Below are positions 1 to 64,000 of a DNA stretch of 64,000 bases, one piece after another. Position 1 is the first letter of the stretch; every line of letters starts with the position of its first letter. The stretch is from Hyaloperonospora brassicae. Lineage: Eukaryota > Oomycota > Peronosporomycetes > Peronosporales > Peronosporaceae. Below the pieces are notes generated by a model. The model saw nothing but the letters and a program-made list of their open reading frames with translations. It had not been told where the DNA came from and did no database searches. A program made the translations under genes and the position numbers. The stretch lies in assembly GCA_947650285.1 (NCBI GenBank), contig CANTFL010001487.1, forward strand, positions 223,361 to 287,360. The letters run 5' to 3'.

Positions 1-3000
1 TTGTATTTGAAAAATCTGAAGGAAGGTGAGCAAAATACGCGCCGCTATCGAGAAGGAGCAAAATAAAAAAAGCCACATCATAAAATGAAAAATTGCCAAC
101 AAGACCCCAGATGGTTAAACATTTTTTCGACAGATAATAACGTTATGGCCAGCTTCTGTACCTATTGCACGCAGATCAGCAGATGTTCACTTAATACATT
201 ATCGCTCTAGGATTCACCTTCGCAAGGTTAATATACGACTTTTCTTACGAATTCTTCTGCCAACTGGTTTATAGACCAAGACTCTATCTTAGATTCAAAG
301 TGGAATAAAATCATGGACTGGTCGGTAGGAGACGATGATGCACTCATGCCAAAGAGCATTGTTGTACGACCTAGTCCCTTCTCATCAGTAGTAATCCGTT
401 ATTAAGTATCACAGAGACGAGCCCTAAAGGCAATTGATCGCTCTCACCGGCCCCGACCGTACTGATCATAGCACTTTACCTTATGATTGTCCTAGCGCTT
501 ACTTCATCATATTGATCCAGTATCCGCACCTTATATGCGACATCTGTTGATGGACGCGAAAAATGCCGTCGTCGAAACACGGGACTTTGTTGCTACTTGA
601 AATATCGAAATGTAAGCCCTAGTTAGCCTATACAACGCATATTCTGGAGAAGATACCTCGTAAACGATCGTATTTACAACAATATCAAACGTTGATAACT
701 CGCTCTTATAATCAAGAGATACACAATCTGCTGCAAACAGTTGAACACGACGTCGCGAAGTCCGCAATCAGTGAACTGCAATATAAGAGATAGCGGGATA
801 AATTGTAGAGCAACGCTTTCAGCTTATTGAGACCCCGCCAACCATGCTTTTTCAGTTTATTACAGAACTCGTCATAAATATTACTGGAACGACCGCGACG
901 AACAGAGAGGTACTGAACTCGCGCAAGTACTTCAAGTACAATTTGATCGGGTTTATAATGAGCGAGATGTACTCAATAACTACCGAGCAGAGCACCTAGT
1001 CAATGTGTAACGCCTGCAATAAGTCGTCACTAGCCTCATACTGCGCGATGAACACCTTCAAACCAGCATGTCAGCACCGTTGTGGATTTTTATAAGAATA
1101 ATAATTTGATACCAGTCTTAATAAAATTTGTTGGCGCGAGAAAATATGGTCCAAAGGGAAGCTCCTAATCAGCTCCAAAAATAGGTGAACACCATCTTGT
1201 CGCCCAAGACGTGGCAATATGCCGCGTTCGTGGGCAAAAAAAGCTACATAACGCCATGTATATACATTTAATACGCGAAACTGCTCATGCCACTGCCGCC
1301 GAAGCTCGTCTGGCTTCCGACATCGCCCCTTAAACGTCTCTCGATAAACACCTACAATGACTACGACTTCTGCACAATCTTCAATTACAATAAGTATCTT
1401 TAGAAATGCCCAGACACATATTGTATATATTCTGTACCCGAACTTACCTACTCTTTAGAATACAATATTACCCACCATGCTGATGACAATTTCAATAAAC
1501 ATTGTCGAAGTCTATCCAATTGAGAGATCTAGGATCACACAATCGTACAACTATTAAGCTCCTTCGTCACTGGCATCAGGCCCGATTTCAAGCGCAATGT
1601 CCAAGTCGACCTTAGAATCCGCCATAACCGCCGACAGTTTCTGCTTAGCACCTTTACTTCCAGCTTGTGTAATACTCTATAGCAAAAATAGCGCAAGTGC
1701 TACCATCTGACACGGTGCTTCGAATGAAGGAAGTCAAGCGTGAGGTGTTTATTGGCAAGGAAATTCAACCTGATCGTAGCCATGGTGTCACCTGTTCATG
1801 TGATAGAAAATTAAACGATCAATTAGAGGACAAGCCGACGCAATATATCGACTTACACCTACGAATTGCGTAGATTATTCCTCGTCAAAGGTCTTAATGT
1901 TTCCACATCATACTTTAACTCTTAATTTCTCGGAAAAAATTTGACGCGCATGGCCGTTAACTGACGTATTACGAAGTCGAAGAAGTGTTGCAGAAGGACC
2001 GCAGCTGGCAAAATGTACGTTGATGACATCAGTTCCTGGCTTCATCAAATTCACTTGATATATGGTATGATGACACAAGAGTCACGTGATAGTCTACTTG
2101 GGCCTCCCGCGTCGCCAGTATTCGACAAAAGAAAATAGTGCTCAAGGAAAAGAGAGGAAGTGTTGCATATAAGTGATTAGTGTTTTCAATCAACCTATAA
2201 TTTTATCAGTTCACATTTTACATCAAAGCACTCAAGTACTGCATCAATCAACAGTGAAAATTCACGTTTGTGTTAGAGGAACTCCGGCGTGTGTAGAGTT
2301 AGAGAGCGGTGACGTCGTTGTCCAAAGAATTAAAAGCCTTACGGGCAGAGTTTCTACGCAAAATATTAAAGGAACGCCTGGCGAGTGTCTCTTTACACTC
2401 AAAAATTTTGATTAACACGGCATGTATACAGCACCTATCTAAGCTACATTAATGAAGAAATTAGGTGTGACAGAAACGGCCTTATACCCGAAGTATTATG
2501 CAATAATGCATCTACATACCCATTTATCAAGGTCTAGATCGCTAACATATATTAATACAACGATAATTGTTTTACGAAGAAAAAGCCAAGTCTGAACACT
2601 GCTCACGAAACTGTTAGGTGATGGTCACAGGTCGATCAGCAATATCCAGCAGCCTACAAATTGAAGGCAGCTGTGGTAAAGGCATCTGTATCATCGTCAT
2701 GGGCTATAAAGCAAGCTGTATTCGAATTGTAAGATGACGCTTACTGACTCCACGAGTCTTCATTTATTAAGGAGGATCACCAAAGCCTGCAGGGGATGCA
2801 TGATGATGAACCACATAAGTTTTGAAACGCTCAACGCCAGGCTGTGAAAGACAACCTTGTCACTGCGATAGTTAGCATCGGTTATGCCGATTTTGACTAT
2901 TATGTTGTCGCAGGAATATGAATCGCTAGTATAATTAAAATAGCTGAAGAATTATTCTATCTTGGATAGGCCGAAGCGTGAGCTGACCTGACACCTCCTT

Positions 3001-6000
3001 TGAACCCCCTACAGCAACTTGTATTCATAACTAGTGACATATGGATGCATTGTAATCCATTTTACAGCGGATAAACCTTCTCCCTTGAATATGTGGCTGA
3101 TTAACAGCGGCGATACCCATTACTTCAGTAATAACGGCGCCGTCATTTTTGACTCATCGACCAATTTGTTGCTCATTCAGACCGCAATCGGTTCCGTGCT
3201 CCAACCCATTATCATAGGCAGAGAATTTCTTTAGACCTCAAAGAAATTAAGGTCTATTAAAATGTGCTCAACATTGTGCAGCACGTCGCTGCCATACCAC
3301 GAAACATATACTCCGATTTTAAGCCATTTGATAGTAGTTTCGCGGACTCCTTCTCAGGTCACTGTTACATCTCTAAAACTGTACGTATTGTTTCCCGTAC
3401 CATGCGATGATTACGATTTTGGTCGATTACTGCCGTAACGGGATATTGGATTAGTCGATTGCATTTATTGCCCGTATTGGTAGCTCCACCCTAAGGTAGT
3501 GACGTGAATGACTTGGTCATCCCAACATTTAATATGTCGTTCGTACAACTGACAAGACGCTAGCCGATATTAGTAAAATAAGGAATAAATACATGAGATT
3601 TTTGATGCAGCGTGCCGAAGCGAAGCAAAGTCGCAACTTCCGAGAGATGAAGACACGTCAACGCCAGATCCAACAGATGCGATTGGTGCCAGCACAGTCC
3701 TAAACCTCAATATTGATATCAATCTAGTCGATCCTGAATGGCAAAAGCACTTGCTTGCCATTTTTGACTTCGCATCTGAATAAAATTGCGTTTTGTTGAA
3801 ACAATGCACAAAGAACCCTTTGAGTATCATGTCAGGTTCCACGCGGATTTTTAGTCTCAATTTGATGTCCGTTTCAATGCATTCGATTTAATTAAATTGG
3901 CTAATTTGTCAGTAGTACATTAACGCAATATCTACAGCGCCGTGGAATTATACAACAGATATACCTAAAAGAAAACGCCCGTACAAAAATACAAATTCGA
4001 TCGCATTCATCGCACGCTACTCAATATACGCGATGCCGTGTTTCTAGACGACATGTTTTTATGTTGGGAAAGACGCTTTATTTAAAACCCATACTTTGCA
4101 CAATTCACTACACACCCGCAATTGACCGCCGCTGATATTTCGAAGAAATTACGTAAACGTTCCGACATAAGCCGGTTGCTCAAGATAGATGTCTGCTGCA
4201 CTTCAAGGATACAACATGCCGTCAAAACGTTGCTTCGAAAGGATCCGAATTGCGTTCGTTTTTTGTATAGACGCTGTCAATAATGGCTACAATCTGTATC
4301 TCTCCATTGTACAACCTATTTAACAGGTCTTACGATAACAATGTCGATCGCACTGACCTATATGCTGCTGATGAATAATTGATATATTCGAAATTCTTGT
4401 GTTTATTTTCAGCTCAATTATGTCTCCATTAAAAAACAAAATAACTCGTGCCACAGCCAATCGTACCACAACATCGCCAGTGTCAGAGCGGGAAGCAACA
4501 TCTGACCAACTATCGAGAACTACGGAGCTCCTCACAGCAAGGCCCAGTATCACTTTAGGCCGCGCAATCAACACTCTATAACACAAAACACCTTCAATCG
4601 AATAGAATCGCGACGACATGGGCGGAGAAAACGACAGATGCTAAAAACGGGTGACTTAATGTGCAACAACAAAGCGCCAACCTGACAGTGTATTGAGTGT
4701 CTACAATCTCCGTGAAAAACTTTCTTCTTAAGACTATGCGCTACCTGCGTTCATTTTTCTCGATGTCACCAGTCCTTTGGGAGCAGCTATGCCAGTACTT
4801 AGCGTTTCTTATAGTGTTCCGGTCCATAAAAATATAAGCAAAGCAACGGGTAGTGCTTTATGTCCAAAACTAAAGAAAGCAACGAGTGAAAGCTCATCAA
4901 TTGCATATTGATTATACATGGGACGAAGCTGGCGTACAACATCGGGTTATATGTGTGCCGATAAGGTAGGTCTTTTAAATAACATACAACTGTCTAAGTG
5001 CTTCTGATACGTATAAGGACCGGCCTGTGGTGCAAGGATCTACTCAGCCAAATGGTTTGGAATATATACAGACTAATTATCCGATACTAAAAATGATAAG
5101 TACGCAATCTCGAATTTGTTTTGAATCATAGGTTTTAAAGTTCACTATTGTAAAGTTTCGAATGCCTATCTCCGTGTATCAATTGATCTACCCATCTTAT
5201 TCTATAATTCAAACGGATATTTAGCCAAAGTTACCATGTATTGATTGCTGCAAAGCCCACTATGGTCGTAAACGATGCTGACAAACATATCATTTAGCTT
5301 ACAATTTGCAACGGGTAGAGAGTGCTGCAACGGATTTACACAACGTGGGCGTTAAAAACGCTCCTAAATTGGGCAAATAACTCTTTTTATACTCTCTTTT
5401 TTTGTAATAAATCCGAAATGGGGTTACCTGGCTCATGAAACCACTCAAAAGAAGTTCAATTTATTATTGGCTGATAATTGGGTCTTACGCCCCAATAATG
5501 ACCTAATTACAAATGACATGCAGTATCCGCTGATTAGGTACTGCTCTGTGCCTACTTATGTATTTATGTATTATCTCTACAGCTACTAATACTTAAGGTT
5601 GCCCCACTACACAATTTTCATCGCGGGTTTAGAAAATTTGTCACGATCCTTGCGTCCCACTTTATTATATACCACTTGGTCCCACGTTTGCTCATCGTTA
5701 TCTCGACAATGTGATTTTTTGTACAAGGTGAATACTGAACGACGTTGTCATGAAAAATCTTCCAAACAAACATATCATTTACGGCTTGAGTTAGATCAAC
5801 AAGTGCCTCATCAGTACTGTAAAGGCAACCAAATTTGTCTACTTGCTGCAACAACAACCCAATATCGATGCCTTCCTGCCACGATTAAATTATAAAACGA
5901 AACAATCTGTTCGATATTAATGAAAACGAAAAACAAGCTCTACAAACCAAATGCAAAATTGATTGCAGAAAAGCGACTGTACCAAGAAAATTATAGGATC

Positions 6001-9000
6001 AATTCTGTGGATCCCCAACTAAATCCGTCCTGATATAACAGCGACCGTTAATCTCCAGCATAAACCGACGCACACACCCACCATCAAACGTTTAATTGTG
6101 TCAAATGGCTCGTGCATTCCATCGAGATTACCTCGACTCACGACATTTACATGTGAAAATCTAAACTCCGTTTGACCGAGGGGACCTTTCACGATTTATA
6201 AAGACGCCTATCAATCACTTGTAAACCAATATCGAAGTCTACAATGGTATCATATTGACAAATAAACGACGTGACTATCTCGTGGTGCTCAAACAACAGT
6301 CCTCATGTGTTGACTGTTGGAAATGATCGTGTTTGGGAGTTTTCATGTTTAGTAGTAAGGGCAATACCATGGTACGGTGTAACCTGACCGGTAGAACAGG
6401 GTACGACTAAGCACGTGGTGCGACGAGGCGACGAGGCGACGATGGATAGATGAGACAGGAAGAGAAAGGCGAAATTGTTGACATGTATGACGACGACATG
6501 AAGGGTTGACATCTGGGACGGGACAATACGATTGCGATGTAGGATCACCGTGCGGGATGAGCCGGTAAGACGGACACCAACCGACATGTATATGTTTAAG
6601 TTGCATAGCCCGTTAATTTTCATGCCATACAATTGACGAATGAAGATTACTTAATGCTAATACATTTTTCTTTAACGTTTGACAACTTCTGCGCAAGCGC
6701 AAACTACAACATTCTCGTTTAACATTCACTACAATGGAAGCCAATTTTATTGCCGTCTCAACTGGCGCAAGTGGATGCCGTTGGGTAAAATATCTTTTGA
6801 TATAAAAAAATTTTACAGACAGAAAATTGATGTATTTTATTGAAGCGCACATCGCAGCAATAATATCAAATCCAATAATACTTTTTTTACAATCCAAGCG
6901 TGGCACGGTGCACTACTAATCGACACCAGAAATGCTTGCAGTCATACTGAATAAATCACAAGGCCGCATTTAGCATAAAATTATGCTAGAGCATTGAATC
7001 TCATTGATCGAGAATAGTTATAAGTCAATAAATGAGTCCTGATTGACGAATGGAGAGATTAAAAACTTACAAATTCAGGTAGTATATTGACACAAAACTC
7101 AGATCATCAGAACGTTCTATTAATCATGTGTGACATGAAAGGACAGCTTCATGACCCATTGCCCTCAGATCAACAGTAGTGCACACGATGAATTCTCGTT
7201 CTGGGCTAATGTATTACAATATTATTACACGCTTTATTGTCAGAGATGTATGGTAACTAGGAGACATTACATCTCAACATACTCATTAATCAATACGTTT
7301 GCAAATACTCATTGGTAAACCCAATTCTTCGATGAACTTTCTTTTCATGTACCAGGCATCAATAGGGCGGCGTGGAGAACAGGATGGAAGCGAAGATTAT
7401 CAATTTTTGTGACCAGCGCGCCTCAATTTAAAGTGTTCGGTAAGAAAGTAAATTTATGGTTAGTCATACCAGTGGAGCAGGAGAGTGTAAGTCATTTCAC
7501 CTAATGGTTTATCGTGCGATATACTCAATACGTGGTATGATGTGTGAGCGGAAAATGTCTACATGAGACGCGTAATGTACATCCTAGTATCTAGTTCACG
7601 TTGTTAGGCTCTAACGATTGGACAGGAATCTACACCGTGTGTGAGAACCGTTTTAACGCGCAATATAATCTTGAATAAGGCGGACAAAACGATGCGCTTA
7701 TTTGTGTAATCGACATACTAAATAGAAGAATGCGATCGGTAGCGCAAACTAAGTAATTGTTTTGTCTACTTAGTCAAGGAAAAGATGAGCGCCACAATCC
7801 ATTAATTGATCTTTGCTGCCTTTTACATTCTGAAACGCTTTACACATTCTTCTGAGAGCATAACTGTCTGCTTCCCATGTTTCATATGATCTGATTGTAC
7901 GGGTCTTATACAATCCGTCAAAAGTTATTGTTTAAGAGGTAATTAGTGCTTCCATAACATATTTTCGTACATTTATACAATTTGTTTCCTTCATAACGAA
8001 ATATGTCTGAGACATAATAAATTCATCGTCATTCGTTTTACAGCTGTCAGCCACCAACTTATCTTCATTGAAAGATGATTTGAGCCACCTCGATCACTGT
8101 ACTGAAGTCTTGAAATACGAGCCTGTCGCACTTTAGTATCTAGCGATGGCAATACTCCCGCATCTGAACTAATTTACATATATTTGATTTCATGGAACGC
8201 ATGATAAGTGATGAAATACTTAGTAATGCTTATAGGTAAATTTTGGATAGGAAATTCGACAGTCGGTTCAGCTATACTGGCTTATTTGTATCGACACGGA
8301 GCCTTTAATATAGTCATAGCTTGCTCATCTGAAGTAGGAGCTGTAATATATCCCCAGCTTGCTTTGCTGATGTAAGCGGCTGTGCAAAGGCTTTGAATGC
8401 TATGAGTTCAAATTCGCTAAAACCTTTTAAATATGTTTTGCTCAGTAGAAGGTTTGCGCGCTGATAGACACAACATATATACCATGACAATGCTTGAAGC
8501 AAAGGAGATTAAAGTTATAACGCTGAATCTGATTGCACATTTAAACGGCCAGTTAAACGTCAATGATAAACGAGTGGCCGTCATGCAGTGAGTTGAGTGT
8601 CGTTTATTAGATTTGTGTCCAAAATTAAGTATATCGTGAGATTTAGGGGTTATATAAACGGCTTCAACTGACTCGTTCGACTAGGAAGAATTAAAACCTG
8701 ATGGCATTTAGTATAGCCCACACAACTAACACTGATCTTTGCGATGATGGAGAAGTTCTTCATAATATAACTTCTCTTCTCATCCCCATCACCGCTGTTA
8801 GCACTATCCTGAATTCGGGATGGAAATCTTTTAATACAGATCAAAAATACAAAGTTTATAATTTATAAATAGCTGTTTCTCTACCGAGAAATCTGCGCAT
8901 ACCTTCATTGAATTTTTGGTGGAATGACGCGGAATAGTGGAGAAGTAAAAGGCAAAACCTACATTTATGAACGCTGATTTATTACAGATTTATATCTGTT

Positions 9001-11190
9001 CTACAGATACAATCGTCGATCATACTCTCGTAATCAATCTTAGCACTAATAAATTGCGCTGGTGTCTTCATTGTTGCCCTGAAAAGGTTGTAAAATAGAC
9101 CGTAGCAACAACCGTCGTTCGTTTCCGTTTGACTATCAATAGTCATTTTACCTTTCGCGTTTCCATCGCGCCGTATGACATCAAGTTAAAGACAAGGATA
9201 CGTTTGTATAGATAGAGGTCTTAATATGTATATTAGAATATTCTAAACTAGGATTATCAGCAACTAGTTTCTAGGCTATAGCTGTTAACGTTGATCAAGC
9301 CTATACTATTTATTGTATCAATCAGCTACACTGTAGCGAGTGTAAGTATCATGTTTTCTATTGCATATATTACACTAGAAGTGCTTGCGGAGAAACAAAG
9401 CAAATTTAGTTACACTAATGACAAATTGAAGGCTCTGAAATGGTGACGGTGTAAGTAGTTATCTTCAGATTTCGCTTACCTTTTCTGCAGATACTAAACA
9501 AGACTCAATAAATTTTATTTAAAAATGGACCGTAGGACTGTGTAAAATACAGATGTCGTTCAAATGGATAGGCACAACAATGATTATATAGAGGAAGGCG
9601 GTACGAGCAACCACATGTTGCTAGAAAATAATTACACTATCCAGAAGAACGCGTGTACGTCAGCGAATGTCTTATTTTGCACAAATTACCCACCATCTGA
9701 TATTTCGAGGTATCGCACAATACATAAATACAGCAAGTTTTTCCATTTGCGCTCGTCATGCCAAGCCAGTTCGATTATACATTTCATCAACCGACAGCGC
9801 CTAATGAATTGTAATTTCGACGATCCAAGGATGCTGTCGGAGGCGTCATCGATGTTGCTCTTGCTGATGATGGTCGGAGGAGGTTTCTGCAATCAAACTA
9901 CTGTACTCAAGTTTAGTGTGTTCTACCAGGCTGCAAGATTTTTTAGTCAAACTCGCAGCGGAATGGGAAGAAATTAGTTGAAGAAGGTAATGATCCTACG
10001 TTTGCGAAGTATTAAAATTAGCTGGGTTCCCGAAATGTTGTATTCGCATCAGAATTCGTTCGGACGCATCAGACAAATAAGCAAATTTATAACGAAGTAC
10101 CCGATATAGAAAGATCCCCATATTCTTAAAACCATCGCTTGTGTGTGCAAAGTGACTTCTACACCAGCGATCACTATAGCGAAGTATCAGGTTCTAGCTG
10201 GTTGCACCGTGTACTTGTCTCTTTTCGTAACATCAAGATACCAGGTAGCTTGCGTATAGTAAAGGCGTATATAAGGGTGCCATAATCGAGCAGAGACCAC
10301 CCAATATGCGAAATCATCACATACTATCTAAGCGTAAAAACACCACACAACGTAGAATGTCCACATGTCATAAGAAACAATTTGTACTTTCAAGCTTGCC
10401 TGAACTACAACTGACTCATGGTGACGTCTCAAATACCTACGTAAAATGTTTGCTGCGTAACTTGATCTACATACAGGCTCCAAGAGCGCTAAATGTACAG
10501 GAGAGAATAGTACTTGAGCTTCGTTTGCCCTTGTACGGGCTTAAGCCTTCGTATAGCTGCTGGTATGAGACGATATATGAGAGCGTCATCGCACTGGATC
10601 TATCAAGTCAAGACTCGATCTGTGCGTCTACAACAAACGCGGCAACGAGCGGGTGGTATTGCTCGGACTTCTCGTAGATGACGTGTTGAATGCGTTCCAT
10701 GACGAGGAGGAGCGGCGCGGAGCTACACTGAAGCTGGAAGAGCGGTTCAAATTTAAGATACTCGATCTAGTGTAAAAATTAGTGGGATCTTATAGCACCC
10801 GATCAAAATAAGTTATGTTTTATTCCAGCAGAGCATAAGTACCGACGAAATCCGTGCGCTACATGCATACATTTCCACTCATTTTACGTTCATTTTCGAA
10901 ACGGTTCGTTGTATGCCTATATACTACAATGCACAAGTATAACACCATGTCAATTTGACTTTTCCCTAGCGTGGAGCTTTGGTAACGAAGCTTCTGACCA
11001 CCGTCGGTAGCGCTGTCGTTCCCGCATACTTGAGTTCATAACTTATTAAGCCGACAAACGACCCGCAGCGACAGTACTTATCTGCTGATGTAGATGATAA
11101 CAGAGGGCACAAAAAAAGAAGACGCACGTACATTAGCTAACTTGGCCCTAGATACTCTGAGCATGTACATAGCTACACCGATGACCGCAA
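1..11190. other. AT-rich, gene-poor decayed region
   Basis: This stretch is visibly more AT-rich than 14-47 kb and has stop codons scattered in all frames. The open frames present (at most about 137 codons) have no recognisable motif, no biased codon use and no signal peptide that I would trust. The only homology I can read is the Copia reverse transcriptase relic near its right end, annotated separately. It looks like old, heavily mutated intergenic or transposon DNA. No tRNA or rRNA was recognised. A slightly more GC-rich patch at about 6360-6560 also carries nothing I can identify. Confidence 0.6.
10396..10773 (+). pseudogene. Ty1/Copia reverse transcriptase relic (frameshifted)
   Basis: Two adjoining frames read as a Copia reverse transcriptase. 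The first holds the pattern THGDVSNTYV...IYIQAPRAL...LYGLKPS, corresponding to the family's QLDVxxAFLNG...IYMxQPxG...LYGLKQ block. After a small indel near 10612-10618 a second frame continues with CVYNKR, then LLGLLVDDVLNAF and EERFKFKILDL. VDDVL is the catalytic YVDD-type motif with its second aspartate pair intact. No LTR, integrase or RNase H was found nearby, so this is a fragment of an old insertion. The reading comes directly from the sequence; the family assignment is from known Copia motifs. Confidence 0.8.
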
Positions 11191-11300
11191 TTAGTGTGGA
11201 TTAAGAATTAGTGTGAATTCAAAATTAGTGCGGTCCACATTAATATACATACCGAGAGAGTTGCGAATTGGGAGGCTGAGAAATAGTGCGGACTCCGCAC
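11191..11300. repeat. cluster of TTAGTGYGG motifs, left of transposase relic
   Basis: Four short copies of a TTAGTG(C/T)GG-type motif lie at about 11191, 11208, 11225 and 11283. The block ATTCAAAATTAGTGCGGTCCA at about 11217-11237 recurs almost unchanged at about 13562-13582 on the other side of the transposase relic. With the inverted copies on the right side (feature 13541-13697) these may be the remains of terminal inverted repeats, or of nested small elements that use the same ends. Confidence 0.45.
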
Positions 11301-11440
11301 AAACTTTTCAAATTCGTAATTAATATACTGTACAGTAAAATGACGTCATTCTCATTCTAATTTTGACCGTGTAAGTGCTTTGATGGTGGTTTTTAGAAGT
11401 GTCGAGGCGTTGAGCTCTCCATCACCGATTATCGCTGCTT

Positions 11441-13238
11441 TTGCACGTACTGCCGGAGGCTAATGACCCAAAAGGCGATGTCGATGGCGAGGAACTTGAT
11501 GACAACGAAGATGTAGGAGAGGGGGAAGAGAAGATAGAAGATGATAATCACGGTCGCGACGAAAAACTCGTCAACAAGCGGAAGTGCAAGCTTCAACAGG
11601 TTGTACCGATAACGTCGCGACTCACTGTGATTGATTGGATGATAACTGATGCAGACCAGAATGATGAACAAGGCTTGATCCTTAAAGCGATCGCTAAATT
11701 TTCCTTAGAGTTCCGCGGAAACTGCAATATATGTTGAAATGAGCACCTTGAAACAATGGTTTTGACATTGGCTGTATGCAGGCCAATCATACCAAAGCCA
11801 CAAGGTGGTGGAAGATGCGCGATAAAGTTGGTGAATATGGCGGTACACATCCAAGGTCGATATCAGCAGTTGTGCCATCAGTGCGAAAGAGGGTCAACCT
11901 TAAGGCTGTTGCTGGCAGAGGAAGGCGCCGATCTGAATGGGTACCATACCTGTACGTTGAGTTGCTGTTTGAGTTCATGCGGCTTAAGGCCGCTGGAGTC
12001 AAGTTCTCTCCAGCCCTAATCGATCATCTTGCTCACACTGTCAGGAACGATGCGCCATTATACAATTCCAACTTTATTGATCCATTCGGCAATAAACCTA
12101 TCGTCGATAAAATCAAGACACGATGGGTTCATCAGTGTATGGTATATAGTTTATTTACACTAGTACGTAGATAATTTTACTGATTGAATTTGTTTGCTGC
12201 AATAGGAGGCGCATGTCATAGTACATCGGGCACAGACCGGAAGGCTTTTGGTCAGCGCCGCGGAGCAAGATCATATCGAGAAAACGGTTGCGTACCATAT
12301 GGGCGAGTTACGCCGTGGTTTCGAGTCAGGAGACCTGAACGAGGACCTACTTTGTAATATTGACGAAAATCATTTCGTGATCAATTGCGAAAACGGTCGC
12401 ACACTTAGTTTTCGTGGTGATACAGAGTTTAAATACGCCGATGTTGTGTCGGGTGGTATCGGTTGACCATGATGGTCTACATCACGGGCGGATCACGTGC
12501 GCGAATTGGTACACCTATGATGATCTCCCAGAATCCAAGCCGATCATACCTTATAAATGGTCTTCCAGACGATGTGTCTGGTGCTTCATACCGATCTGAG
12601 CCTAAAGGTTGAAATGATAAAAAAGGTTGGTGTCTCATGTCTCATGAATTATCTATGTACTCCATATTAATTATATGTTTACACTATTACAGGTGTTTCC
12701 TCAATGCTTTGGCGAGCCACGCGCATTCAAGGGAGACAGTGCTGGACGAAGGACTGTCATTAATTTGGACAACTGTGCCGGCCACAACGACATTCCAGAG
12801 TTACGTGAAGTTCTCTTAAAGACCAACACTGAATTACGCTATGCTCCAACCTGAGCGACCGATTTTGTTCAGCAAGCCGACTCTTTCGTCATCTCAAAAA
12901 TCAAGGACGAATAGACCCGATTGTGGGAGGACGAGAAGATGCGCATGATAAAAAACGACTGGTCAGACACCGTGCGTAAAAACGGCTCTTGGTCGGGAAA
13001 GCTGAAGAACCCGGGCAAACGCTTCTTTTTGGAACTCGCCGCCACAGCCGTACGCGCGGTGAACGGGATGCGCGAAAGTTGCGGCTTGGCATACGCTCGT
13101 AAGTAAATGATTCGTTGTGGCATGGCACTTGATGTCAGTGGTCGATGGCACGAATCGCAATTGATGCCGGAATTGCAACGAATTGTTGTCAAATATCGCA
13201 TCCACTACGATGACACTCCCGTTCCAACTTATTTGTAA
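11441..13238 (+). pseudogene. decayed DDE_1 (pogo/Tigger-like) transposase with introns
   Basis: Several frames join into one DDE transposase of the pogo/Tigger type common in oomycetes. In order: an acidic N-terminus; a helix-turn-helix-like part with TRWWKMR and GRGRRRSEWVPYLYVELL (11776-12000); the first acidic motif NIDENHFVI (about 12355) followed by GRTLSFRGDTEFKYADVVSGG; the second motif INLDNCAGHND (about 12760); ATDFVQQADSFVISKIK (about 12855); and a C-terminal block KLKNPGKRFFLELAA...SCGLAYARK. The breaks in the series fit spliceosomal introns at about 11733-11779, 12142-12205 (GTATAT...AATAG, phase 0) and about 12626-12692 (ends TTACAG). Real damage includes a frameshift near 12463, TGA at 12610, TGA near 12851, TAG near 12911 and TAA at 13104. 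The third catalytic acid cannot be placed with certainty. Confidence 0.8.
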
Positions 13239-13540
13239 TGTCGTTGTATGTGGTACTAATGACCACATGGCAAGGACGACACTGCACGATTGTGTGTAAC
13301 GATGGGATCGACTCATCGTTTTGTTACTGATATCGTAGAGTCGATAACGATAGACTTAGAGTGGTACAACGAGACGAATTAAGGACCTAGCTAGGTGTTA
13401 TATTCACTTTCCATTTTACCTTCTTCTTTTTAGCTTTTCAAGTTTATATCGCCCTTGGCTGTTGCCAAAAGTCATAACAACTGGGCTTTAAATCATGTAG
13501 CCAAATACATTATTACATACTGCGCTCTTTCGGTTGTTAT

Positions 13541-13697
13541 CAATCCGCACTAATTCTCCGCATTCAAAATTAGTGCGGTCCATACTGAATCTGCCAGCCC
13601 ATAATTGGTACGGGTTCATTAATTGTGTGGTCCGCACTCATACCCGTGAGCGACTTAAAAATAGGTGGTTGATAAATAGAATGGTCCGCACTAATTA
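13541..13697. repeat. cluster of TTAGTGCGG motifs, right of transposase relic
   Basis: Copies of the motif occur in both orientations: CCGCACTAATT at about 13545, TTAGTGCGGTCC at about 13569, GGTCCGCACT at about 13629 and GGTCCGCACTAATTA at 13683-13697. The outermost copy is the reverse complement of the left-hand copy at 11225, as expected for terminal inverted repeats enclosing a transposon of about 2.5 kb. No clear target-site duplication was found. Confidence 0.45.
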
Positions 13698-14371
13698 CGG
13701 CCATTGGTGTAGCTACCTCGAGCTGGAAGAGCCTATTGTACCAAATCTTTTGAAGGCGATCTCGTGCTGTGAGACCCAACAGCTACTTGTGATAAGAATC
13801 TGTCGACCACTCGACACAGCAATCGACGCATGTACTCGACACTCGATCGTCCACTGGGCTTCTACTGCCGACAGGTCCACCAAAACAGCAAGAAACGATG
13901 TCACGGGAAGTCCATGTTGTAGTAGCGAACGTCGTTACTTATTGCAACTACATATTCGAATTCACGCATCGTCGTGTTTGCCGGCAAGCAACATCACTTA
14001 CAAATGCCTCAAACAACAATCGTATCAACCTTTCATCATTATATTCATACATCTATGTACAAGCGCTAGCGTCAATGTACCCGTACAAGCCAAGCAGTAC
14101 AAGAAGCCGGTCTCCAGCAGTTGCAGAACGCTCTCGCGCAACTCATAGCGAGCACTGCAACGAGCTGCAACATGCGACAAGCGCTCGACCACGCAAATGA
14201 CTTCCATATGGTCATTTGACTGGTGGAGACGACTGCACGAGACCAGGGACAAGATGGTGCACTTCAAGTTGAGCTGACCGGAATGGATACATCTGCTGCC
14301 GGCGCGCGTTACGCCTTACGCATTCGTTCGTCGGGCTTTCTTCGTGTCGGCCTGCTCGCCCTTCTGCTCCT
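13698..14371. other. intergenic, no recognised gene
   Basis: This is a transition between the AT-rich left part and the GC-rich gene compartment. The open frames here have no motif or biased codon use. It contains the 3' flank of the START/FYVE-like/GAF gene that ends at 14372 on the minus strand. Confidence 0.5.
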
Positions 14372-16528
14372 TTAGCATGCCAGGCGCTCGTTCGCGAGTC
14401 GCTCGAGGATCTCGGACGCTGCCGTCGCGAGTTTCGTAAGTCGCCAGTACTGCGACCGCGTCATCTCATGGGGCTTCCCGTCCATGCAGCACAGCGCACC
14501 CACGACAATTCGCTCACGACTGCCTTTCATCGTGACGTAGATGGGGAACCCTGCGTAGAACCGCAGACTCATTCGCTTCACGGGCGCAATGTGGTAAAAG
14601 CGCACGTCGGCTTCAGCGTGACGCACGAGCAGTGGCTTGTCCTCCATGACAAAGTGCTGGCAGAACGTCTGCTCGCGCGGGTTCCGGCTCCCGACGTCCC
14701 ACACATCGGGTGCATTCGTTGCCAGCAAGCGCACAATCTCTCGCTCCACGAGCGTCACGACGCTGTGGGGGCACTGCATTTCCGCAGCCGCGAGGGCGCA
14801 AATCACGTTGAGCTCAGGGACGTCGACAATGTCCTGGAGCCGCAATTGCTCAATCGCGTTCAGCCGCACCTCTTCGTTCAGCGGCACAGGGTACACAAAC
14901 GGCTCAACCTCTGCATTCGGTGCCGCGTTCTTCTCCACGACCGCAGGTGTCATTTGGTACGGCCGCGCCGCTGCGCTTGCAAACTGACACGCAGCGAGAT
15001 CCTTCGGCCGCTTCGAGACGTCCAGTGCGACCTTCGACGCGTCCAAACACTGGGGCGAAGAGCACGCGTCTTGCAGTAGCTTTGCGTTCTTGTCGACTTG
15101 CATTTGCGTCTTGTCTTGGTCCGCCAGCATAAGCTGCGCGAGGACCGTCAGCGCCGCGCGACGCCGACCGGCTTTGGCTTCGTCGTTCGACACCTGTTCC
15201 AGCAGGTCGGCCAGCAATTGACTTGACGAGGCGTCGGAACTCACTGAAGAGCTCGGCGAGAGCTCTGCCGTGCAGTTCGACGACGTGGGCGACGAGAGGT
15301 ACTCCGTGGCGGCCGTTGTCGTCGGACTCGACGACAGGTCCGGCACGACACATTCGGGTCCGGCATTCACCGACATCATGTGCTCGTAGTCACACCCTTC
15401 GACGCTCAAGCGGCACCGCGCGCAGATATTGATCGTCGTGATCTGTCCATTGTGGATCTCCATCTCTTCCGACGCGGCACAGCTCGTGCAGACGTAGTAG
15501 CCGCACAAGTAGCACTGCGTCCGCGGGACAAAGAACGCCACGAGCTTTTGTGTGCAACACGTGCACCGGGCGTTGCGGACGTTGCAGGCCGAGCGGTCGG
15601 CATAGATTTGGACGCCAAAGCGCCGTCGGCGCACGAGTTGCGGCAGGTGGGCAATGCTGCGGCCGAGGCGGAGCAACCGGATCTGCGCGGCTTTGCGGCT
15701 CACGACGGGCGTACCACGGACGTCGTAGAAGGACTCGTCGAGCTTAGAGGGCTGCAGGGTATAGGCAGCATGAAAGACAACCTGAAGGCTATGGCTGCCT
15801 GGTTGGCGCTCGACCGAGTAGGCAGCACTGACGTTTCGAAGCTGCGCCACCCGTTGCGACGTACCTTTTAGAGCCGAACGAGCCGGCAAAGACAGTGCCT
15901 GCTGCGTCGTGAGCGAGCCCTGGGTCAAGGTGAAGCTATTGCCATCGGCGTGGCGCCGCAATATCTCGGCGTAGCACCACTGCTCGTTCTTCCCGAGCAA
16001 GCGCGAGTGCACAAAGTTTGTGGCTTTCACGGCCAAGTGGTGATACTCCTGGTCTTCCTGGAAATCGCGCGGCCGCTGGACGTAGGCCACGGAGCCGGCA
16101 ATGAAGCCGTCGTCGTAGAGACCCGTCATGCTCGCCGCATGCGAGTGGTCGGTCGTGGCGCCCAAGATGCGTGTGATCTCTTCAATGCTCGCTTCAACTT
16201 GAGCAAGTGCCAAGACGTGGTCTTTTCGATTGAGCAGCGTGAAGGCCGTCGAGCGTTCGAGGCGTTTCCACTGCGCTCGCTTGTCGCCGCGACACGAAGG
16301 AAGTTGCGCGGCCGTGGCAATGTCAATGCAAGTACTAAGGCCAAGGCGGTCGTGCACGGCTTCGGCATTGGCCACGAGGCCACAGAGCGAGACGGACAAG
16401 GGCAGAGGTGGCGCAGGGGGTTCGCGGTCGTTCCACGACGATGCAACGAGTTGCGAGTTCTTCTTGGTCGAGATGTTGGAGCGGTAGCTCGCGCTCGCTT
16501 TGGGTTTCTGCACGCGGTGTTTCCACAT
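14372..16528 (-). CDS. START-like / FYVE-like zinc finger / GAF domain protein
   Basis: Predicted 718 residues from the Met at 16528; the frame stays open to a Met at 16747, which would add a 73-residue low-complexity leader, so the start is uncertain. The N-terminal half resembles the START-like lipid-binding region that precedes FYVE fingers in many oomycete proteins. A cysteine-rich finger follows at about residues 318-371 with four CxxC-type pairs (CTCC, CYLC, CTSC, CARC). It has FYVE spacing but lacks the R(R/K)HHCR signature, so phosphatidylinositol-3-phosphate binding is doubtful. A Ser/Thr-rich linker leads to a C-terminal GAF domain (about 545-710; FCQHFVMEDKPLLVRHAEADVR region, then RFYAGFPIYV). 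This START-FYVE-GAF order is typical of oomycetes. A role as a membrane- or ligand-sensing adaptor is inference. No intron is apparent. Confidence 0.85.
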   Translation of the reverse strand: MWKHRVQKPKASASYRSNISTKKNSQLVASSWNDREPPAPPLPLSVSLCGLVANAEAVHDRLGLSTCIDIATAAQLPSCRGDKRAQWKRLERSTAFTLLNRKDHVLALAQVEASIEEITRILGATTDHSHAASMTGLYDDGFIAGSVAYVQRPRDFQEDQEYHHLAVKATNFVHSRLLGKNEQWCYAEILRRHADGNSFTLTQGSLTTQQALSLPARSALKGTSQRVAQLRNVSAAYSVERQPGSHSLQVVFHAAYTLQPSKLDESFYDVRGTPVVSRKAAQIRLLRLGRSIAHLPQLVRRRRFGVQIYADRSACNVRNARCTCCTQKLVAFFVPRTQCYLCGYYVCTSCAASEEMEIHNGQITTINICARCRLSVEGCDYEHMMSVNAGPECVVPDLSSSPTTTAATEYLSSPTSSNCTAELSPSSSVSSDASSSQLLADLLEQVSNDEAKAGRRRAALTVLAQLMLADQDKTQMQVDKNAKLLQDACSSPQCLDASKVALDVSKRPKDLAACQFASAAARPYQMTPAVVEKNAAPNAEVEPFVYPVPLNEEVRLNAIEQLRLQDIVDVPELNVICALAAAEMQCPHSVVTLVEREIVRLLATNAPDVWDVGSRNPREQTFCQHFVMEDKPLLVRHAEADVRFYHIAPVKRMSLRFYAGFPIYVTMKGSRERIVVGALCCMDGKPHEMTRSQYWRLTKLATAASEILERLANERLAC

Positions 16529-16747
16529 GGAGGACTTTTGAACAATGCGATGCAGCGCGTGTGAGTGACAGACAGGTTGTTCCAATCGTGTTAGTGCCGG
16601 TGCTAGTAGCAGTGCTAGTTGTGCTGGTGGTGCTAGTGCTGGGTGGTGCTGGTTGCCATAGCGCGATAGTGTGAGACGCAAGTGGAGACGGTAGGCGTTC
16701 ACAGCGAGCAGTTCAGACGAGCTGCTGGATTGGTGTGTAATCTTCAA

Positions 16748-18116
16748 CGAGATTGGAAACAGTATCTTACCAAACTGAATCGCGCTCGCGTGCGCGTGAC
16801 GGCTCAGCTGCAGTGCAGCTCGAGGGCGTTTGGCTTATCACTTCGAGCGCCGAATGGATTACGAGAGACGTGAGAAGAATTGCGTCGGGAAGAAACAGGT
16901 TTGGCACGCACTAACAGTCAGATCGCTCGACAGATAGACAGATAGACATAAGTAGCAGGTAAATTGGATCGCGATGTGTACTGTAGTTGTTGTTGGGGTT
17001 AAGCCGGTAAGTTGTATCCCGGATCCCAAGTTGCGACTCTACTAGACGACTTTACCAGATGACTCTACTAGACGACACTAGAAGAGGGGGAGAAGGGGGA
17101 GCACCACCTACTTTTTTTCTGGGACGGCCGACTCGATATCGGCAGACGTGCGACTGCTCGGTCGCTACATCGACGACCGGATGCAAGTCTTTTGACGGAC
17201 GAGGTGCAGTGATATCGCCTCATTGCGGGAAAAGCCACTGGAAGCTACTGACGACGCTGTTGTCAGATTCGAAGCGCGCTGCGTCGTGGATTTGTACGCG
17301 TGTGAGTGTTCCACGCGCGAAGCTGCGTCTGCGTCGTGCTCGCGTCACGCAAGAGAACAGACGCGTGTGCTCGACACTCACGTCACTTGAACGCATTGAC
17401 GTTGTCGGGTCAAGCCAATGAGAGATCCAGAGCGAAAGGAACGCCATGGAAGGCGATTACGCGTTATCTGTAGCTTGTTGTGCGACTGTTTCTGATCGTT
17501 CTAAAGCCAAACCGAAGCTGTCTCTTAATACGTGCGATGGAACGCAGAGACACTCCTCGAAAGCAGAGACGCTCCTCGAAAGCAGAGACGCTCACGTGTC
17601 CCTCGTGGCCTAAGCAGCTACTCGGGTCTTGATGACGGGCAGCAGCATCCCGTTCTCGTTCGAAAACCAAAGAGAACATCGAGCTTTAGGTGCACCCTGC
17701 TGACAATAAAGTTCCTTATGGTCCCTCACCCGGAGGTCGTTGGGCGGAAGAAGCCAGTGAGTGCTTTCGCTTCGTGCTGCGAGTCCTGACTTACGGAGCA
17801 TCCGGTGGACGCACGACACGTTCGATTCATGTGACGAGGTGCTCAGTTTCAAGCGCCACGCACGACTCAGCCATCGTCTGTGCATGCCCAAGTGCCAAAA
17901 AAGAACGCGGACTGAGCCACTCGGTCCGTCTCGAGCCCATCGAGTGAGTGAGTGAGTGAGTGACTGACTGGCTGACTGCCAACACGACCACCGGACATTG
18001 CTCGCTTTTTGGCCAGTCCGGCTGTCTAATCTGTTCCGGCCATGCCTCAGCCGTGCTAATCTGATACGGATTTGCGTGTGCGCTGCCCGTCGTCGAGCTC
18101 TGCGCGTCGCCGTTTA
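16748..18116. other. intergenic, no recognised gene
   Basis: GC-moderate sequence upstream of the START/FYVE-like/GAF gene. The frames of up to 120 codons overlap each other on both strands and show no motif. It contains a short GAGT/GACT microsatellite at 17942-17980. Confidence 0.5.
17942..17980. repeat. GAGT/GACT microsatellite
   Basis: A run of GAGT units passes into GACT and GGCT units. A much longer tract of the related ACTG repeat lies at about 19643-19725. Confidence 0.8.
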
Positions 18117-18334
18117 CAGTAGAAACCCTCTCCGCTAATACAACGGGGCAGACTCTCACATATTAGGTAGTAGAGGGTCTATGGGGCAGGAGGGGCTATT
18201 AGTCACGTGATCGACATACAATCGTACCGTATAAACGGGTGCTTGGCTGCCACGTCGGGCCGGAAACCCCTGTATTAGGTACAAAGGTTTATTAGCTAAT
18301 AATAATACGGGATTCGCTAAGAGGGGTTCTACTG
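18117..18334. mobile_element. 218-bp pogo/Tc1-type MITE with TA duplication
   Basis: The ends are terminal inverted repeats that start CAGTAGAA; over the 27-nt arms including the flanking TTTA/TAAA I count 23 matches. A TA dinucleotide sits immediately outside each end (18115-18116 and 18335-18336), as expected for a Tc1/mariner-pogo target-site duplication. CAGT(A/G) ends followed by a C-run are typical of pogo/Tigger elements. The interior has no open frame, so this is a non-autonomous MITE. The DDE relic at 11.4-13.2 kb belongs to the same superfamily, but its visible flanking motif is different, so it is not an obvious parent. Confidence 0.8.
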
Positions 18335-19640
18335 TAAATGACCAAGCGCTGGTTTTGCACGGTACTCTACGATATGCGACGCAATAGAATGGAAGGGACA
18401 GCAGCCGTCGTCAAAGGCAAAGTCACGACTGTCAACGTACTGCAACACGTGTGGGAAGAGCGGATTCCCTTTTGCTGACCAGCGATCAGAAGCGCTACCT
18501 CTTTGCTTCCTTTGTCCGTCGTGGCACTGTACGTGGCAGCGCAAGTCGTGCGATCGATTGCAAGTGGGACCACAGCACAGTGGCTGCATGTCAGTCGATT
18601 GCTTCGTGGCCACTCTCTTCTGCTCGTGCTCGACCTTCCTGCAAACTATAGTGTGTTTTGCGGCAGCTGCTCGTCCTTTCGTGCAGCTGAAGAAGCAACA
18701 GCAAGACAGAAATCGGCCTGCGTTGGGCTGACCGATTGGACACACACTTGTGCCGCTGGCATGTAGCAGAAAATGGATAGTCGTGACAGTGGTCGATGCA
18801 TCGCACATGCACAATGCAGGCGCACATCTGCTCACGCACTGGTTGCGGCATCTCGCTACCACCTTTTGCGCACAGTAAGGGGCACGTGTTCAACTCTGAC
18901 GAAAGATGTTTGGGAAAGCCTCCTGCACCCAAGCAGGACCTGTTGTTCCGGGGAAGGAGATCGCCATGGTGTACAATCCGACCCGAGCTCAAGCATTGAA
19001 CAATGTCGTAGCGCGTGGGCAGCATATCGTCCGTGCACCGCAACGTCTAAGCGCGCAAGACGTGTACATGGACGACCGACGTGCTGTTGCAGCATTGAGC
19101 GAAAAATCGGGTACACACACAGGCGCACCTGCGACGGTGTCGACTTCGACGCCCGTCTTCTCGCGCAGCTGAGTGTGTGGTCGGCACTACTTTTTTCTGC
19201 TCTCGCCCGCTCGACTCACACAACAACAGGAGGCGTGAGAAAGGATCGATGTGCACAGAGGGGCTCCACGTCGTGGCTGGCCATCGACGTGGAGATATGT
19301 TTGGGACATGTGTTGACTTATGTGTAGTGGACGCGACTGAGCATTTTTGCGACAAAAGATTTTCTTAAACGCTTTTTTTTCGCATTGTCGACGAGTTCAG
19401 CGTGAGGTTTTATCACGGACGGATTTGATTTACCACTAACGAGAGGGTCGGAGGGAGGAGACCGCAAAACAGCCGCCCGTGCGCCGGTCCACGCCACCAG
19501 CGGCCTGACCCTCTCTTTTTTTGTGGCCAGAGCCGTCTTTTACACGGAGATCTCCCGAGTCCTCCTCAAGAGGAATACCATGCCTCGGGCGAGAAAATGG
19601 CGTTCGATGGGCGGCTCAACGCATTGTAGTGGCAAAAAAC
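18335..19640. other. intergenic, no recognised gene
   Basis: Overlapping frames on both strands (up to 184 codons) are mutually exclusive and lack motifs, biased codon use or a promoter match. I see nothing to support a gene. Confidence 0.45.
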
Positions 19641-19642
19641 AC

Positions 19643-19727
19643 ACTCTCTCTGACTGACTGACTGACTGACTGACTGACTGACTAGCCGACTGACTGACTG
19701 ACTGACTGATCGACCGACTGACAGATT
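19643..19727. repeat. ACTG tetranucleotide microsatellite
   Basis: About 80 bp of ACTG/GACT units, slightly interrupted (TAGCCGAC, GATCGACC). It ends about 20 bp before the predicted initiator of the downstream gene, so it lies in that gene's promoter region. Confidence 0.9.
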
Positions 19728-19743
19728 GACACTGGAATTTCAA

Positions 19744-19758
19744 CTTCATTCCCAAATT
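19744..19758 (+). promoter_or_regulatory. oomycete initiator plus flanking promoter region
   Basis: CTTCATTCCCAAATT closely matches the oomycete core promoter consensus GCTCATTYYNCAWTTT (initiator plus flanking region). The likely transcription start is the A at 19748, giving a 5' UTR of about 155 nt to the ATG at 19903. The match is read from the sequence, the consensus is established, and use as a promoter is inference. Confidence 0.5.
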
Positions 19759-19902
19759 CGTGCACGGCACCACAAGTCGCACTTTGCAGTCGCACTACCG
19801 CACTGCAACACCAAACCAATCCGACACCCCATCCCACCCACCCACTCACTCACCCGCCTTCCACTTACACCGACTTCCCAGTCAACCGACCACCCATCAG
19901 TT

Positions 19903-20406
19903 ATGCCTCTCAAGTGGTTTCGACACAGTCCCGACTGCAGCGCGCTCGAAGACGAGCTCGTGCCATCGACGATGAAAGACGCCACGTCGACGCACAAAGC
20001 CAAGTGGGGCAAGTCGAGTACCCACCGCCTGCACCGGTCGCACTCGCAGGGCCCGGGCCTCTGTGCGCTCATGGGCCTGACCGGCTCCACGAGCCACGAC
20101 GACCTCCACGCAGCTGCGACGGGGGCCACGGAAGACGACCAGCGACGGCTGTTGTACCAAGCAAAGACGCGTCGCCGGTTCACGATCCACGGGTTCACTT
20201 CCCACTCGAAGCAAAGTGACCTCGAGCGAAGGTGTTGCAGCACGTCACTCGCTTCGTCGTCCCAAGTGCCGATGGCCAAGTCGCTCGACCGCACGCAGTC
20301 GTACTCGAGTCGAGGCGGCCACGGACGGAGTCCACGTTTGCTGCCTATGAACACGCCCCGGCAGACGGCGCACCCGTCCATCATCTTTATTGACTGCCCA
20401 CCTTAA
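19903..20406 (+). CDS. orphan basic Ser/His-rich small protein
   Basis: Predicted 167 residues starting MPLKWFRHSPDCS. The frame is open further upstream to 19726, but the ATG at 19903 lies downstream of a good initiator match and is where strongly C/G-ending codon use begins, like that of the neighbouring genes. The protein is basic and rich in Ser, His, Thr and Arg, with no signal peptide and no membrane segment. It has a short conserved-looking patch, RRRFTIHGFTSHSK, about two thirds along. I recognise no family. A competing 212-codon minus-strand frame (19746-20384) is probably a shadow created by GC-rich third positions. It is likely a real gene of unknown function. Confidence 0.6.
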   Translation: MPLKWFRHSPDCSALEDELVPSTMKDATSTHKAKWGKSSTHRLHRSHSQGPGLCALMGLTGSTSHDDLHAAATGATEDDQRRLLYQAKTRRRFTIHGFTSHSKQSDLERRCCSTSLASSSQVPMAKSLDRTQSYSSRGGHGRSPRLLPMNTPRQTAHPSIIFIDCPP

Positions 20407-21608
20407 CTCAGCCCGTCGTGTACATAGGAAGTCATTCGCTTGACAAAAGCGTCGAGTGACCGAGTGCAAAGAAGAAGAAGTAGGAACTAAATATATAAAT
20501 ATATATATATATATATCAAACGCACAGCGTGTGCAGAACTAATGCTGAACACATCCGACCAAACTGATTCATTCCCGGACCGGTGCAGAATCTGTTTATT
20601 CTTCTTCGGATGTGGCTCTCTATGTGCAATGTGGACGTGTTGTTGTGCGACTTGCGAGTACGCGTCGTGCCACATACGACAGCGGCGCTGTTGGTACCAA
20701 TTGACAACGTGATAGACCGATCGACCGTCTCAAGAGCGTTCAAGAAAAAAGAGCCTCTTTGAAACGCCTTTGCGTACGTGCGATACCATAGGTGCGGTAC
20801 GCACGGGATGGCGCGATCTGACACGTGTTGCGATACAGTCGCCACGTTTCGTAAGGATGGGCTGATTTGTTGCCATGCTAAACTGCACGCGGCGTCGTCA
20901 TGTGGACGGAGGGAGTATTGAAGAAGAAGAAGGAGAAGAAGATAAAGGATTTATACCATCTACGGCTCAGCGGGCGTCGAGGAGGACACCACGTAAGCAC
21001 GACACGAGGGGGTACGGGACTTTACATACACAGCTGCTGCAAGCGAGATCTTCTCTCACTTGGAATAGTACGAGCGCTACCTGTCCAGAAGGACTGAACC
21101 CTTCTGCCATCAAGTCATCAACAGGAGCGTCCGCGACCAGCTTTTGCTTTTGTTTGCTTCTCCAGAGCAGGCGGCGATGACGACGTCAGTATATCCTCAG
21201 CAGAAGAAGTAGAGACGTTGCGATAGCCTGAGTAGTAAGGATGACGCTGGTCGATCCTTTGTCGTCAGACGCAGTCTAAGACATTCGAGGGTGGCTCGCG
21301 AGAGAGCGTACGTACTATCTGTCTGTCAATGAGAGAGAAATGCAAAGAAAGTCGCTTGCGTCCCTTGCAATGTACAGAGCACTCGAGTCACATGTACGCG
21401 TCATCGAAGCAAGTAGCTTTAGATGCTATGTCCACTGCTGAACACGCTTTAGGGCCTGATGATGGTGCAAACTTGCAGCATCCCATATGTCCATGCGCTG
21501 AGGACGTTGTCTTATCATCGTACTTGACCCATATCCACGATGTAGAGCGAAGACCAGTCGTACTGCGGCTGGCTGGGACCATACGTGGAAGCCCCACGCC
21601 GTCCTTGT
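20407..21608. other. intergenic with AT microsatellite
   Basis: No gene recognised. A TA dinucleotide tract lies at about 20490-20515. The region separates a plus-strand gene and a minus-strand gene that end towards each other, so it holds two 3' ends. Confidence 0.5.
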
Positions 21609-22619
21609 CTAGATTTTCGAGGTCAGAGATGTCGTCGGCTCTGCATCAGGTACCACTGAGGGTGCAGCAAACCGCTTGTCGAGCCAGTTGCTGGCATACT
21701 CCATGACCTGCTGCTTCTCGGGTTCGTTCCAGAGACAATGGAAAAGTCCCTGGAACAACTTGAGCTCCTTGTCCTTGACAGCAGCTCGACTGACAAAGTC
21801 CTTGACAACTTGTACACTCGTGACCTTATCTTCCGTGCCCTGCAGCACAAGCAGCGGCACGCGACTAAACGCGCTCTCGTGGTCCTCGATTTGCTCATTG
21901 CCTTGTAGCTGCTTCATTCCCGAAGCCACTTGCACCGCCATGAGCATTGTCAAGTTGTCCGTGACATTTAACGGATCGGTCATGTAATTTGTCAGGAAAG
22001 TCGAGTCCCGCGTAAGCCCTTGAAAGTTGACGCCCGCCACGAGTCGTGCAGTTGGCAACAGCCACACGAGTGGCATGGCCACCATCTCTATGACACGGAG
22101 AGCAGGTGTCAACTCGACGGCAATGGCTGGCGATGCAACAACGCAGCCATCAAACCGATGGACGCCGGACAGAATTGTATTCAGAGCAACTAGCGCTCCA
22201 AACGAGATGCCCATGATGACCAGAGGAGGCGGTGCAGCTGTCTCTTGTGGCAGCATCTCGCGATACACGACTTGCTGTGCTGTCGCTACAAAGTCGTTCG
22301 TGTCGTCGACGAAGTAATGGAACGCGGATCCATGGGCCCGAAGACCCGGTACCTCGCACGCGCTTTGGCCGTGTCCCAGCATATCGTACGCAATGACGCC
22401 ATAGCCCGTGCGACACAAGTGGCGATAGACGTGTGCAAACCGTAGCGAGTGCTCGCCGATACCGTGTAGAAAGAGCACGACAGCACGAAGAGGTACCGAA
22501 GGAGGCGGAAACGCAGCGCAGTAGAAGAGCTTCTGGTTGCGACGGTTGACAAAGTGGCCGTCAAGGTACCGCTGATCATCGAGCAGCGATACCTGAGTGG
22601 ACAACATGGAGGAGGTCAT
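21609..22619 (-). CDS. alpha/beta hydrolase, monoacylglycerol-lipase type
   Basis: Predicted 336 residues from the Met at 22619. The frame is open to 22844, but that leader is a Ser-rich low-complexity stretch typical of 5' UTR, so I favour 22619. The protein has the full serine-hydrolase set: the oxyanion motif FLHGIGEHS, the nucleophile elbow GISFG (GxSxG), the acid in GTEDKVTS and the histidine in GLFHCLWNE. The HGxGEHSxRF pattern and the order of motifs fit monoglyceride lipases and lysophospholipases of the Hydrolase_4 family, which release free fatty acid from monoacylglycerols or lysolipids. No signal peptide or membrane anchor is evident with the chosen start. Substrate and location are inferred from family membership. 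No frameshift or missing residue was seen. Confidence 0.88.
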   Translation of the reverse strand: MTSSMLSTQVSLLDDQRYLDGHFVNRRNQKLFYCAAFPPPSVPLRAVVLFLHGIGEHSLRFAHVYRHLCRTGYGVIAYDMLGHGQSACEVPGLRAHGSAFHYFVDDTNDFVATAQQVVYREMLPQETAAPPPLVIMGISFGALVALNTILSGVHRFDGCVVASPAIAVELTPALRVIEMVAMPLVWLLPTARLVAGVNFQGLTRDSTFLTNYMTDPLNVTDNLTMLMAVQVASGMKQLQGNEQIEDHESAFSRVPLLVLQGTEDKVTSVQVVKDFVSRAAVKDKELKLFQGLFHCLWNEPEKQQVMEYASNWLDKRFAAPSVVPDAEPTTSLTSKI

Positions 22620-25600
22620 GGTGGTGGATACAGAGAGGAGGGGGAGTGGGAAGAACGGGGAGGAGGAGGAGGAAGATCGCGACGGGTCACGAGTGACGTC
22701 TAGAGGCTGTTGTTGGGATTGTTGAGTGAGGAGACTGTGAGAGGCTATGTAGAAGGTGATCCTGTCGGACGTGATGGCGGTGGACTGGCGATTAGACAGA
22801 TGGAGACGATTCGCGAGACGTGGCCGAGGGACTGTCGATCGCACAAGCTATGGAGCAGCTCCACTTCCGGTCGAAACGGCAGGAAGTGAGCGAGCGATCA
22901 TTGTGGTTTGTTCCCAGAGTTTTGGGTTGGGGTTCAACAAACGTGAAAGTCGGTATTGCGACAGGACGAGTGGAACTGGTCACATGTTGGATCAGGCGAT
23001 AGGGTGTCTAAGTAGGAACTTGCTTTGTGCAGACAGCTACATACGCTACGAGTGTTTATGCTGACAAGAAAGAAGTTGGTGGCCGTCGCTTGTTCAGCAT
23101 CGCATGCCTTTATATGACTTTGTTTCTGCTTGGAAGTCGAATGAATCGAGAGACTGTCGTGACGCAGACTCTTGCTGACAAAAGCTGCGGCGTGGCACAG
23201 TCGCGACCGCGAAGGCGGCAATCAAAGTTCGACGTGAAGCAGCTGCGATACACGCGCATTAGGCCACACGAAGGGGGACGAGAAGTCCACGATAGTTTCC
23301 ATGTTACTAACGCTAAAAAGCTGCGAGGTGGTTGACAACGTGGCAACAACGAACGACATTGCATCAGAGAAAGACGTCCGCCTGTCCAGACGTACAGTAT
23401 CGGTGGGAGCTTTGACATGTCGTCCATTGCTTGGCCCTCGTTGACAGCAGCAAGAAGCGGTGTCTCTACATCGATGTCAACCGTTTGTGGGTATGTGTGT
23501 GTGTTCGCTATCGCAGCTTTCGTGTGCCAAAGCTCGTTGTGTCTGCATTGCTCAGTCTACTGACCTGCGGCATGCCAATACCGGCAACCGCAACAAAGCG
23601 CAGCTTCGAAGAGAGGATACATCGTCAGTCATTCCACGCAACAGCGCCCACTCCATAGTATGCTGCCCGCCTCGGAGGCCTCAGACTCTCGACACAACTG
23701 ATTCATCAACTAGCACCATTACTGTACGCGTTGATGGCGTCGTCTACGAGCTACGTAGATAGACCTAGCGCGTTTTCTGGTTTACAGATTGTCATCCGCA
23801 TGCACAGAGAACGCAAGAGGTACGATCGCGACCTCTCGCTTTTGTCGCACGCCTTCTTCCCGAATGGTGTGAGGGGGGGGGAACTGTATCATCACACGGC
23901 CGCTCATTATACCGTACTGCCCATTGCGCGTCGTGCGAAAGCTATTCCATCACTTTGTTGCTTGATGGCACTTTCAACAGGCTGTTTGTCTGCCGCGACG
24001 TGCCTCTTGCCGAAAAAAGGCCGTTGTTTCCAGTCCACATTTCGAACGGGAAGAAGCGGTAGGTACCGCCATGACGTGTTGGCACGCGGTCCTGTTTGGG
24101 CCACACATTCAGTGGATTCGTCTTTACTGACGATAGTCCACAGTGGGCGGCCGGTCGTCCTAAGCGTCGTCGTGACGTTTGCATCGAGCTAATTCATTGC
24201 ATAAAAGAACGGTACCGTGGTCCTCTATTTTCGCACGGCCGAAGACTTTTTTTTAGTGATACCTAACGTATTTCAGTGGCCTGGTTAGCAAATTGAGATG
24301 TATATCTTTTCGAATGTGATGACGCCATCAGCGAACAGCGTGAAACTTATCGGTATTGCCACAAGTAGACGCGTCGGTAAGTATCACCTGTAGCGCCTGA
24401 CAGGGCAGATATGTCATAAGCCCGAATCTTCCACGAAGACTGTTGTGTAACGCGTGCGTATCCGCGTTCTCTCATCTGCATATACGCTTTGCATGCATCG
24501 CATTCGTCTCCACACGCTGCATCGTTGTTGCTTGCAAAGATATTGCCGTCGTCGTGCACGATCTGGTAGGCCGATACGGATCTCAGGTGCAGGTTGATCT
24601 CGTGACCACCGTAGACTTTAAACTTTTACAGACAGAGAGCGAAGCTGTAGAGGTTGTAGTGAAGACACGAACTCGTGTTTGACACGACATACGTGTTTCG
24701 AACATCCAGCTGAATGTGGGCGTTGTACGGGAAGTTTGCAGTCGATTGGACCGTGGGGATGATGCACAAGTTGGTGGAGGACATCGCTTTCGCAATTGCT
24801 GTCTTGGAGTTCGCTCTTTATTCCGCGAATCAAGAGAAATGATGGGAAGAAACACGATGTGAAGCTGCAGAATCGGGCAAGCGAGCAGGCTGAACAAGCT
24901 TAGTGAAATTGTCATGCATAAGTGCGTGCTACATCAAGTGCATCGTATATACGTAACATGTCGGTATCCCACACGGTAGTTGGGACTCCTGTATCGATAG
25001 ATCGAAGAAGATTTCGGGTCATGCAGTACATTGTTCCCAATCGAAGACTTCGTACATCAAAAGACGTGAGCTACGTCGACATCTCGACTGCATGTTGGGC
25101 AGCACATAAGACGTAACGTGCGAATTGGGGTTTGCTAACATCGCTGCAGCTCACCTTGTGCGTTTTCGAGTCGTGAGCCCTCTGGAAGACGGCTGTCAGC
25201 AACGATGACGCGAGTGTGACCGCTGCCAGTCACTTGGTGGGAAAAGCACAGGCCAGAGAAGGTAGTGGCGTTGCGATGTCGCGAGTAGAGCCGTACAGCG
25301 CAAAGAGCTGAACCTCGAAACAATCCATCAACGGGACACACGCTGACGGCCCTGTTTGATCGCTAAAGGACAGTGGCACAATGGGCCGCTAGTGTCAAAT
25401 ACAGCTGAGCTCGTGCCTTGTCCCTGCTCTTGCTCAAAGCTGAGCGACTTTACTCGATGCTCGTACATTGTCTCGTGCCGCGCTATGACTCCCTTTTGTT
25501 GAAGAGCGAGCGAGTTGGTTCGTCACGAGTCCTGTGGATCTAGTTACCTGAGTATGGCCAGCGTACGCGATGGTGTGCTCGAGCATAGAGAGTCGCACTA

Positions 25601-28364
25601 TCATGCGAGCGAAAGAAGTTGTCGGTCTCTTGTGCTCCTGACAATGCTCCGCTGCTGTAACTTGGACCGACGCCCTCTGCTCTACCATCACGACTCGAGC
25701 TGCTCTGGTACAAAGACCTTACAACCGTACGGCTGACGGAAAGCGTAATGCACAGCACGTGGGTCGTTCCCGGCCGAGACTTTCCACAACATTCTCAGCA
25801 ATCGCTTCAGACAGCGACTGTACCATCGAAAGTCTCTGGTCGCAACACACGAACGACGTTCGCAGCCGAGAACTCGCACGACTGCGACAGCTGCTTGACT
25901 GCCCGTGTGGCCTTCCACTTCGTCCAGCTACCAACAGTCTTTGGCAACTGAGACACAGGACCGTAGCCGCTAGCGTTGCTAAGCTTCTTCTGAACCTCCG
26001 CTTTTGTCCCTTACTTCACAAGATGGGGTGCTCACAGCGGCATGACATGCCGGACGTGACATCCGTCGCTACAAGCTATAGCGTTGTGCCAACGCGCTTC
26101 TCAGTACGAACCTATTTGCTCGACAACACCACACCGAAAAGGTCATACAACTCTTTTCCCACTTGCGACGTCCGGCGACGCGTGATACAGTCATGTAAAG
26201 GTGTCGTCGGTATTGCATCGAACTACTACGACCTGTACCGCTCAGTTCCTCCTCTTGGACACGAGTCCTTCCACGTCTCGCGACCACGTGCCAATCGTTA
26301 AGTCGCCTCATTGGTTGCAGCGCTGTCTAACGTCGTCCGAGATGCCGTGTGCACGAGCTACAGCTACTGAATGTGTGAATGACGCAACGCGTGGTACAGA
26401 CGGACTTTAAGCTGTATCGGCCGTTGACCGTGTCGTCGACCTTTGTATCGTGAGCTTTGCAAACAGGACACACTTGCGACAACAAGTGGCTGCACGAAGT
26501 GTGACGTCGACGAACTCTTTGCGTACGGCTCAACTCGAAAAAAATGCGCTCGTGTCGTGTCCTGTCAGGCCCACTACGCACATACCTCTAGCGGCTAAAC
26601 CAGACCGATGCATCCAGGTACTGCACAGTCGATGCACAATGATAAACCATCGCTGTCATCGTTTTCGTAAAGCGACGAACAAGGCGTCGTGTTGATCGCT
26701 GTACCGACGAGCGTAGACTCGCAGTCTGTGTGGTACTTCTTGCTGTGTTTGGCACTTCTTTTGCTACCCTCCTACTTCGAGCTTGACGAAGCGCTGGACC
26801 AAACAAGTGCAGAAGCTAATGAGACCCATACTCGCACATGCGGCGTACTTGCAACGTCCTGAGAGTGTGGCGAAAAACAGTGGGCGTCGTCTTTGGCGAA
26901 TGTCGTTAGCGTCTCTGACGACAACGCGATCGCGCTCAACAAATTTCGGCCGTTTTAATCGGACCGGAACAAGCTCAGCGCGATAGGATCAGGTGGGGTG
27001 AGGACGGCAATCTCTCTCTCTCTCTCGTCGTGCCGTCTACTTTTCCTTTGCCTCAGCTTCTACGTTCGTCAGCTCTCCGGTTGTTGTCAGCTGATGCAAA
27101 GATAGACGTCAGGTGATGATGACACCTCTGTCTTCCTGCCGACGTCTTCGTCATTGCACGTCGAAGTAGAGCCACGAGACATTTCTGTCAAGACACGCGT
27201 AAGGTATCCTTGAGCCTTTCCTGCTGCAGAGACTTTGGTATCGAAAGAGACAGAGAGTTGACCCTGGATTCGCGCTTGAAGTTGTTGAATCTTGAACCTA
27301 TGGTAGAGACAGAGGACGTCGAGCTCAAGCAGGTGCAGGCGCTTCGTACGAAGGCCGCAACAGTTCAGCACTTTGCTTGAGTTGCGTCCGAGACTCAGCT
27401 TGATCTCTTCTGAGCTCATGATGGAGATCGTGCCTTGCGACTAAGCCAAAGTCCTTTCGGGGACAAGAAAGGAAAAAATGACGCGACTCGCTACGTCTTC
27501 TGCCTGAAAACGGACTCCTCAATAACTTGTTCATGACGATCGTGTGCTGCTTTCCATTCAGGTGGCGCGTAACCGGCCGGAGCCCTTCTTAACGGTCGAC
27601 GCGAAAGGTGTTTGCCCGCTCTTTACACGCGATTGTCTCCCGTGGACACGAGCAGGACGTTGCTACGAATGACAGACGTTGAATGGACCGTGTCACGACC
27701 GACACGCGCGTGTAGAAGGGAGCGCGAACGACAGGGGATTTGCACGACAACTAACTACGAGGGCTGCACTTCCCACTCACGACTCACTACCGCTACACAG
27801 TGGAGAGAAAAAAAACTCACGTCGCGACCGTTTTCTGTCAGTGCGGTCCACTGCACGACAGCATCACCAAGTCGCAACCCGTACTGAGAGACGCAACCGG
27901 TTGTGGCCCCCGCGTCTCGACAGACCTCGCGCCAGCGCCACTATCGACGCGCAAAAGAAGGCCCAAGAGCCCGATGGACCAGGCACGAAGCCTGAATCTC
28001 CAGCCATCCGCTTGCTTGCAGCCCGTAAAATGATACCATCGAAACGTGGAGCTGACCTCGAGAGAAAACAATCGTCTCGCTTCTTTCGCTGCACCAACAA
28101 GTCCAGCGGACGAGACGAGCGTCAGCGCGCCCGTCTCCACGTATAAAGACGGACAACGCTCGATCAGTCGAGCGTTGCGTCCCCCTCCGTCGTCGTACCT
28201 GCAAGAACGAAAGAATACAATAACAACAACAACAACAACAAACGTTGACGTGTCCTCGTACAGCCAACGCGAAACAGAGGGACCAACCGACTTAGAAAGC
28301 ACAGTCTTTGATTTGCCCCTCGAGGCAAAGCGGCGCGTTCGCATCGAGAGCGTGTGTTGCTGCT
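22620..28364. other. 5.7-kb gene desert within the GC-rich compartment
   Basis: No frame here has a recognisable motif. Overlapping frames of 60-180 codons occur on both strands, as expected from moderately GC-rich DNA. Features that can be stated are a CT dinucleotide tract at about 27010-27028, a CAA-rich tract at about 28217-28240 before the next gene, and a 110-codon minus-strand frame at 24583-24915 with a hydrophobic N-terminus (see findings). A highly diverged or intron-rich gene cannot be excluded. Confidence 0.45.
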
Positions 28365-29744
28365 ATGCGGCCTCATCTCCGGACGCGCTTGACAGCTGCG
28401 GCGTTACCAACCGACCGGTGCAAAGTCCGGGTCAGTCCTCGTTCACGCTCGAGCGCCAGCACAGAGGGGTCCCCTGTTCCATGCAAACCCATCACCACCA
28501 CGAACACGCCGACGACGGCAACGATTACAACCGCGTCGTCGTCCACGCCACGTCCTTTTGCCGATATCGCGCGAGGCAATGACTGGAAACTGTTCCGTCG
28601 CGCGCGACGTGTCCAGCGGTGGCTCCACTTGTCCCGCACTCGGAACGAACATACGCGGCCTATGCTCGTGAGCAACGGGTGGCGACCGCGCCGAGCAAAA
28701 CGAGGCTTCGAGCTCTTTACGCGCGAGTCGCCCATGATCGGTGTCACGGACTGCCCCCATGCGCTGCCGTCGCTCTTGGACAGCGAAGTGGTGGCCGTTG
28801 GGACGGTCCACTGCTCGATCGAGGACTTGGCCCGTCCTTTGCGCTCGTCAAGCGAGAGCGACTACAACTCGGTCATGCAGGCGCTGTACGGCTCGGACTT
28901 TATCTACGGGTCACTCGTGCACAAGACGACGTTCCGACGCATGTCTAAACATCACACAACAACAACCACAGCAGCAGCAACAGTACCACCACCAACGACC
29001 TTTGCCCGGGGACCACCAGCTGTCGAGCAGCAGCAGTACCACCAGCTGGTGGTCAAAGCCTGTGCGTTTGCCCACACCTCAATGTTTGACAAGACGAATC
29101 AGCAGTTGGTCTACGCCGAACTGTTCTCGCCGAGTGCCACTGGCGGCTTTCGAATTGCCACGTTTTCGCTCGCGGGACGAGACGTCACGACCGACAAGGA
29201 CTTGGCCATAAGGCGGCCAGCGCTGCATCCATTGCACCCGTTCAGTACGTGGATTTCGGTCGAACCTGTGAGCTCGGGCGTGCACGTTGTGTTTCGCGCT
29301 CGTTTCCATCGGTCCGAGAGCGACGGCGCGTGCTCGCCAAAGATACTCACGGCCCGTCTCTATAAGCTCGCCGAAGGCATGTGCCGCCTTCGAAAGCTCG
29401 TAGCGACCAACGTACCGACAACGACGACGGCGTGCGAGCAGCTACGACAGTCTCGACGTCTAAGTAGCAGCACGAACGACGGGATGGCAGTAGGGCCTCG
29501 GAACTCCCGCTGCACGGTGTGCACACGTCGACTGTATCGGCTTTTACTGTTACGGAGCTACACGCGCTGCGAACTGTGCGCCTACAATGTGTGCAACACG
29601 TGCTGCTCGCACCAACAGGTGGCGATCTACAATCGACATGTGGCTCCGCTACGCGTGTGCAGTCGATGTCGCGAGAGTCTCGCGCGAAAAGACTTTGACA
29701 GTCAACTACGGGATGTCTACGACCTGCGTCAATCGATTGCGTAG
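28365..29744 (+). CDS. START-like / FYVE-like zinc finger protein (paralogue 1)
   Basis: Predicted 459 residues from the Met at 28365 (MRPHLRTRLTAA); another in-frame Met lies at 28308. After a Thr-rich disordered leader, a START-like region runs from about residue 75 to 340. It includes VAVGTVHCSIEDLARPLRSS and LYGSDFIYGSLVH, a pattern shared with the two relatives at 14.4 and 31 kb. The C-terminal finger at about residues 385-440 has CTVC, CELC, CNTC and CSRC pairs but no R(R/K)HHCR motif, so it is FYVE-like rather than a canonical PI3P-binding FYVE. There is no GAF domain, unlike the 14.4-kb relative. The gene lies 1.2 kb upstream of a closely similar gene in the same orientation, suggesting tandem duplication. 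A membrane or lipid adaptor role is inference. Confidence 0.82.
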   Translation: MRPHLRTRLTAAALPTDRCKVRVSPRSRSSASTEGSPVPCKPITTTNTPTTATITTASSSTPRPFADIARGNDWKLFRRARRVQRWLHLSRTRNEHTRPMLVSNGWRPRRAKRGFELFTRESPMIGVTDCPHALPSLLDSEVVAVGTVHCSIEDLARPLRSSSESDYNSVMQALYGSDFIYGSLVHKTTFRRMSKHHTTTTTAAATVPPPTTFARGPPAVEQQQYHQLVVKACAFAHTSMFDKTNQQLVYAELFSPSATGGFRIATFSLAGRDVTTDKDLAIRRPALHPLHPFSTWISVEPVSSGVHVVFRARFHRSESDGACSPKILTARLYKLAEGMCRLRKLVATNVPTTTTACEQLRQSRRLSSSTNDGMAVGPRNSRCTVCTRRLYRLLLLRSYTRCELCAYNVCNTCCSHQQVAIYNRHVAPLRVCSRCRESLARKDFDSQLRDVYDLRQSIA

Positions 29745-30985
29745 CGAACTGCAATAATCGTAGAGTGAGACGTCAATAATAATAATAAGATCGACAATAC
29801 TGATCGTATCAGGCGCAATAATAGTAGTGATACAGAGTCAGCAGTACGCGAGGAGGAAGAGCTTAGTTTATGTACTGCAATGTCCACATGTGCCTTCGAC
29901 TTCCTTCTGTATCATTACTACTACTGTCACTACTACTTTCCATACTACTATCGCTGCTACTACTTTACTGGCACATACCGCTGGTGTCTGTCTCCTCACC
30001 TATACGCGGCCTTTCCATGTAGCCACTTTATGACACTCGATCGCACTTCTTTGTCTGTCGTCCATGACAGCTCTGTCGATCCAAACGTCACGCAACTTGT
30101 GTGCCTCTTCTCGCTAGAGACATAGACAGACACAGAGCTGCAACTTGACAAGACACGACACGAGCGCTCTTTTGCTGCGCCTTTTTGCTCCAGGACCTTG
30201 TCGAGTCTCTTTTTTTCTTCTTCTTCTTGTTTCTGTCCTGCTCGATATGCAGTCGTTGATGATGGCCCGAGATGGGGTTCTCGTCTTTTCACTATGCGTC
30301 TTCGATTCGCATCATTTCTTCTTTTTTATTCTTCTTCAGTCAGTCAGTCAGTCTGTCTAATGTCTTTGGTCGATGACACGTCGAGCGCTCCGCTGCTGCG
30401 ACAGAAAATCAAACGCGCGCGCGACATTTGTCCATACGAACCGCAACGCGACCGACTGAATGCTTACCAACCAGCTGACGGGTCCCCCCCATAGTCCAAG
30501 CAAGTGCTTTGTCGAGTCGCTGCGGGAGGGGACACTTTCACCAGAGTGTGTGTGTGTGTGTGTGCTGCCCTCCCCCATACTACAACAATAGCGTTGCCAA
30601 CGATCCGGAACAAGTGTCTTGTTGGTCATGACGCCACATGGAGCACGACCAGTTGGGAAGTCGCGGGATGCAGAAAACAACACACGAACCCACAACAACA
30701 ACAACAACAACAACAACGACAGCATCACACCGCAAAGTACATGCACTGTGCCCACCCCCAGCGCCACCAGCGGCTGTATCAATCGACCACCGAGTTCCTC
30801 TCTCACCCGCTCTTCCTCCTCCTCCTCCTCCTCCTCTGCTTTGCGGGAACGCTTTGACCCTTCCCGTCTCTTCTCCGCTCGCTCGTGTGTGTGTTGCGTT
30901 CATCATCTTCGCCACGTCTCTCCTCTCTCCTTTCTCTCTTGTCGTCATTGATCCCAACGCCACTCTCCGATTTGCTGACTGCACG
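29745..30985. other. spacer between START/FYVE-like paralogues
   Basis: This holds the 3' flank of the upstream gene and the promoter and leader of the next. It contains AAT and TTC short repeats, a GT tract at about 30546-30563, a CAA tract at about 30689-30715 and CTC repeats at about 30816-30835. The frame of the downstream gene is open through the CAA tract, but the composition there is that of an untranslated leader. Confidence 0.5.
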
Positions 30986-32656
30986 ATGCGTCAGTCTTCG
31001 GACGGTCCAGCGCGACCCCGTGCTGCTGCTGCTGCTGCTACTGCTGCTCCCGCTCCTCCCCCTCGTCCACCTCAACGCGCGTCCCCATCTCTGGACCACT
31101 CGACGCGCAAAGTCCGTCTCACAGACCACGAGCTCTTCCACTGCGTCCAGCGCGTGGTCGTGCCGGCCCAGAGCCCCGTGAACCTCACCCGCCTCTCGCG
31201 CAAGCGCGGGTGGAAACGCATCCGCCTCGGGGTCCCCCCCACGATGCACATGTACTGTCGCGTGCGCGACACGGCACGGGCCAAGCGCCAGTGCCAAGTC
31301 GCCGTCGGTGGTGACCTCCGCGCGACGCTCTCGGAGCTCCAGACGCTCGTGCGCGCGTCGAGCGAAAGCGAGAGCAATGCCCTTTTGCGGGCGCTCTTCG
31401 GCTCGCAGTTTATCTACAGTTCGCTCGTGCACACAGTGGCGGCACCGACGACTGCGTCGCGTAGTGGACCACTTGATGGCCCGCAATTGACGGTCCGCAC
31501 CGCGAGCTTTGCGCGGAAACGCGGCCCTGTTGTGTTCCACTCGCGGCCGCCGTCAAGTGCGACGAGTCGAAGGGGTCCGCCGACGACCGACGACAGTGGC
31601 AGTGGTCGTGGAACGTTCTTTCCCTCCCGGTCCAAGAACGACCAGTGCTGCTACGTGGAGCTCCTCACGCCCACGCGCAATGGGTTCCAAGTGACGTTCT
31701 GTACGCTCGACGCGGCCGACGTCCGTGCGGGCAAAGCGCCGCCGGACCGCGTCGTGCCGCTTCATTTAGTGTCCGGGTGGCTCGTCGTGGCCGTCAGTGC
31801 GCGCGATCCCGCGCTGCTGCACTTGACGTTCCACGCGGCGTTTCCAGGGACCGTTCCGGGCGGCTGCGACGTCGCTGTGGCGCAGCATCGGCTCAAGTGC
31901 ATTGCCAAAGGCATTTGTCGCCTCGACAAAGTGCTGCGGCGACGGCGCGCGACGGCGACATTGACGTGTGCGACGGCGGCATTGACGACGACAACTTCAA
32001 CGTGCGATCGCCAGTGTCCCACTCGTGACCGCACGTGGCCGACGTGGCGCCATCCGTTTCGAGGGCTGACGGCCGACGATTACAGGGGCAATACGCACCG
32101 CAATTGGCACTGTATCGCCTGCACGCGGTCGTTCTTCCCGACGCTGCGCAAGTGCTGGCGACGCTGTGACTTGTGCGCCTATCGCGTGTGCAGCGCGCCG
32201 CCGTGTTGTGCGCGGGAGCGCGTGGCGATTTACAATCGGTACATTGCGCCGCTCACGGTCTGTGCCCGATGTCGCGAGTGCATTGACGAGCGCGCGAGTG
32301 AGAGTCACGTTCGAGCCAGTGGCAATGATGCGAACAATCCCCTTCGGAGCAGTATGGGCGACGTCCGGTACACGGGCGTGAGTCTGCAGTTTCCAGAGCG
32401 CGCGAGCAATGTCGAGGCCGAGTTGGACGTGGACTCGTCGTCCGACGGGAGCCACGACAGGCGCTGGGGCTCTAGTGGGACGCTGCGATTCAGTCACGAA
32501 TTGAGACAACCGAAGCAACGCACGTCATCGACGTCTGTGGTATCTACGGGAGCTGTGAATTGCGCACGTTTGTCTCGAGATGAGGACATATGTGCTGGAG
32601 GAGAGGAGGAGGAGGGGGAGGATGCCGTACTTGGAGCCGCGAGTACGGAACTTTGA
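30986..32656 (+). CDS. START-like / FYVE-like zinc finger protein (paralogue 2)
   Basis: Predicted 556 residues from the Met at 30986 (MRQSSDGPARPRAAAA). The frame is open from 30638, but that part contains poly-Thr and poly-Pro from microsatellites and looks untranslated. An Ala/Pro-rich leader is followed by a START-like region with ATLSELQTLVRASSESES and LFGSQFIYSSLVH, directly comparable to paralogue 1. The finger (about residues 375-435) has CIAC, CDLC, C(x5)CC and CARC groups with IYNRYIAPLTVC, again without the RHHCR signature. One cysteine pair has an insertion (CSAPPCC) relative to its neighbours. The C-terminal tail of about 110 residues is acidic and Ser-rich. Function is inferred only at family level. 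Confidence 0.82.
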   Translation: MRQSSDGPARPRAAAAAATAAPAPPPRPPQRASPSLDHSTRKVRLTDHELFHCVQRVVVPAQSPVNLTRLSRKRGWKRIRLGVPPTMHMYCRVRDTARAKRQCQVAVGGDLRATLSELQTLVRASSESESNALLRALFGSQFIYSSLVHTVAAPTTASRSGPLDGPQLTVRTASFARKRGPVVFHSRPPSSATSRRGPPTTDDSGSGRGTFFPSRSKNDQCCYVELLTPTRNGFQVTFCTLDAADVRAGKAPPDRVVPLHLVSGWLVVAVSARDPALLHLTFHAAFPGTVPGGCDVAVAQHRLKCIAKGICRLDKVLRRRRATATLTCATAALTTTTSTCDRQCPTRDRTWPTWRHPFRGLTADDYRGNTHRNWHCIACTRSFFPTLRKCWRRCDLCAYRVCSAPPCCARERVAIYNRYIAPLTVCARCRECIDERASESHVRASGNDANNPLRSSMGDVRYTGVSLQFPERASNVEAELDVDSSSDGSHDRRWGSSGTLRFSHELRQPKQRTSSTSVVSTGAVNCARLSRDEDICAGGEEEEGEDAVLGAASTEL

Positions 32657-35144
32657 CCGATTGTTCATTGGTACTGTTTGTTTGTTTGTTTGTCGGTTAG
32701 TTGTGTGGAGTATTTTTTTCCTGTAGATGTGGTGGTAAGTTGTTGTGACGTTTTGGATAGAGCGAATTTTAATAGAATCGAAAGAGGCGCAAAAAGAGAC
32801 TTCTTCGTCGTGTACAGAAGAGAGAGGTGTGTCTGTATGTGTGCGTCGACAGTGTACTTAGCGAGCGACTTACACCATACAAACAAACGGGTGCGCCGTA
32901 GCACGTGGTCGTGTCTTTTGTCACGTGTGTGACTTATTGCGCTTCACGCAACATGATGGAGAGTCGCAGCGCGAGTGAACGTGTAGATGATCTCTATATC
33001 GAGACTCGTGCAAAGGATGTTGACGCTTCAACTTGCGAGTATGCAAATCTGTCTGTGAGGTTGACAGCAGTGACAGGCAGAGTTGACACACGACTGGACA
33101 CGTTGCAAATCGGGCAGGACGTTGCTTGGTCGACTGTGTAAGAAAGCCGGCATTGATCAAGCAACGTCGGGCCTCTTGAGGCATCATCGACGGGCCAACG
33201 GCGTCGCAGTTGAGCGCTGTTGCGTTCCGTGTCCTTTGTGTTTCCACACTGACGAGCAGCAAAGTTTCGTGGCCAAACGTGCTCGAGACGGCTAAAGGCT
33301 CGAGCGGATAGCACGTGGACGAGGTGTGTTGTTACTGTAAGTGGCTGTGGCTGGTGGAAAGGCGTTAGGATAGTAATGCGAGTGTGCGTGTGTCATTTGC
33401 CTCTGGCAGTCGTCGCTGAGTCGATTCTAGCACAGGTAGGAGGATCGCTAATGGCTCTTGCCATCGTGTTCTGCGCCGCTCGCATCGAGGCGGCCGTGTT
33501 CCGCGTTCTTCGAGAACGCCCAAAGTACCGCTACTCTCCTGCCCGTGCTCGGGTGACAGGTGAGCCAAAAAGGGCTGTGCCATTCCGACAAGAGCGGTCA
33601 GTCAGCCCTTCTTCTTCTTCTCCTTCTTCTTCTTCTCCTTCTATGCACGTGGTGTCAAGCAGTCTCGCCGTCACATTGTTGAGAGAGGTGTTGCTGGACG
33701 ACCGGTAAATGTAAGCGAGTTGGACAATTGCCAAACGGTTGTACGCGCTGCTACTGATTGACGTGGTGGCAAAAGGAGCTGCGAACCCGTCAGGTGAGAG
33801 CGTAGTGAGCTCAGAGCAGCAGCCGCGTGGGGTCGCTAGCTACTGAGCTGAGACAGTGCACAACGTAGCAGTGATGCTGGACAGGGAATTGGGATACGAG
33901 CTGTACGTAGGACACTGCGCTGACCGCGCGCATCATCAATCAGACAGCTGCTCGTCTCCATCTCTCACCGGATCGACAGACTGTCGCAACAAATCGGGTA
34001 CAGCCCGCAAGAATTTGGTTGAGCCGCTATCATTGCAATGAATAGCAAACTTGTCAGGACTTGTCAGGACGACTGGAATACGAGCGACGTACAAGTGTGG
34101 CCGCGACTGGTTATGGCATATAGAGCGGCGATTGCGCTACACGAGTGCGTCGACGTAGTTGCTCTGAGAAGGTACGCAATGAGAACGACTTTGTTGGTCG
34201 ATAGTGACAGACCGCTTGTTGATGGCGCAGCTGTAAGGTATGCGACGATCGATTTATTGATTGATAGATCAGGTGGACTTGTTGCGGAGGTACTGATGTG
34301 TTGCGATCGTTGCGGATCGATCAAAGGCACTTGTTGGCCGCCATGTTGCGTTCGCCACTGCCACGTTGCGTCACGCACGAACTTACGTCAGCTATCGCGC
34401 AGACGCCGGTGTGCGTCCACCTCTTTGTTTCTCGAGTACACTCCTCACTCGCTACCGTCGCCTTCAGCGATGAAAAGATACCAACCGGAACAACAGCACC
34501 GAATCGCGCCACGTGATGTATCAATCACGTCCTTCCGACATGCACCTTCCGATCGGCAGACAAAAAAAACGCCAAAAAAGCAGGTTTTCGATGTGCGTAT
34601 ACATGCGTATACCAACCTCAACGAACCCGTTTGTACAGAAAGCAAGCTCTAGCCGAGTCTTATTCAGCATCGCTTTTTTTCGACCGCAGCAAAAAAAACA
34701 GACCCTGAGCAAAAAACGACGCAGGCGAGAGAGAGATAGAGAGAGCCAGCGTCGCCACCTGCCGGCCACCAATCCATTCATGCCGCCATCGAAAGGGCCG
34801 CATCTGATTCCGCGCGGATTCATCCATCTTTCCCATCCATCCACAGCCTGTCACGTATGCTGTCCGTCCCATGGTCCACCCCCCTCTGTGCCCTGACGAC
34901 GTGTCGCACGTGCAGCCGCGTGGGCATCGTCCGCCTCCCACTTGCCACTCACGCAGTCACACGGCATCGTCCGCCCATCAGTCCATCATCCGTCGCTCCA
35001 ATCATCCCGTGCTCCTCTCACTCTCTCTCTCTCCTCACTCTGCCTTTTACGCTCCGGCGCCCACGTGCGAGTCTCTCCTCCCTCTGCTCTCTCGTCGTCT
35101 CCATACACACACACACACACACACACACACGCTCTTCACTCCTC
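32657..35144. other. intergenic, no recognised gene
   Basis: 2.5 kb with no motif-bearing frame. It contains a CTT-rich tract at about 33606-33640 and a CA dinucleotide tract at about 35105-35130 immediately before the FYVE gene. Long frames on both strands over 34.5-35.1 kb are low-complexity leader sequence of that gene. Confidence 0.45.
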
Positions 35145-36128
35145 ATGCCGTTTTTCAGCCGCCCGCGCACAGAAGCCGAGCGCGCCGACCGTCGCGCACG
35201 CAAAGAGCTCGAGCGCTTGGCCAAGACGCAGCGCAAGTACGCGGCCATGGAGCACAAGGCGCAAGAAGCGCAGCGCAAGCAGCAGGAAAAGCTCGCGACA
35301 CGGCGCGAAAAGGAGGCGCAGCAGCAGGCGAAACAGGCGCAGCGCGAGGCGGCCAAAGCGCGGAAACGCGCCGAGAGAGCCACTGCCAAGCGCGGGGGGC
35401 GCTTGGCCCGGCAGGCGGCGCGTTTGCGTGGCGGTCATCGGCGCGAGGGACAGGACGAGCACCCCGTCTCTTGTTCCGCCACGGCCTCGCAGAGCGACGT
35501 AGCCGGAGCGGCCTCGCTTGGCCCGTTTGCCAACAGTGCGCACTGCGCCGTCTGCGGCAAGAAGTTTGGCCCGGCGTTGCACCGTCGACGGCACCACTGT
35601 CGGCAGTGTCGAGCGAGCTGCTGTGTGCAGTGCACGAGTCAGACGCGCCACGTGGTGCCGCAGACGGGCCGCACGACGCGGCAGAAAGTCTGTGTGGTGT
35701 GCGACACACTGATCTTTTCGGCCGTGCGGCACGGGGCGTCGGCATGTTCGCCTCGTGCACCGACTGCTGCGGCTGCTGCCGTCCGTGAACCGGCCGAAGC
35801 GATTGTGGCACTGGCTGCAGCGCATCGGCGCGCGTCGGCTGGACGACGGCCACGCTCGGCGCCGCTGCCGCAGACGGCTGGCGTCGCTGTTGCCCGGCCG
35901 TGTACACGCGGACCACGGGCCCGTGCGAGCCAGAGCAGCTCGCGGTGGCAGCTGCTGCGGTCAGGGTTGCGGAGCCAGACGAGACGCGCCGAGCGCGTGC
36001 GCAATGGCGGCCTGGACTTGGACTTGCAGCTGGACAAGCGCGCCCTGTTTATGGGCCGCGCCATTGCGTTGCAGCCACAAGCCATCGCTCAGCCGGCGAT
36101 GATGCGCGCACAAGGACGGGACGCGTAA
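35145..36128 (+). CDS. coiled-coil protein with canonical FYVE zinc finger
   Basis: Predicted 327 residues from the Met at 35145 (MPFFSRPRTEAERADRR). The frame is open to 34857, but that segment spans a CA microsatellite and is probably leader. Residues about 8-95 form a very basic, Arg/Lys/Glu/Gln/Ala-rich helix that should be coiled coil. A FYVE finger follows at about residues 134-190: CAVC, then the signature RRRHHCRQC with both histidines, CxxC, and KVCVVC at the end. The basic signature fits binding of phosphatidylinositol-3-phosphate on endosomal membranes. The C-terminal third is Ala/Arg-rich with no recognised domain. It is the only canonical FYVE among the four finger proteins of the window. 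An endosomal adaptor role is inference. Confidence 0.8.
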   Translation: MPFFSRPRTEAERADRRARKELERLAKTQRKYAAMEHKAQEAQRKQQEKLATRREKEAQQQAKQAQREAAKARKRAERATAKRGGRLARQAARLRGGHRREGQDEHPVSCSATASQSDVAGAASLGPFANSAHCAVCGKKFGPALHRRRHHCRQCRASCCVQCTSQTRHVVPQTGRTTRQKVCVVCDTLIFSAVRHGASACSPRAPTAAAAAVREPAEAIVALAAAHRRASAGRRPRSAPLPQTAGVAVARPCTRGPRARASQSSSRWQLLRSGLRSQTRRAERVRNGGLDLDLQLDKRALFMGRAIALQPQAIAQPAMMRAQGRDA

Positions 36129-36775
36129 ACACGGTCGGAGCGGGCACTGACCTGCGCGTCGTTGTGTCACGCGGCAGTAGCGCCCGCGTGCGTGTGTGGA
36201 CGATGTTGTTTGTATGATGCAGTGGATGGACGCGGGACAGTGTGTCTCGCGCATTGAAGTGCCGCTCGGTTGCTGCCATGACGTTTGGCTGAAGAACGAT
36301 TGGCGGGCGGAAGTGGGTTTGCATGTAGTGCACAAAGAAGAAGGAGGAGGAGGAGGGGAGTTGGAGGAGTTTGGCGGAAGGCAAGAGGCTCGTGGATCGT
36401 GGCAGAGCATAGTGGAATCTACGATGTGCAGCTTTGTTCTTGTCTGTGCGGCCGACATGGGCGTCTTGGCACAGCAGATGGAGTTGAGGGCGCGTGGTGT
36501 GCGATCTCGGGGGGTCATACTCTACCCAGACGTCGTTGCGGTGGCAGTGGACAAGAGAACGAGAACATGCGGTGTGATGGAAATGCCGTCGATGTCGAGC
36601 CAATCTGCCAGTCGAACGCCGTCGCTACGTTTCTACTGCCACTTCCGCATTGCTGCATCCTCTTTGTATTTGCAAGAAGAATATTGTTAAGTGTTTTTTT
36701 TACTTTTACGTCTACATCAGCAGCCATGCGACCGATCATTTTGACCTCACTTTACACTGTTCCTTCTCGACTTGA
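36129..36775. other. convergent intergenic spacer
   Basis: This lies between the 3' end of the FYVE gene (+) and the 3' end of the TOR gene (-). Frames of about 165-170 codons on the plus strand lack motifs. Nothing else was recognised. Confidence 0.5.
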
Positions 36776-39700
36776 TCACCAAAATGGACACCAGCCGATG
36801 TAGCACTGACAGAGGTTCTCGTGCGACGTAGCCTGGGAGATGAGCCGCTGCACCTGCGCACTGACGTCCAGCGGCTCGCCGCCGTCGCCCTCAAAGTCGC
36901 GACCCGAAAGCTTTGCCTGCACGCGGCGAATGACAGCCACCGCCTTCTCGTTCAATGCCACGCGAGGCGCCGCAATGCCCTCGGGGCCAACAGCGTTTAG
37001 CAGCTCGCGTTCGCGGATGCTGCGGCTGGCGTGCAAGTCGTTCATCATCGACGGTGGCACTGCATCCGACGCCGGTGGAATTTGTGCAGCTGCTGTCACG
37101 GACACGAACGAAGTTGACGCGGCTGGAATGGTCCGCGGAGGCGGACCTGCTGGGGTGCCGGGCGCAACCGACTGGCGTTCAGGCTCGGGTCGAGCTGGTT
37201 GGCAACTCCCTTGTTGTTGCCGCTGCTGCTGCTGCTGTCGTGCCTGCTGCTCAGTTGCACGGGACTGCGCTTGGATTTGAGCGTGCGTGACGGAGAAGCT
37301 TCGGCTCAGACTGGAGTGGCCGACGCTGGAGACGCTGGCCGCTAGCGACGAAATCTCTACGTTTAGATTCGTTGTCGAGTAGTCGATCTTTTCGACGACA
37401 CTGAACTCTTCGTTCTCATCGATAGCGTCCTCGCGCACTCGAGTCACCGCTGGCGCACGAGGCGGAAGCTTGCGCACCGGAAGCGGAATGGACTTGCTAA
37501 GACTCATTGGTCGCGACGACAATGACGACGGTAGCGGGGGCGGAAGCGTCTCCACTGCTTTCGCGTCCGGTCGTGGAGGAGACTGACGCACATCGGTCGG
37601 ACTGGCGCCGCCTGGGTGGGGCCTTGGGGGCCTGCTGTGCGGAGGAAGCTGCCGCTGAGGGACCAACACACTGCTGTCATCGCTTGATTCGCCATCACTC
37701 TCGTCTGCCTCGCCTCCCTTTTCAGCAGTCGTCTCGTCCTTCACTGCTATACACGTTTCGTTTGTGTCCAGCGTTTCCTTGACATCGAGCGTAGACACCT
37801 TCTGAGTACATTGCACCCGACTGGACGTTGGTCGAGGCTTATCATCATCGTCTAGCAGCGCGGCCGTCGATGCAGGTGTGGGGTCCGGGATCGAAATGCT
37901 CTCGCTGCGTCGGTGACGGGCCTTTTCCTCACCGCGATCGTGCGACGACATTTCGCTTGACTCGTGCGAAGAAACGTCGGATGGACCGTGGGAGGAGGCT
38001 TCTGATGGCTCGTACATGCCGCCATCACTTTCGCTGCTCATGCTCGACATGATCGACGACGACACAAAGCTAGACGCGACCGAGCTGCTGACATGACTCG
38101 ACGACAGCATATTTGACGCCGAAAGCAGACGCCAGTTGATAAGTGGGTCGTGCACGAAAGCCTCCAGCATAGCCATCAGACTATGACGGTTCTCGCGCAG
38201 CACTGCCATCACGCTTTCGCACGAGAAGCGGAAGTTGCCTTCGATTCCACTCACCTCCATTGCATTCGTCAGCATTCGCGTCAGACGAAACGGAATCTTC
38301 TCAGGATACTTCTCACGGTCCATCGCGACCTCGAAGCAATCACCGAAGTCAATGTGGACTATCGTTCCTGTAAAGCGGTGCAGCATTAGATTGCTTGGGT
38401 GGCGATCGCCGAGGCCAAGAATGTAGCCCACCATCGACATGACGGCAAGCGAACGTGTGTAGTTCGTGCGCCGGTCTAGCCACACTTCTGAGTTTTCCGA
38501 CTTCAGCCACAGCACTTTGTACAGGTCCTGACCGGCCGTGTTCTCCAGCGCATATTGAAACACCTCCACCTTTTCGAGCAGCGTCAGGGCATCGTAGTCT
38601 GGTGCCATTTGCAGCATCAATCGATGCTCGATGTTCAGCAGGATCTTGCGGGCTTCACGGTAGTCACGGATCAATTGGTGAAGTGTGTCGCAATGCGGTA
38701 CCCAGCCCACGATACCAGCATTGTCAGACAGCGGGATAACGGGATAACGATGGATCTTCAGATCTTTCTTTGACGTGTTTCGGTCATTCACCAGCAACGC
38801 GTTCACCAAACCGAAAAGTTGTGTCACGCGTTCGTCTTGACGCAGGTCCTCGTGGCCCTTTAGCAAGAACATGTACTCCAGTCCATTCGAGCCGACGATC
38901 GTGATTCGTCGAGGTCGCTGCTTACTCGTGATCACCGCCACGGTTGGCAAAAAACTACCAATCTTCACAATCGAGTGGCCAGCACGGTATGTGCCTGGCA
39001 CAGCCAGCTGTAGATTCCTTGCAGACAGCAGATTCGGCGAAACTACCTGTAGTTCCAAAGTCGTGACCTGCGGAAGCTGCTTGTTGATGCGACGAAACAC
39101 GTGGTAATAAAGATCCCACGCGCGGTTCAAGTCCGATTCGTTGCGTCGGTTGCTCAAGAACCGCTGTAGCCATTCGTTGGCTTCGCGCAAATCTCGGCCA
39201 AATGCTCCGTGAAAACTTGCCTCGCGGAGCGTCTCCGGACCACGTTCCATCATGGCGTGTAGCGGCCGCAGCACCTCGGCCATGCCATCCACATTGTGCT
39301 CCCCAAAGTACAACCGCGACGCCTCCTCTAGACCCTCATGCCACATTTCGTGCCACAGAATAGCAACGCGAATGAGTTCCCGACTCACTAGCAATGCCTC
39401 GTCGACGAGCTCTACGTAGTTCGTACGCATCGTGCTCATGATGGCTTCGGCAGCTTGCTGGCGCTCGGTCACTGACGACTTCAGTGCCACAGACAAGGGG
39501 TAGATGAGTGCGTGCGGATGCTGCTTGCCCACCGCCACCAGCAAACGATGCAGCTGGTTCTGGATACGCGGGGAGGGAGTGTGAATGCGCGCGATCAGCT
39601 GCGGGATCACAATTAGCCACGTTTCGATACTCACGGACCGGAAGCCCTTCTCCAAGGCACCGTGTACATCAGCGCGATGGCCATGCGCAAACCAGAGCGT

Positions 39701-42700
39701 TAGCACGCGCAGAATGTCTTGTTGCACGTTAGCAGCCCAACGACTGCGACCGAGCGCAACCGACCGGAAAAAGCCCTCAATTGCTGGAGCAATGTATGGA
39801 GCTACAGACGCAGACGCCGTGACCGCAGACGCCGTCGCATTAGCTGAAATGTGCTGGCTGTGCGTCGAGTGCTCTACCACTTGGAAGTTCATCAATGCCC
39901 ACGCATGCCACGCTTTGTAGTTACGCGTGTCTAGCTCCGTGCACAGACGCAATGAAGACAACACAATTTCCACGGGTACATGCTCGATTTGCTGGTCGTG
40001 GATGGCAAGCTGCCACTCGGCCATTTTCAAGTGGCACTTAACCAGGAGCTCCTCGCCTTCACTTCTCGAGGGTACCGTAGCCGGTGCAGCAGAAGGCACA
40101 CTACCCATTCCACCTGTAGCCTGGAAACGCTGCCGGGCCGTGGCTGAAATACGGGCGACTAAATGGTGCAAGTCCGAAAGCGCTTCTTGCTTCTGTCCTG
40201 CAGCCCATAGATGCTTGAGGTACGCGAATGCAACTCGATTGCGGTCTTTCTCACCAAAGCCGAAAGTAGAAACAGGTCCCGAGCTTGACGGTGTCATTCT
40301 CAACATCTCCGATATTCCAGTGTTACTAGACCCAGCACCGCCATAAACATGCAGCGCGTTCGTGAACACCTTCAGAGACAACGAAAGATTTCCAGACTGA
40401 CGGCAAAGACTAGCAAATTGGAGATACGTATCGATATCTTCATGCGGTGCCAAGATCAACGCACGGACTGCGATCATTTGTTGCCACACTTCCACGATGC
40501 GCTTGCAGCCTGATAGACGATCGCGCCACATACGCATCAAGTGTAATTTGTAGCGTGCAGCTTCTTCGCTTTTTGACACGTGGGCCCGCAGCTTCTTGTA
40601 CGTGACCACTTCCTCCAGCTCACTGAGCTGCTGCAAAGTCACCATACTGCGATATGCACGACTGTACGATTTGCCGACGAGTGCGCCAAGTTTGGTGTCG
40701 AGGGTTTTCCGCGTCGCGTCAATCAGTGCTTCTGCTCTTACGAAATTGCCCTGGTGCACCGCCAGAATCGATTGATACAGCGAGAGTTCAGTTACATCCT
40801 CATCAGCACCGAAAATTCCATACCCATGAGTGTGTCCATAGCCATTGCCGTGCACAGTGCCACTGGCCGTTTTAAAAATGAATGCACTAGTCGAGTCATT
40901 CTGTGCTGCGCACTCCGTCACATATTGTGTCATGCTATCCCATTGTGACAAGCACCAACTCGCTCGAGCGCCGAGCATCGCCACCCGTTTCAGCGCAGTA
41001 GCCTCATCGCAGTAATCATCGCCTGATTGATGAGAAGACGCTGACGGGGGACCCCCAGCTGCTGCCAAACACGAGGACGAACCGTGGCTGCTACTACTGG
41101 CCCTGCGCATGGGCGCGAAATCACTTGCGCCAGAACCACCGCCGGACGCACTCGAAGGTGCCAAGCCGGCAGACAGCAGACGACCGCGAGAAGAAGCGGC
41201 GCTCGTTTTAGCGGAGGTTCGTTCGGGCGAGCGCAAAAAACTCCACACCCGAGCAGCTAGTGCGCTCAGCTCTTCCCACTCCCCCAATGCCTCCAAACAC
41301 CGCATTTTTCCAATGCAAACTTCAATGTCCAGTCCTTGCTCATTTTCGCCATGCTCCTGTGCACACTGCAGGCGTCGATTGTACAGGGCAAGGGCTGCGC
41401 GCCAATCTTGCAGCTTTTCGAACCATGTCTCCTTCACCTGGATAACACGACTGTGATGTGCCTGTGCATACTTTAGGATTCCGACAGCAGCCTCTGGTTG
41501 GCCCAACTGATTGTTGATCGATATAAGCGCCTCGATACACGTGCTAGGCGATGTGTGAAACTCGAGCTCTTTGTAGTGCAACGCCTTGGCATACACGTGG
41601 CACTTTTGTGCCAGCTCACCCAACTCGCGGATGTCGATCGGCAATGCCTCCACGTCATGCTCCATAAACTCCGCGAGATTAAGCAGTGTCTGCAATATCT
41701 CGGCAGGAATCGTATCGCTCTGGAATGCAGTCTCGAGTGCACGGACAAGATAATCTTGGTACTGTTCGTATAGCTCATTCCAACACGAAACAAACGCCGG
41801 ATTGAACAGTGCACGCGCCAACGGGTTATACGCCTGAGCTAAGGCACAGCATGAGCGCAAAGCAGCACTAGGCGACTCGCGGAGCAACTCAATAGAGAAA
41901 CGGCGCATCCATTCCAGCCAGTCCTCCTTCGTGCTCCGCTGGGACGCCTCCCAAGCTCGCTGCAAATTCTGCTGGTTCACATGCAATCGCACATTCGTTG
42001 GCAAAGACGCCGCTGGGGTCATTGAAGCTGCCGACTGAGCTTGCAACTCGGTCGAGAACTTGCGCAGGGTTGGTGTCATGAACACACGATCGTCGAGAAA
42101 CGAAAGCGGAACACGCAAGCCGTGGCGCACATGCTCGAGCGCCTGAGAAATCCGTTGCACCATAGCTTGAGGAGGCGAAGTAGAGCTGTTGCTTTCTGGA
42201 ATATTGGTCGCTGCAGTAAGATTGCCGTGGTGGGAGAACGGCAACGACGCGATGATCTGCTGCAGCAACGGCTCATAGCTCAATATCTCTCCTTGCAGCT
42301 GGAACACCAGAGCACCTAATGCGTACAGCATGACTTCCGAAAAGCGCGTTGCTTCTGTCTTTGTGGTAGCAATATGAGCTGCCCCCGCACCACTTGGTGC
42401 GCCAGACGATGTCAACACAGTGATTCCACCACTCCCGCCGCTGCTGCTGACACTGCTGCTTGAGCGACTGAAGAAGAATGGACCCTTGGCTGAGATTTGC
42501 GAAGCTACCCGTGCGAGGGGCTGAAGCAACCGTGGACCGGCATATTGCTCGAAACTGGCAACCACACTTATTCGCGCTAGCGCATAGATGGTGGTGATCT
42601 TGACTTCGAGAGGAGTGTCCAAACTTTCCATCAGATGCACAAGCGCAGGGACGAGCAGGTAGACATAATCATTCACGGCATCTCCAAACACAATCAGCGA

Positions 42701-45700
42701 CTGAACCACTTGTACCTGGATCGCCGCCACAACGCTGCCATCCCCACCACCGTTTTGTACGATATCATACGTACTAGACGTATGATCACTACTTCCGCCC
42801 GATGTATTGTTGCGTCCCTGTGCATGGTTATCGCCACCGCCTCCTCCGACCGCACCTGCACAGTCTCCACCGAAACTCGGAGCAAGAGTGGTTGTACCAC
42901 CACCTCCCGCGGCTGCTCCGGACAGATTGCCATCAGTAGCGCCACCGCCTATCCCAAAATGTGGCTGCAAAACTTCGAGCAGCTTGGGCAACACCTTCGG
43001 AAAATACTGCGTGTGGAACTCGTGCGGCGCGGCCTGCGAAATCTCTTCCACAAGACGCACAATCTGTGGCAAATGTGACCCCCAAAAACGCAGCGCGAGC
43101 GCCATTATCGGTGGGAAAAATGGCTTCATGTGTGCGTTTACGATGGAAATAAGCGTGGTCAGCTGCAAGAAGAGCGACTCGCGCAGACGCGGCTCTCCTC
43201 GTGCCAAAACTCGCAGAAAAGGAGGCAAAATGTGCTTGAGGAAGGACACACACTGCGTGCTGAGGCTCTTGAAAATGAACATTATAGCCTGGATGACACC
43301 GTGATGATGTGCATTGAGCGACGGCTCGCGCAAAATGTGCAAAAGCGCGTGGATCGCCACCGTCGGAAAGTACGCCTCCGACGCCGGGGACAGCTCTGTT
43401 GGATCAAGCTCCAATTCGTTGTCCATCAGCGAGCTCTCGAAATCGAATGCGTCGTCACTTCGGCTCATACCGATAGAAACCACTTGTCGTTTCTTACGAG
43501 AAGATGACGACAGCGACGACGATGGGGGTCCATCGGATGCCGCAACAATGCCGTTTGCGGGGTAACTAGACTGCAAATCAATGCCCAGCGTTCCAGTGGC
43601 AGCGCCAGCATCAATTTTTCGAGTGCCAATTGGTGCGGCAGTGAACAATTGCAACTCGGCTTGCTGTTTCTCGTTCAGTGCGTCGCTTGTTGCCTTGCGG
43701 TCAAAGCTTGCGAGGTCGATCGTCACACCCAACGCCTTTTGGTCAATATTTAGTGTCGGATACTGCGACATCCGCGTATCACTTATCGAGTTGGAGACGC
43801 TAAGTGTAGCTTTGTCAACCTCTTTCTCATCTTTGCCTGCAGCCGTTGACGTATCGGCTGTTGACGCAACTTCGTTGGCTTGCCGTAATGATGCTCGTGA
43901 AATGCACAGCTTGTATTTGTACGGATCCAGAGCACCAAGGATACCGATAGTTCTCATCGCCTCGCGTCTCAGTGACCACGGACTGCCCACATTGTGATGC
44001 AAGAGACTCAAAAAGATCTCTAACAACTTCGGTGACGCCAAATACGGGCGAACTACACACCCTGTACTGCCCGCCAGCTGGCCCAACGTCTGCAACGCCA
44101 CTTGCCGCTTCTCCATCGACGAGTGATCTTGGAGTGTGTGAATGATAAGCGGAAAGAGATAGCGTTCGTACGCAGCTATCTGAGTGCGTGAAACTAGCGC
44201 CAACTCACCCAGAGTGATCAGCACTGCCACCGTCAACGAAGCGTTGCCGCGGACGAGTATGGGCAGAAGCACTTCCAGGATTCGTACGACGTACGGGTCT
44301 ACCAGATGCTGAGCACTACGAATGAGGTGTCCTAAAAGTCGGGTACTGTCTTCGCGCATTCGAAGATCCGAAGTGTGCTGTAGTTCCGTGACCAACTGAA
44401 TTACCAAGCGGCGTAGTGACGGCATCGTGAAAGCAGGATTTCGTGGTGCTAAGCGTTCCAGCAATTGCATCGCACATTCGCGAATCTTGGCGTTCTCGTC
44501 ATTCAGCAGTAGAAACACCAGTTTCAAATGTGACTCTTGACTTAGCAGCTCATCAAAACGCGCATCCAACGATTCGACAACACTCTTTCGTACAGCCGCA
44601 TCCATGTCGGAAATACCGACTTGCAGCAACTGCGTCAGCACATGATCAATCACGCGTCCACTAAGTCCACGCTTTTTCACGTGCCTCCACGAAGACATTA
44701 ACGCGGTGTCTGGGGATTCAGGCGACGGAAGCAGTAGCTTGCTGCATGTGATGACCGCTTGTTTTCGAATCCGTGCATCGGGGTTTTTCAGGTACAGAGC
44801 TACACAATCACGCACGAACGGCAGGAGGCAGAAGCTGCCACTGAAATCGAAACAGCTCAGCGTGCGCAAGGACAACAAAATCGTATCAATCTCGTCACCC
44901 GTCTCGCCCTTGATCATCAGCGAGCTATTCGTACTCGTTGGATCGTCTTCGACGCTCGAAAAGCCTCGCTTCACCGAAGACAGCAGCGCTTGTACCGCCG
45001 TCTGCTTTACAGGCGGAGCTTCGCTGGGAGTGTCGTAATATGAGGCGTCCAGCGCCAATTCACTCCCGTCTCCGTTCGAGAAACTGCCTGTTGCACCACT
45101 ACTACACGTCGGATAAGTCGCACCACTGCTCCCAAGCGAAAACGGCGTGCCACGCAAGATGATCGAAATCTCATTCAGCAAGCGCTCTTGTACATAGGGA
45201 AGCGCGCTCGGGACACTAGCGACCACTTCAGCCAACGAGTCAATCAGGTCGTCGCTAAGGCCCCCGAGCATCATGGTCTCCAGCACTCCATACTGAAACA
45301 AAAACGGCTCAAACCGCGATCCCAGCGCGCGCGACATGTTCGCCACGCACGTGAGCGTCTGCACACAAAACCACTTGTTCCGCGTGCGCTTGCGTTTGCT
45401 GCCAGTGTGCGGTGCCAGCGACTCCCGCACGAGTTTCAGAATTGGCGGCAGGTGCGGCAGCAGCGCGTCGCCGACCGCCAACGCCAGTCGCCCCATCGCC
45501 AGGAACGACACGCCGCGCTCGGACGCTGGCGCCGAGTACTCGAGGATCTTCTTGGTCAAGTGCGCGACGCAGACGTCGAGGTAGTACTGGACAAACGCGC
45601 CGGGACAAAACTCGGCCAGCTGCGGCAAGAGCCTCGAGACTGCGCGGTTCACCAGCCGCTCTTTCGCGTCCTTGTACTTGAGCACCGTGTCGCACACTTC

Positions 45701-46606
45701 ACGGAACCTCGGGACCATGAACCGCCCCGTGTTGGCAATCAGCTCGCCAATCACCAGCAGCGAGCCGTGCGCGCACTCCCACGTCGCCAGCACCGTCTGG
45801 TCGGTCGTGGGGCTCGCCAGCAACGCGCCCGCACTGGCTTTCGACCGCGGCCGCACGGCCAGGCCCTTGACCACTTGGTCGTACACTTTGCAGTACCACT
45901 GCACGCGGTGGCGCGTCTGGCGCCTCGTGATCAGCTGCAAACACGCGGCCAACGCACTGGTTGCAGCTTCGCGGATCTCGACGCGCGCGTCGCGCACGGC
46001 GCCCCAAATGCTCTGGAAAAACAGCGTCAGGTTCACGTGGAACAGCGTCGGCGCCGCCTGTGCGAGTTCGCGCAGGATGAAGCACGCGGCCAAACGCCGT
46101 TGACTCACGAGCGCTTCGTTCCGCGCCGCGTGCGCCCCGCCCGGCGCTTCCTGCAGCCACTCGAACGCGCGCTTGGCTTCAAAGTCGACGAAACTCGCCA
46201 CGAGTGTGCCGCTGACGCGCGACGCGGCCAAGTGGCCCATGGCCGACGCGGCGGCCAAAAGCGCTGTGCTGCTCGTCTGGGGCTGCTGGACAAAGTAGCG
46301 CAGGTAGTTGACAAAGCGGATGAACTGGTCTTCGTTCGAGACGTCGAGCAGGCGCTCGATCGCCAGCAGTGCGCCCAAATGCGCACTCTCAGACGCGCCT
46401 TTCTGCAGCAAGTTGTAGAGCTGCGGCGTCACTTGGCCCAGCGCTTTGGCGAACCGCTCGGCCGACAGCTGCCGGTGGAGCGACGTCACGGCCGCGTAGA
46501 GCTCGGCGACGCGTGCGTGGCGCGTGGCGGCATCCGCGACGTCGAGGCGCTGCACGAGCGAGACCAGGAGCGTGTGCTCGACGTGCTCGCGGTCTTGAAA
46601 CTGCAT
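36776..46606 (-). CDS. TOR: TOR (target of rapamycin) serine/threonine kinase
   Basis: One uninterrupted frame of 3276 residues from the Met at 46606 (MQFQDREHVEHTLL); a further in-frame Met at 46711 would add a basic Pro-rich leader and is less likely. HEAT-like helical repeats fill about residues 1-1500. The FAT domain begins near 1550. The FRB domain is at about 2405-2510 (LIRVAILWHEMWHEGLEEASRLYF region). The PI3K-like kinase domain is at about 2555-2830 with KGHEDLRQDERV, the catalytic loop GLGDRHPSN and the metal motif HIDFGD. The protein ends with the FATC signature ATSHENLCQCYIGWCPFW, which identifies TOR rather than ATM, ATR or DNA-PK. TOR forms TORC1/TORC2 and couples nutrients to growth. 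It is longer than animal or yeast TOR (about 2500), mainly through a roughly 390-residue Ser- and Gln-rich insert between kinase and FATC and a Gly-rich insert encoded near 42785-42950. Confidence 0.97.
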   Translation of the reverse strand: MQFQDREHVEHTLLVSLVQRLDVADAATRHARVAELYAAVTSLHRQLSAERFAKALGQVTPQLYNLLQKGASESAHLGALLAIERLLDVSNEDQFIRFVNYLRYFVQQPQTSSTALLAAASAMGHLAASRVSGTLVASFVDFEAKRAFEWLQEAPGGAHAARNEALVSQRRLAACFILRELAQAAPTLFHVNLTLFFQSIWGAVRDARVEIREAATSALAACLQLITRRQTRHRVQWYCKVYDQVVKGLAVRPRSKASAGALLASPTTDQTVLATWECAHGSLLVIGELIANTGRFMVPRFREVCDTVLKYKDAKERLVNRAVSRLLPQLAEFCPGAFVQYYLDVCVAHLTKKILEYSAPASERGVSFLAMGRLALAVGDALLPHLPPILKLVRESLAPHTGSKRKRTRNKWFCVQTLTCVANMSRALGSRFEPFLFQYGVLETMMLGGLSDDLIDSLAEVVASVPSALPYVQERLLNEISIILRGTPFSLGSSGATYPTCSSGATGSFSNGDGSELALDASYYDTPSEAPPVKQTAVQALLSSVKRGFSSVEDDPTSTNSSLMIKGETGDEIDTILLSLRTLSCFDFSGSFCLLPFVRDCVALYLKNPDARIRKQAVITCSKLLLPSPESPDTALMSSWRHVKKRGLSGRVIDHVLTQLLQVGISDMDAAVRKSVVESLDARFDELLSQESHLKLVFLLLNDENAKIRECAMQLLERLAPRNPAFTMPSLRRLVIQLVTELQHTSDLRMREDSTRLLGHLIRSAQHLVDPYVVRILEVLLPILVRGNASLTVAVLITLGELALVSRTQIAAYERYLFPLIIHTLQDHSSMEKRQVALQTLGQLAGSTGCVVRPYLASPKLLEIFLSLLHHNVGSPWSLRREAMRTIGILGALDPYKYKLCISRASLRQANEVASTADTSTAAGKDEKEVDKATLSVSNSISDTRMSQYPTLNIDQKALGVTIDLASFDRKATSDALNEKQQAELQLFTAAPIGTRKIDAGAATGTLGIDLQSSYPANGIVAASDGPPSSSLSSSSRKKRQVVSIGMSRSDDAFDFESSLMDNELELDPTELSPASEAYFPTVAIHALLHILREPSLNAHHHGVIQAIMFIFKSLSTQCVSFLKHILPPFLRVLARGEPRLRESLFLQLTTLISIVNAHMKPFFPPIMALALRFWGSHLPQIVRLVEEISQAAPHEFHTQYFPKVLPKLLEVLQPHFGIGGGATDGNLSGAAAGGGGTTTLAPSFGGDCAGAVGGGGGDNHAQGRNNTSGGSSDHTSSTYDIVQNGGGDGSVVAAIQVQVVQSLIVFGDAVNDYVYLLVPALVHLMESLDTPLEVKITTIYALARISVVASFEQYAGPRLLQPLARVASQISAKGPFFFSRSSSSVSSSGGSGGITVLTSSGAPSGAGAAHIATTKTEATRFSEVMLYALGALVFQLQGEILSYEPLLQQIIASLPFSHHGNLTAATNIPESNSSTSPPQAMVQRISQALEHVRHGLRVPLSFLDDRVFMTPTLRKFSTELQAQSAASMTPAASLPTNVRLHVNQQNLQRAWEASQRSTKEDWLEWMRRFSIELLRESPSAALRSCCALAQAYNPLARALFNPAFVSCWNELYEQYQDYLVRALETAFQSDTIPAEILQTLLNLAEFMEHDVEALPIDIRELGELAQKCHVYAKALHYKELEFHTSPSTCIEALISINNQLGQPEAAVGILKYAQAHHSRVIQVKETWFEKLQDWRAALALYNRRLQCAQEHGENEQGLDIEVCIGKMRCLEALGEWEELSALAARVWSFLRSPERTSAKTSAASSRGRLLSAGLAPSSASGGGSGASDFAPMRRASSSSHGSSSCLAAAGGPPSASSHQSGDDYCDEATALKRVAMLGARASWCLSQWDSMTQYVTECAAQNDSTSAFIFKTASGTVHGNGYGHTHGYGIFGADEDVTELSLYQSILAVHQGNFVRAEALIDATRKTLDTKLGALVGKSYSRAYRSMVTLQQLSELEEVVTYKKLRAHVSKSEEAARYKLHLMRMWRDRLSGCKRIVEVWQQMIAVRALILAPHEDIDTYLQFASLCRQSGNLSLSLKVFTNALHVYGGAGSSNTGISEMLRMTPSSSGPVSTFGFGEKDRNRVAFAYLKHLWAAGQKQEALSDLHHLVARISATARQRFQATGGMGSVPSAAPATVPSRSEGEELLVKCHLKMAEWQLAIHDQQIEHVPVEIVLSSLRLCTELDTRNYKAWHAWALMNFQVVEHSTHSQHISANATASAVTASASVAPYIAPAIEGFFRSVALGRSRWAANVQQDILRVLTLWFAHGHRADVHGALEKGFRSVSIETWLIVIPQLIARIHTPSPRIQNQLHRLLVAVGKQHPHALIYPLSVALKSSVTERQQAAEAIMSTMRTNYVELVDEALLVSRELIRVAILWHEMWHEGLEEASRLYFGEHNVDGMAEVLRPLHAMMERGPETLREASFHGAFGRDLREANEWLQRFLSNRRNESDLNRAWDLYYHVFRRINKQLPQVTTLELQVVSPNLLSARNLQLAVPGTYRAGHSIVKIGSFLPTVAVITSKQRPRRITIVGSNGLEYMFLLKGHEDLRQDERVTQLFGLVNALLVNDRNTSKKDLKIHRYPVIPLSDNAGIVGWVPHCDTLHQLIRDYREARKILLNIEHRLMLQMAPDYDALTLLEKVEVFQYALENTAGQDLYKVLWLKSENSEVWLDRRTNYTRSLAVMSMVGYILGLGDRHPSNLMLHRFTGTIVHIDFGDCFEVAMDREKYPEKIPFRLTRMLTNAMEVSGIEGNFRFSCESVMAVLRENRHSLMAMLEAFVHDPLINWRLLSASNMLSSSHVSSSVASSFVSSSIMSSMSSESDGGMYEPSEASSHGPSDVSSHESSEMSSHDRGEEKARHRRSESISIPDPTPASTAALLDDDDKPRPTSSRVQCTQKVSTLDVKETLDTNETCIAVKDETTAEKGGEADESDGESSDDSSVLVPQRQLPPHSRPPRPHPGGASPTDVRQSPPRPDAKAVETLPPPLPSSLSSRPMSLSKSIPLPVRKLPPRAPAVTRVREDAIDENEEFSVVEKIDYSTTNLNVEISSLAASVSSVGHSSLSRSFSVTHAQIQAQSRATEQQARQQQQQRQQQGSCQPARPEPERQSVAPGTPAGPPPRTIPAASTSFVSVTAAAQIPPASDAVPPSMMNDLHASRSIRERELLNAVGPEGIAAPRVALNEKAVAVIRRVQAKLSGRDFEGDGGEPLDVSAQVQRLISQATSHENLCQCYIGWCPFW

Positions 46607-47258
46607 GGGCAACGCGCAACAGATACCGACCAGGCGATTGCGCGTGCGCGGAAGGCGCGGGGTAGGGGTAGTAGGTAGACGACAGGAGTGTGGGTCAAGT
46701 TGCGGCGGCAACGTTGACGTTGCACGGCAAGGTTGCAGCGCCGAGACAGACAGGCGGCGTTATAGGGCAACCGCGCGCGCGTCAAGGGCAATCGAGTCGA
46801 AAAAAGCAGCACAACAAGAGGCGACGGCGGGGCGGAAGGGGAAACATCATCCATGGCAACGGCGGTTTTCGACGAATGAGAGAAGAGAGGGAGGGAAGGA
46901 GGAGTGTGGGGGGTGAATGACTGGCACCAAGAGTGATGGTCACACTCGCGAGGGGGTACGCAGAGGGAGAAAGCGATGTGGGGTACGCACGCAGAGCGTA
47001 CGGTACCCAGGTGCACGAACACGGCTCACTAAGCCTGGACGAGAGAGCGAGCAAGCGGGCGAGAGAGCAATAGAGCGAGCAGACGTAGTGGAGACTTCCA
47101 TGACAGAGTTCGAGTTGATGTGGTCGCGGCTGCACGAACATGCGGCGCAGAACCGGTGCATTACGAGCTAGACACAGACCACGACGGGAGAGACGACCTA
47201 AACGCGCTCGTTGCGGTCCGTCTCAGGCATTGCGACGACGTACGGCGTGCGCGCGCAG
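46607..47258. other. TOR 5' region and promoter
   Basis: This separates the TOR start from the 3' end of the eL34 gene, both on the minus strand. On the minus strand CTCATTCGTCGAAAAC at about 46863-46879 resembles the oomycete initiator and flanking motif and could be the TOR transcription start, giving a 5' UTR of about 270 nt. The remaining frames are motif-free. Confidence 0.4.
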
Positions 47259-47694
47259 TTACGCCGACTTGTTCTTCTTCAGCTTCTCAAGCAGCACCTT
47301 CTTGACAATCTTCTGCTCTTCAATGAGGAACGCGCGCACAATGCGCTGACGCACGCACAGAGCGCACCGAGAGCCGCCGTAAGCACGCGAGACCGTGCGG
47401 TTCGGCTTGCTCACGTTCTTGTACTCCTTGGGCTTGAGGTGCTTAATGCCCTTGAGCGACTGCTTGCAGTCGCCGCACTTGGGACCGGCCGCGCGCTTCT
47501 CGCGGTAGTGCGCGACCAATTTGCCGCCTATAGGCGAGACGAGCAGTAGGAGTTAGTTACGTCGGGTCGACAGTATACGTGCGCAAGGAGTGTGGTATAG
47601 AGGACGTACCAGGGGTCTTGACCGGCTTAATGGAGTTGGACTTGGTGGCATACGAGTGCCGGCGGCGGTAAGTGATGCGCACGTTCTTGACCAT
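47259..47694 (-). CDS. RPL34: 60S ribosomal protein eL34 (two exons)
   Basis: Exon 1 is 47694-47610 (MVKNVRITYRRRHSYATKSN...KTPG) and exon 2 is 47527-47259 (GKLVAHYREKRAAGPKCGDC...KKNKSA), joined across an 82-bp intron (47609-47528) with GTACGT at the donor and CTATAG at the acceptor; the splice falls inside the second Gly codon. The joined product is 117 residues, the usual length of eL34. It has the Zn-binding cysteines of the family (CGDC and CALC) and a Lys-rich tail. It is a structural protein of the large ribosomal subunit. It is the only clearly intron-containing intact gene in the window. It lies upstream of TOR in the same orientation. The splice assignment is read directly from the sequence. 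Confidence 0.96.
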
Positions 47695-47741
47695 TGTCGT
47701 CGTCGATGCCTTTTGCTCTGGTTTTGATCTCCCGTTCTGAT

Positions 47742-47748
47742 AGAATGG
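47742..47748 (-). promoter_or_regulatory. candidate initiator of eL34
   Basis: On the minus strand CCATTCT matches the YCAYTYY core of the oomycete initiator. A start at the A (47746) would give a leader of about 52 nt, plausible for a ribosomal protein gene. The flanking promoter motif is weak. Confidence 0.35.
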
Positions 47749-48365
47749 CGCGAGAGAGACCGCGTCGGTGGGCCCGACGCCAGTCGTTTGGTGGCGCGAG
47801 GTGTGTGGACCACCCACACACCAAAAGAGTGATCGAGCGTCTATATACTGTATAGAGAAAGCGTTGTGCACGGCGGAGTGGTTAGAAATTGTACGACTGA
47901 TCGAATACGATGAAACAGGACGACGACAAGTGGGTCAATCGATAGAAATGGTCTGTCCTGCTGTTTTGACGTCGAAAAAAGCCGTGCGGCCAATAGCTGA
48001 GCCTGTATACTTGATCACATTTCGAAAAGTGTACTTGACAGAAATGGCGAGCGTTTCGGTTAAAAAGCTTTTTCCATCACGAAAAGCATGAGGAGAATAT
48101 TACGAAGGATGCTGATATCTCTGTGAAGGTCAAAATCTCGACCTCAAATTGATGGTCCTACATGGCAACTACGTTCTGTAAGAAACGAATCCAAAAACCA
48201 GCAGTAAAGTTTGTGAAAAGGTCCAGAAACCAGCACCAGTTCTGAGATGAGACCACGCAGAACATTGAAATTGGGGTCACACAAAGTTAACTGCCAAATT
48301 GTATGAAACTGCGATATTGGTTTCGGAATTTTCCATTTTTAAGGAACCGTTGGTTTGATCTTATT
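47749..48365. other. intergenic, no recognised gene
   Basis: This is the upstream region of eL34 up to the TRIM-like element. The 107-codon plus-strand frame at 47768-48091 begins inside the eL34 promoter region and has no motif. Nothing else was recognised. Confidence 0.5.
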
Positions 48366-48598
48366 TGTTGGAAGTGCAAGTTGCACTCGGGTCGACTCCA
48401 GAGATTAAACCTACACTTGGGCATTTATGGAATGTTCTACAGGGTTCTATGTGTTGTATTAGGCAGCACAAAGATATAGGTTGGGTAGTTATTGTATTTT
48501 GACAAGCCACTGACGAGGCCTCTGGCGGGGGGCCGAAACGCGTCTGGCGCGCGTTTTAATACAGGTCATTTCATTTACTTAATGTTCTCTTTCTAACA
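48366..48598 (+). repeat. 5' LTR of TRIM-like element
   Basis: 233 bp, beginning TG and ending CA. It contains a GC-rich stem, AAACGCG with CGCGTTT, near its 3' third. Confidence 0.88.
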
Positions 48599-49043
48599 GG
48601 TTATGAGCCCAAGCGGCTTGGGTTGGTGCTACGTTGTACACGGGATGTGCGCTGGGAGCGAGTTCTTCCATGAAGTCGCGATGGGACATGGTCCGACGAT
48701 GGGGATCTACGTAAGCGCATGGTGGACAAGCAGTCGCTATTTGTGTTCGCGAAAGGGACAACCAAGCTCTGCAACTGACGGTGAAGGTTACGTGAAGTGA
48801 AGTGATGGTGGTATTGAAGTGGTCAAGAGCAAGAAAGAACAAGAAAAAAAGCTCGACGATGAATGAAGGATGTCAAGATGAGACACGGTCCGGACAATGG
48901 GGGAGCCAGGATAACCTACCAAGCGAGCAACAAGGAAGTTGGCTGAAGAGAAGGTGGACAGCCCCATTAGAGCCTGCAGAGAAGACAGGACGGTACGGAC
49001 GATGGATGCTCAGGCGGTTTCATCTCATGTCGTCGAGGGGGAG

Positions 49044-49276
49044 TGTTGGAAGTGCAAGTCGCACTTGGGTCGACTCCAGAGATTAAACCTACACTTGGGC
49101 ATTTATGGAATTTTCTACAGGGTTCTATGTGTTGTATTAGGCAGCACAAAGATATAGGTTGGGCAGTTATTGTATTTTGACAAGCCACTGACGAGGCTTC
49201 TGGCGGGGGGACGAAACGCGTCTGGCGCGCGTTTTAATACAGGTCATTTCATTTACTTAATGTTCTCTTTCCAACA
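49044..49276 (+). repeat. 3' LTR of TRIM-like element
   Basis: 233 bp, about 97% identical by eye to the 5' LTR at 48366-48598, and directly preceded by the polypurine tract. Confidence 0.88.
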
Positions 49277-49547
49277 TAATTAAGCAGACTTTATTTGGCA
49301 AACGGACGTAATATTGCTCATTTAGCAACCCACGAGCGCTGACGAAGAAGGACGGAGGCCTCTGCGTTGCCCGGTGTGTTGGTACTCTCATACTCGCGGG
49401 AAGCAATCCTTGTGATGCGAAGGTATAAGAGGGAATTTCAATTCATCTGCACGTGATAGGCGAAAGGATTCATGAGTAAATGATAATTTCTCTGCACGTG
49501 ACAGAGGATGGGACGCAGCGCGCGATTAGCAGGCTGTAGACAACCTT

Positions 49548-49986
49548 TGTAACGGGGTAGCCCGTTACATGAAATTGTCATTAACACAATTTGACAATAA
49601 AGAATATTACGTCGAATATTCTTTCAACAATATCATAGACATGGTGATATTGTTGAGATGACCGAAGGGTCTACTCATTGGTTGATATCGTGATGATGTC
49701 AACCCACCAATCGCTGCTAGACACGCGCAATGGGTGGTGAGTAGACGTCATCATACATTTGGTTATATTAGTATAATTAAGTCAGGACAACAAAGATTCA
49801 AGGATTTATAGGACTTAATTATATTATTACAGACTTACTTTTACCAAGAGACTAGTCTGACTACTTATTCTCCTTTCCTTCCTCTGTGTTCCTTCAACAC
49901 CTAGCAGGGCACTGTCGACCACTGTCCTCAGTGGAAGTATACTCCGTACTGGTCAACCAGTACGTAGTTAACAGTGCCCCGTTACA
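49548..49986 (+). repeat. 5' LTR of Gypsy element
   Basis: 439 bp. Almost the whole LTR can be drawn as hairpins: TGTAACGGG/CCCGTTACA at the start, AGAATATT/AATATTCT at 49601-49622, a 12-bp stem at 49624-49635/49645-49656, GTCTACTCA/TGAGTAGAC at 49669-49677/49738-49746, a 12-bp stem TATAATTAAGTC/GACTTAATTATA at 49772-49783/49812-49823, and GGGCACTGT/ACAGTGCCC at 49907-49915/49971-49979 that encloses two smaller stems. Confidence 0.95.
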
Positions 49987-49988
49987 CC

Positions 49989-50005
49989 TGGTAGCACTTT
50001 GTAGT
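49989..50005 (+). promoter_or_regulatory. probable primer binding site
   Basis: TGGTAGCACTTTGTAGT begins two bases after the 5' LTR. It starts with TGG, complementary to a tRNA CCA end. The same sequence follows the LTR of the inverted related copy (about 60970-60984 on the minus strand), which supports its importance. I could not assign a tRNA. Confidence 0.55.
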
Positions 50006-50036
50006 CCGTCCAAGGACCACAACCCCATCGCCCAAC

Positions 50037-51158
50037 ATGAACGTGTTGGACGATGTAGACGGCGACAGCTTTCACGGAACCCGTGAAAGCTACTCCCATT
50101 TGAGCGACATCGAATGGAGTGCGATCGAACGAATGAGTTCGACTGTTGTCGAGGAAGCCATATGGGCCATGCTATCCTCAAGGGATAGGGACCAGCAACA
50201 TGTCGTCATTAGCAAGTTCTTGCAACGAGAACTTGATGATTCGCGAGCGCAGGTGACCTTGTTACAACAACAATATCACCAGCGTACCGAAGCACTGAGA
50301 CAACAACAGTCTCAGTCCGCAGAGCCTACGCGTGAGCGTCGACGGGAGTCTCTAAAACTAGAGGTATCCAAGTATCGGGGAGTCGAGGAAGACTCCCTGT
50401 TGAGGTGTTTCGTCGAGCTGGACGATGCCATCGATGCTCGTCGCATCGACGATGAGCGAATGCAAGTATAATTCGCTCAGTCTAACCTGGCAGGAGAAGT
50501 CAGAGCTTGGGTCCTGAACCTCAAGTTGCACGACCCAAATGTGTTTGGGTCGTTGAGGATCTTCAAGAACCTGCTCAGTGAGACGTTCGAGCTGCCCAGA
50601 GCAGAGTTCAGGACTCTTTCAGAGCTCCTGAACATGAAGCAGGGTAAGCGTAAGGTTCACGCTCACGCTCAACATGTACGCTACCTTGCAAGCTGCATGG
50701 TAGTGAACCCTGTGAGTGAGTTTGTGTTGATCGCAATCTTTATTCAAGGGCTTTCAGACGGTCCCGTTAAGGACCACCTGTTCCGCGGAGAGCTAAAGAC
50801 GCTCTCAGAGGAAATCTTCGCAGCGGAGCAAGAAGATTACAATGTGAGGCAGGCTCACGCTACGTTGACCCCGCATCGTCTACAGAGACGATTAGCAGTC
50901 GGAGGTCCAGAACCAATGGACCTCTGTCAAGTTGAGGGCTAGAAACCTCGCCCTATGAACGACAAGCGAATGGTGAGATGCCATCGCTGTCACAAGTTGG
51001 GACATTATGCATACGAATGCAGTGTCCCCCGCTCAGAACTTCGCGGTGCTGAGCGCAGTATTCACCCACCATCAAGAAGAACTGGAGAGCGAGGGTCCGT
51101 TGCTGTTGCGAAGTCGCAACAGCGAAGTGGACCATCAAAAAACGGTCGGGATCAGTAG
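50037..51158 (+). pseudogene. Gypsy gag (two in-frame stops)
   Basis: One frame runs from the ATG at 50037 to the TAG at 51156-51158 and is interrupted by TAA at 50469-50471 and TAG at 50940-50942. The N-terminal part has a coiled-coil-like Gln-rich stretch. The middle is a retrotransposon gag domain (FKNLLSETFELPRAEFRTLSELLNMKQGKRKVHAHAQHVRYL region). The C-terminus carries a CCHC knuckle, CHRCHKLGHYAYEC. The related frames at 60481-60936 (-) and 62755-63423 (+) match it closely in the N-terminal and the C-terminal parts respectively, which shows that both stops are later damage. Gag makes the virus-like particle, and its knuckle binds the RNA. The frame ends inside a -1 frameshift signal. 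Confidence 0.9.
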
Positions 51159-51180
51159 GGGCGGAGCGCCCTACTGATCC
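51137..51180 (+). promoter_or_regulatory. -1 programmed ribosomal frameshift signal (gag-pol)
   Basis: In the gag frame a perfect slippery heptamer, A AAA AAC, lies at 51137-51143. After a 5-nt spacer comes a perfect 12-bp stem-loop: GGATCAGTAGGG at 51149-51160 pairs with CCCTACTGATCC at 51169-51180 across an 8-nt loop. The gag stop (51156-51158) is inside the stem. The pol frame is exactly -1 relative to gag and is open from the slip site onward. All three parts have the textbook order and spacing of retroviral and Ty3-like -1 frameshift sites, so Gag-Pol is probably made by slippage here. Confidence 0.85.
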
Positions 51181-54100
51181 AGCAACATCAAGAGAATTTG
51201 CAAATCTCCTGAAGAAGGTTGCTCCCGACACACAATTTCTGTGTGTCTCTGCACCTAGTGATATGGTGTCTCTCATCACCTTGAAGTTAGAAGTGACAAA
51301 AGACTTGTCACTTCGCGCCCTAGTTGACTGTGGGGCGTCGAACAATTTTGTTCGTCGCCAGTCGCTAGAGGCAGGAAGTTTTAACTTCATGGAGCGGGAG
51401 ATCCCTCCAACGAAGATGACGGTGCGCCTAGCGACAGGCGCATCGATCACTGTGAATAAACGTGTAGTCGGAATCCACTACACGTTAAAAGGCGAACAGT
51501 ACGATGCTGATTTCATCGTGCTTGACCTAGATGACAAGTTCGACGTCATCTTAGGGTTACCTTGGCTCAGGAAATACGAGCCAAGGGTGAGTTGGCAGTA
51601 TCGATCGGTTACGATACCTGCCACTTGTTCCTCAGATAACCACCTGACGAATATCTTGGAACGCCCACACTCACGTGGGTGTACTACGAGTGAGTGCGAT
51701 GGCCTCACTTGTGGTACGGTCGTTAGCACGACTGCACAATATCACAGTGTAGTTGATCACTACACTGTGGAGAAAGCTCTCCCAGATCCTGTGGAAGTGA
51801 TGTCCCAGGAAGTAATCGAGACACTGAATGTCTTGGTTCATGACGGATCAAGCGTAGGCGCTTACACGCTTGATCTGGTTGCGCCTCCGAAGTTAACTTC
51901 GGAGATAATCCAACCGCCGAAGCTAGAACCGAAATGGTTCTTGCATGATCTGCGTAGTGGCAAAGTCAAGCAGATCTGTGTACTGGTCGCGGAGGACGAG
52001 TACGTTACCGATATTCGGTCGGCAACGTTGTTTACTGAGAACGAACGGGTTCTCAGCAGTTTATCGATGGACGAAAGTGTCCTCGATGAGAAGACTCGGA
52101 TTGAGCGATACGCGTCCCAATCCTGGGAGTCACTTCAGGCAAATCCTTTGTATAAGGATTTGATCGAATTCAAGGATGTGTTCCCTAAATCCGTGCCTTG
52201 CGAGTTGCCTAAGGACAAAGGCACTCGACACGATCTCGAGCTCAAACCGGGCTCGAAATATTGTGTCATGAAGCAGTGGCCACTGCCTCGTGAACAAGTG
52301 ATAGCAATCGACAAGTTCTTTGCCGATCGCTTAGCAGCGGGCCATGTGAGAGAATCAACATCCCCTCACAGCTCTCCGACCTTCTGTGTGCGAAAGACCA
52401 CAGGAGGATGGCGGATAGTGCACGCATTCAACAAGTTGAATGCTGCAACGGTACCGGCTCAGACGCCGATACCAAGAAAGGACGTAACCATAGATGGTAT
52501 GTCAAAGAGTACCATCTTTTCGTCTGTGTATCTGATGGACGGATTCTATCAGATCTTCATGCGTGAACGGGATGTTCCGTACACGGCAGTGATCACCCCC
52601 AGCGGTATGTTGTGGGAGTGGCTAGTGATTCCACAGGGTCTGAGTAATGCTCCTGCAACATTCAACAGATGCGTTACAAATCTGTTGAGACCGGTGCGGG
52701 ATTTCGCACCGAGTTATTTCGATGATGTGTTCGTCCATAGCCGGGCTGTGGATGGAAAGACGGACGTTGAAGTCCACCGAACTCACGTCCGTAAGGTTCT
52801 TCAACTTATGCTCAAGCACAAGTTGTATGCCAACATCAAGAAGTGTATATTTGCGGCAAGCGAAATACCACTTCTTGGGTGCATCGTCGGCAAACAAGGC
52901 GTACGCCCTGATCCCGAAAAGATAAAGGCGATCACCGACTGGCCAGTGCCAGTCGATGTCAAATACCTTCGTAAGTTCCTTGGCTTAGCGGCGTACTTGC
53001 ACAAGTACTCGCGCAACTACGCCGAGATGCCTGTTCATCTTTCTTGCTTTCTCAAGAAAGATGTGAAGTGGTCATGGAATGCTGACTGTCGGCGTTCCTT
53101 TGAAGGTATCAAGCAAAGCTTGATGCAGTCGCCGATATTGGCGATTGCAGATCAGGACAGATTATTTCATGTGGTCTGTGACGCCAGCGATTTTGCTATC
53201 GGCTGTGCGTTGATGCAGTATGACACAGACGGCGAAGAGCGCGTCGTCTGCTATCAATCGCGTCAGCTGCAACCAGCTGAACACAATTACCCAGTGCATG
53301 AAAAGGAACTCCTTTCCATGAAGTATGCACTGGCTAAGTTCCGGGTCTATCTCTTGGGAGATAGACTGTTCATCGTCTACACGGACCATGCGTCACTACG
53401 CACGGCCGTAAACAGTCCACACCTCTCGAAAAGGATGGCGAGGTGGCTGTCTTTCTTCGCGGAGTAAAACTTCTCCGTGGAGTACAAGCCAGGAAGACTT
53501 AATGTCGTCGCGGATGCGTTATCACGTCGGCCCGACTTCGAGCCAACGTCCCGAGTCAACAGTGAGGCCTTGCCCACTGTTTCGACACTGTCCATAAGTG
53601 TGCCGTCGTCGCCTTTACTCGACGACGTGCCGAAAGCATACGCAGGAGACACATATCTCCTCCGTTTGATGGATCATCTTGCGAACCCATACCGGAAATC
53701 CTTGTCGGATTTGCCGGCTCTGTACCATTCGTCTTTGGATCGGTACACGACTCGCAATGGCCTGCTGTACTATACAGCAGTTGCCGACGACACGCCTCGT
53801 GTCGTCGTTCCCGATCATGATGACTTGCGATTACGCATCATGTTCGAATGTCACGATGCGCCGTCTGGCGGGCATCGTGGCCGAGAAAAGACTTACCTCA
53901 CGGTCAGTCGTGACTTTTACTGACCCCGCCAGTATCATTTTGTCCGCAAGTGAATTCGTTCTTGCGAGGTCTGTCAAAGGGTGAAGCCTAGTCCTTCATC
54001 CCGTGCGCCATTGCAGCCTCTGTCGGTCCCGGCAGAGTGTTGGGAGTCCGTGTCCATGGACTTTGTCTTCGGTTTTCCCGAAGACGCTCACAAGAATAAT

Positions 54101-55737
54101 GGTATTATTGTGTTTGTGGATCGTTTCAGCAAGATGGTACATCTTGCTGCAGTCCCAGAATCGATCATCGCCCACGGCTGTACGCGTGTCTTCATCGACA
54201 CTGTGTTTCGACTCCACGGTCTACCCCGTGAGCTCGTATCCGAATGTGACCCTCGGTTCACGGCGGCGTTTTGGCAATCCGTGTTCCGCACATTGGGAAC
54301 ACGGTTAAAGATGTCAACCTCTGACCATCCTGAAACAGATGGTCAGACAGAACGTGCGAACCGTGTCCTCGAAGAAATTCTTCATGGATACGTCCACTCC
54401 TTTTCACATTGAAGTGAGTTCTTGCCGATGGTTAAGTTTGCCATAAACAACTTCGTGCATGCGTTCACAGTGCATACACCGTTGTACGTGAATGGCTTAC
54501 GCCACACACGTATTCCCGTCCTCATACAGAGTGACTCTGATTCAAGGGGGGATGGGACTTGCTCGAGCAAAATTCGTTTTGGCTCTTGCTCATCACGTAT
54601 CACCGCTCACGCCGATACGTTTGATGCCGATGTCGATACTGTCGAAATCGACGAAATCGAGCTTAGCAATAGCGATGACGCTGCTGCTACACAGACAATG
54701 ATGACGATGCTGGGATATTTAGCATCGTCGACGACAATGCCAGCGAGGAAGAAGACACCCTCGTTGAAGAAGAGAACGATATCTTAGCAGTGCGCACGAA
54801 GCGCACTGAAAGACACAACAAAGAGTCAGCAGAGAACTTCCTGCTGACTCTAGAGGCGGTAGTTCGTTTCGTTCGGGACTTCATCGCAAATGCGGTGGAC
54901 CGCCAGAAACGGAACGCAGACAAGAATGGAAGATCAAATGTTCTTTCATTTAAGGGTAGCGAACTAGTACTACTGTCTACGGTAAACTTACCTGGACATG
55001 CAGTCAGTAGTGTTGGCAGTAGTAAACTACTGCCAAAATACATTGGTCCATTTCGTGTGTTGCACCGCAAGGGCAATGCATACACGATTGAATTTCCTCG
55101 TAGGATGCGCACACATCCTACGTTTTATGTTGGTCGTCTCCGCCCGTACCATCAGTACGGGGCTTCTTGCGAGAACGGAGATAACCGGCGCGCTCAAGAA
55201 TCCCCAACAGATTCATGTCATTACGGACCATACACTGAAGTTGGTCCTTCAGCGACGCGGTCTCGCGACGAGCCGTCTCTAGCTCGTAGCGCAAACGACG
55301 TCTCTCGCGTTCACTCTCAAGATGGGCGAACGCGAATTCCGATCGGTCCTTCTCCCGATCGGAACGAAGAAGTCGCACGTCCGACTTCAAGGCGTGCCGT
55401 CGGTTGTATTCGTGCTCGACGTCCTCCCTCAGCTCGTACATGTAACGCTCGTGGTTATTCAAAGTCTCGTGCAGGCCCGGAGGCTGAGCCGGACCTTGTC
55501 TTTTCACCGCCACCGGAACCACCGGTGAATCCCCACGGTGGTCAACGCTTTCTTGTAAAGCGTATCTTGAACCACCGTGGCGATTCAGAATCAAGGACGA
55601 TTTACCTCCTCCAGTGACGTGGGTATCCACCCTCTTGGAACAGCTGGGATCCCCGCTCTCAGCTGTTCATGGATGTTGAAGGTCTCGTCCGCCAGTATGA
55701 CGAGACCCATCTGATGAGTCCTCGGGCCCATCGGTAA
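51144..55737 (+). pseudogene. Gypsy chromovirus pol (PR-RT-RNase H-INT-chromodomain), broken
   Basis: The frame entered after the slip site encodes in order: an aspartic protease with DCGAS in place of DTG/DSG (Asp codon at 51326); reverse transcriptase with YFDDVF (GATGAT at 52721-52726); RNase H (about 53150-53460, VVCDASDFAIG and HEKELLSMKYAL); an integrase with an HHCC finger (about 53850-53980), MDFVFGFP, DPRF and DGQTERANRVLEE; and a C-terminal chromodomain at about 55511-55737 (GGQRFLVKRIL...WNSWDP). Damage: TAA at 53465, TGA at 53921, 53951, 54410 and 55615, and a frameshift between about 54665 and 54695. The chromodomain, which targets chromatin marks at integration, places the element in the chromoviruses. 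The linker before it overlaps antisense frames. Confidence 0.92.
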
Positions 55738-55827
55738 ACACGCGCTTTTGGCGCTTGTAGACGGATTGCAAGTTTGCAATCGCGTCCCGCATCTCAGCCG
55801 AGAAGTGTGCCCTTCCCCAGGACAAAC

Positions 55828-56760
55828 TTAGGGAATACACGTCCCTATGTGCCATTGCGAGTTGTCGACACAGCTCGCACAAGGATCAACCCAAGTGAGG
55901 CATGGAATGCCGGCCTCACTTGACAAACAATGCAACCGGTACCTTGCACCGGTTGGCGTTCGCTTTTCAAAATTGAGGCGTATCGCCTCAAGCTTCTTAA
56001 GCCACCCTTCTCGTCCAAAATTCTTTACGTTTTGGACGAAGGCTTTCCACGCTGCCAATAGCAAATTCTTGTCACGCTTTTGGTTGCCGTTATAGCATAG
56101 ATGTCTAAGGAAGGCATCGGGATAGAAGTCCTCTTCAGCGCGGAAGTTACTCGCGCTGGGTCCTAAGCCATGAAGCTTAGTTGCATCGAATAAAGGAATT
56201 CGATGGTGCTGGCTTGTCTCGTGAGACAAGATATTGATGAGCTGCTCGGGCAAGCGCCACGGCTTGATCTCACCACGCTTCGATGTGGTACCTGTTTCAC
56301 TACCACGGCTTTCAGAATGACGATGGCTCTCGCCATCGTCATCGCGCTCTTGCGGAGAAGCACGAGTTGATACTGGTGAGGCATAGAATTCCTCATCATC
56401 AGACTCATCATCACTTCTGAACAGACTGTGTTGCATTTCACGAGTCCGCTCGTTCGACAGTGCTATTGACGAACGATGAGGCACCGCCGGTGATCGGGAT
56501 GCCTCTGGAACGTTGCGCGAGTCAGGCACGTCTGACTCGCCAGAATTGATGACCTCATTGCCAAGGTCATCATGTGTAGGTGATGCGACACCTCGTGCGT
56601 CTGCAGCACCTTCTGCTGCAGACGGAGAACCAGCAGCAGATGGAGAAGCGTCTACCGCAGAGACTGGTACAGCAGCAGGCTGTGTGGTCTTCGAATCACA
56701 TCGCATAGACATGTTAACTATGCGAGGCAGGGTCAGGAGTGAATGGGTCTGACCAAACAA
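55828..56760 (-). CDS. antisense ORF of the Gypsy element, unknown function
   Basis: A 310-codon frame opposite in direction to pol, lying wholly between the end of pol (55737) and the 3' LTR. The first half is Ala/Ser/Asp/Glu-rich and probably disordered. From about residue 165 it becomes compact and ordered-looking: KPWRLPEQLINIL, HHRIPLFDATKLHGLGPSASNF, EDFYPDAFLRHLCYNGNQKRDKNLLLAAWKAF, FGREGWLKKLEAIRLNFEKRTPTGARYRLHC. No pol domain lies on the other strand here, so it is not a shadow. Further open antisense frames follow at 55882-55667 and 55630-55118, the latter a strong coiled coil, so the original protein may have been longer and frameshifted since. I recognise no family. Whether it is expressed, perhaps from the 3' LTR, is unknown. 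Confidence 0.55.
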   Translation of the reverse strand: MFGQTHSLLTLPRIVNMSMRCDSKTTQPAAVPVSAVDASPSAAGSPSAAEGAADARGVASPTHDDLGNEVINSGESDVPDSRNVPEASRSPAVPHRSSIALSNERTREMQHSLFRSDDESDDEEFYASPVSTRASPQERDDDGESHRHSESRGSETGTTSKRGEIKPWRLPEQLINILSHETSQHHRIPLFDATKLHGLGPSASNFRAEEDFYPDAFLRHLCYNGNQKRDKNLLLAAWKAFVQNVKNFGREGWLKKLEAIRLNFEKRTPTGARYRLHCLSSEAGIPCLTWVDPCASCVDNSQWHIGTCIP

Positions 56761-56831
56761 GTGCTCCCTGTCCCACTGGTGTCCAACGGGTGGCCACCAA
56801 GTTTTCGATAGTCACACGGTGACTATCAGAT

Positions 56832-56841
56832 AAAGGAGGGG
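56832..56841 (+). other. polypurine tract
   Basis: AAAGGAGGGG lies three bases before the 3' LTR, in the position of the plus-strand priming site of LTR elements. Confidence 0.75.
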
Positions 56842-56844
56842 TGA

Positions 56845-57283
56845 TGTAACGGGGTAGCCCGTTACATGATATTGTCATTAACACAATTTGACAATAAAGA
56901 ATATAACGTCGAATATTCTTTTAACAATATCATAGATATGGTGATATTGTTGAGATGACCGAAGGGTCTACTCATTGGTTGATATCGTGATGATGTCAAC
57001 CCACCAATTGCTGCTAGACGCGCGCAATGGGTGGTGAGTAGACGTCATCATACATTTAGTTATATTAGTATAATTAAGTCAGGACAACAAAGATTCAAGG
57101 AGTTATAGGACTTAATTATATTATTACAGACTTACTTTTACCAAGAGACTAGTCTGACTACTTAGTCTCCTTTCCTTCCTCTGTGTTCCCTAAACACCTA
57201 GCAGGGCACTGTCGACCACTGTCCTCAGTGGAAGTATACTCCGTACTGGTCAACCAGTACGTAGTCAACAGTGCCCCGTTACA
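56845..57283 (+). repeat. 3' LTR of Gypsy element
   Basis: 439 bp, about 12 differences from the 5' LTR. Some of the differences break stems seen in the 5' copy (for example the A/T change in the AGAATATT hairpin), which suggests that the stems are ancestral and are now decaying. Confidence 0.95.
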
Positions 57284-58110
57284 ACCTACCATACGGTGTC
57301 TAGGTACGACTGTCGACGTACTCCGCGATTAAATTTGATGTAACCGTTTGATGTGCTGTATCTCGCTGTTTGATTTTGCCTGTAACGTGTGATAGGTTGG
57401 ACGTTATCTATACCGTAAAACCTCTTTTTGATACTTTGCAAGTCGATTGCGAAGAGTCTGCTACAGTCCTGATTTACATTTAAAGTGGTTCTGACGTCGT
57501 TGCTTCTTGTCATACCACCAGGAATCGGATAGAAGGGCAAAAAAGCACGTCCCGAAACGAGGAGAAGGCAAGAATGGCTTAAAAATGGCGCGATCAGTGA
57601 GCGCCGGGATCAGAGGGAAGGCGCGATGTGTTGTGTATATGTATGTAACATATAGGACGCTCCATGATCGAAGCTAGCGGTGTTTGCGAGTGCTGGGAGA
57701 AGAACTTGTCATTGCAGAGGCCGTTAAGTTTGCACTTGCAATGGTTTCCTGTACATGTAAGCAATGAGGAGCTACATTATAATAATATATAGCAAGCGTG
57801 TTTTGAGCAATGATATTTCAATTGTGTTGTTGTATTTACTCTTTGTAAAATCTTTGCACAGTACGTCAAATTGAGTATGAAGGCAATAGATCCACGCGGA
57901 TGGCATTCGTTTGAGGTTATATCGGACAACAATGTATTCGTCACGAAGACTAACGCCGGATTCACAGGGTTTATCGGGTTACTTAAGCCAATTGAATTTG
58001 CTTCAAAATGATCATTCTTTTGTTCCATCAAAGTCGCATGGCGCCGACACGTTATCTTGTTATGCCCCGCTTTTAACGCAATAGCGGCATCTGTACGTAG
58101 CTCCAGACTT
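57284..58110. other. intergenic, AT-rich, no recognised gene
   Basis: This is the right flank of the Gypsy insertion. A minus-strand frame of 84 codons (57286-57540) ends almost exactly at the insertion point but shows no motif. Nothing else was recognised. Confidence 0.45.
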
Positions 58111-59450
58111 TTAATCTTCAGAGCTAGTGATACGCCTTTTTTGTCGTCGTCCAGTTTTTTTACAACAAGGTGGTGGATTAATCATCACTTGAGGTGTTCT
58201 AGTGCTGACAACCAATTCAATCGACCTCCACAGGAACCCTTGCTCAAAATTTGTAAGTAGGTATGCTGGATGAAAAGCTGCCGTTGCGATTGTAGAACCA
58301 TTAATATTGAATACGGCGACAAGTTGGCGGCAAGACAACCTCATTGCATGCAAGTCAAGCATGAGAAACTTATTGCTTCAACATCAATGCGCCGATTTCT
58401 AGCGTAGTCTTGTTTCGAGGCAAATCATATAGTGGAGGTCGACCGGGCAACTTCATATCCACCCGCAGCTTCTTTTTCTTTCTCCCATAGAGACCGCGCA
58501 CGAGAAATCATAGTAAGTTTGTTTGCTGACCACTTTTTAATTTGATCTTGACGCATACAAAAACTTTTATAGTCGCCTGTGTGTTATTTTTTTGAATGCT
58601 TTGAGAGGCGATAATCAAGAATACCATGAACGAGCATAATTTTCTTATTAGTTTCGACAAAGTTAGTGGTTCGCCACCCAAAAAGAGAACACGGTTGCAT
58701 GGGTGGTGCACGACGGTCTTGGTGATGCGTGCTTGTGGCCGCATCTGTGCTCGACGTTGTGAGCTTTTTGACATTCAAATTTCCCACGATAACTTCCATT
58801 TGCATTTTTGCCAATACTGTTCAATAAATGGGATTAATATCCCCGATGTATGCGGCATCATCGTCTCCAAACTTTGTTCGTAGTGCCGTAAGAGCAGCGT
58901 TCTACTCTATCTCGGACTCTGCTGATTGAATTTTCCACACGGCATTCTCGAAGTCAGAACCAGAACCCGAACATCCGAAAATCTGTTTTAAATTACGCAA
59001 AATGTGCAAGGTACATATCTGAATCCGAAGGCTGATACTTGTGATTTCTTACACTTGTTTCACGGCATCTTGTATCTTCCCACGATCACACACCATCGCG
59101 ATATTCACCAAATTTATTACAGCCTTAATGCAATGAATGGAAAATCATAAAATGTTGTCCTTGTTCTCCACATTCACGAAGGCAGTGGCCAACGTTATTT
59201 TTTTTTACCATTTCCGTCTCGACCAAAAATAAAGAAAATCACGCCATAAAATTTGTGATGCCGCAAATGCGTTCCATCGAAGCCAACCACGGAAATATTA
59301 TATTGTTGGCTGCTAACAGTTACTCCAAAGGCCACAAACAAGCATAAAAATCAAGTTTCTTGTTCCACTTCGAGCACCACCGTGCTGGATCGGTTCGAGC
59401 GCTTCTATTCAATCCAATGTGGAGCTAGAAGCTCATTAGACAATTTTGTT
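58111..59450 (-). pseudogene. MULE (Mutator-like) transposase relic
   Basis: Read on the minus strand, broken frames give a Mutator-like transposase in the correct order. FDGTH with HHKFYGVIFFIFGRDGN is at about 59290-59200 and carries the first catalytic Asp. NVATAFVNVENKDN is at about 59195. VCDRGKIQDAVKQV follows at about 59095 with the second Asp, and CTLHILRNLK at about 59015. Next come a conserved middle part, TKFGDDDAAYIGDINPI, at about 58870, and PPMQPCSLFGWRTTNF at about 58690. A SWIM-type Cys/His region and a tail rich in PPP and RRQKRR follow at about 58420-58120. In-frame stops at about 58904, 58847 and elsewhere, and several frame changes, show it is dead. No terminal inverted repeats were identified. 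Confidence 0.82.
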
Positions 59451-60480
59451 CGCCTTTCATCTCTTCAATGACCGCTTCTTTAGCTTTGTAGGTCTTGGCT
59501 CGATACTTTTCTTGATTAATTTCGTCACGGAAGCGGACTAGCACCACAATTGCCTTGCGCTTAATGTCCTTGTAACCTAGAACCGCAGCATTAAATGTAG
59601 GAAGAATTTTGATTTGCCTTGCTGAAGGATTGGAAGTTGCGAGGCACATATCCGAGTGAATATCGTTTGGCGTCGAAATGTAGTGCTCAGAAGATGCACC
59701 CTTCCGCTGTCGCCTCGTCATGCGGAGTTCTCACGGGCAGCCGTCTTGTGGCACCGTCTTGTGGGCACACATACGTTTTTCTCCCACCACTACACCTCTT
59801 GACCTTGCATAGTCGATTATAAGTAAAACAGTAGTCTTGTATGGACATAGTTGCGGTAGCGCCCGTCTGGAAAATGTGTCCCTTTGACAGTACTTTGGTA
59901 CCGAAAATTTATTCCATGTCAATCATATCCATTTTGGGATACATCTTGATGATTCGGTTTTATGTTTCGTACATAAATTTAACTTTATTAACACACCACA
60001 CAAATAAATGGTGTGGTCCCCATTATTTATTATCTGTGTGGTGTCGTCTCAGAACTGGTGCTGGCTTTCCGGACTTTTGCACAAATCTACTGCTGTTTTA
60101 TGGATTTGTGCTTCTGTAGGTCGCACAGGGTCTATCTACATCCGTTAAAGGTATGCAGTACCTGACAGGACAAAGTCTACGTGCAACTACAGCAAAATAT
60201 GAGATAAATCTGGTAGTGCAATCCTCATAGTTCTACCCGCATAAAGTTCAGCGATACATCTTCCTTTCTCAGAAATAACGTCTACTTTGTCAACATCAAC
60301 ATACTTGATGCAAGTCGTGGTACATTGGCACGAAGACAACATAAATTTTCGTCCTGTTTCGTGTGAGATCGACTCATCAGTATGTTTTCTTCGTTTCAGA
60401 CGCGGTGTCGATTATGAAGATTGCAATGTTTTCATGCTGCACATTACATACCATACAGTAACACACCGTAGATAGATCAT
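59451..60480. other. intergenic, possible MULE N-terminal remains
   Basis: Minus-strand frames at 59425-59721 and 59731-59922 lie where the N-terminal part of the MULE protein would be, but I cannot match them to it. An inverted repeat (ACACCACACA at 59993-60002 with TGTGTGGTGT at 60035-60044) could be a transposon end or a small hairpin. No gene recognised. Confidence 0.4.
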
Positions 60481-60936
60481 CTATGAGCACAGAGCCGACA
60501 GAGCCCTTAAGGCTCTGTCGAGTTCGACAAACCACAGTAACAGGGAGTCTTCCAAGACTCCACTGAACTTGGAGATGTCAACTTTCATGACCTCGGGACG
60601 GCGCGCATGTGCCGTCCCGCCCACAGCAGCATGTAATTGCTGCTGTCTCAACAGCTCTGTCTGTTGTGCACCGAGTTCTCTCAACTGCTCGGCCTGTTGA
60701 GAGCCTTGCTGGTGAAGCAATGCTACTTCCTCCCTTTCGGCGACAAGTTCATGTTGAATGAACTTGGCTATAGCGGCATGTTGTTGGTCTCTGTTGAGAG
60801 ACTCCAACATGGCGCTAATAGCGACCTCGCCTACGGTAGAACTTATGCGTTCTACCGCACTCCATTCAATGTCACTCAAATGGTTAAACCCCTCACGCGT
60901 GGCGTGAAAGGTCTCCTCATCATCCAACATGTTCAT
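60481..60936 (-). pseudogene. truncated Gypsy gag N-terminus
   Basis: 151 codons beginning MNMLDDEETFHATREGFNHLSDIEWSAVE, collinear with MNVLDDVDGDSFHGTRESYSHLSDIEWSAIE of the full element and with the same Gln-rich coiled-coil segment. It stops after ELDRAL, where the full element continues into the gag core; the last few codons are foreign flank. This copy is useful for comparison: at matching codons both copies form stems although the paired bases differ (see findings). Confidence 0.85.
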
Positions 60937-60986
60937 GGTGGATGATGTGGAGGTGGTCGCTAGAAGGACTACAAAGTGCTACCAGG

Positions 60987-61398
60987 TGTAACGGGGCATG
61001 CCCTTGCGTGAACTTAACGCAAGGGTACCGTGCACCGACAAGCGTACACGAGGCAACCGAGGAGGCGGTAGGTAAGACAGAGGCAACACTGTATAAGGGA
61101 AAAGTAGAGCTCTTATATTTTAACAATTAAGTCTTTAACTACTGTCTCTCTGTTTGACTTAACTTAATTATACTAATCTAACTGAATGTATGACGACGTC
61201 TACTCAACACTCATTGCGCGCGTCTTGCGGCAATTGGTGGGTTGATATCATCACGTTATCAACCAATGAGTAGACCCTTCAATCATCTTCAACAATATCA
61301 CCATGTCTGTGATATTGTTAAAAGAATATTTGACGTAATATTCTTTATTGTCATTCTATCCTTAATGACAATATCATGTAACGGGCTACCCCGTTACA
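60987..61398 (-). repeat. LTR of inverted Gypsy fragment
   Basis: 412 bp on the minus strand, starting TGTAACGGGG and ending CCCCGTTACA. It shares the hairpins at its start and the 10-bp AACAATATCA/TGATATTGTT stem with the full element, but has its own stems elsewhere, such as CCCTTGCGT/ACGCAAGGG at 61001-61009/61017-61025. Confidence 0.88.
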
Positions 61399-61403
61399 AC
61401 AAC

Positions 61404-62320
61404 AAGAAGAAGACACTACGACTAGTGCAATTGTCCAAGGGTCGGAAAGAGATTAGCTCCATATGGGTGTTTCGAGTCAAGGAGAGCCATATGGAGATAT
61501 TGAGTGGTTAAAGACTCTTCTCTTAGCCAGAAGATTTTCGCAGATACAAAGCATGGACTACGACGAGACCTCCTCATCGGTGCCAAGTTCACGTCGATAA
61601 TGATCGCACTTAGTCTGATAGCCAAGTGGTACCTTGCCGTGCACCAGATGGACGTCAAGACGGCATTTTTCAATGGTGAGCTGGATAAAAATATCTAAAT
61701 GGTACAACAGAACGACTACATTAACGGTGAGAATGCGCACCTTGCTTGCAAACTAGATCGGTCGCTTCACTGGCTGACACAATCGCCGAGGATGTGTAAT
61801 CATGATTAAGCTTGGTTTCGAGAAGTTTGAATCCGATCACCGATTCTACAATAAGCGCGACGACCAGCACATGATTTGTGGTACCCTAGGTTGATTTTCT
61901 GGTTCTCGCAAGCAGCAATAACTACACGCTGCATGAGAACAAGTGCGCACTCAGTGAGAGGTTCTATGTGACAGACATGGGTCAACTTACGTACTTCTTT
62001 GAAATGGAAATCAGCCAAGACAACCCGGCTGGGAAGGTATCGATGCGACAAAACAAGTCTGCCAACGACATGTTGTAGAAGGTTGGTATAAAAAACAGCA
62101 ATTCTGTCAAGACTCATCAGGACCGAGGGATCAACTTGACCAAGGGCATGTGCGAGGGAGGTTAACACCATGAGAACACGATGACAAACTTGCATTACCG
62201 AACTGCTGTTGGATGCCTCATGTACCTTATGGTCGACACTTGACCCGACCTTGAGACTACAAAGGGATTGCTCAGCCAGTTTGTGAAGCGGGGTGAGCCT
62301 TTTTCATAAAAGTTGACACG
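61404..62320 (+). pseudogene. Ty1/Copia reverse transcriptase relic
   Basis: Scattered frames read in order as Copia reverse transcriptase: ISSIWVFRVKE (about 61455), KFTSIMIALSLIAKWYLAVHQMDVKTAFFNGELDKNI (61585-61695), CKLDRSL, KFESDHRFYNKRDDQHMI (about 61830), then LSERFYVTDMGQLTYFFEMEISQDNPAGKVSMRQNKSA (about 61950-62070) and a tail resembling YRTAVGCLMYLM. There are stops at 61696, near 61508 and near 62075, plus several frameshifts. It is unrelated in sequence to the Copia relic at 10.4 kb. Its left end directly touches the inverted Gypsy LTR, so the Gypsy fragment probably inserted into or recombined with it. Confidence 0.82.
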
Positions 62321-62412
62321 AATGTATCAATTTGTTCGAATGTTACCCCCGAGGGTATTATTCGTGGTTGCTACACTTCTTGGTTGATTCACACGGTACA
62401 TTAACCAAATTA

Positions 62413-62450
62413 ACCACCAATCGCTGCTGGACGTGCGCAATGGGTGGTGA
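62413..62450 (+). repeat. short Gypsy LTR remnant
   Basis: About 38 bp (CCACCAATCGCTGCTGGACG...GGGTGGTGAG) match positions 49704-49741 of the Gypsy LTR with few changes. Sequence on both sides differs, so this is a scrap of an LTR, possibly the left part of the third Gypsy copy. Confidence 0.6.
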
Positions 62451-62754
62451 GCAAGAAAACCACATAGGAGATTGTACTTTAGTAGAGTTAGACGAATACA
62501 AAGATGGTTTTTTCAAGAAATATAACGATATTAAATACAGTTCTACTTTTCCTTTAGGCATAGCTTTCTAGTTCTGTCTGATTTCTTGCGCTTCCTCACG
62601 CCATGTGTACGTGACGTCGGGAGTACGCAGCACTGTGTTCGGCTTACACGAGGTCTTACCAGTCATCTGGTAAGAGCGTACCCTGTTGCATGTCCTGAAG
62701 TACGTTGCGGCCATGCTACAAGTTAAAACATGGTCTCAAACCCACTTGGCAGGG

Positions 62755-63423
62755 TGTGCCAAAACTTAGTCCCTGGTTTTCGAGAGTAGCGACCCACATG
62801 TGTCTAGGTCGCTAGATGACTTCAAGTCCCGGCTCAGACAAACGTTTGAGCCGCCACGGGATGAGTTCAGGGCTCGTTTAGAGCTCCTGAAACTCAAACA
62901 GGGTAAGCGTGATGTGCACGCTTACGCACAACATATACGACTCCTTGCGAGTAGTATAACTGCCAACCCTGTCCATGAACACACGTTGATTACGGTGTTC
63001 ATGCAAGGGCTCGCAGAAGGGCCCGTCAGGATCCACCTGTTCCGCCTTGAGCTGAATACGCTTGAAGAAGCGATATCAGCCGCGGAACAGGAAGACTTTA
63101 GCATGAGACAGGCTCATGCTAGCTCAAACTCTTACCGTCCACCGAGACGAAAAGAGATCGGATGTCCAGAACCAATGGACCTCTGCTATGTTGAGAGCGA
63201 GAGATCTCGCTCTTCAAACAACAAGCGATTGCAGAGGTGCAATCGCTGTCAGAAGTTAGGGCACTACGCATATGAGTGTAGTGCTCCACGCCCAGTACCA
63301 AACAGTACTGAGCGAAATGGACGACCATTTGCCAGAAAGAGCAATGGGCGTGGGTCCAGCGCTGTTGGAGGCAACATGTATCTTATACAAAAGAAACCTG
63401 TTGCCTCCAAAGGGCAACATTGA
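62755..63423 (+). pseudogene. gag of third Gypsy copy, 5'-truncated
   Basis: An open frame homologous to the gag core and C-terminus of the full element: FESSDPHVSRSLDDFKSRLRQTFEPPRDEF, KQGKRDVHAYAQHIRLLASSITANP, then the CCHC knuckle CNRCQKLGHYAYEC. Here the two nonsense codons of the full element are absent, but the N-terminal half of gag is missing. It ends at TGA 63421-63423. The slippery AAAAAAC and 12-bp stem of the full element are not present at the corresponding point, so this copy has lost the gag-pol junction. Confidence 0.82.
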
Positions 63424-64000
63424 AATCCTAGGTCGACTGGATAGTCGACCGTAGAGGATCGGTGCCTGACTGTGGTTGCACAGACACAGTCAGAAGACGT
63501 CGAGGGAATAAGTCCCCACGTACTTGAGGAAGGAATTCCTCAAGAGTCACTTGCTGAGGGATCAGACCCTTAGCAACCTGTGGAAGCAAGTCCCCAGGAA
63601 GAAACCGAGACGTTGAACGTCTTGGTTAATGAAGGATCAAGCGTAGGCGCTTATACGCTTGATCTGATTGTGCCTCCGAAGTTAACTTCGGAGATAACTC
63701 AGTTGCCAACGCTAGAACCGAAGCGGTTCTTGCGTGATCTGCGTAGTGGCAAAGTCAAGCAGATCTGCATACTCGTAACAGAGGATGAGTATGTGGCCGA
63801 TATTCGGTCGGCAACAGTATTTGCTGAGAACGAACGGGTTCTCAGCAGCTCATCGATGGACGAAAGTGTCCTCGATGAGAAGACTCGGATTGAGCGATAC
63901 ACGTCTCAATCCTGGGAGTCACTTCAAGAAAATCCTTTGTATAAGGATTTGATCGAATTCAGGGATGTGTTCCCTGAATTCGTACCTTGCGAGTTGCCTA
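63424..64000 (+). pseudogene. pol fragment of third Gypsy copy (runs off window)
   Basis: From about 63574 to the window edge the sequence aligns closely with 51793-52213 of the full element, the part between protease and reverse transcriptase, in one open frame (EGSSVGAYTLDLI...DEYVADIRSATVF...). The spacer 63424-63573 is only about 150 bp, where the full element has about 610 bp including the protease DCGAS region. The protease therefore appears deleted. Reverse transcriptase and later domains would lie beyond the window. Confidence 0.8.

Follow-up and report, generated by a model that had tools for sequence, protein, structure and literature searches.

The stretch of Hyaloperonospora brassicae DNA studied here (the window: 64,000 nt of assembly GCA_947650285.1, contig CANTFL010001487.1, positions 223,361-287,360) contains at 49548-57283 a decayed copy of an oomycete Ty3/Gypsy retrotransposon family that carries short perfect hairpins from LTR to LTR, and near-identical young copies of the family are present in the same genome. 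Tentatively, and at somewhat less than even confidence, we ascribe these hairpins to selection in the element's replication cycle, whereby each of the two strands would form its own secondary structure and so be less prone to anneal to its complement. A sequence-only reading had called the element Gypsy, and this assignment is borne out by two flanking LTRs (97.3% identical over 439 bp), by a Gypsy-type protease-RT-RNase H polyprotein, recognised through Pfam and homologues, and by a Tf2-type SH3 domain, also from Pfam. The pol frame runs on past RNase H, where an integrase would be expected, and is broken by stops in the ORF list; the integrase core PF00665 is present in some homologues. In the gag-like translation, CHRCHKLGHYAYEC, spotted by eye, is presumably a zinc-knuckle-like motif. 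A search of 48000-64000 found no known RNA families and no tRNAs, and no relatives were found among viral contigs. The features are as follows.

49548-49986, plus strand: 5' LTR, starting TGTAACGGGG and finishing CCCCGTTACA
49548-49569, 49599-49624, 49624-49656 and 49945-49964: stems inside the 5' LTR
49995-51158, plus strand: gag-like region with in-frame stops (ORF list)
51053-54787, plus strand: pol, decayed (Pfam and reading frames)
51263-53467, plus strand: protease, RT and RNase H within pol (Pfam RVP_2, RVT_1, RT_RNaseH, RT_RNaseH_2)
54679-55617, plus strand: C-terminal part with SH3_Tf2-1 (Pfam, E 1.6e-12)
55828-56811, minus strand: antisense ORF with 327 codons between stops (ORF list; no Pfam family)
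56845-57283, plus strand: 3' LTR (LTR-LTR comparison)
49548-57283, strand-neutral: 57 perfect stems of at least 8 bp with loops of at most 10 nt, 23 of them of at least 10 bp (exhaustive count)
60496-61398, minus strand: inverted fragment of a related lineage, LTR and start of gag, hairpin-rich (blastn, stems, alignment)
62650-64000, plus strand: gag-pol fragment, hairpin-rich (blastn, stems)

With loops of at most 10 nt, the element has 23 stems of at least 10 bp, 40 of at least 9 bp and 57 of at least 8 bp, while 20 dinucleotide shuffles of it give means of 0.15, 0.35 and 1.2 and maxima of 1, 1 and 4, respectively. The sequence-only reading had listed 14 inverted repeats in the first of these classes and had expected well under one by chance; all 14 are perfect at their coordinates, and the list undercounts the total. 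With loops of up to 20 nt there are 65 stems of at least 8 bp, and the 42 of at least 9 bp located in this way include those 14; when loops of up to 40 nt are allowed, 63 of the 71 stems of at least 8 bp have loops of 0-13 nt. The "nearly continuous chain" of the same reading overstates the case for the window copy, of which stems of at least 6 bp cover 21%; hairpins with stems of at least 7 bp cover 25% of it and 40% of a young copy.

Synonymous shuffles, which preserve protein, codons and dinucleotides, likewise leave few stems. Namely, pol (51053-53464) has 17 stems against 0.85 (maximum 5 in 40 shuffles), gag, pol2 and the C-terminal piece have 6, 5 and 6 against 0.52, 0.25 and 0.38, and the ORF of a young copy has 54 against 1.6 (maximum 6 of 40). 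Chance, base composition and codon use are thus ruled out as the source of the stems. What is more, mean RNA folding z-scores in 120-nt windows are -2.95 on the plus strand and -3.07 on the minus strand (n=64 each), against means between -0.40 and -0.05 in control stretches. The TOR-like ORF at 36776-46711 has 1 stem of at least 8 bp against 2.0 in its shuffles, and the host stretches 1-12000, 14372-22844 and 28308-36128 have 4, 4 and 2, with shuffle maxima of 7, 4 and 3; the last of these contains a FYVE-type gene. In other words, the checks that the sequence-only reading had proposed (both kinds of shuffle, folding z-scores, and TOR and the FYVE genes as controls) uphold its claim that inverted repeats lie far above chance in coding and non-coding parts of the element, unlike TOR, which it had rightly placed at about chance level.

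The hairpins are not limited to 49548-57283, being found also in the two element-related stretches of the window. In particular, all 30 stems in 57284-64000 (at least 8 bp, loop at most 13) lie inside 60496-61398 and 62654-63982, with none in that range between or before these fragments; over 1175 aligned bases, the fragment at 62650-64000 has 95.4% identity with L019, a young locus. Further afield, we took the 20 best-scoring of 151 Copia matches (L031-L050), of which 16 have 0-0.27 stems/kb and four (L032-L035) 1.1-2.1, three of the latter exceeding the shuffle maximum, largely by virtue of a TGACGTCA array. Among 12 RVT_1 loci picked by hand from a list of 150, seven have no stems, L052, L059 and L062 (members of a single family, with 58-61% identity to pol of the window) have 0.42-0.45/kb, L053 has 4.6/kb, and L060 (84% identical) has 7.7/kb. 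The trait recurs in a second Gypsy family and is absent from most other retroelements sampled. With most Copia and RVT_1 loci near zero, a general property of retroelements is excluded. A process acting on the whole host genome is excluded as well, because the host stretches, a Copia-like stretch and most sampled retroelements are near chance and because the changes private to old copies are for the most part disruptive to stems, as described next.

The sequence-only reading had also called for a count over all family copies; ours extends to 30 genomic loci (window copy included) rather than to every copy, and the trait is present in them. Judging relative age from branch lengths and LTR identity, stem density peaks in the youngest sampled copies, at about twice that of the window copy: all 14 of the youngest loci (L017-L030) have 12.8-13.0 stems/kb, L002 has 10.2, and the other 15, window copy included, have 5.0-9.2. 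One young copy, on C63, has LTRs identical over 391 bp, which suggests recent activity, and the LTRs of L002's copy differ at 4 sites over 442 bp. In these two copies the hairpin-rich region has sharp LTR-to-LTR limits. Namely, the last 2302 nt and 2317 nt within the 3' end contain 33 and 30 stems, whereas the 1049 nt and 1188 nt that follow the 3' LTR contain none; upstream there are 3 in 2973 nt and 1 in 3481 nt. Changes that follow insertion are mainly decay and mostly disrupt stems: of 897 private changes in 15 old copies, 239 strike sites of young-copy stems and 81 fall inside the copy's own stems, 59 of these coming from L013, without which the figure is 22 of 654.

Between young lineages, on the other hand, stems diverge less than the rest of the element. 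In the comparison of L019 with L002, 355 of 2747 stem columns are changed against 956 of 4983 outside (a stem rate 0.67 of the rest), and the deficit is seen in gag (p 5e-4), pol (p 2e-7) and the 3' part (p 3e-5). In the non-coding LTR, 0.207 of stem sites are changed against 0.329 elsewhere (p 0.013), with similar deficits in two further LTR pairs (p 0.02 and 0.03). Moreover, 20 of 747 pairs (140 more were excluded for gaps) are changed on both sides and still Watson-Crick, where 2-3 are expected. We infer that selection, rather than mutation, maintains the pairs. Alternatively, the element's reverse transcriptase could create stems and repair them through quasi-palindrome correction, a fold-back form of template switching, at each cDNA synthesis, with no need for selection on structure. 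This would account for pairs that are perfectly Watson-Crick and overall show no bias towards wobble on one strand or the other, for a trait restricted to some element families and their replication phase, and for the slight clumping of double changes (at least two in 7 of 122 stems; variance 0.485, mean 0.336), and there are precedents, as summarised in the respective sources, for template switching that creates and maintains hairpins (PMC8794818) and homogenises arms in coding genes (PMC8604942). That said, we consider it unlikely, since three results argue against it. First, 34 of 44 double changes are transitions, where two independent steps predict 30.9 and one-step copying 23.0 (P 5.5e-4), gag alone, with 13 of 20, being undiscriminating. 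Second, multi-base changes limited to one arm show no clear excess (seen in 23 of 51 stems, the expectation being 20.0; losses and gains pooled). Third, the spacers of 56 loops include no exact inversion and 2 that are nearer the inverted form. The lower divergence of stem columns, non-coding LTR included, also speaks against it, as do arm residues that agree with the family majority nearly as often as others do (0.59 and 0.60 versus 0.61).

Which nucleic acid would be folding? Over ten partly overlapping comparisons, broken pairs are G-U in 145 cases and A-C in 146; three young-young comparisons give 53 and 68 (p 0.20). Stems with one mismatch in three elements give G-U:A-C ratios of 33:31, 24:31 and 9:15 (summed 66:77), and in sense orientation the ratios are 25:29 for L002, 23:28 for L007 and 22:31 for L014. 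A few small comparisons favour G-U: L060 (16:10), two with decayed fragments (13:7 and 5:1) and the window segments (28:22). Stem pairs are, in short, strand-symmetric and Watson-Crick, with no overall preference for wobble, and, G-U being overall no commoner than A-C, what is maintained is not sense-RNA folding by itself. Selection on such folding, be it for genome-scale ordered structure, packaging sites or masking of RNAi targets as in some RNA viruses, is for this reason very unlikely, even though plus-strand z-scores lie far below shuffled sequence at a GORS-like level, compensatory changes are present, the hairpins occupy the whole element and those few small comparisons lean towards G-U. 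Both strands fold equally well, and the 4-nt loops of three elements have no common motif (GNRA in 1 of 19, 1 of 15 and 5 of 19; UNCG in none). In DNA, G-U would earn no reward, and selection may have favoured hairpins in single-stranded DNA (minus-strand cDNA, or cruciforms extruded from the duplex) that protect or compact a replication intermediate. The lack of wobble preference and the LTR-to-LTR extent are in keeping with this, as is a slight A-C excess, of the kind expected from G-T pairs in the minus strand, among young-young comparisons and in two of the three elements (31:24 and 15:9, with 31:33 in the third). However, the excess is not significant and is reversed in some comparisons, and we know of no requirement for such structure in Ty3/Gypsy cDNA; on balance, we regard this explanation as quite improbable.

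The sequence-only reading had put forward no mechanism. Under the one that we favour, the selected property would be the self-folding of both complementary strands. Since every G-U pair becomes A-C in the complement, only Watson-Crick pairs would serve both. By folding, sense and antisense RNA would be kept from forming a duplex, and hence from Dicer, which would also spare the element the roughly 25-nt siRNAs that are proposed silencers of repetitive elements in Phytophthora. In the 3' part, the second RNA strand would be the predicted transcript of an antisense ORF that, judging by its homologues, is conserved in the family: in a young copy it has 492 codons (L064, 321-1796, minus strand) and 16 homologues, other oomycete sequences among them, and matched no Pfam family. 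Elsewhere, the second strand would have to be read-through antisense RNA or minus-strand cDNA. In favour of dual-strand folding, the region of this ORF is rich in stems: it has 16.3/kb, and gag and pol have 13.7/kb. The LTR, however, is higher still (17.9/kb). The bolder version, in which the whole genome, LTRs and genes, has been recoded as Watson-Crick hairpins of some 24 nt so that its strands never duplex, genes can lie on both strands and dsRNA silencing is dodged, strikes us as doubtful.

Base composition agrees with dual-strand folding only in part. Longer stems are poorer in GC in two of three elements of a larger set (rho -0.24 and -0.23, and -0.04 in the third), though not in a smaller one (80 stems, one locus). 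Loop G/C is 0.44-0.49 against 0.52-0.55 in chance stems, which fits the rule of fewer unpaired GC by which Q-beta replicons, as summarised in PMC6913131, avoid double-stranded RNA. Against it, linkers between hairpins are not G/C-poor, arm GC is at chance in two of three elements, and the second hairpin-rich Gypsy family shows no such trade of length and GC and, in its sampled pieces, no antisense ORF. What is more, the ORF takes up roughly one fifth of the element's length, and hairpins occur throughout; tolerance of G-U on each strand predicts transition mismatches above the mutation spectrum, where L019 has about 2.3 per path against a neutral 2.7; the small comparisons mentioned above lean to G-U; and clumping of double changes is expected from copying, too.

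The narrow span of the hairpins is likewise not accounted for by dual-strand folding. One young element has 133 non-overlapping stems of 7-14 bp, in hairpins about 24 nt long distributed from LTR to LTR, and for stems of at least 8 bp the standard deviation of span is 3.02, where independence of stem and loop would give 3.81 (2.97 and 3.63, respectively, in L002, and 2.20 and 2.77 in the family of L053). A span of about 22-24 nt fits small RNAs of 21-26 nt, and guides derived from the element might fold up and so be evaded; in P. infestans, as summarised in PMC3804510, retrotransposon small RNAs are mostly 24-30 nt. The effect is small, however: on sense strands, the share of 25-mers that fold at -5 kcal/mol or below is 0.35 for the young element, 0.27 for a sister family almost devoid of stems and 0.24 for TOR, and the window copy's span is no tighter than chance (p 0.32), so that we give this idea the least credence. 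Self-folding of 21- and 25-nt pieces that is but modestly above the sister family counts against dual-strand folding as well.

If the dual-strand reading is true, a mobile element would be under selection for base pairing over its full length and on both strands while retaining its proteins. It would be a natural test case for the way in which an element keeps its two strands apart as it replicates, a problem also addressed with Q-beta replicons, and hairpin density would be a new axis of possible variation among transposons in how exposed they are to RNA silencing. Should template switching be true instead, we would be dealing with a reverse transcriptase that writes hairpins. Under either reading, the trait is directly measurable.

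Paper listings of the open-licence PMC literature gave no described element saturated with short perfect hairpins, in line with the sequence-only reading. The element shares with other oomycete Ty3/Gypsy elements (Metaviridae) its LTRs, gag-like ORF, protease-RT-RNase H and Tf2-type SH3, and differs in its hairpin-rich sequence throughout and in the antisense ORF of its 3' part. RNA genomes with genome-scale ordered structure and Q-beta replicons, as outlined in PMC6913131, have pervasive local structure and G/C-poor loops in common with it, whereas here we see a retrotransposon with separate short hairpins, strand-symmetric and with no wobble preference. The mitochondrial coding palindromes summarised for Nematomorpha (PMC6649704) are also perfect inverted repeats within coding sequence, but reach 284 bp, against stems of 7-14 bp here, which occur in non-coding parts as well. 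Template-switch hairpins, in the accounts of PMC8794818 and PMC8604942, share perfect stems and concerted arm changes, while signatures of one-step copying are mostly not seen here. Plant Retand Gypsy elements have an antisense ORF between pol and the 3' LTR (PMC11963269); ours has no Pfam match, and hairpins are not among the Retand features summarised there. Finally, yeast Ty3, too, has a structured RNA genome, with a folded core and palindromes for dimerisation according to the summary in PMC11381356, as against hairpins throughout in the present element.

Judged by its predicted domains, the element at 49548-57283 is a Ty3/Gypsy retrotransposon, bounded by LTRs of 439 bp (97.3% mutual identity) and interrupted by in-frame stops; among named proteins its nearest matches belong to Peronospora, Globisporangium, Pythium and Phytophthora, which together with the relationships of a FYVE-type gene in the window places the host in the Peronosporaceae, a family of oomycetes. 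All 14 of the inverted repeats that the sequence-only reading had listed in it are indeed perfect at their coordinates, and an exhaustive count over the 7,736 bases finds 57 such repeats with arms of 8 bp or more and loops not exceeding 10 nt (hereafter simply stems), 23 of them of at least 10 bp, as against means of 1.2 and 0.15 in 20 dinucleotide-preserving shuffles. If loops of up to 40 nt are counted, 63 of 71 stems have loops of 0-13 nt. That reading had also held the TOR-like ORF (36776-46711) to be at about chance level in the parts it checked and the stem count to lie well above a simple chance estimate. Both views were borne out. Namely, TOR and other host stretches fall inside their own shuffle ranges, the window pol carries 17 stems versus 0.85 in synonymous shuffles, which retain protein, codons and dinucleotides, and fold z-scores average about -3 for either strand of the element (-0.40 to -0.05 in TOR, host and Copia-like stretches). 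We found no description of a hairpin-filled retrotransposon in the open-licence literature searched, and the accessible portions of PMC6649704, PMC8794818, PMC8604942, PMC11963269, PMC11381356, PMC3804510 and PMC6913131 mention none filled with short hairpins.

A protein search of the genome (100.56 Mb, 898 contigs; 61 of 7,691 candidates scored) gave at least 106 matches. Among the matches listed, 16 copies, including that in the window, matched in one stretch, and 45 were 90-91% identical from roughly residue 175 onward, with frames mostly of 1,339 codons and no stops in any of the 45. Fourteen of these 45 (L017-L030) entered the DNA-level counts as the young group; they are 99.6-99.98% identical to the reference copy L019 and hold 12.8-13.0 stems/kb, compared with 10.2 in the short-branch copy L002, 6.5 in the window copy and 5.0-9.2 in the 14 remaining copies, each locus being pol plus 1.5 kb per side, so that old loci may contain some flank. 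In the young open frame, 54 stems stand against 1.6 in synonymous shuffles. In both copies whose edges were checked, a young one on contig C63 (identical LTRs of 391 bp) and L002 (4 differences in 442 LTR positions), the hairpins stop at the LTR: downstream of the 3' LTR, stretches of 1,049 and 1,188 nt contain none, and upstream of the element there are 3 in 2,973 nt and 1 in 3,481 nt, respectively.

Changes private to old copies have mostly arisen while these were host DNA. Of 897 such changes, 81 lie within the old copy's own stems (22 of 654 leaving out L013), and 239 of 897 lie at stem sites of the young copy. From these counts we infer that the stems are made and maintained during the element's own replication phase, and then rot. 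The old copy L013, with 59 of its 243 private changes inside its own stems, may be chimeric, having recombined with a hairpin-rich lineage outside the sample. In the other old copies (L001, L003-L012, L014-L016), G>T and C>A make up 152 of 283 private transversions.

Aligning L019 with L002 gave 747 gap-free stem pairs, 140 gapped pairs being set aside. Of these, 639 are intact, 80 are broken by a single change, 8 are changed on both sides and unpaired, and 20 are changed on both sides and still Watson-Crick, where the per-site rate (136 of 1,494 sides) predicts 2-3. Over the 5' part, pol and 3' part, which overlap slightly, the two copies differ at 12.9% of stem columns versus 19.2% elsewhere; the deficit is seen separately in gag, pol and the 3' part, and also in the non-coding LTR (20.7% versus 32.9%, p 0.013). 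Stems of the young ORF avoid the third-with-third codon register (11, 29 and 29 of 69 by phase), a bias that is weak in the window copy (16, 24 and 18 of 58). Arm codons match the family-majority residue nearly as often as codons outside (0.59 and 0.60 versus 0.61), in columns that are somewhat less conserved (0.63 versus 0.68), and therefore pairing seems to have been bought mostly at tolerant sites. The lowest match is that of loop codons (0.50).

It is possible that a stem-correcting RT, copying one arm onto the other, restores pairs. However, changes cluster on one arm in 23 of 51 stems (20.0 expected), none of 56 spacers is an exact inversion, and 34 of 44 changes in doubly changed pairs are transitions, versus 23.0 expected from the single-mutation spectrum that copying would leave (P 5.5e-4) and 30.9 from two independent steps, a figure that coding constraint may bias. 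The gag doubles alone (13 of 20) fit neither spectrum decisively, and doubles are slightly clumped within stems, which is compatible with copying or selection.

If a sense-RNA fold were being kept, G-U pairs should be tolerated. Broken pairs are G-U in 145 cases and A-C in 146 over ten partly overlapping comparisons, and 53 versus 68 in the three comparisons between young lineages (p 0.20). One-mismatch stems stand at 33:31, 24:31 and 9:15 in three elements, and smaller sets go either way (16:10 in the pol relative L060, 2:7 in L053, of a second hairpin-rich Gypsy family). Mismatch classes track the transition bias expected under neutrality, which is 2.7 per path as measured on 664 private changes. 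The force keeping the pairs thus looks strand-symmetric. What pairs as G-U on one strand reads A-C on the other, so the best fit is a need for both complementary strands to fold, a reading to which we give somewhat less than an even chance; a requirement at the cDNA level or for a cruciform is also possible. Stem stability seems to count: longer stems are GC-poorer in two elements (rho -0.24 and -0.23; the relation is absent in L053), loop GC is 0.439, 0.467 and 0.486 versus 0.52-0.55 in chance stems, linkers of the same elements are not GC-poor, and arm GC exceeds chance only in L053.

Were both strands to fold on themselves, sense/antisense duplex would be avoided. In Q-beta replicons, internal folding that leaves few G and C unpaired is reported to limit annealing of complementary RNAs (PMC6913131). 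P. infestans retrotransposon small RNAs, mostly of 24-30 nt, are proposed to silence repeats (PMC3804510), and duplex avoidance would therefore pay. A candidate source of antisense RNA, were it expressed, is an ORF read from the opposite strand:

Antisense ORF in the 3' part
55828-56811, minus strand, window copy
L064:321-1796, minus strand, young copy, 492 codons

This ORF is conserved, with 16 homologues (E <= 0.001, 7,999 candidates scored), Peronospora matthiolae among them; no Pfam family matched it. Stems/kb are 16.3 in its region, 13.7 in pol and 17.9, the highest, in the LTR. The whole line of reasoning from folding to dsRNA avoidance is an inference. That said, the antisense ORF spans one fifth of the element, which sits poorly with this reading, and hairpin span is narrower than stem-loop independence predicts in three elements, though not in the window copy, and nothing in the proposed mechanism sets a narrow span.

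Among the loci sampled, the trait in its strong form is limited to part of one Gypsy clade. L060 (pol 84% identical) has 7.7 stems/kb; L053 (RT about 60% identical) has 4.6 in its RT piece, and two flanking pieces of 2.8 kb hold 21-22 stems each. Relatives of L053 forming one family (L052, L059, L062) have 0.42-0.45, and seven other RVT_1 loci have zero stems. None of 20 Copia loci exceeds the threshold of twice the shuffle maximum, and 3 of the 20 lie above the maximum itself. The second hairpin-rich family (L053, L067, L068 on contig C14) has shorter, GC-richer stems and a span of about 22 nt. In the Copia loci L032, L033 and L035 (about 537-610) and L034 (about 112-190), an array of TGACGTCA palindromes, which we take to be CRE-like, lies upstream of the RT with a repeat spacing of roughly 12-15 bp.

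As for the surroundings, a 233-bp direct repeat, 97% identical (48366-48598 and 49044-49276), lies immediately upstream of the window element, and a mosaic lies beyond it:

60496-64000, mosaic made up of three fragments: LTR-gag (inverted), Copia-like RT, and gag-pol of the young subfamily
about 61500-61700, the Copia-like RT fragment in the mosaic, read by eye

A piece of LTR akin to the element's (L063:1-239, contig C63) stands about 2.7 kb upstream of the young copy on that contig and is 98% identical to part of that copy's LTR. The FYVE-type host gene in the window is nearest to Peronospora matthiolae (57%), Hyaloperonospora and Phytophthora.
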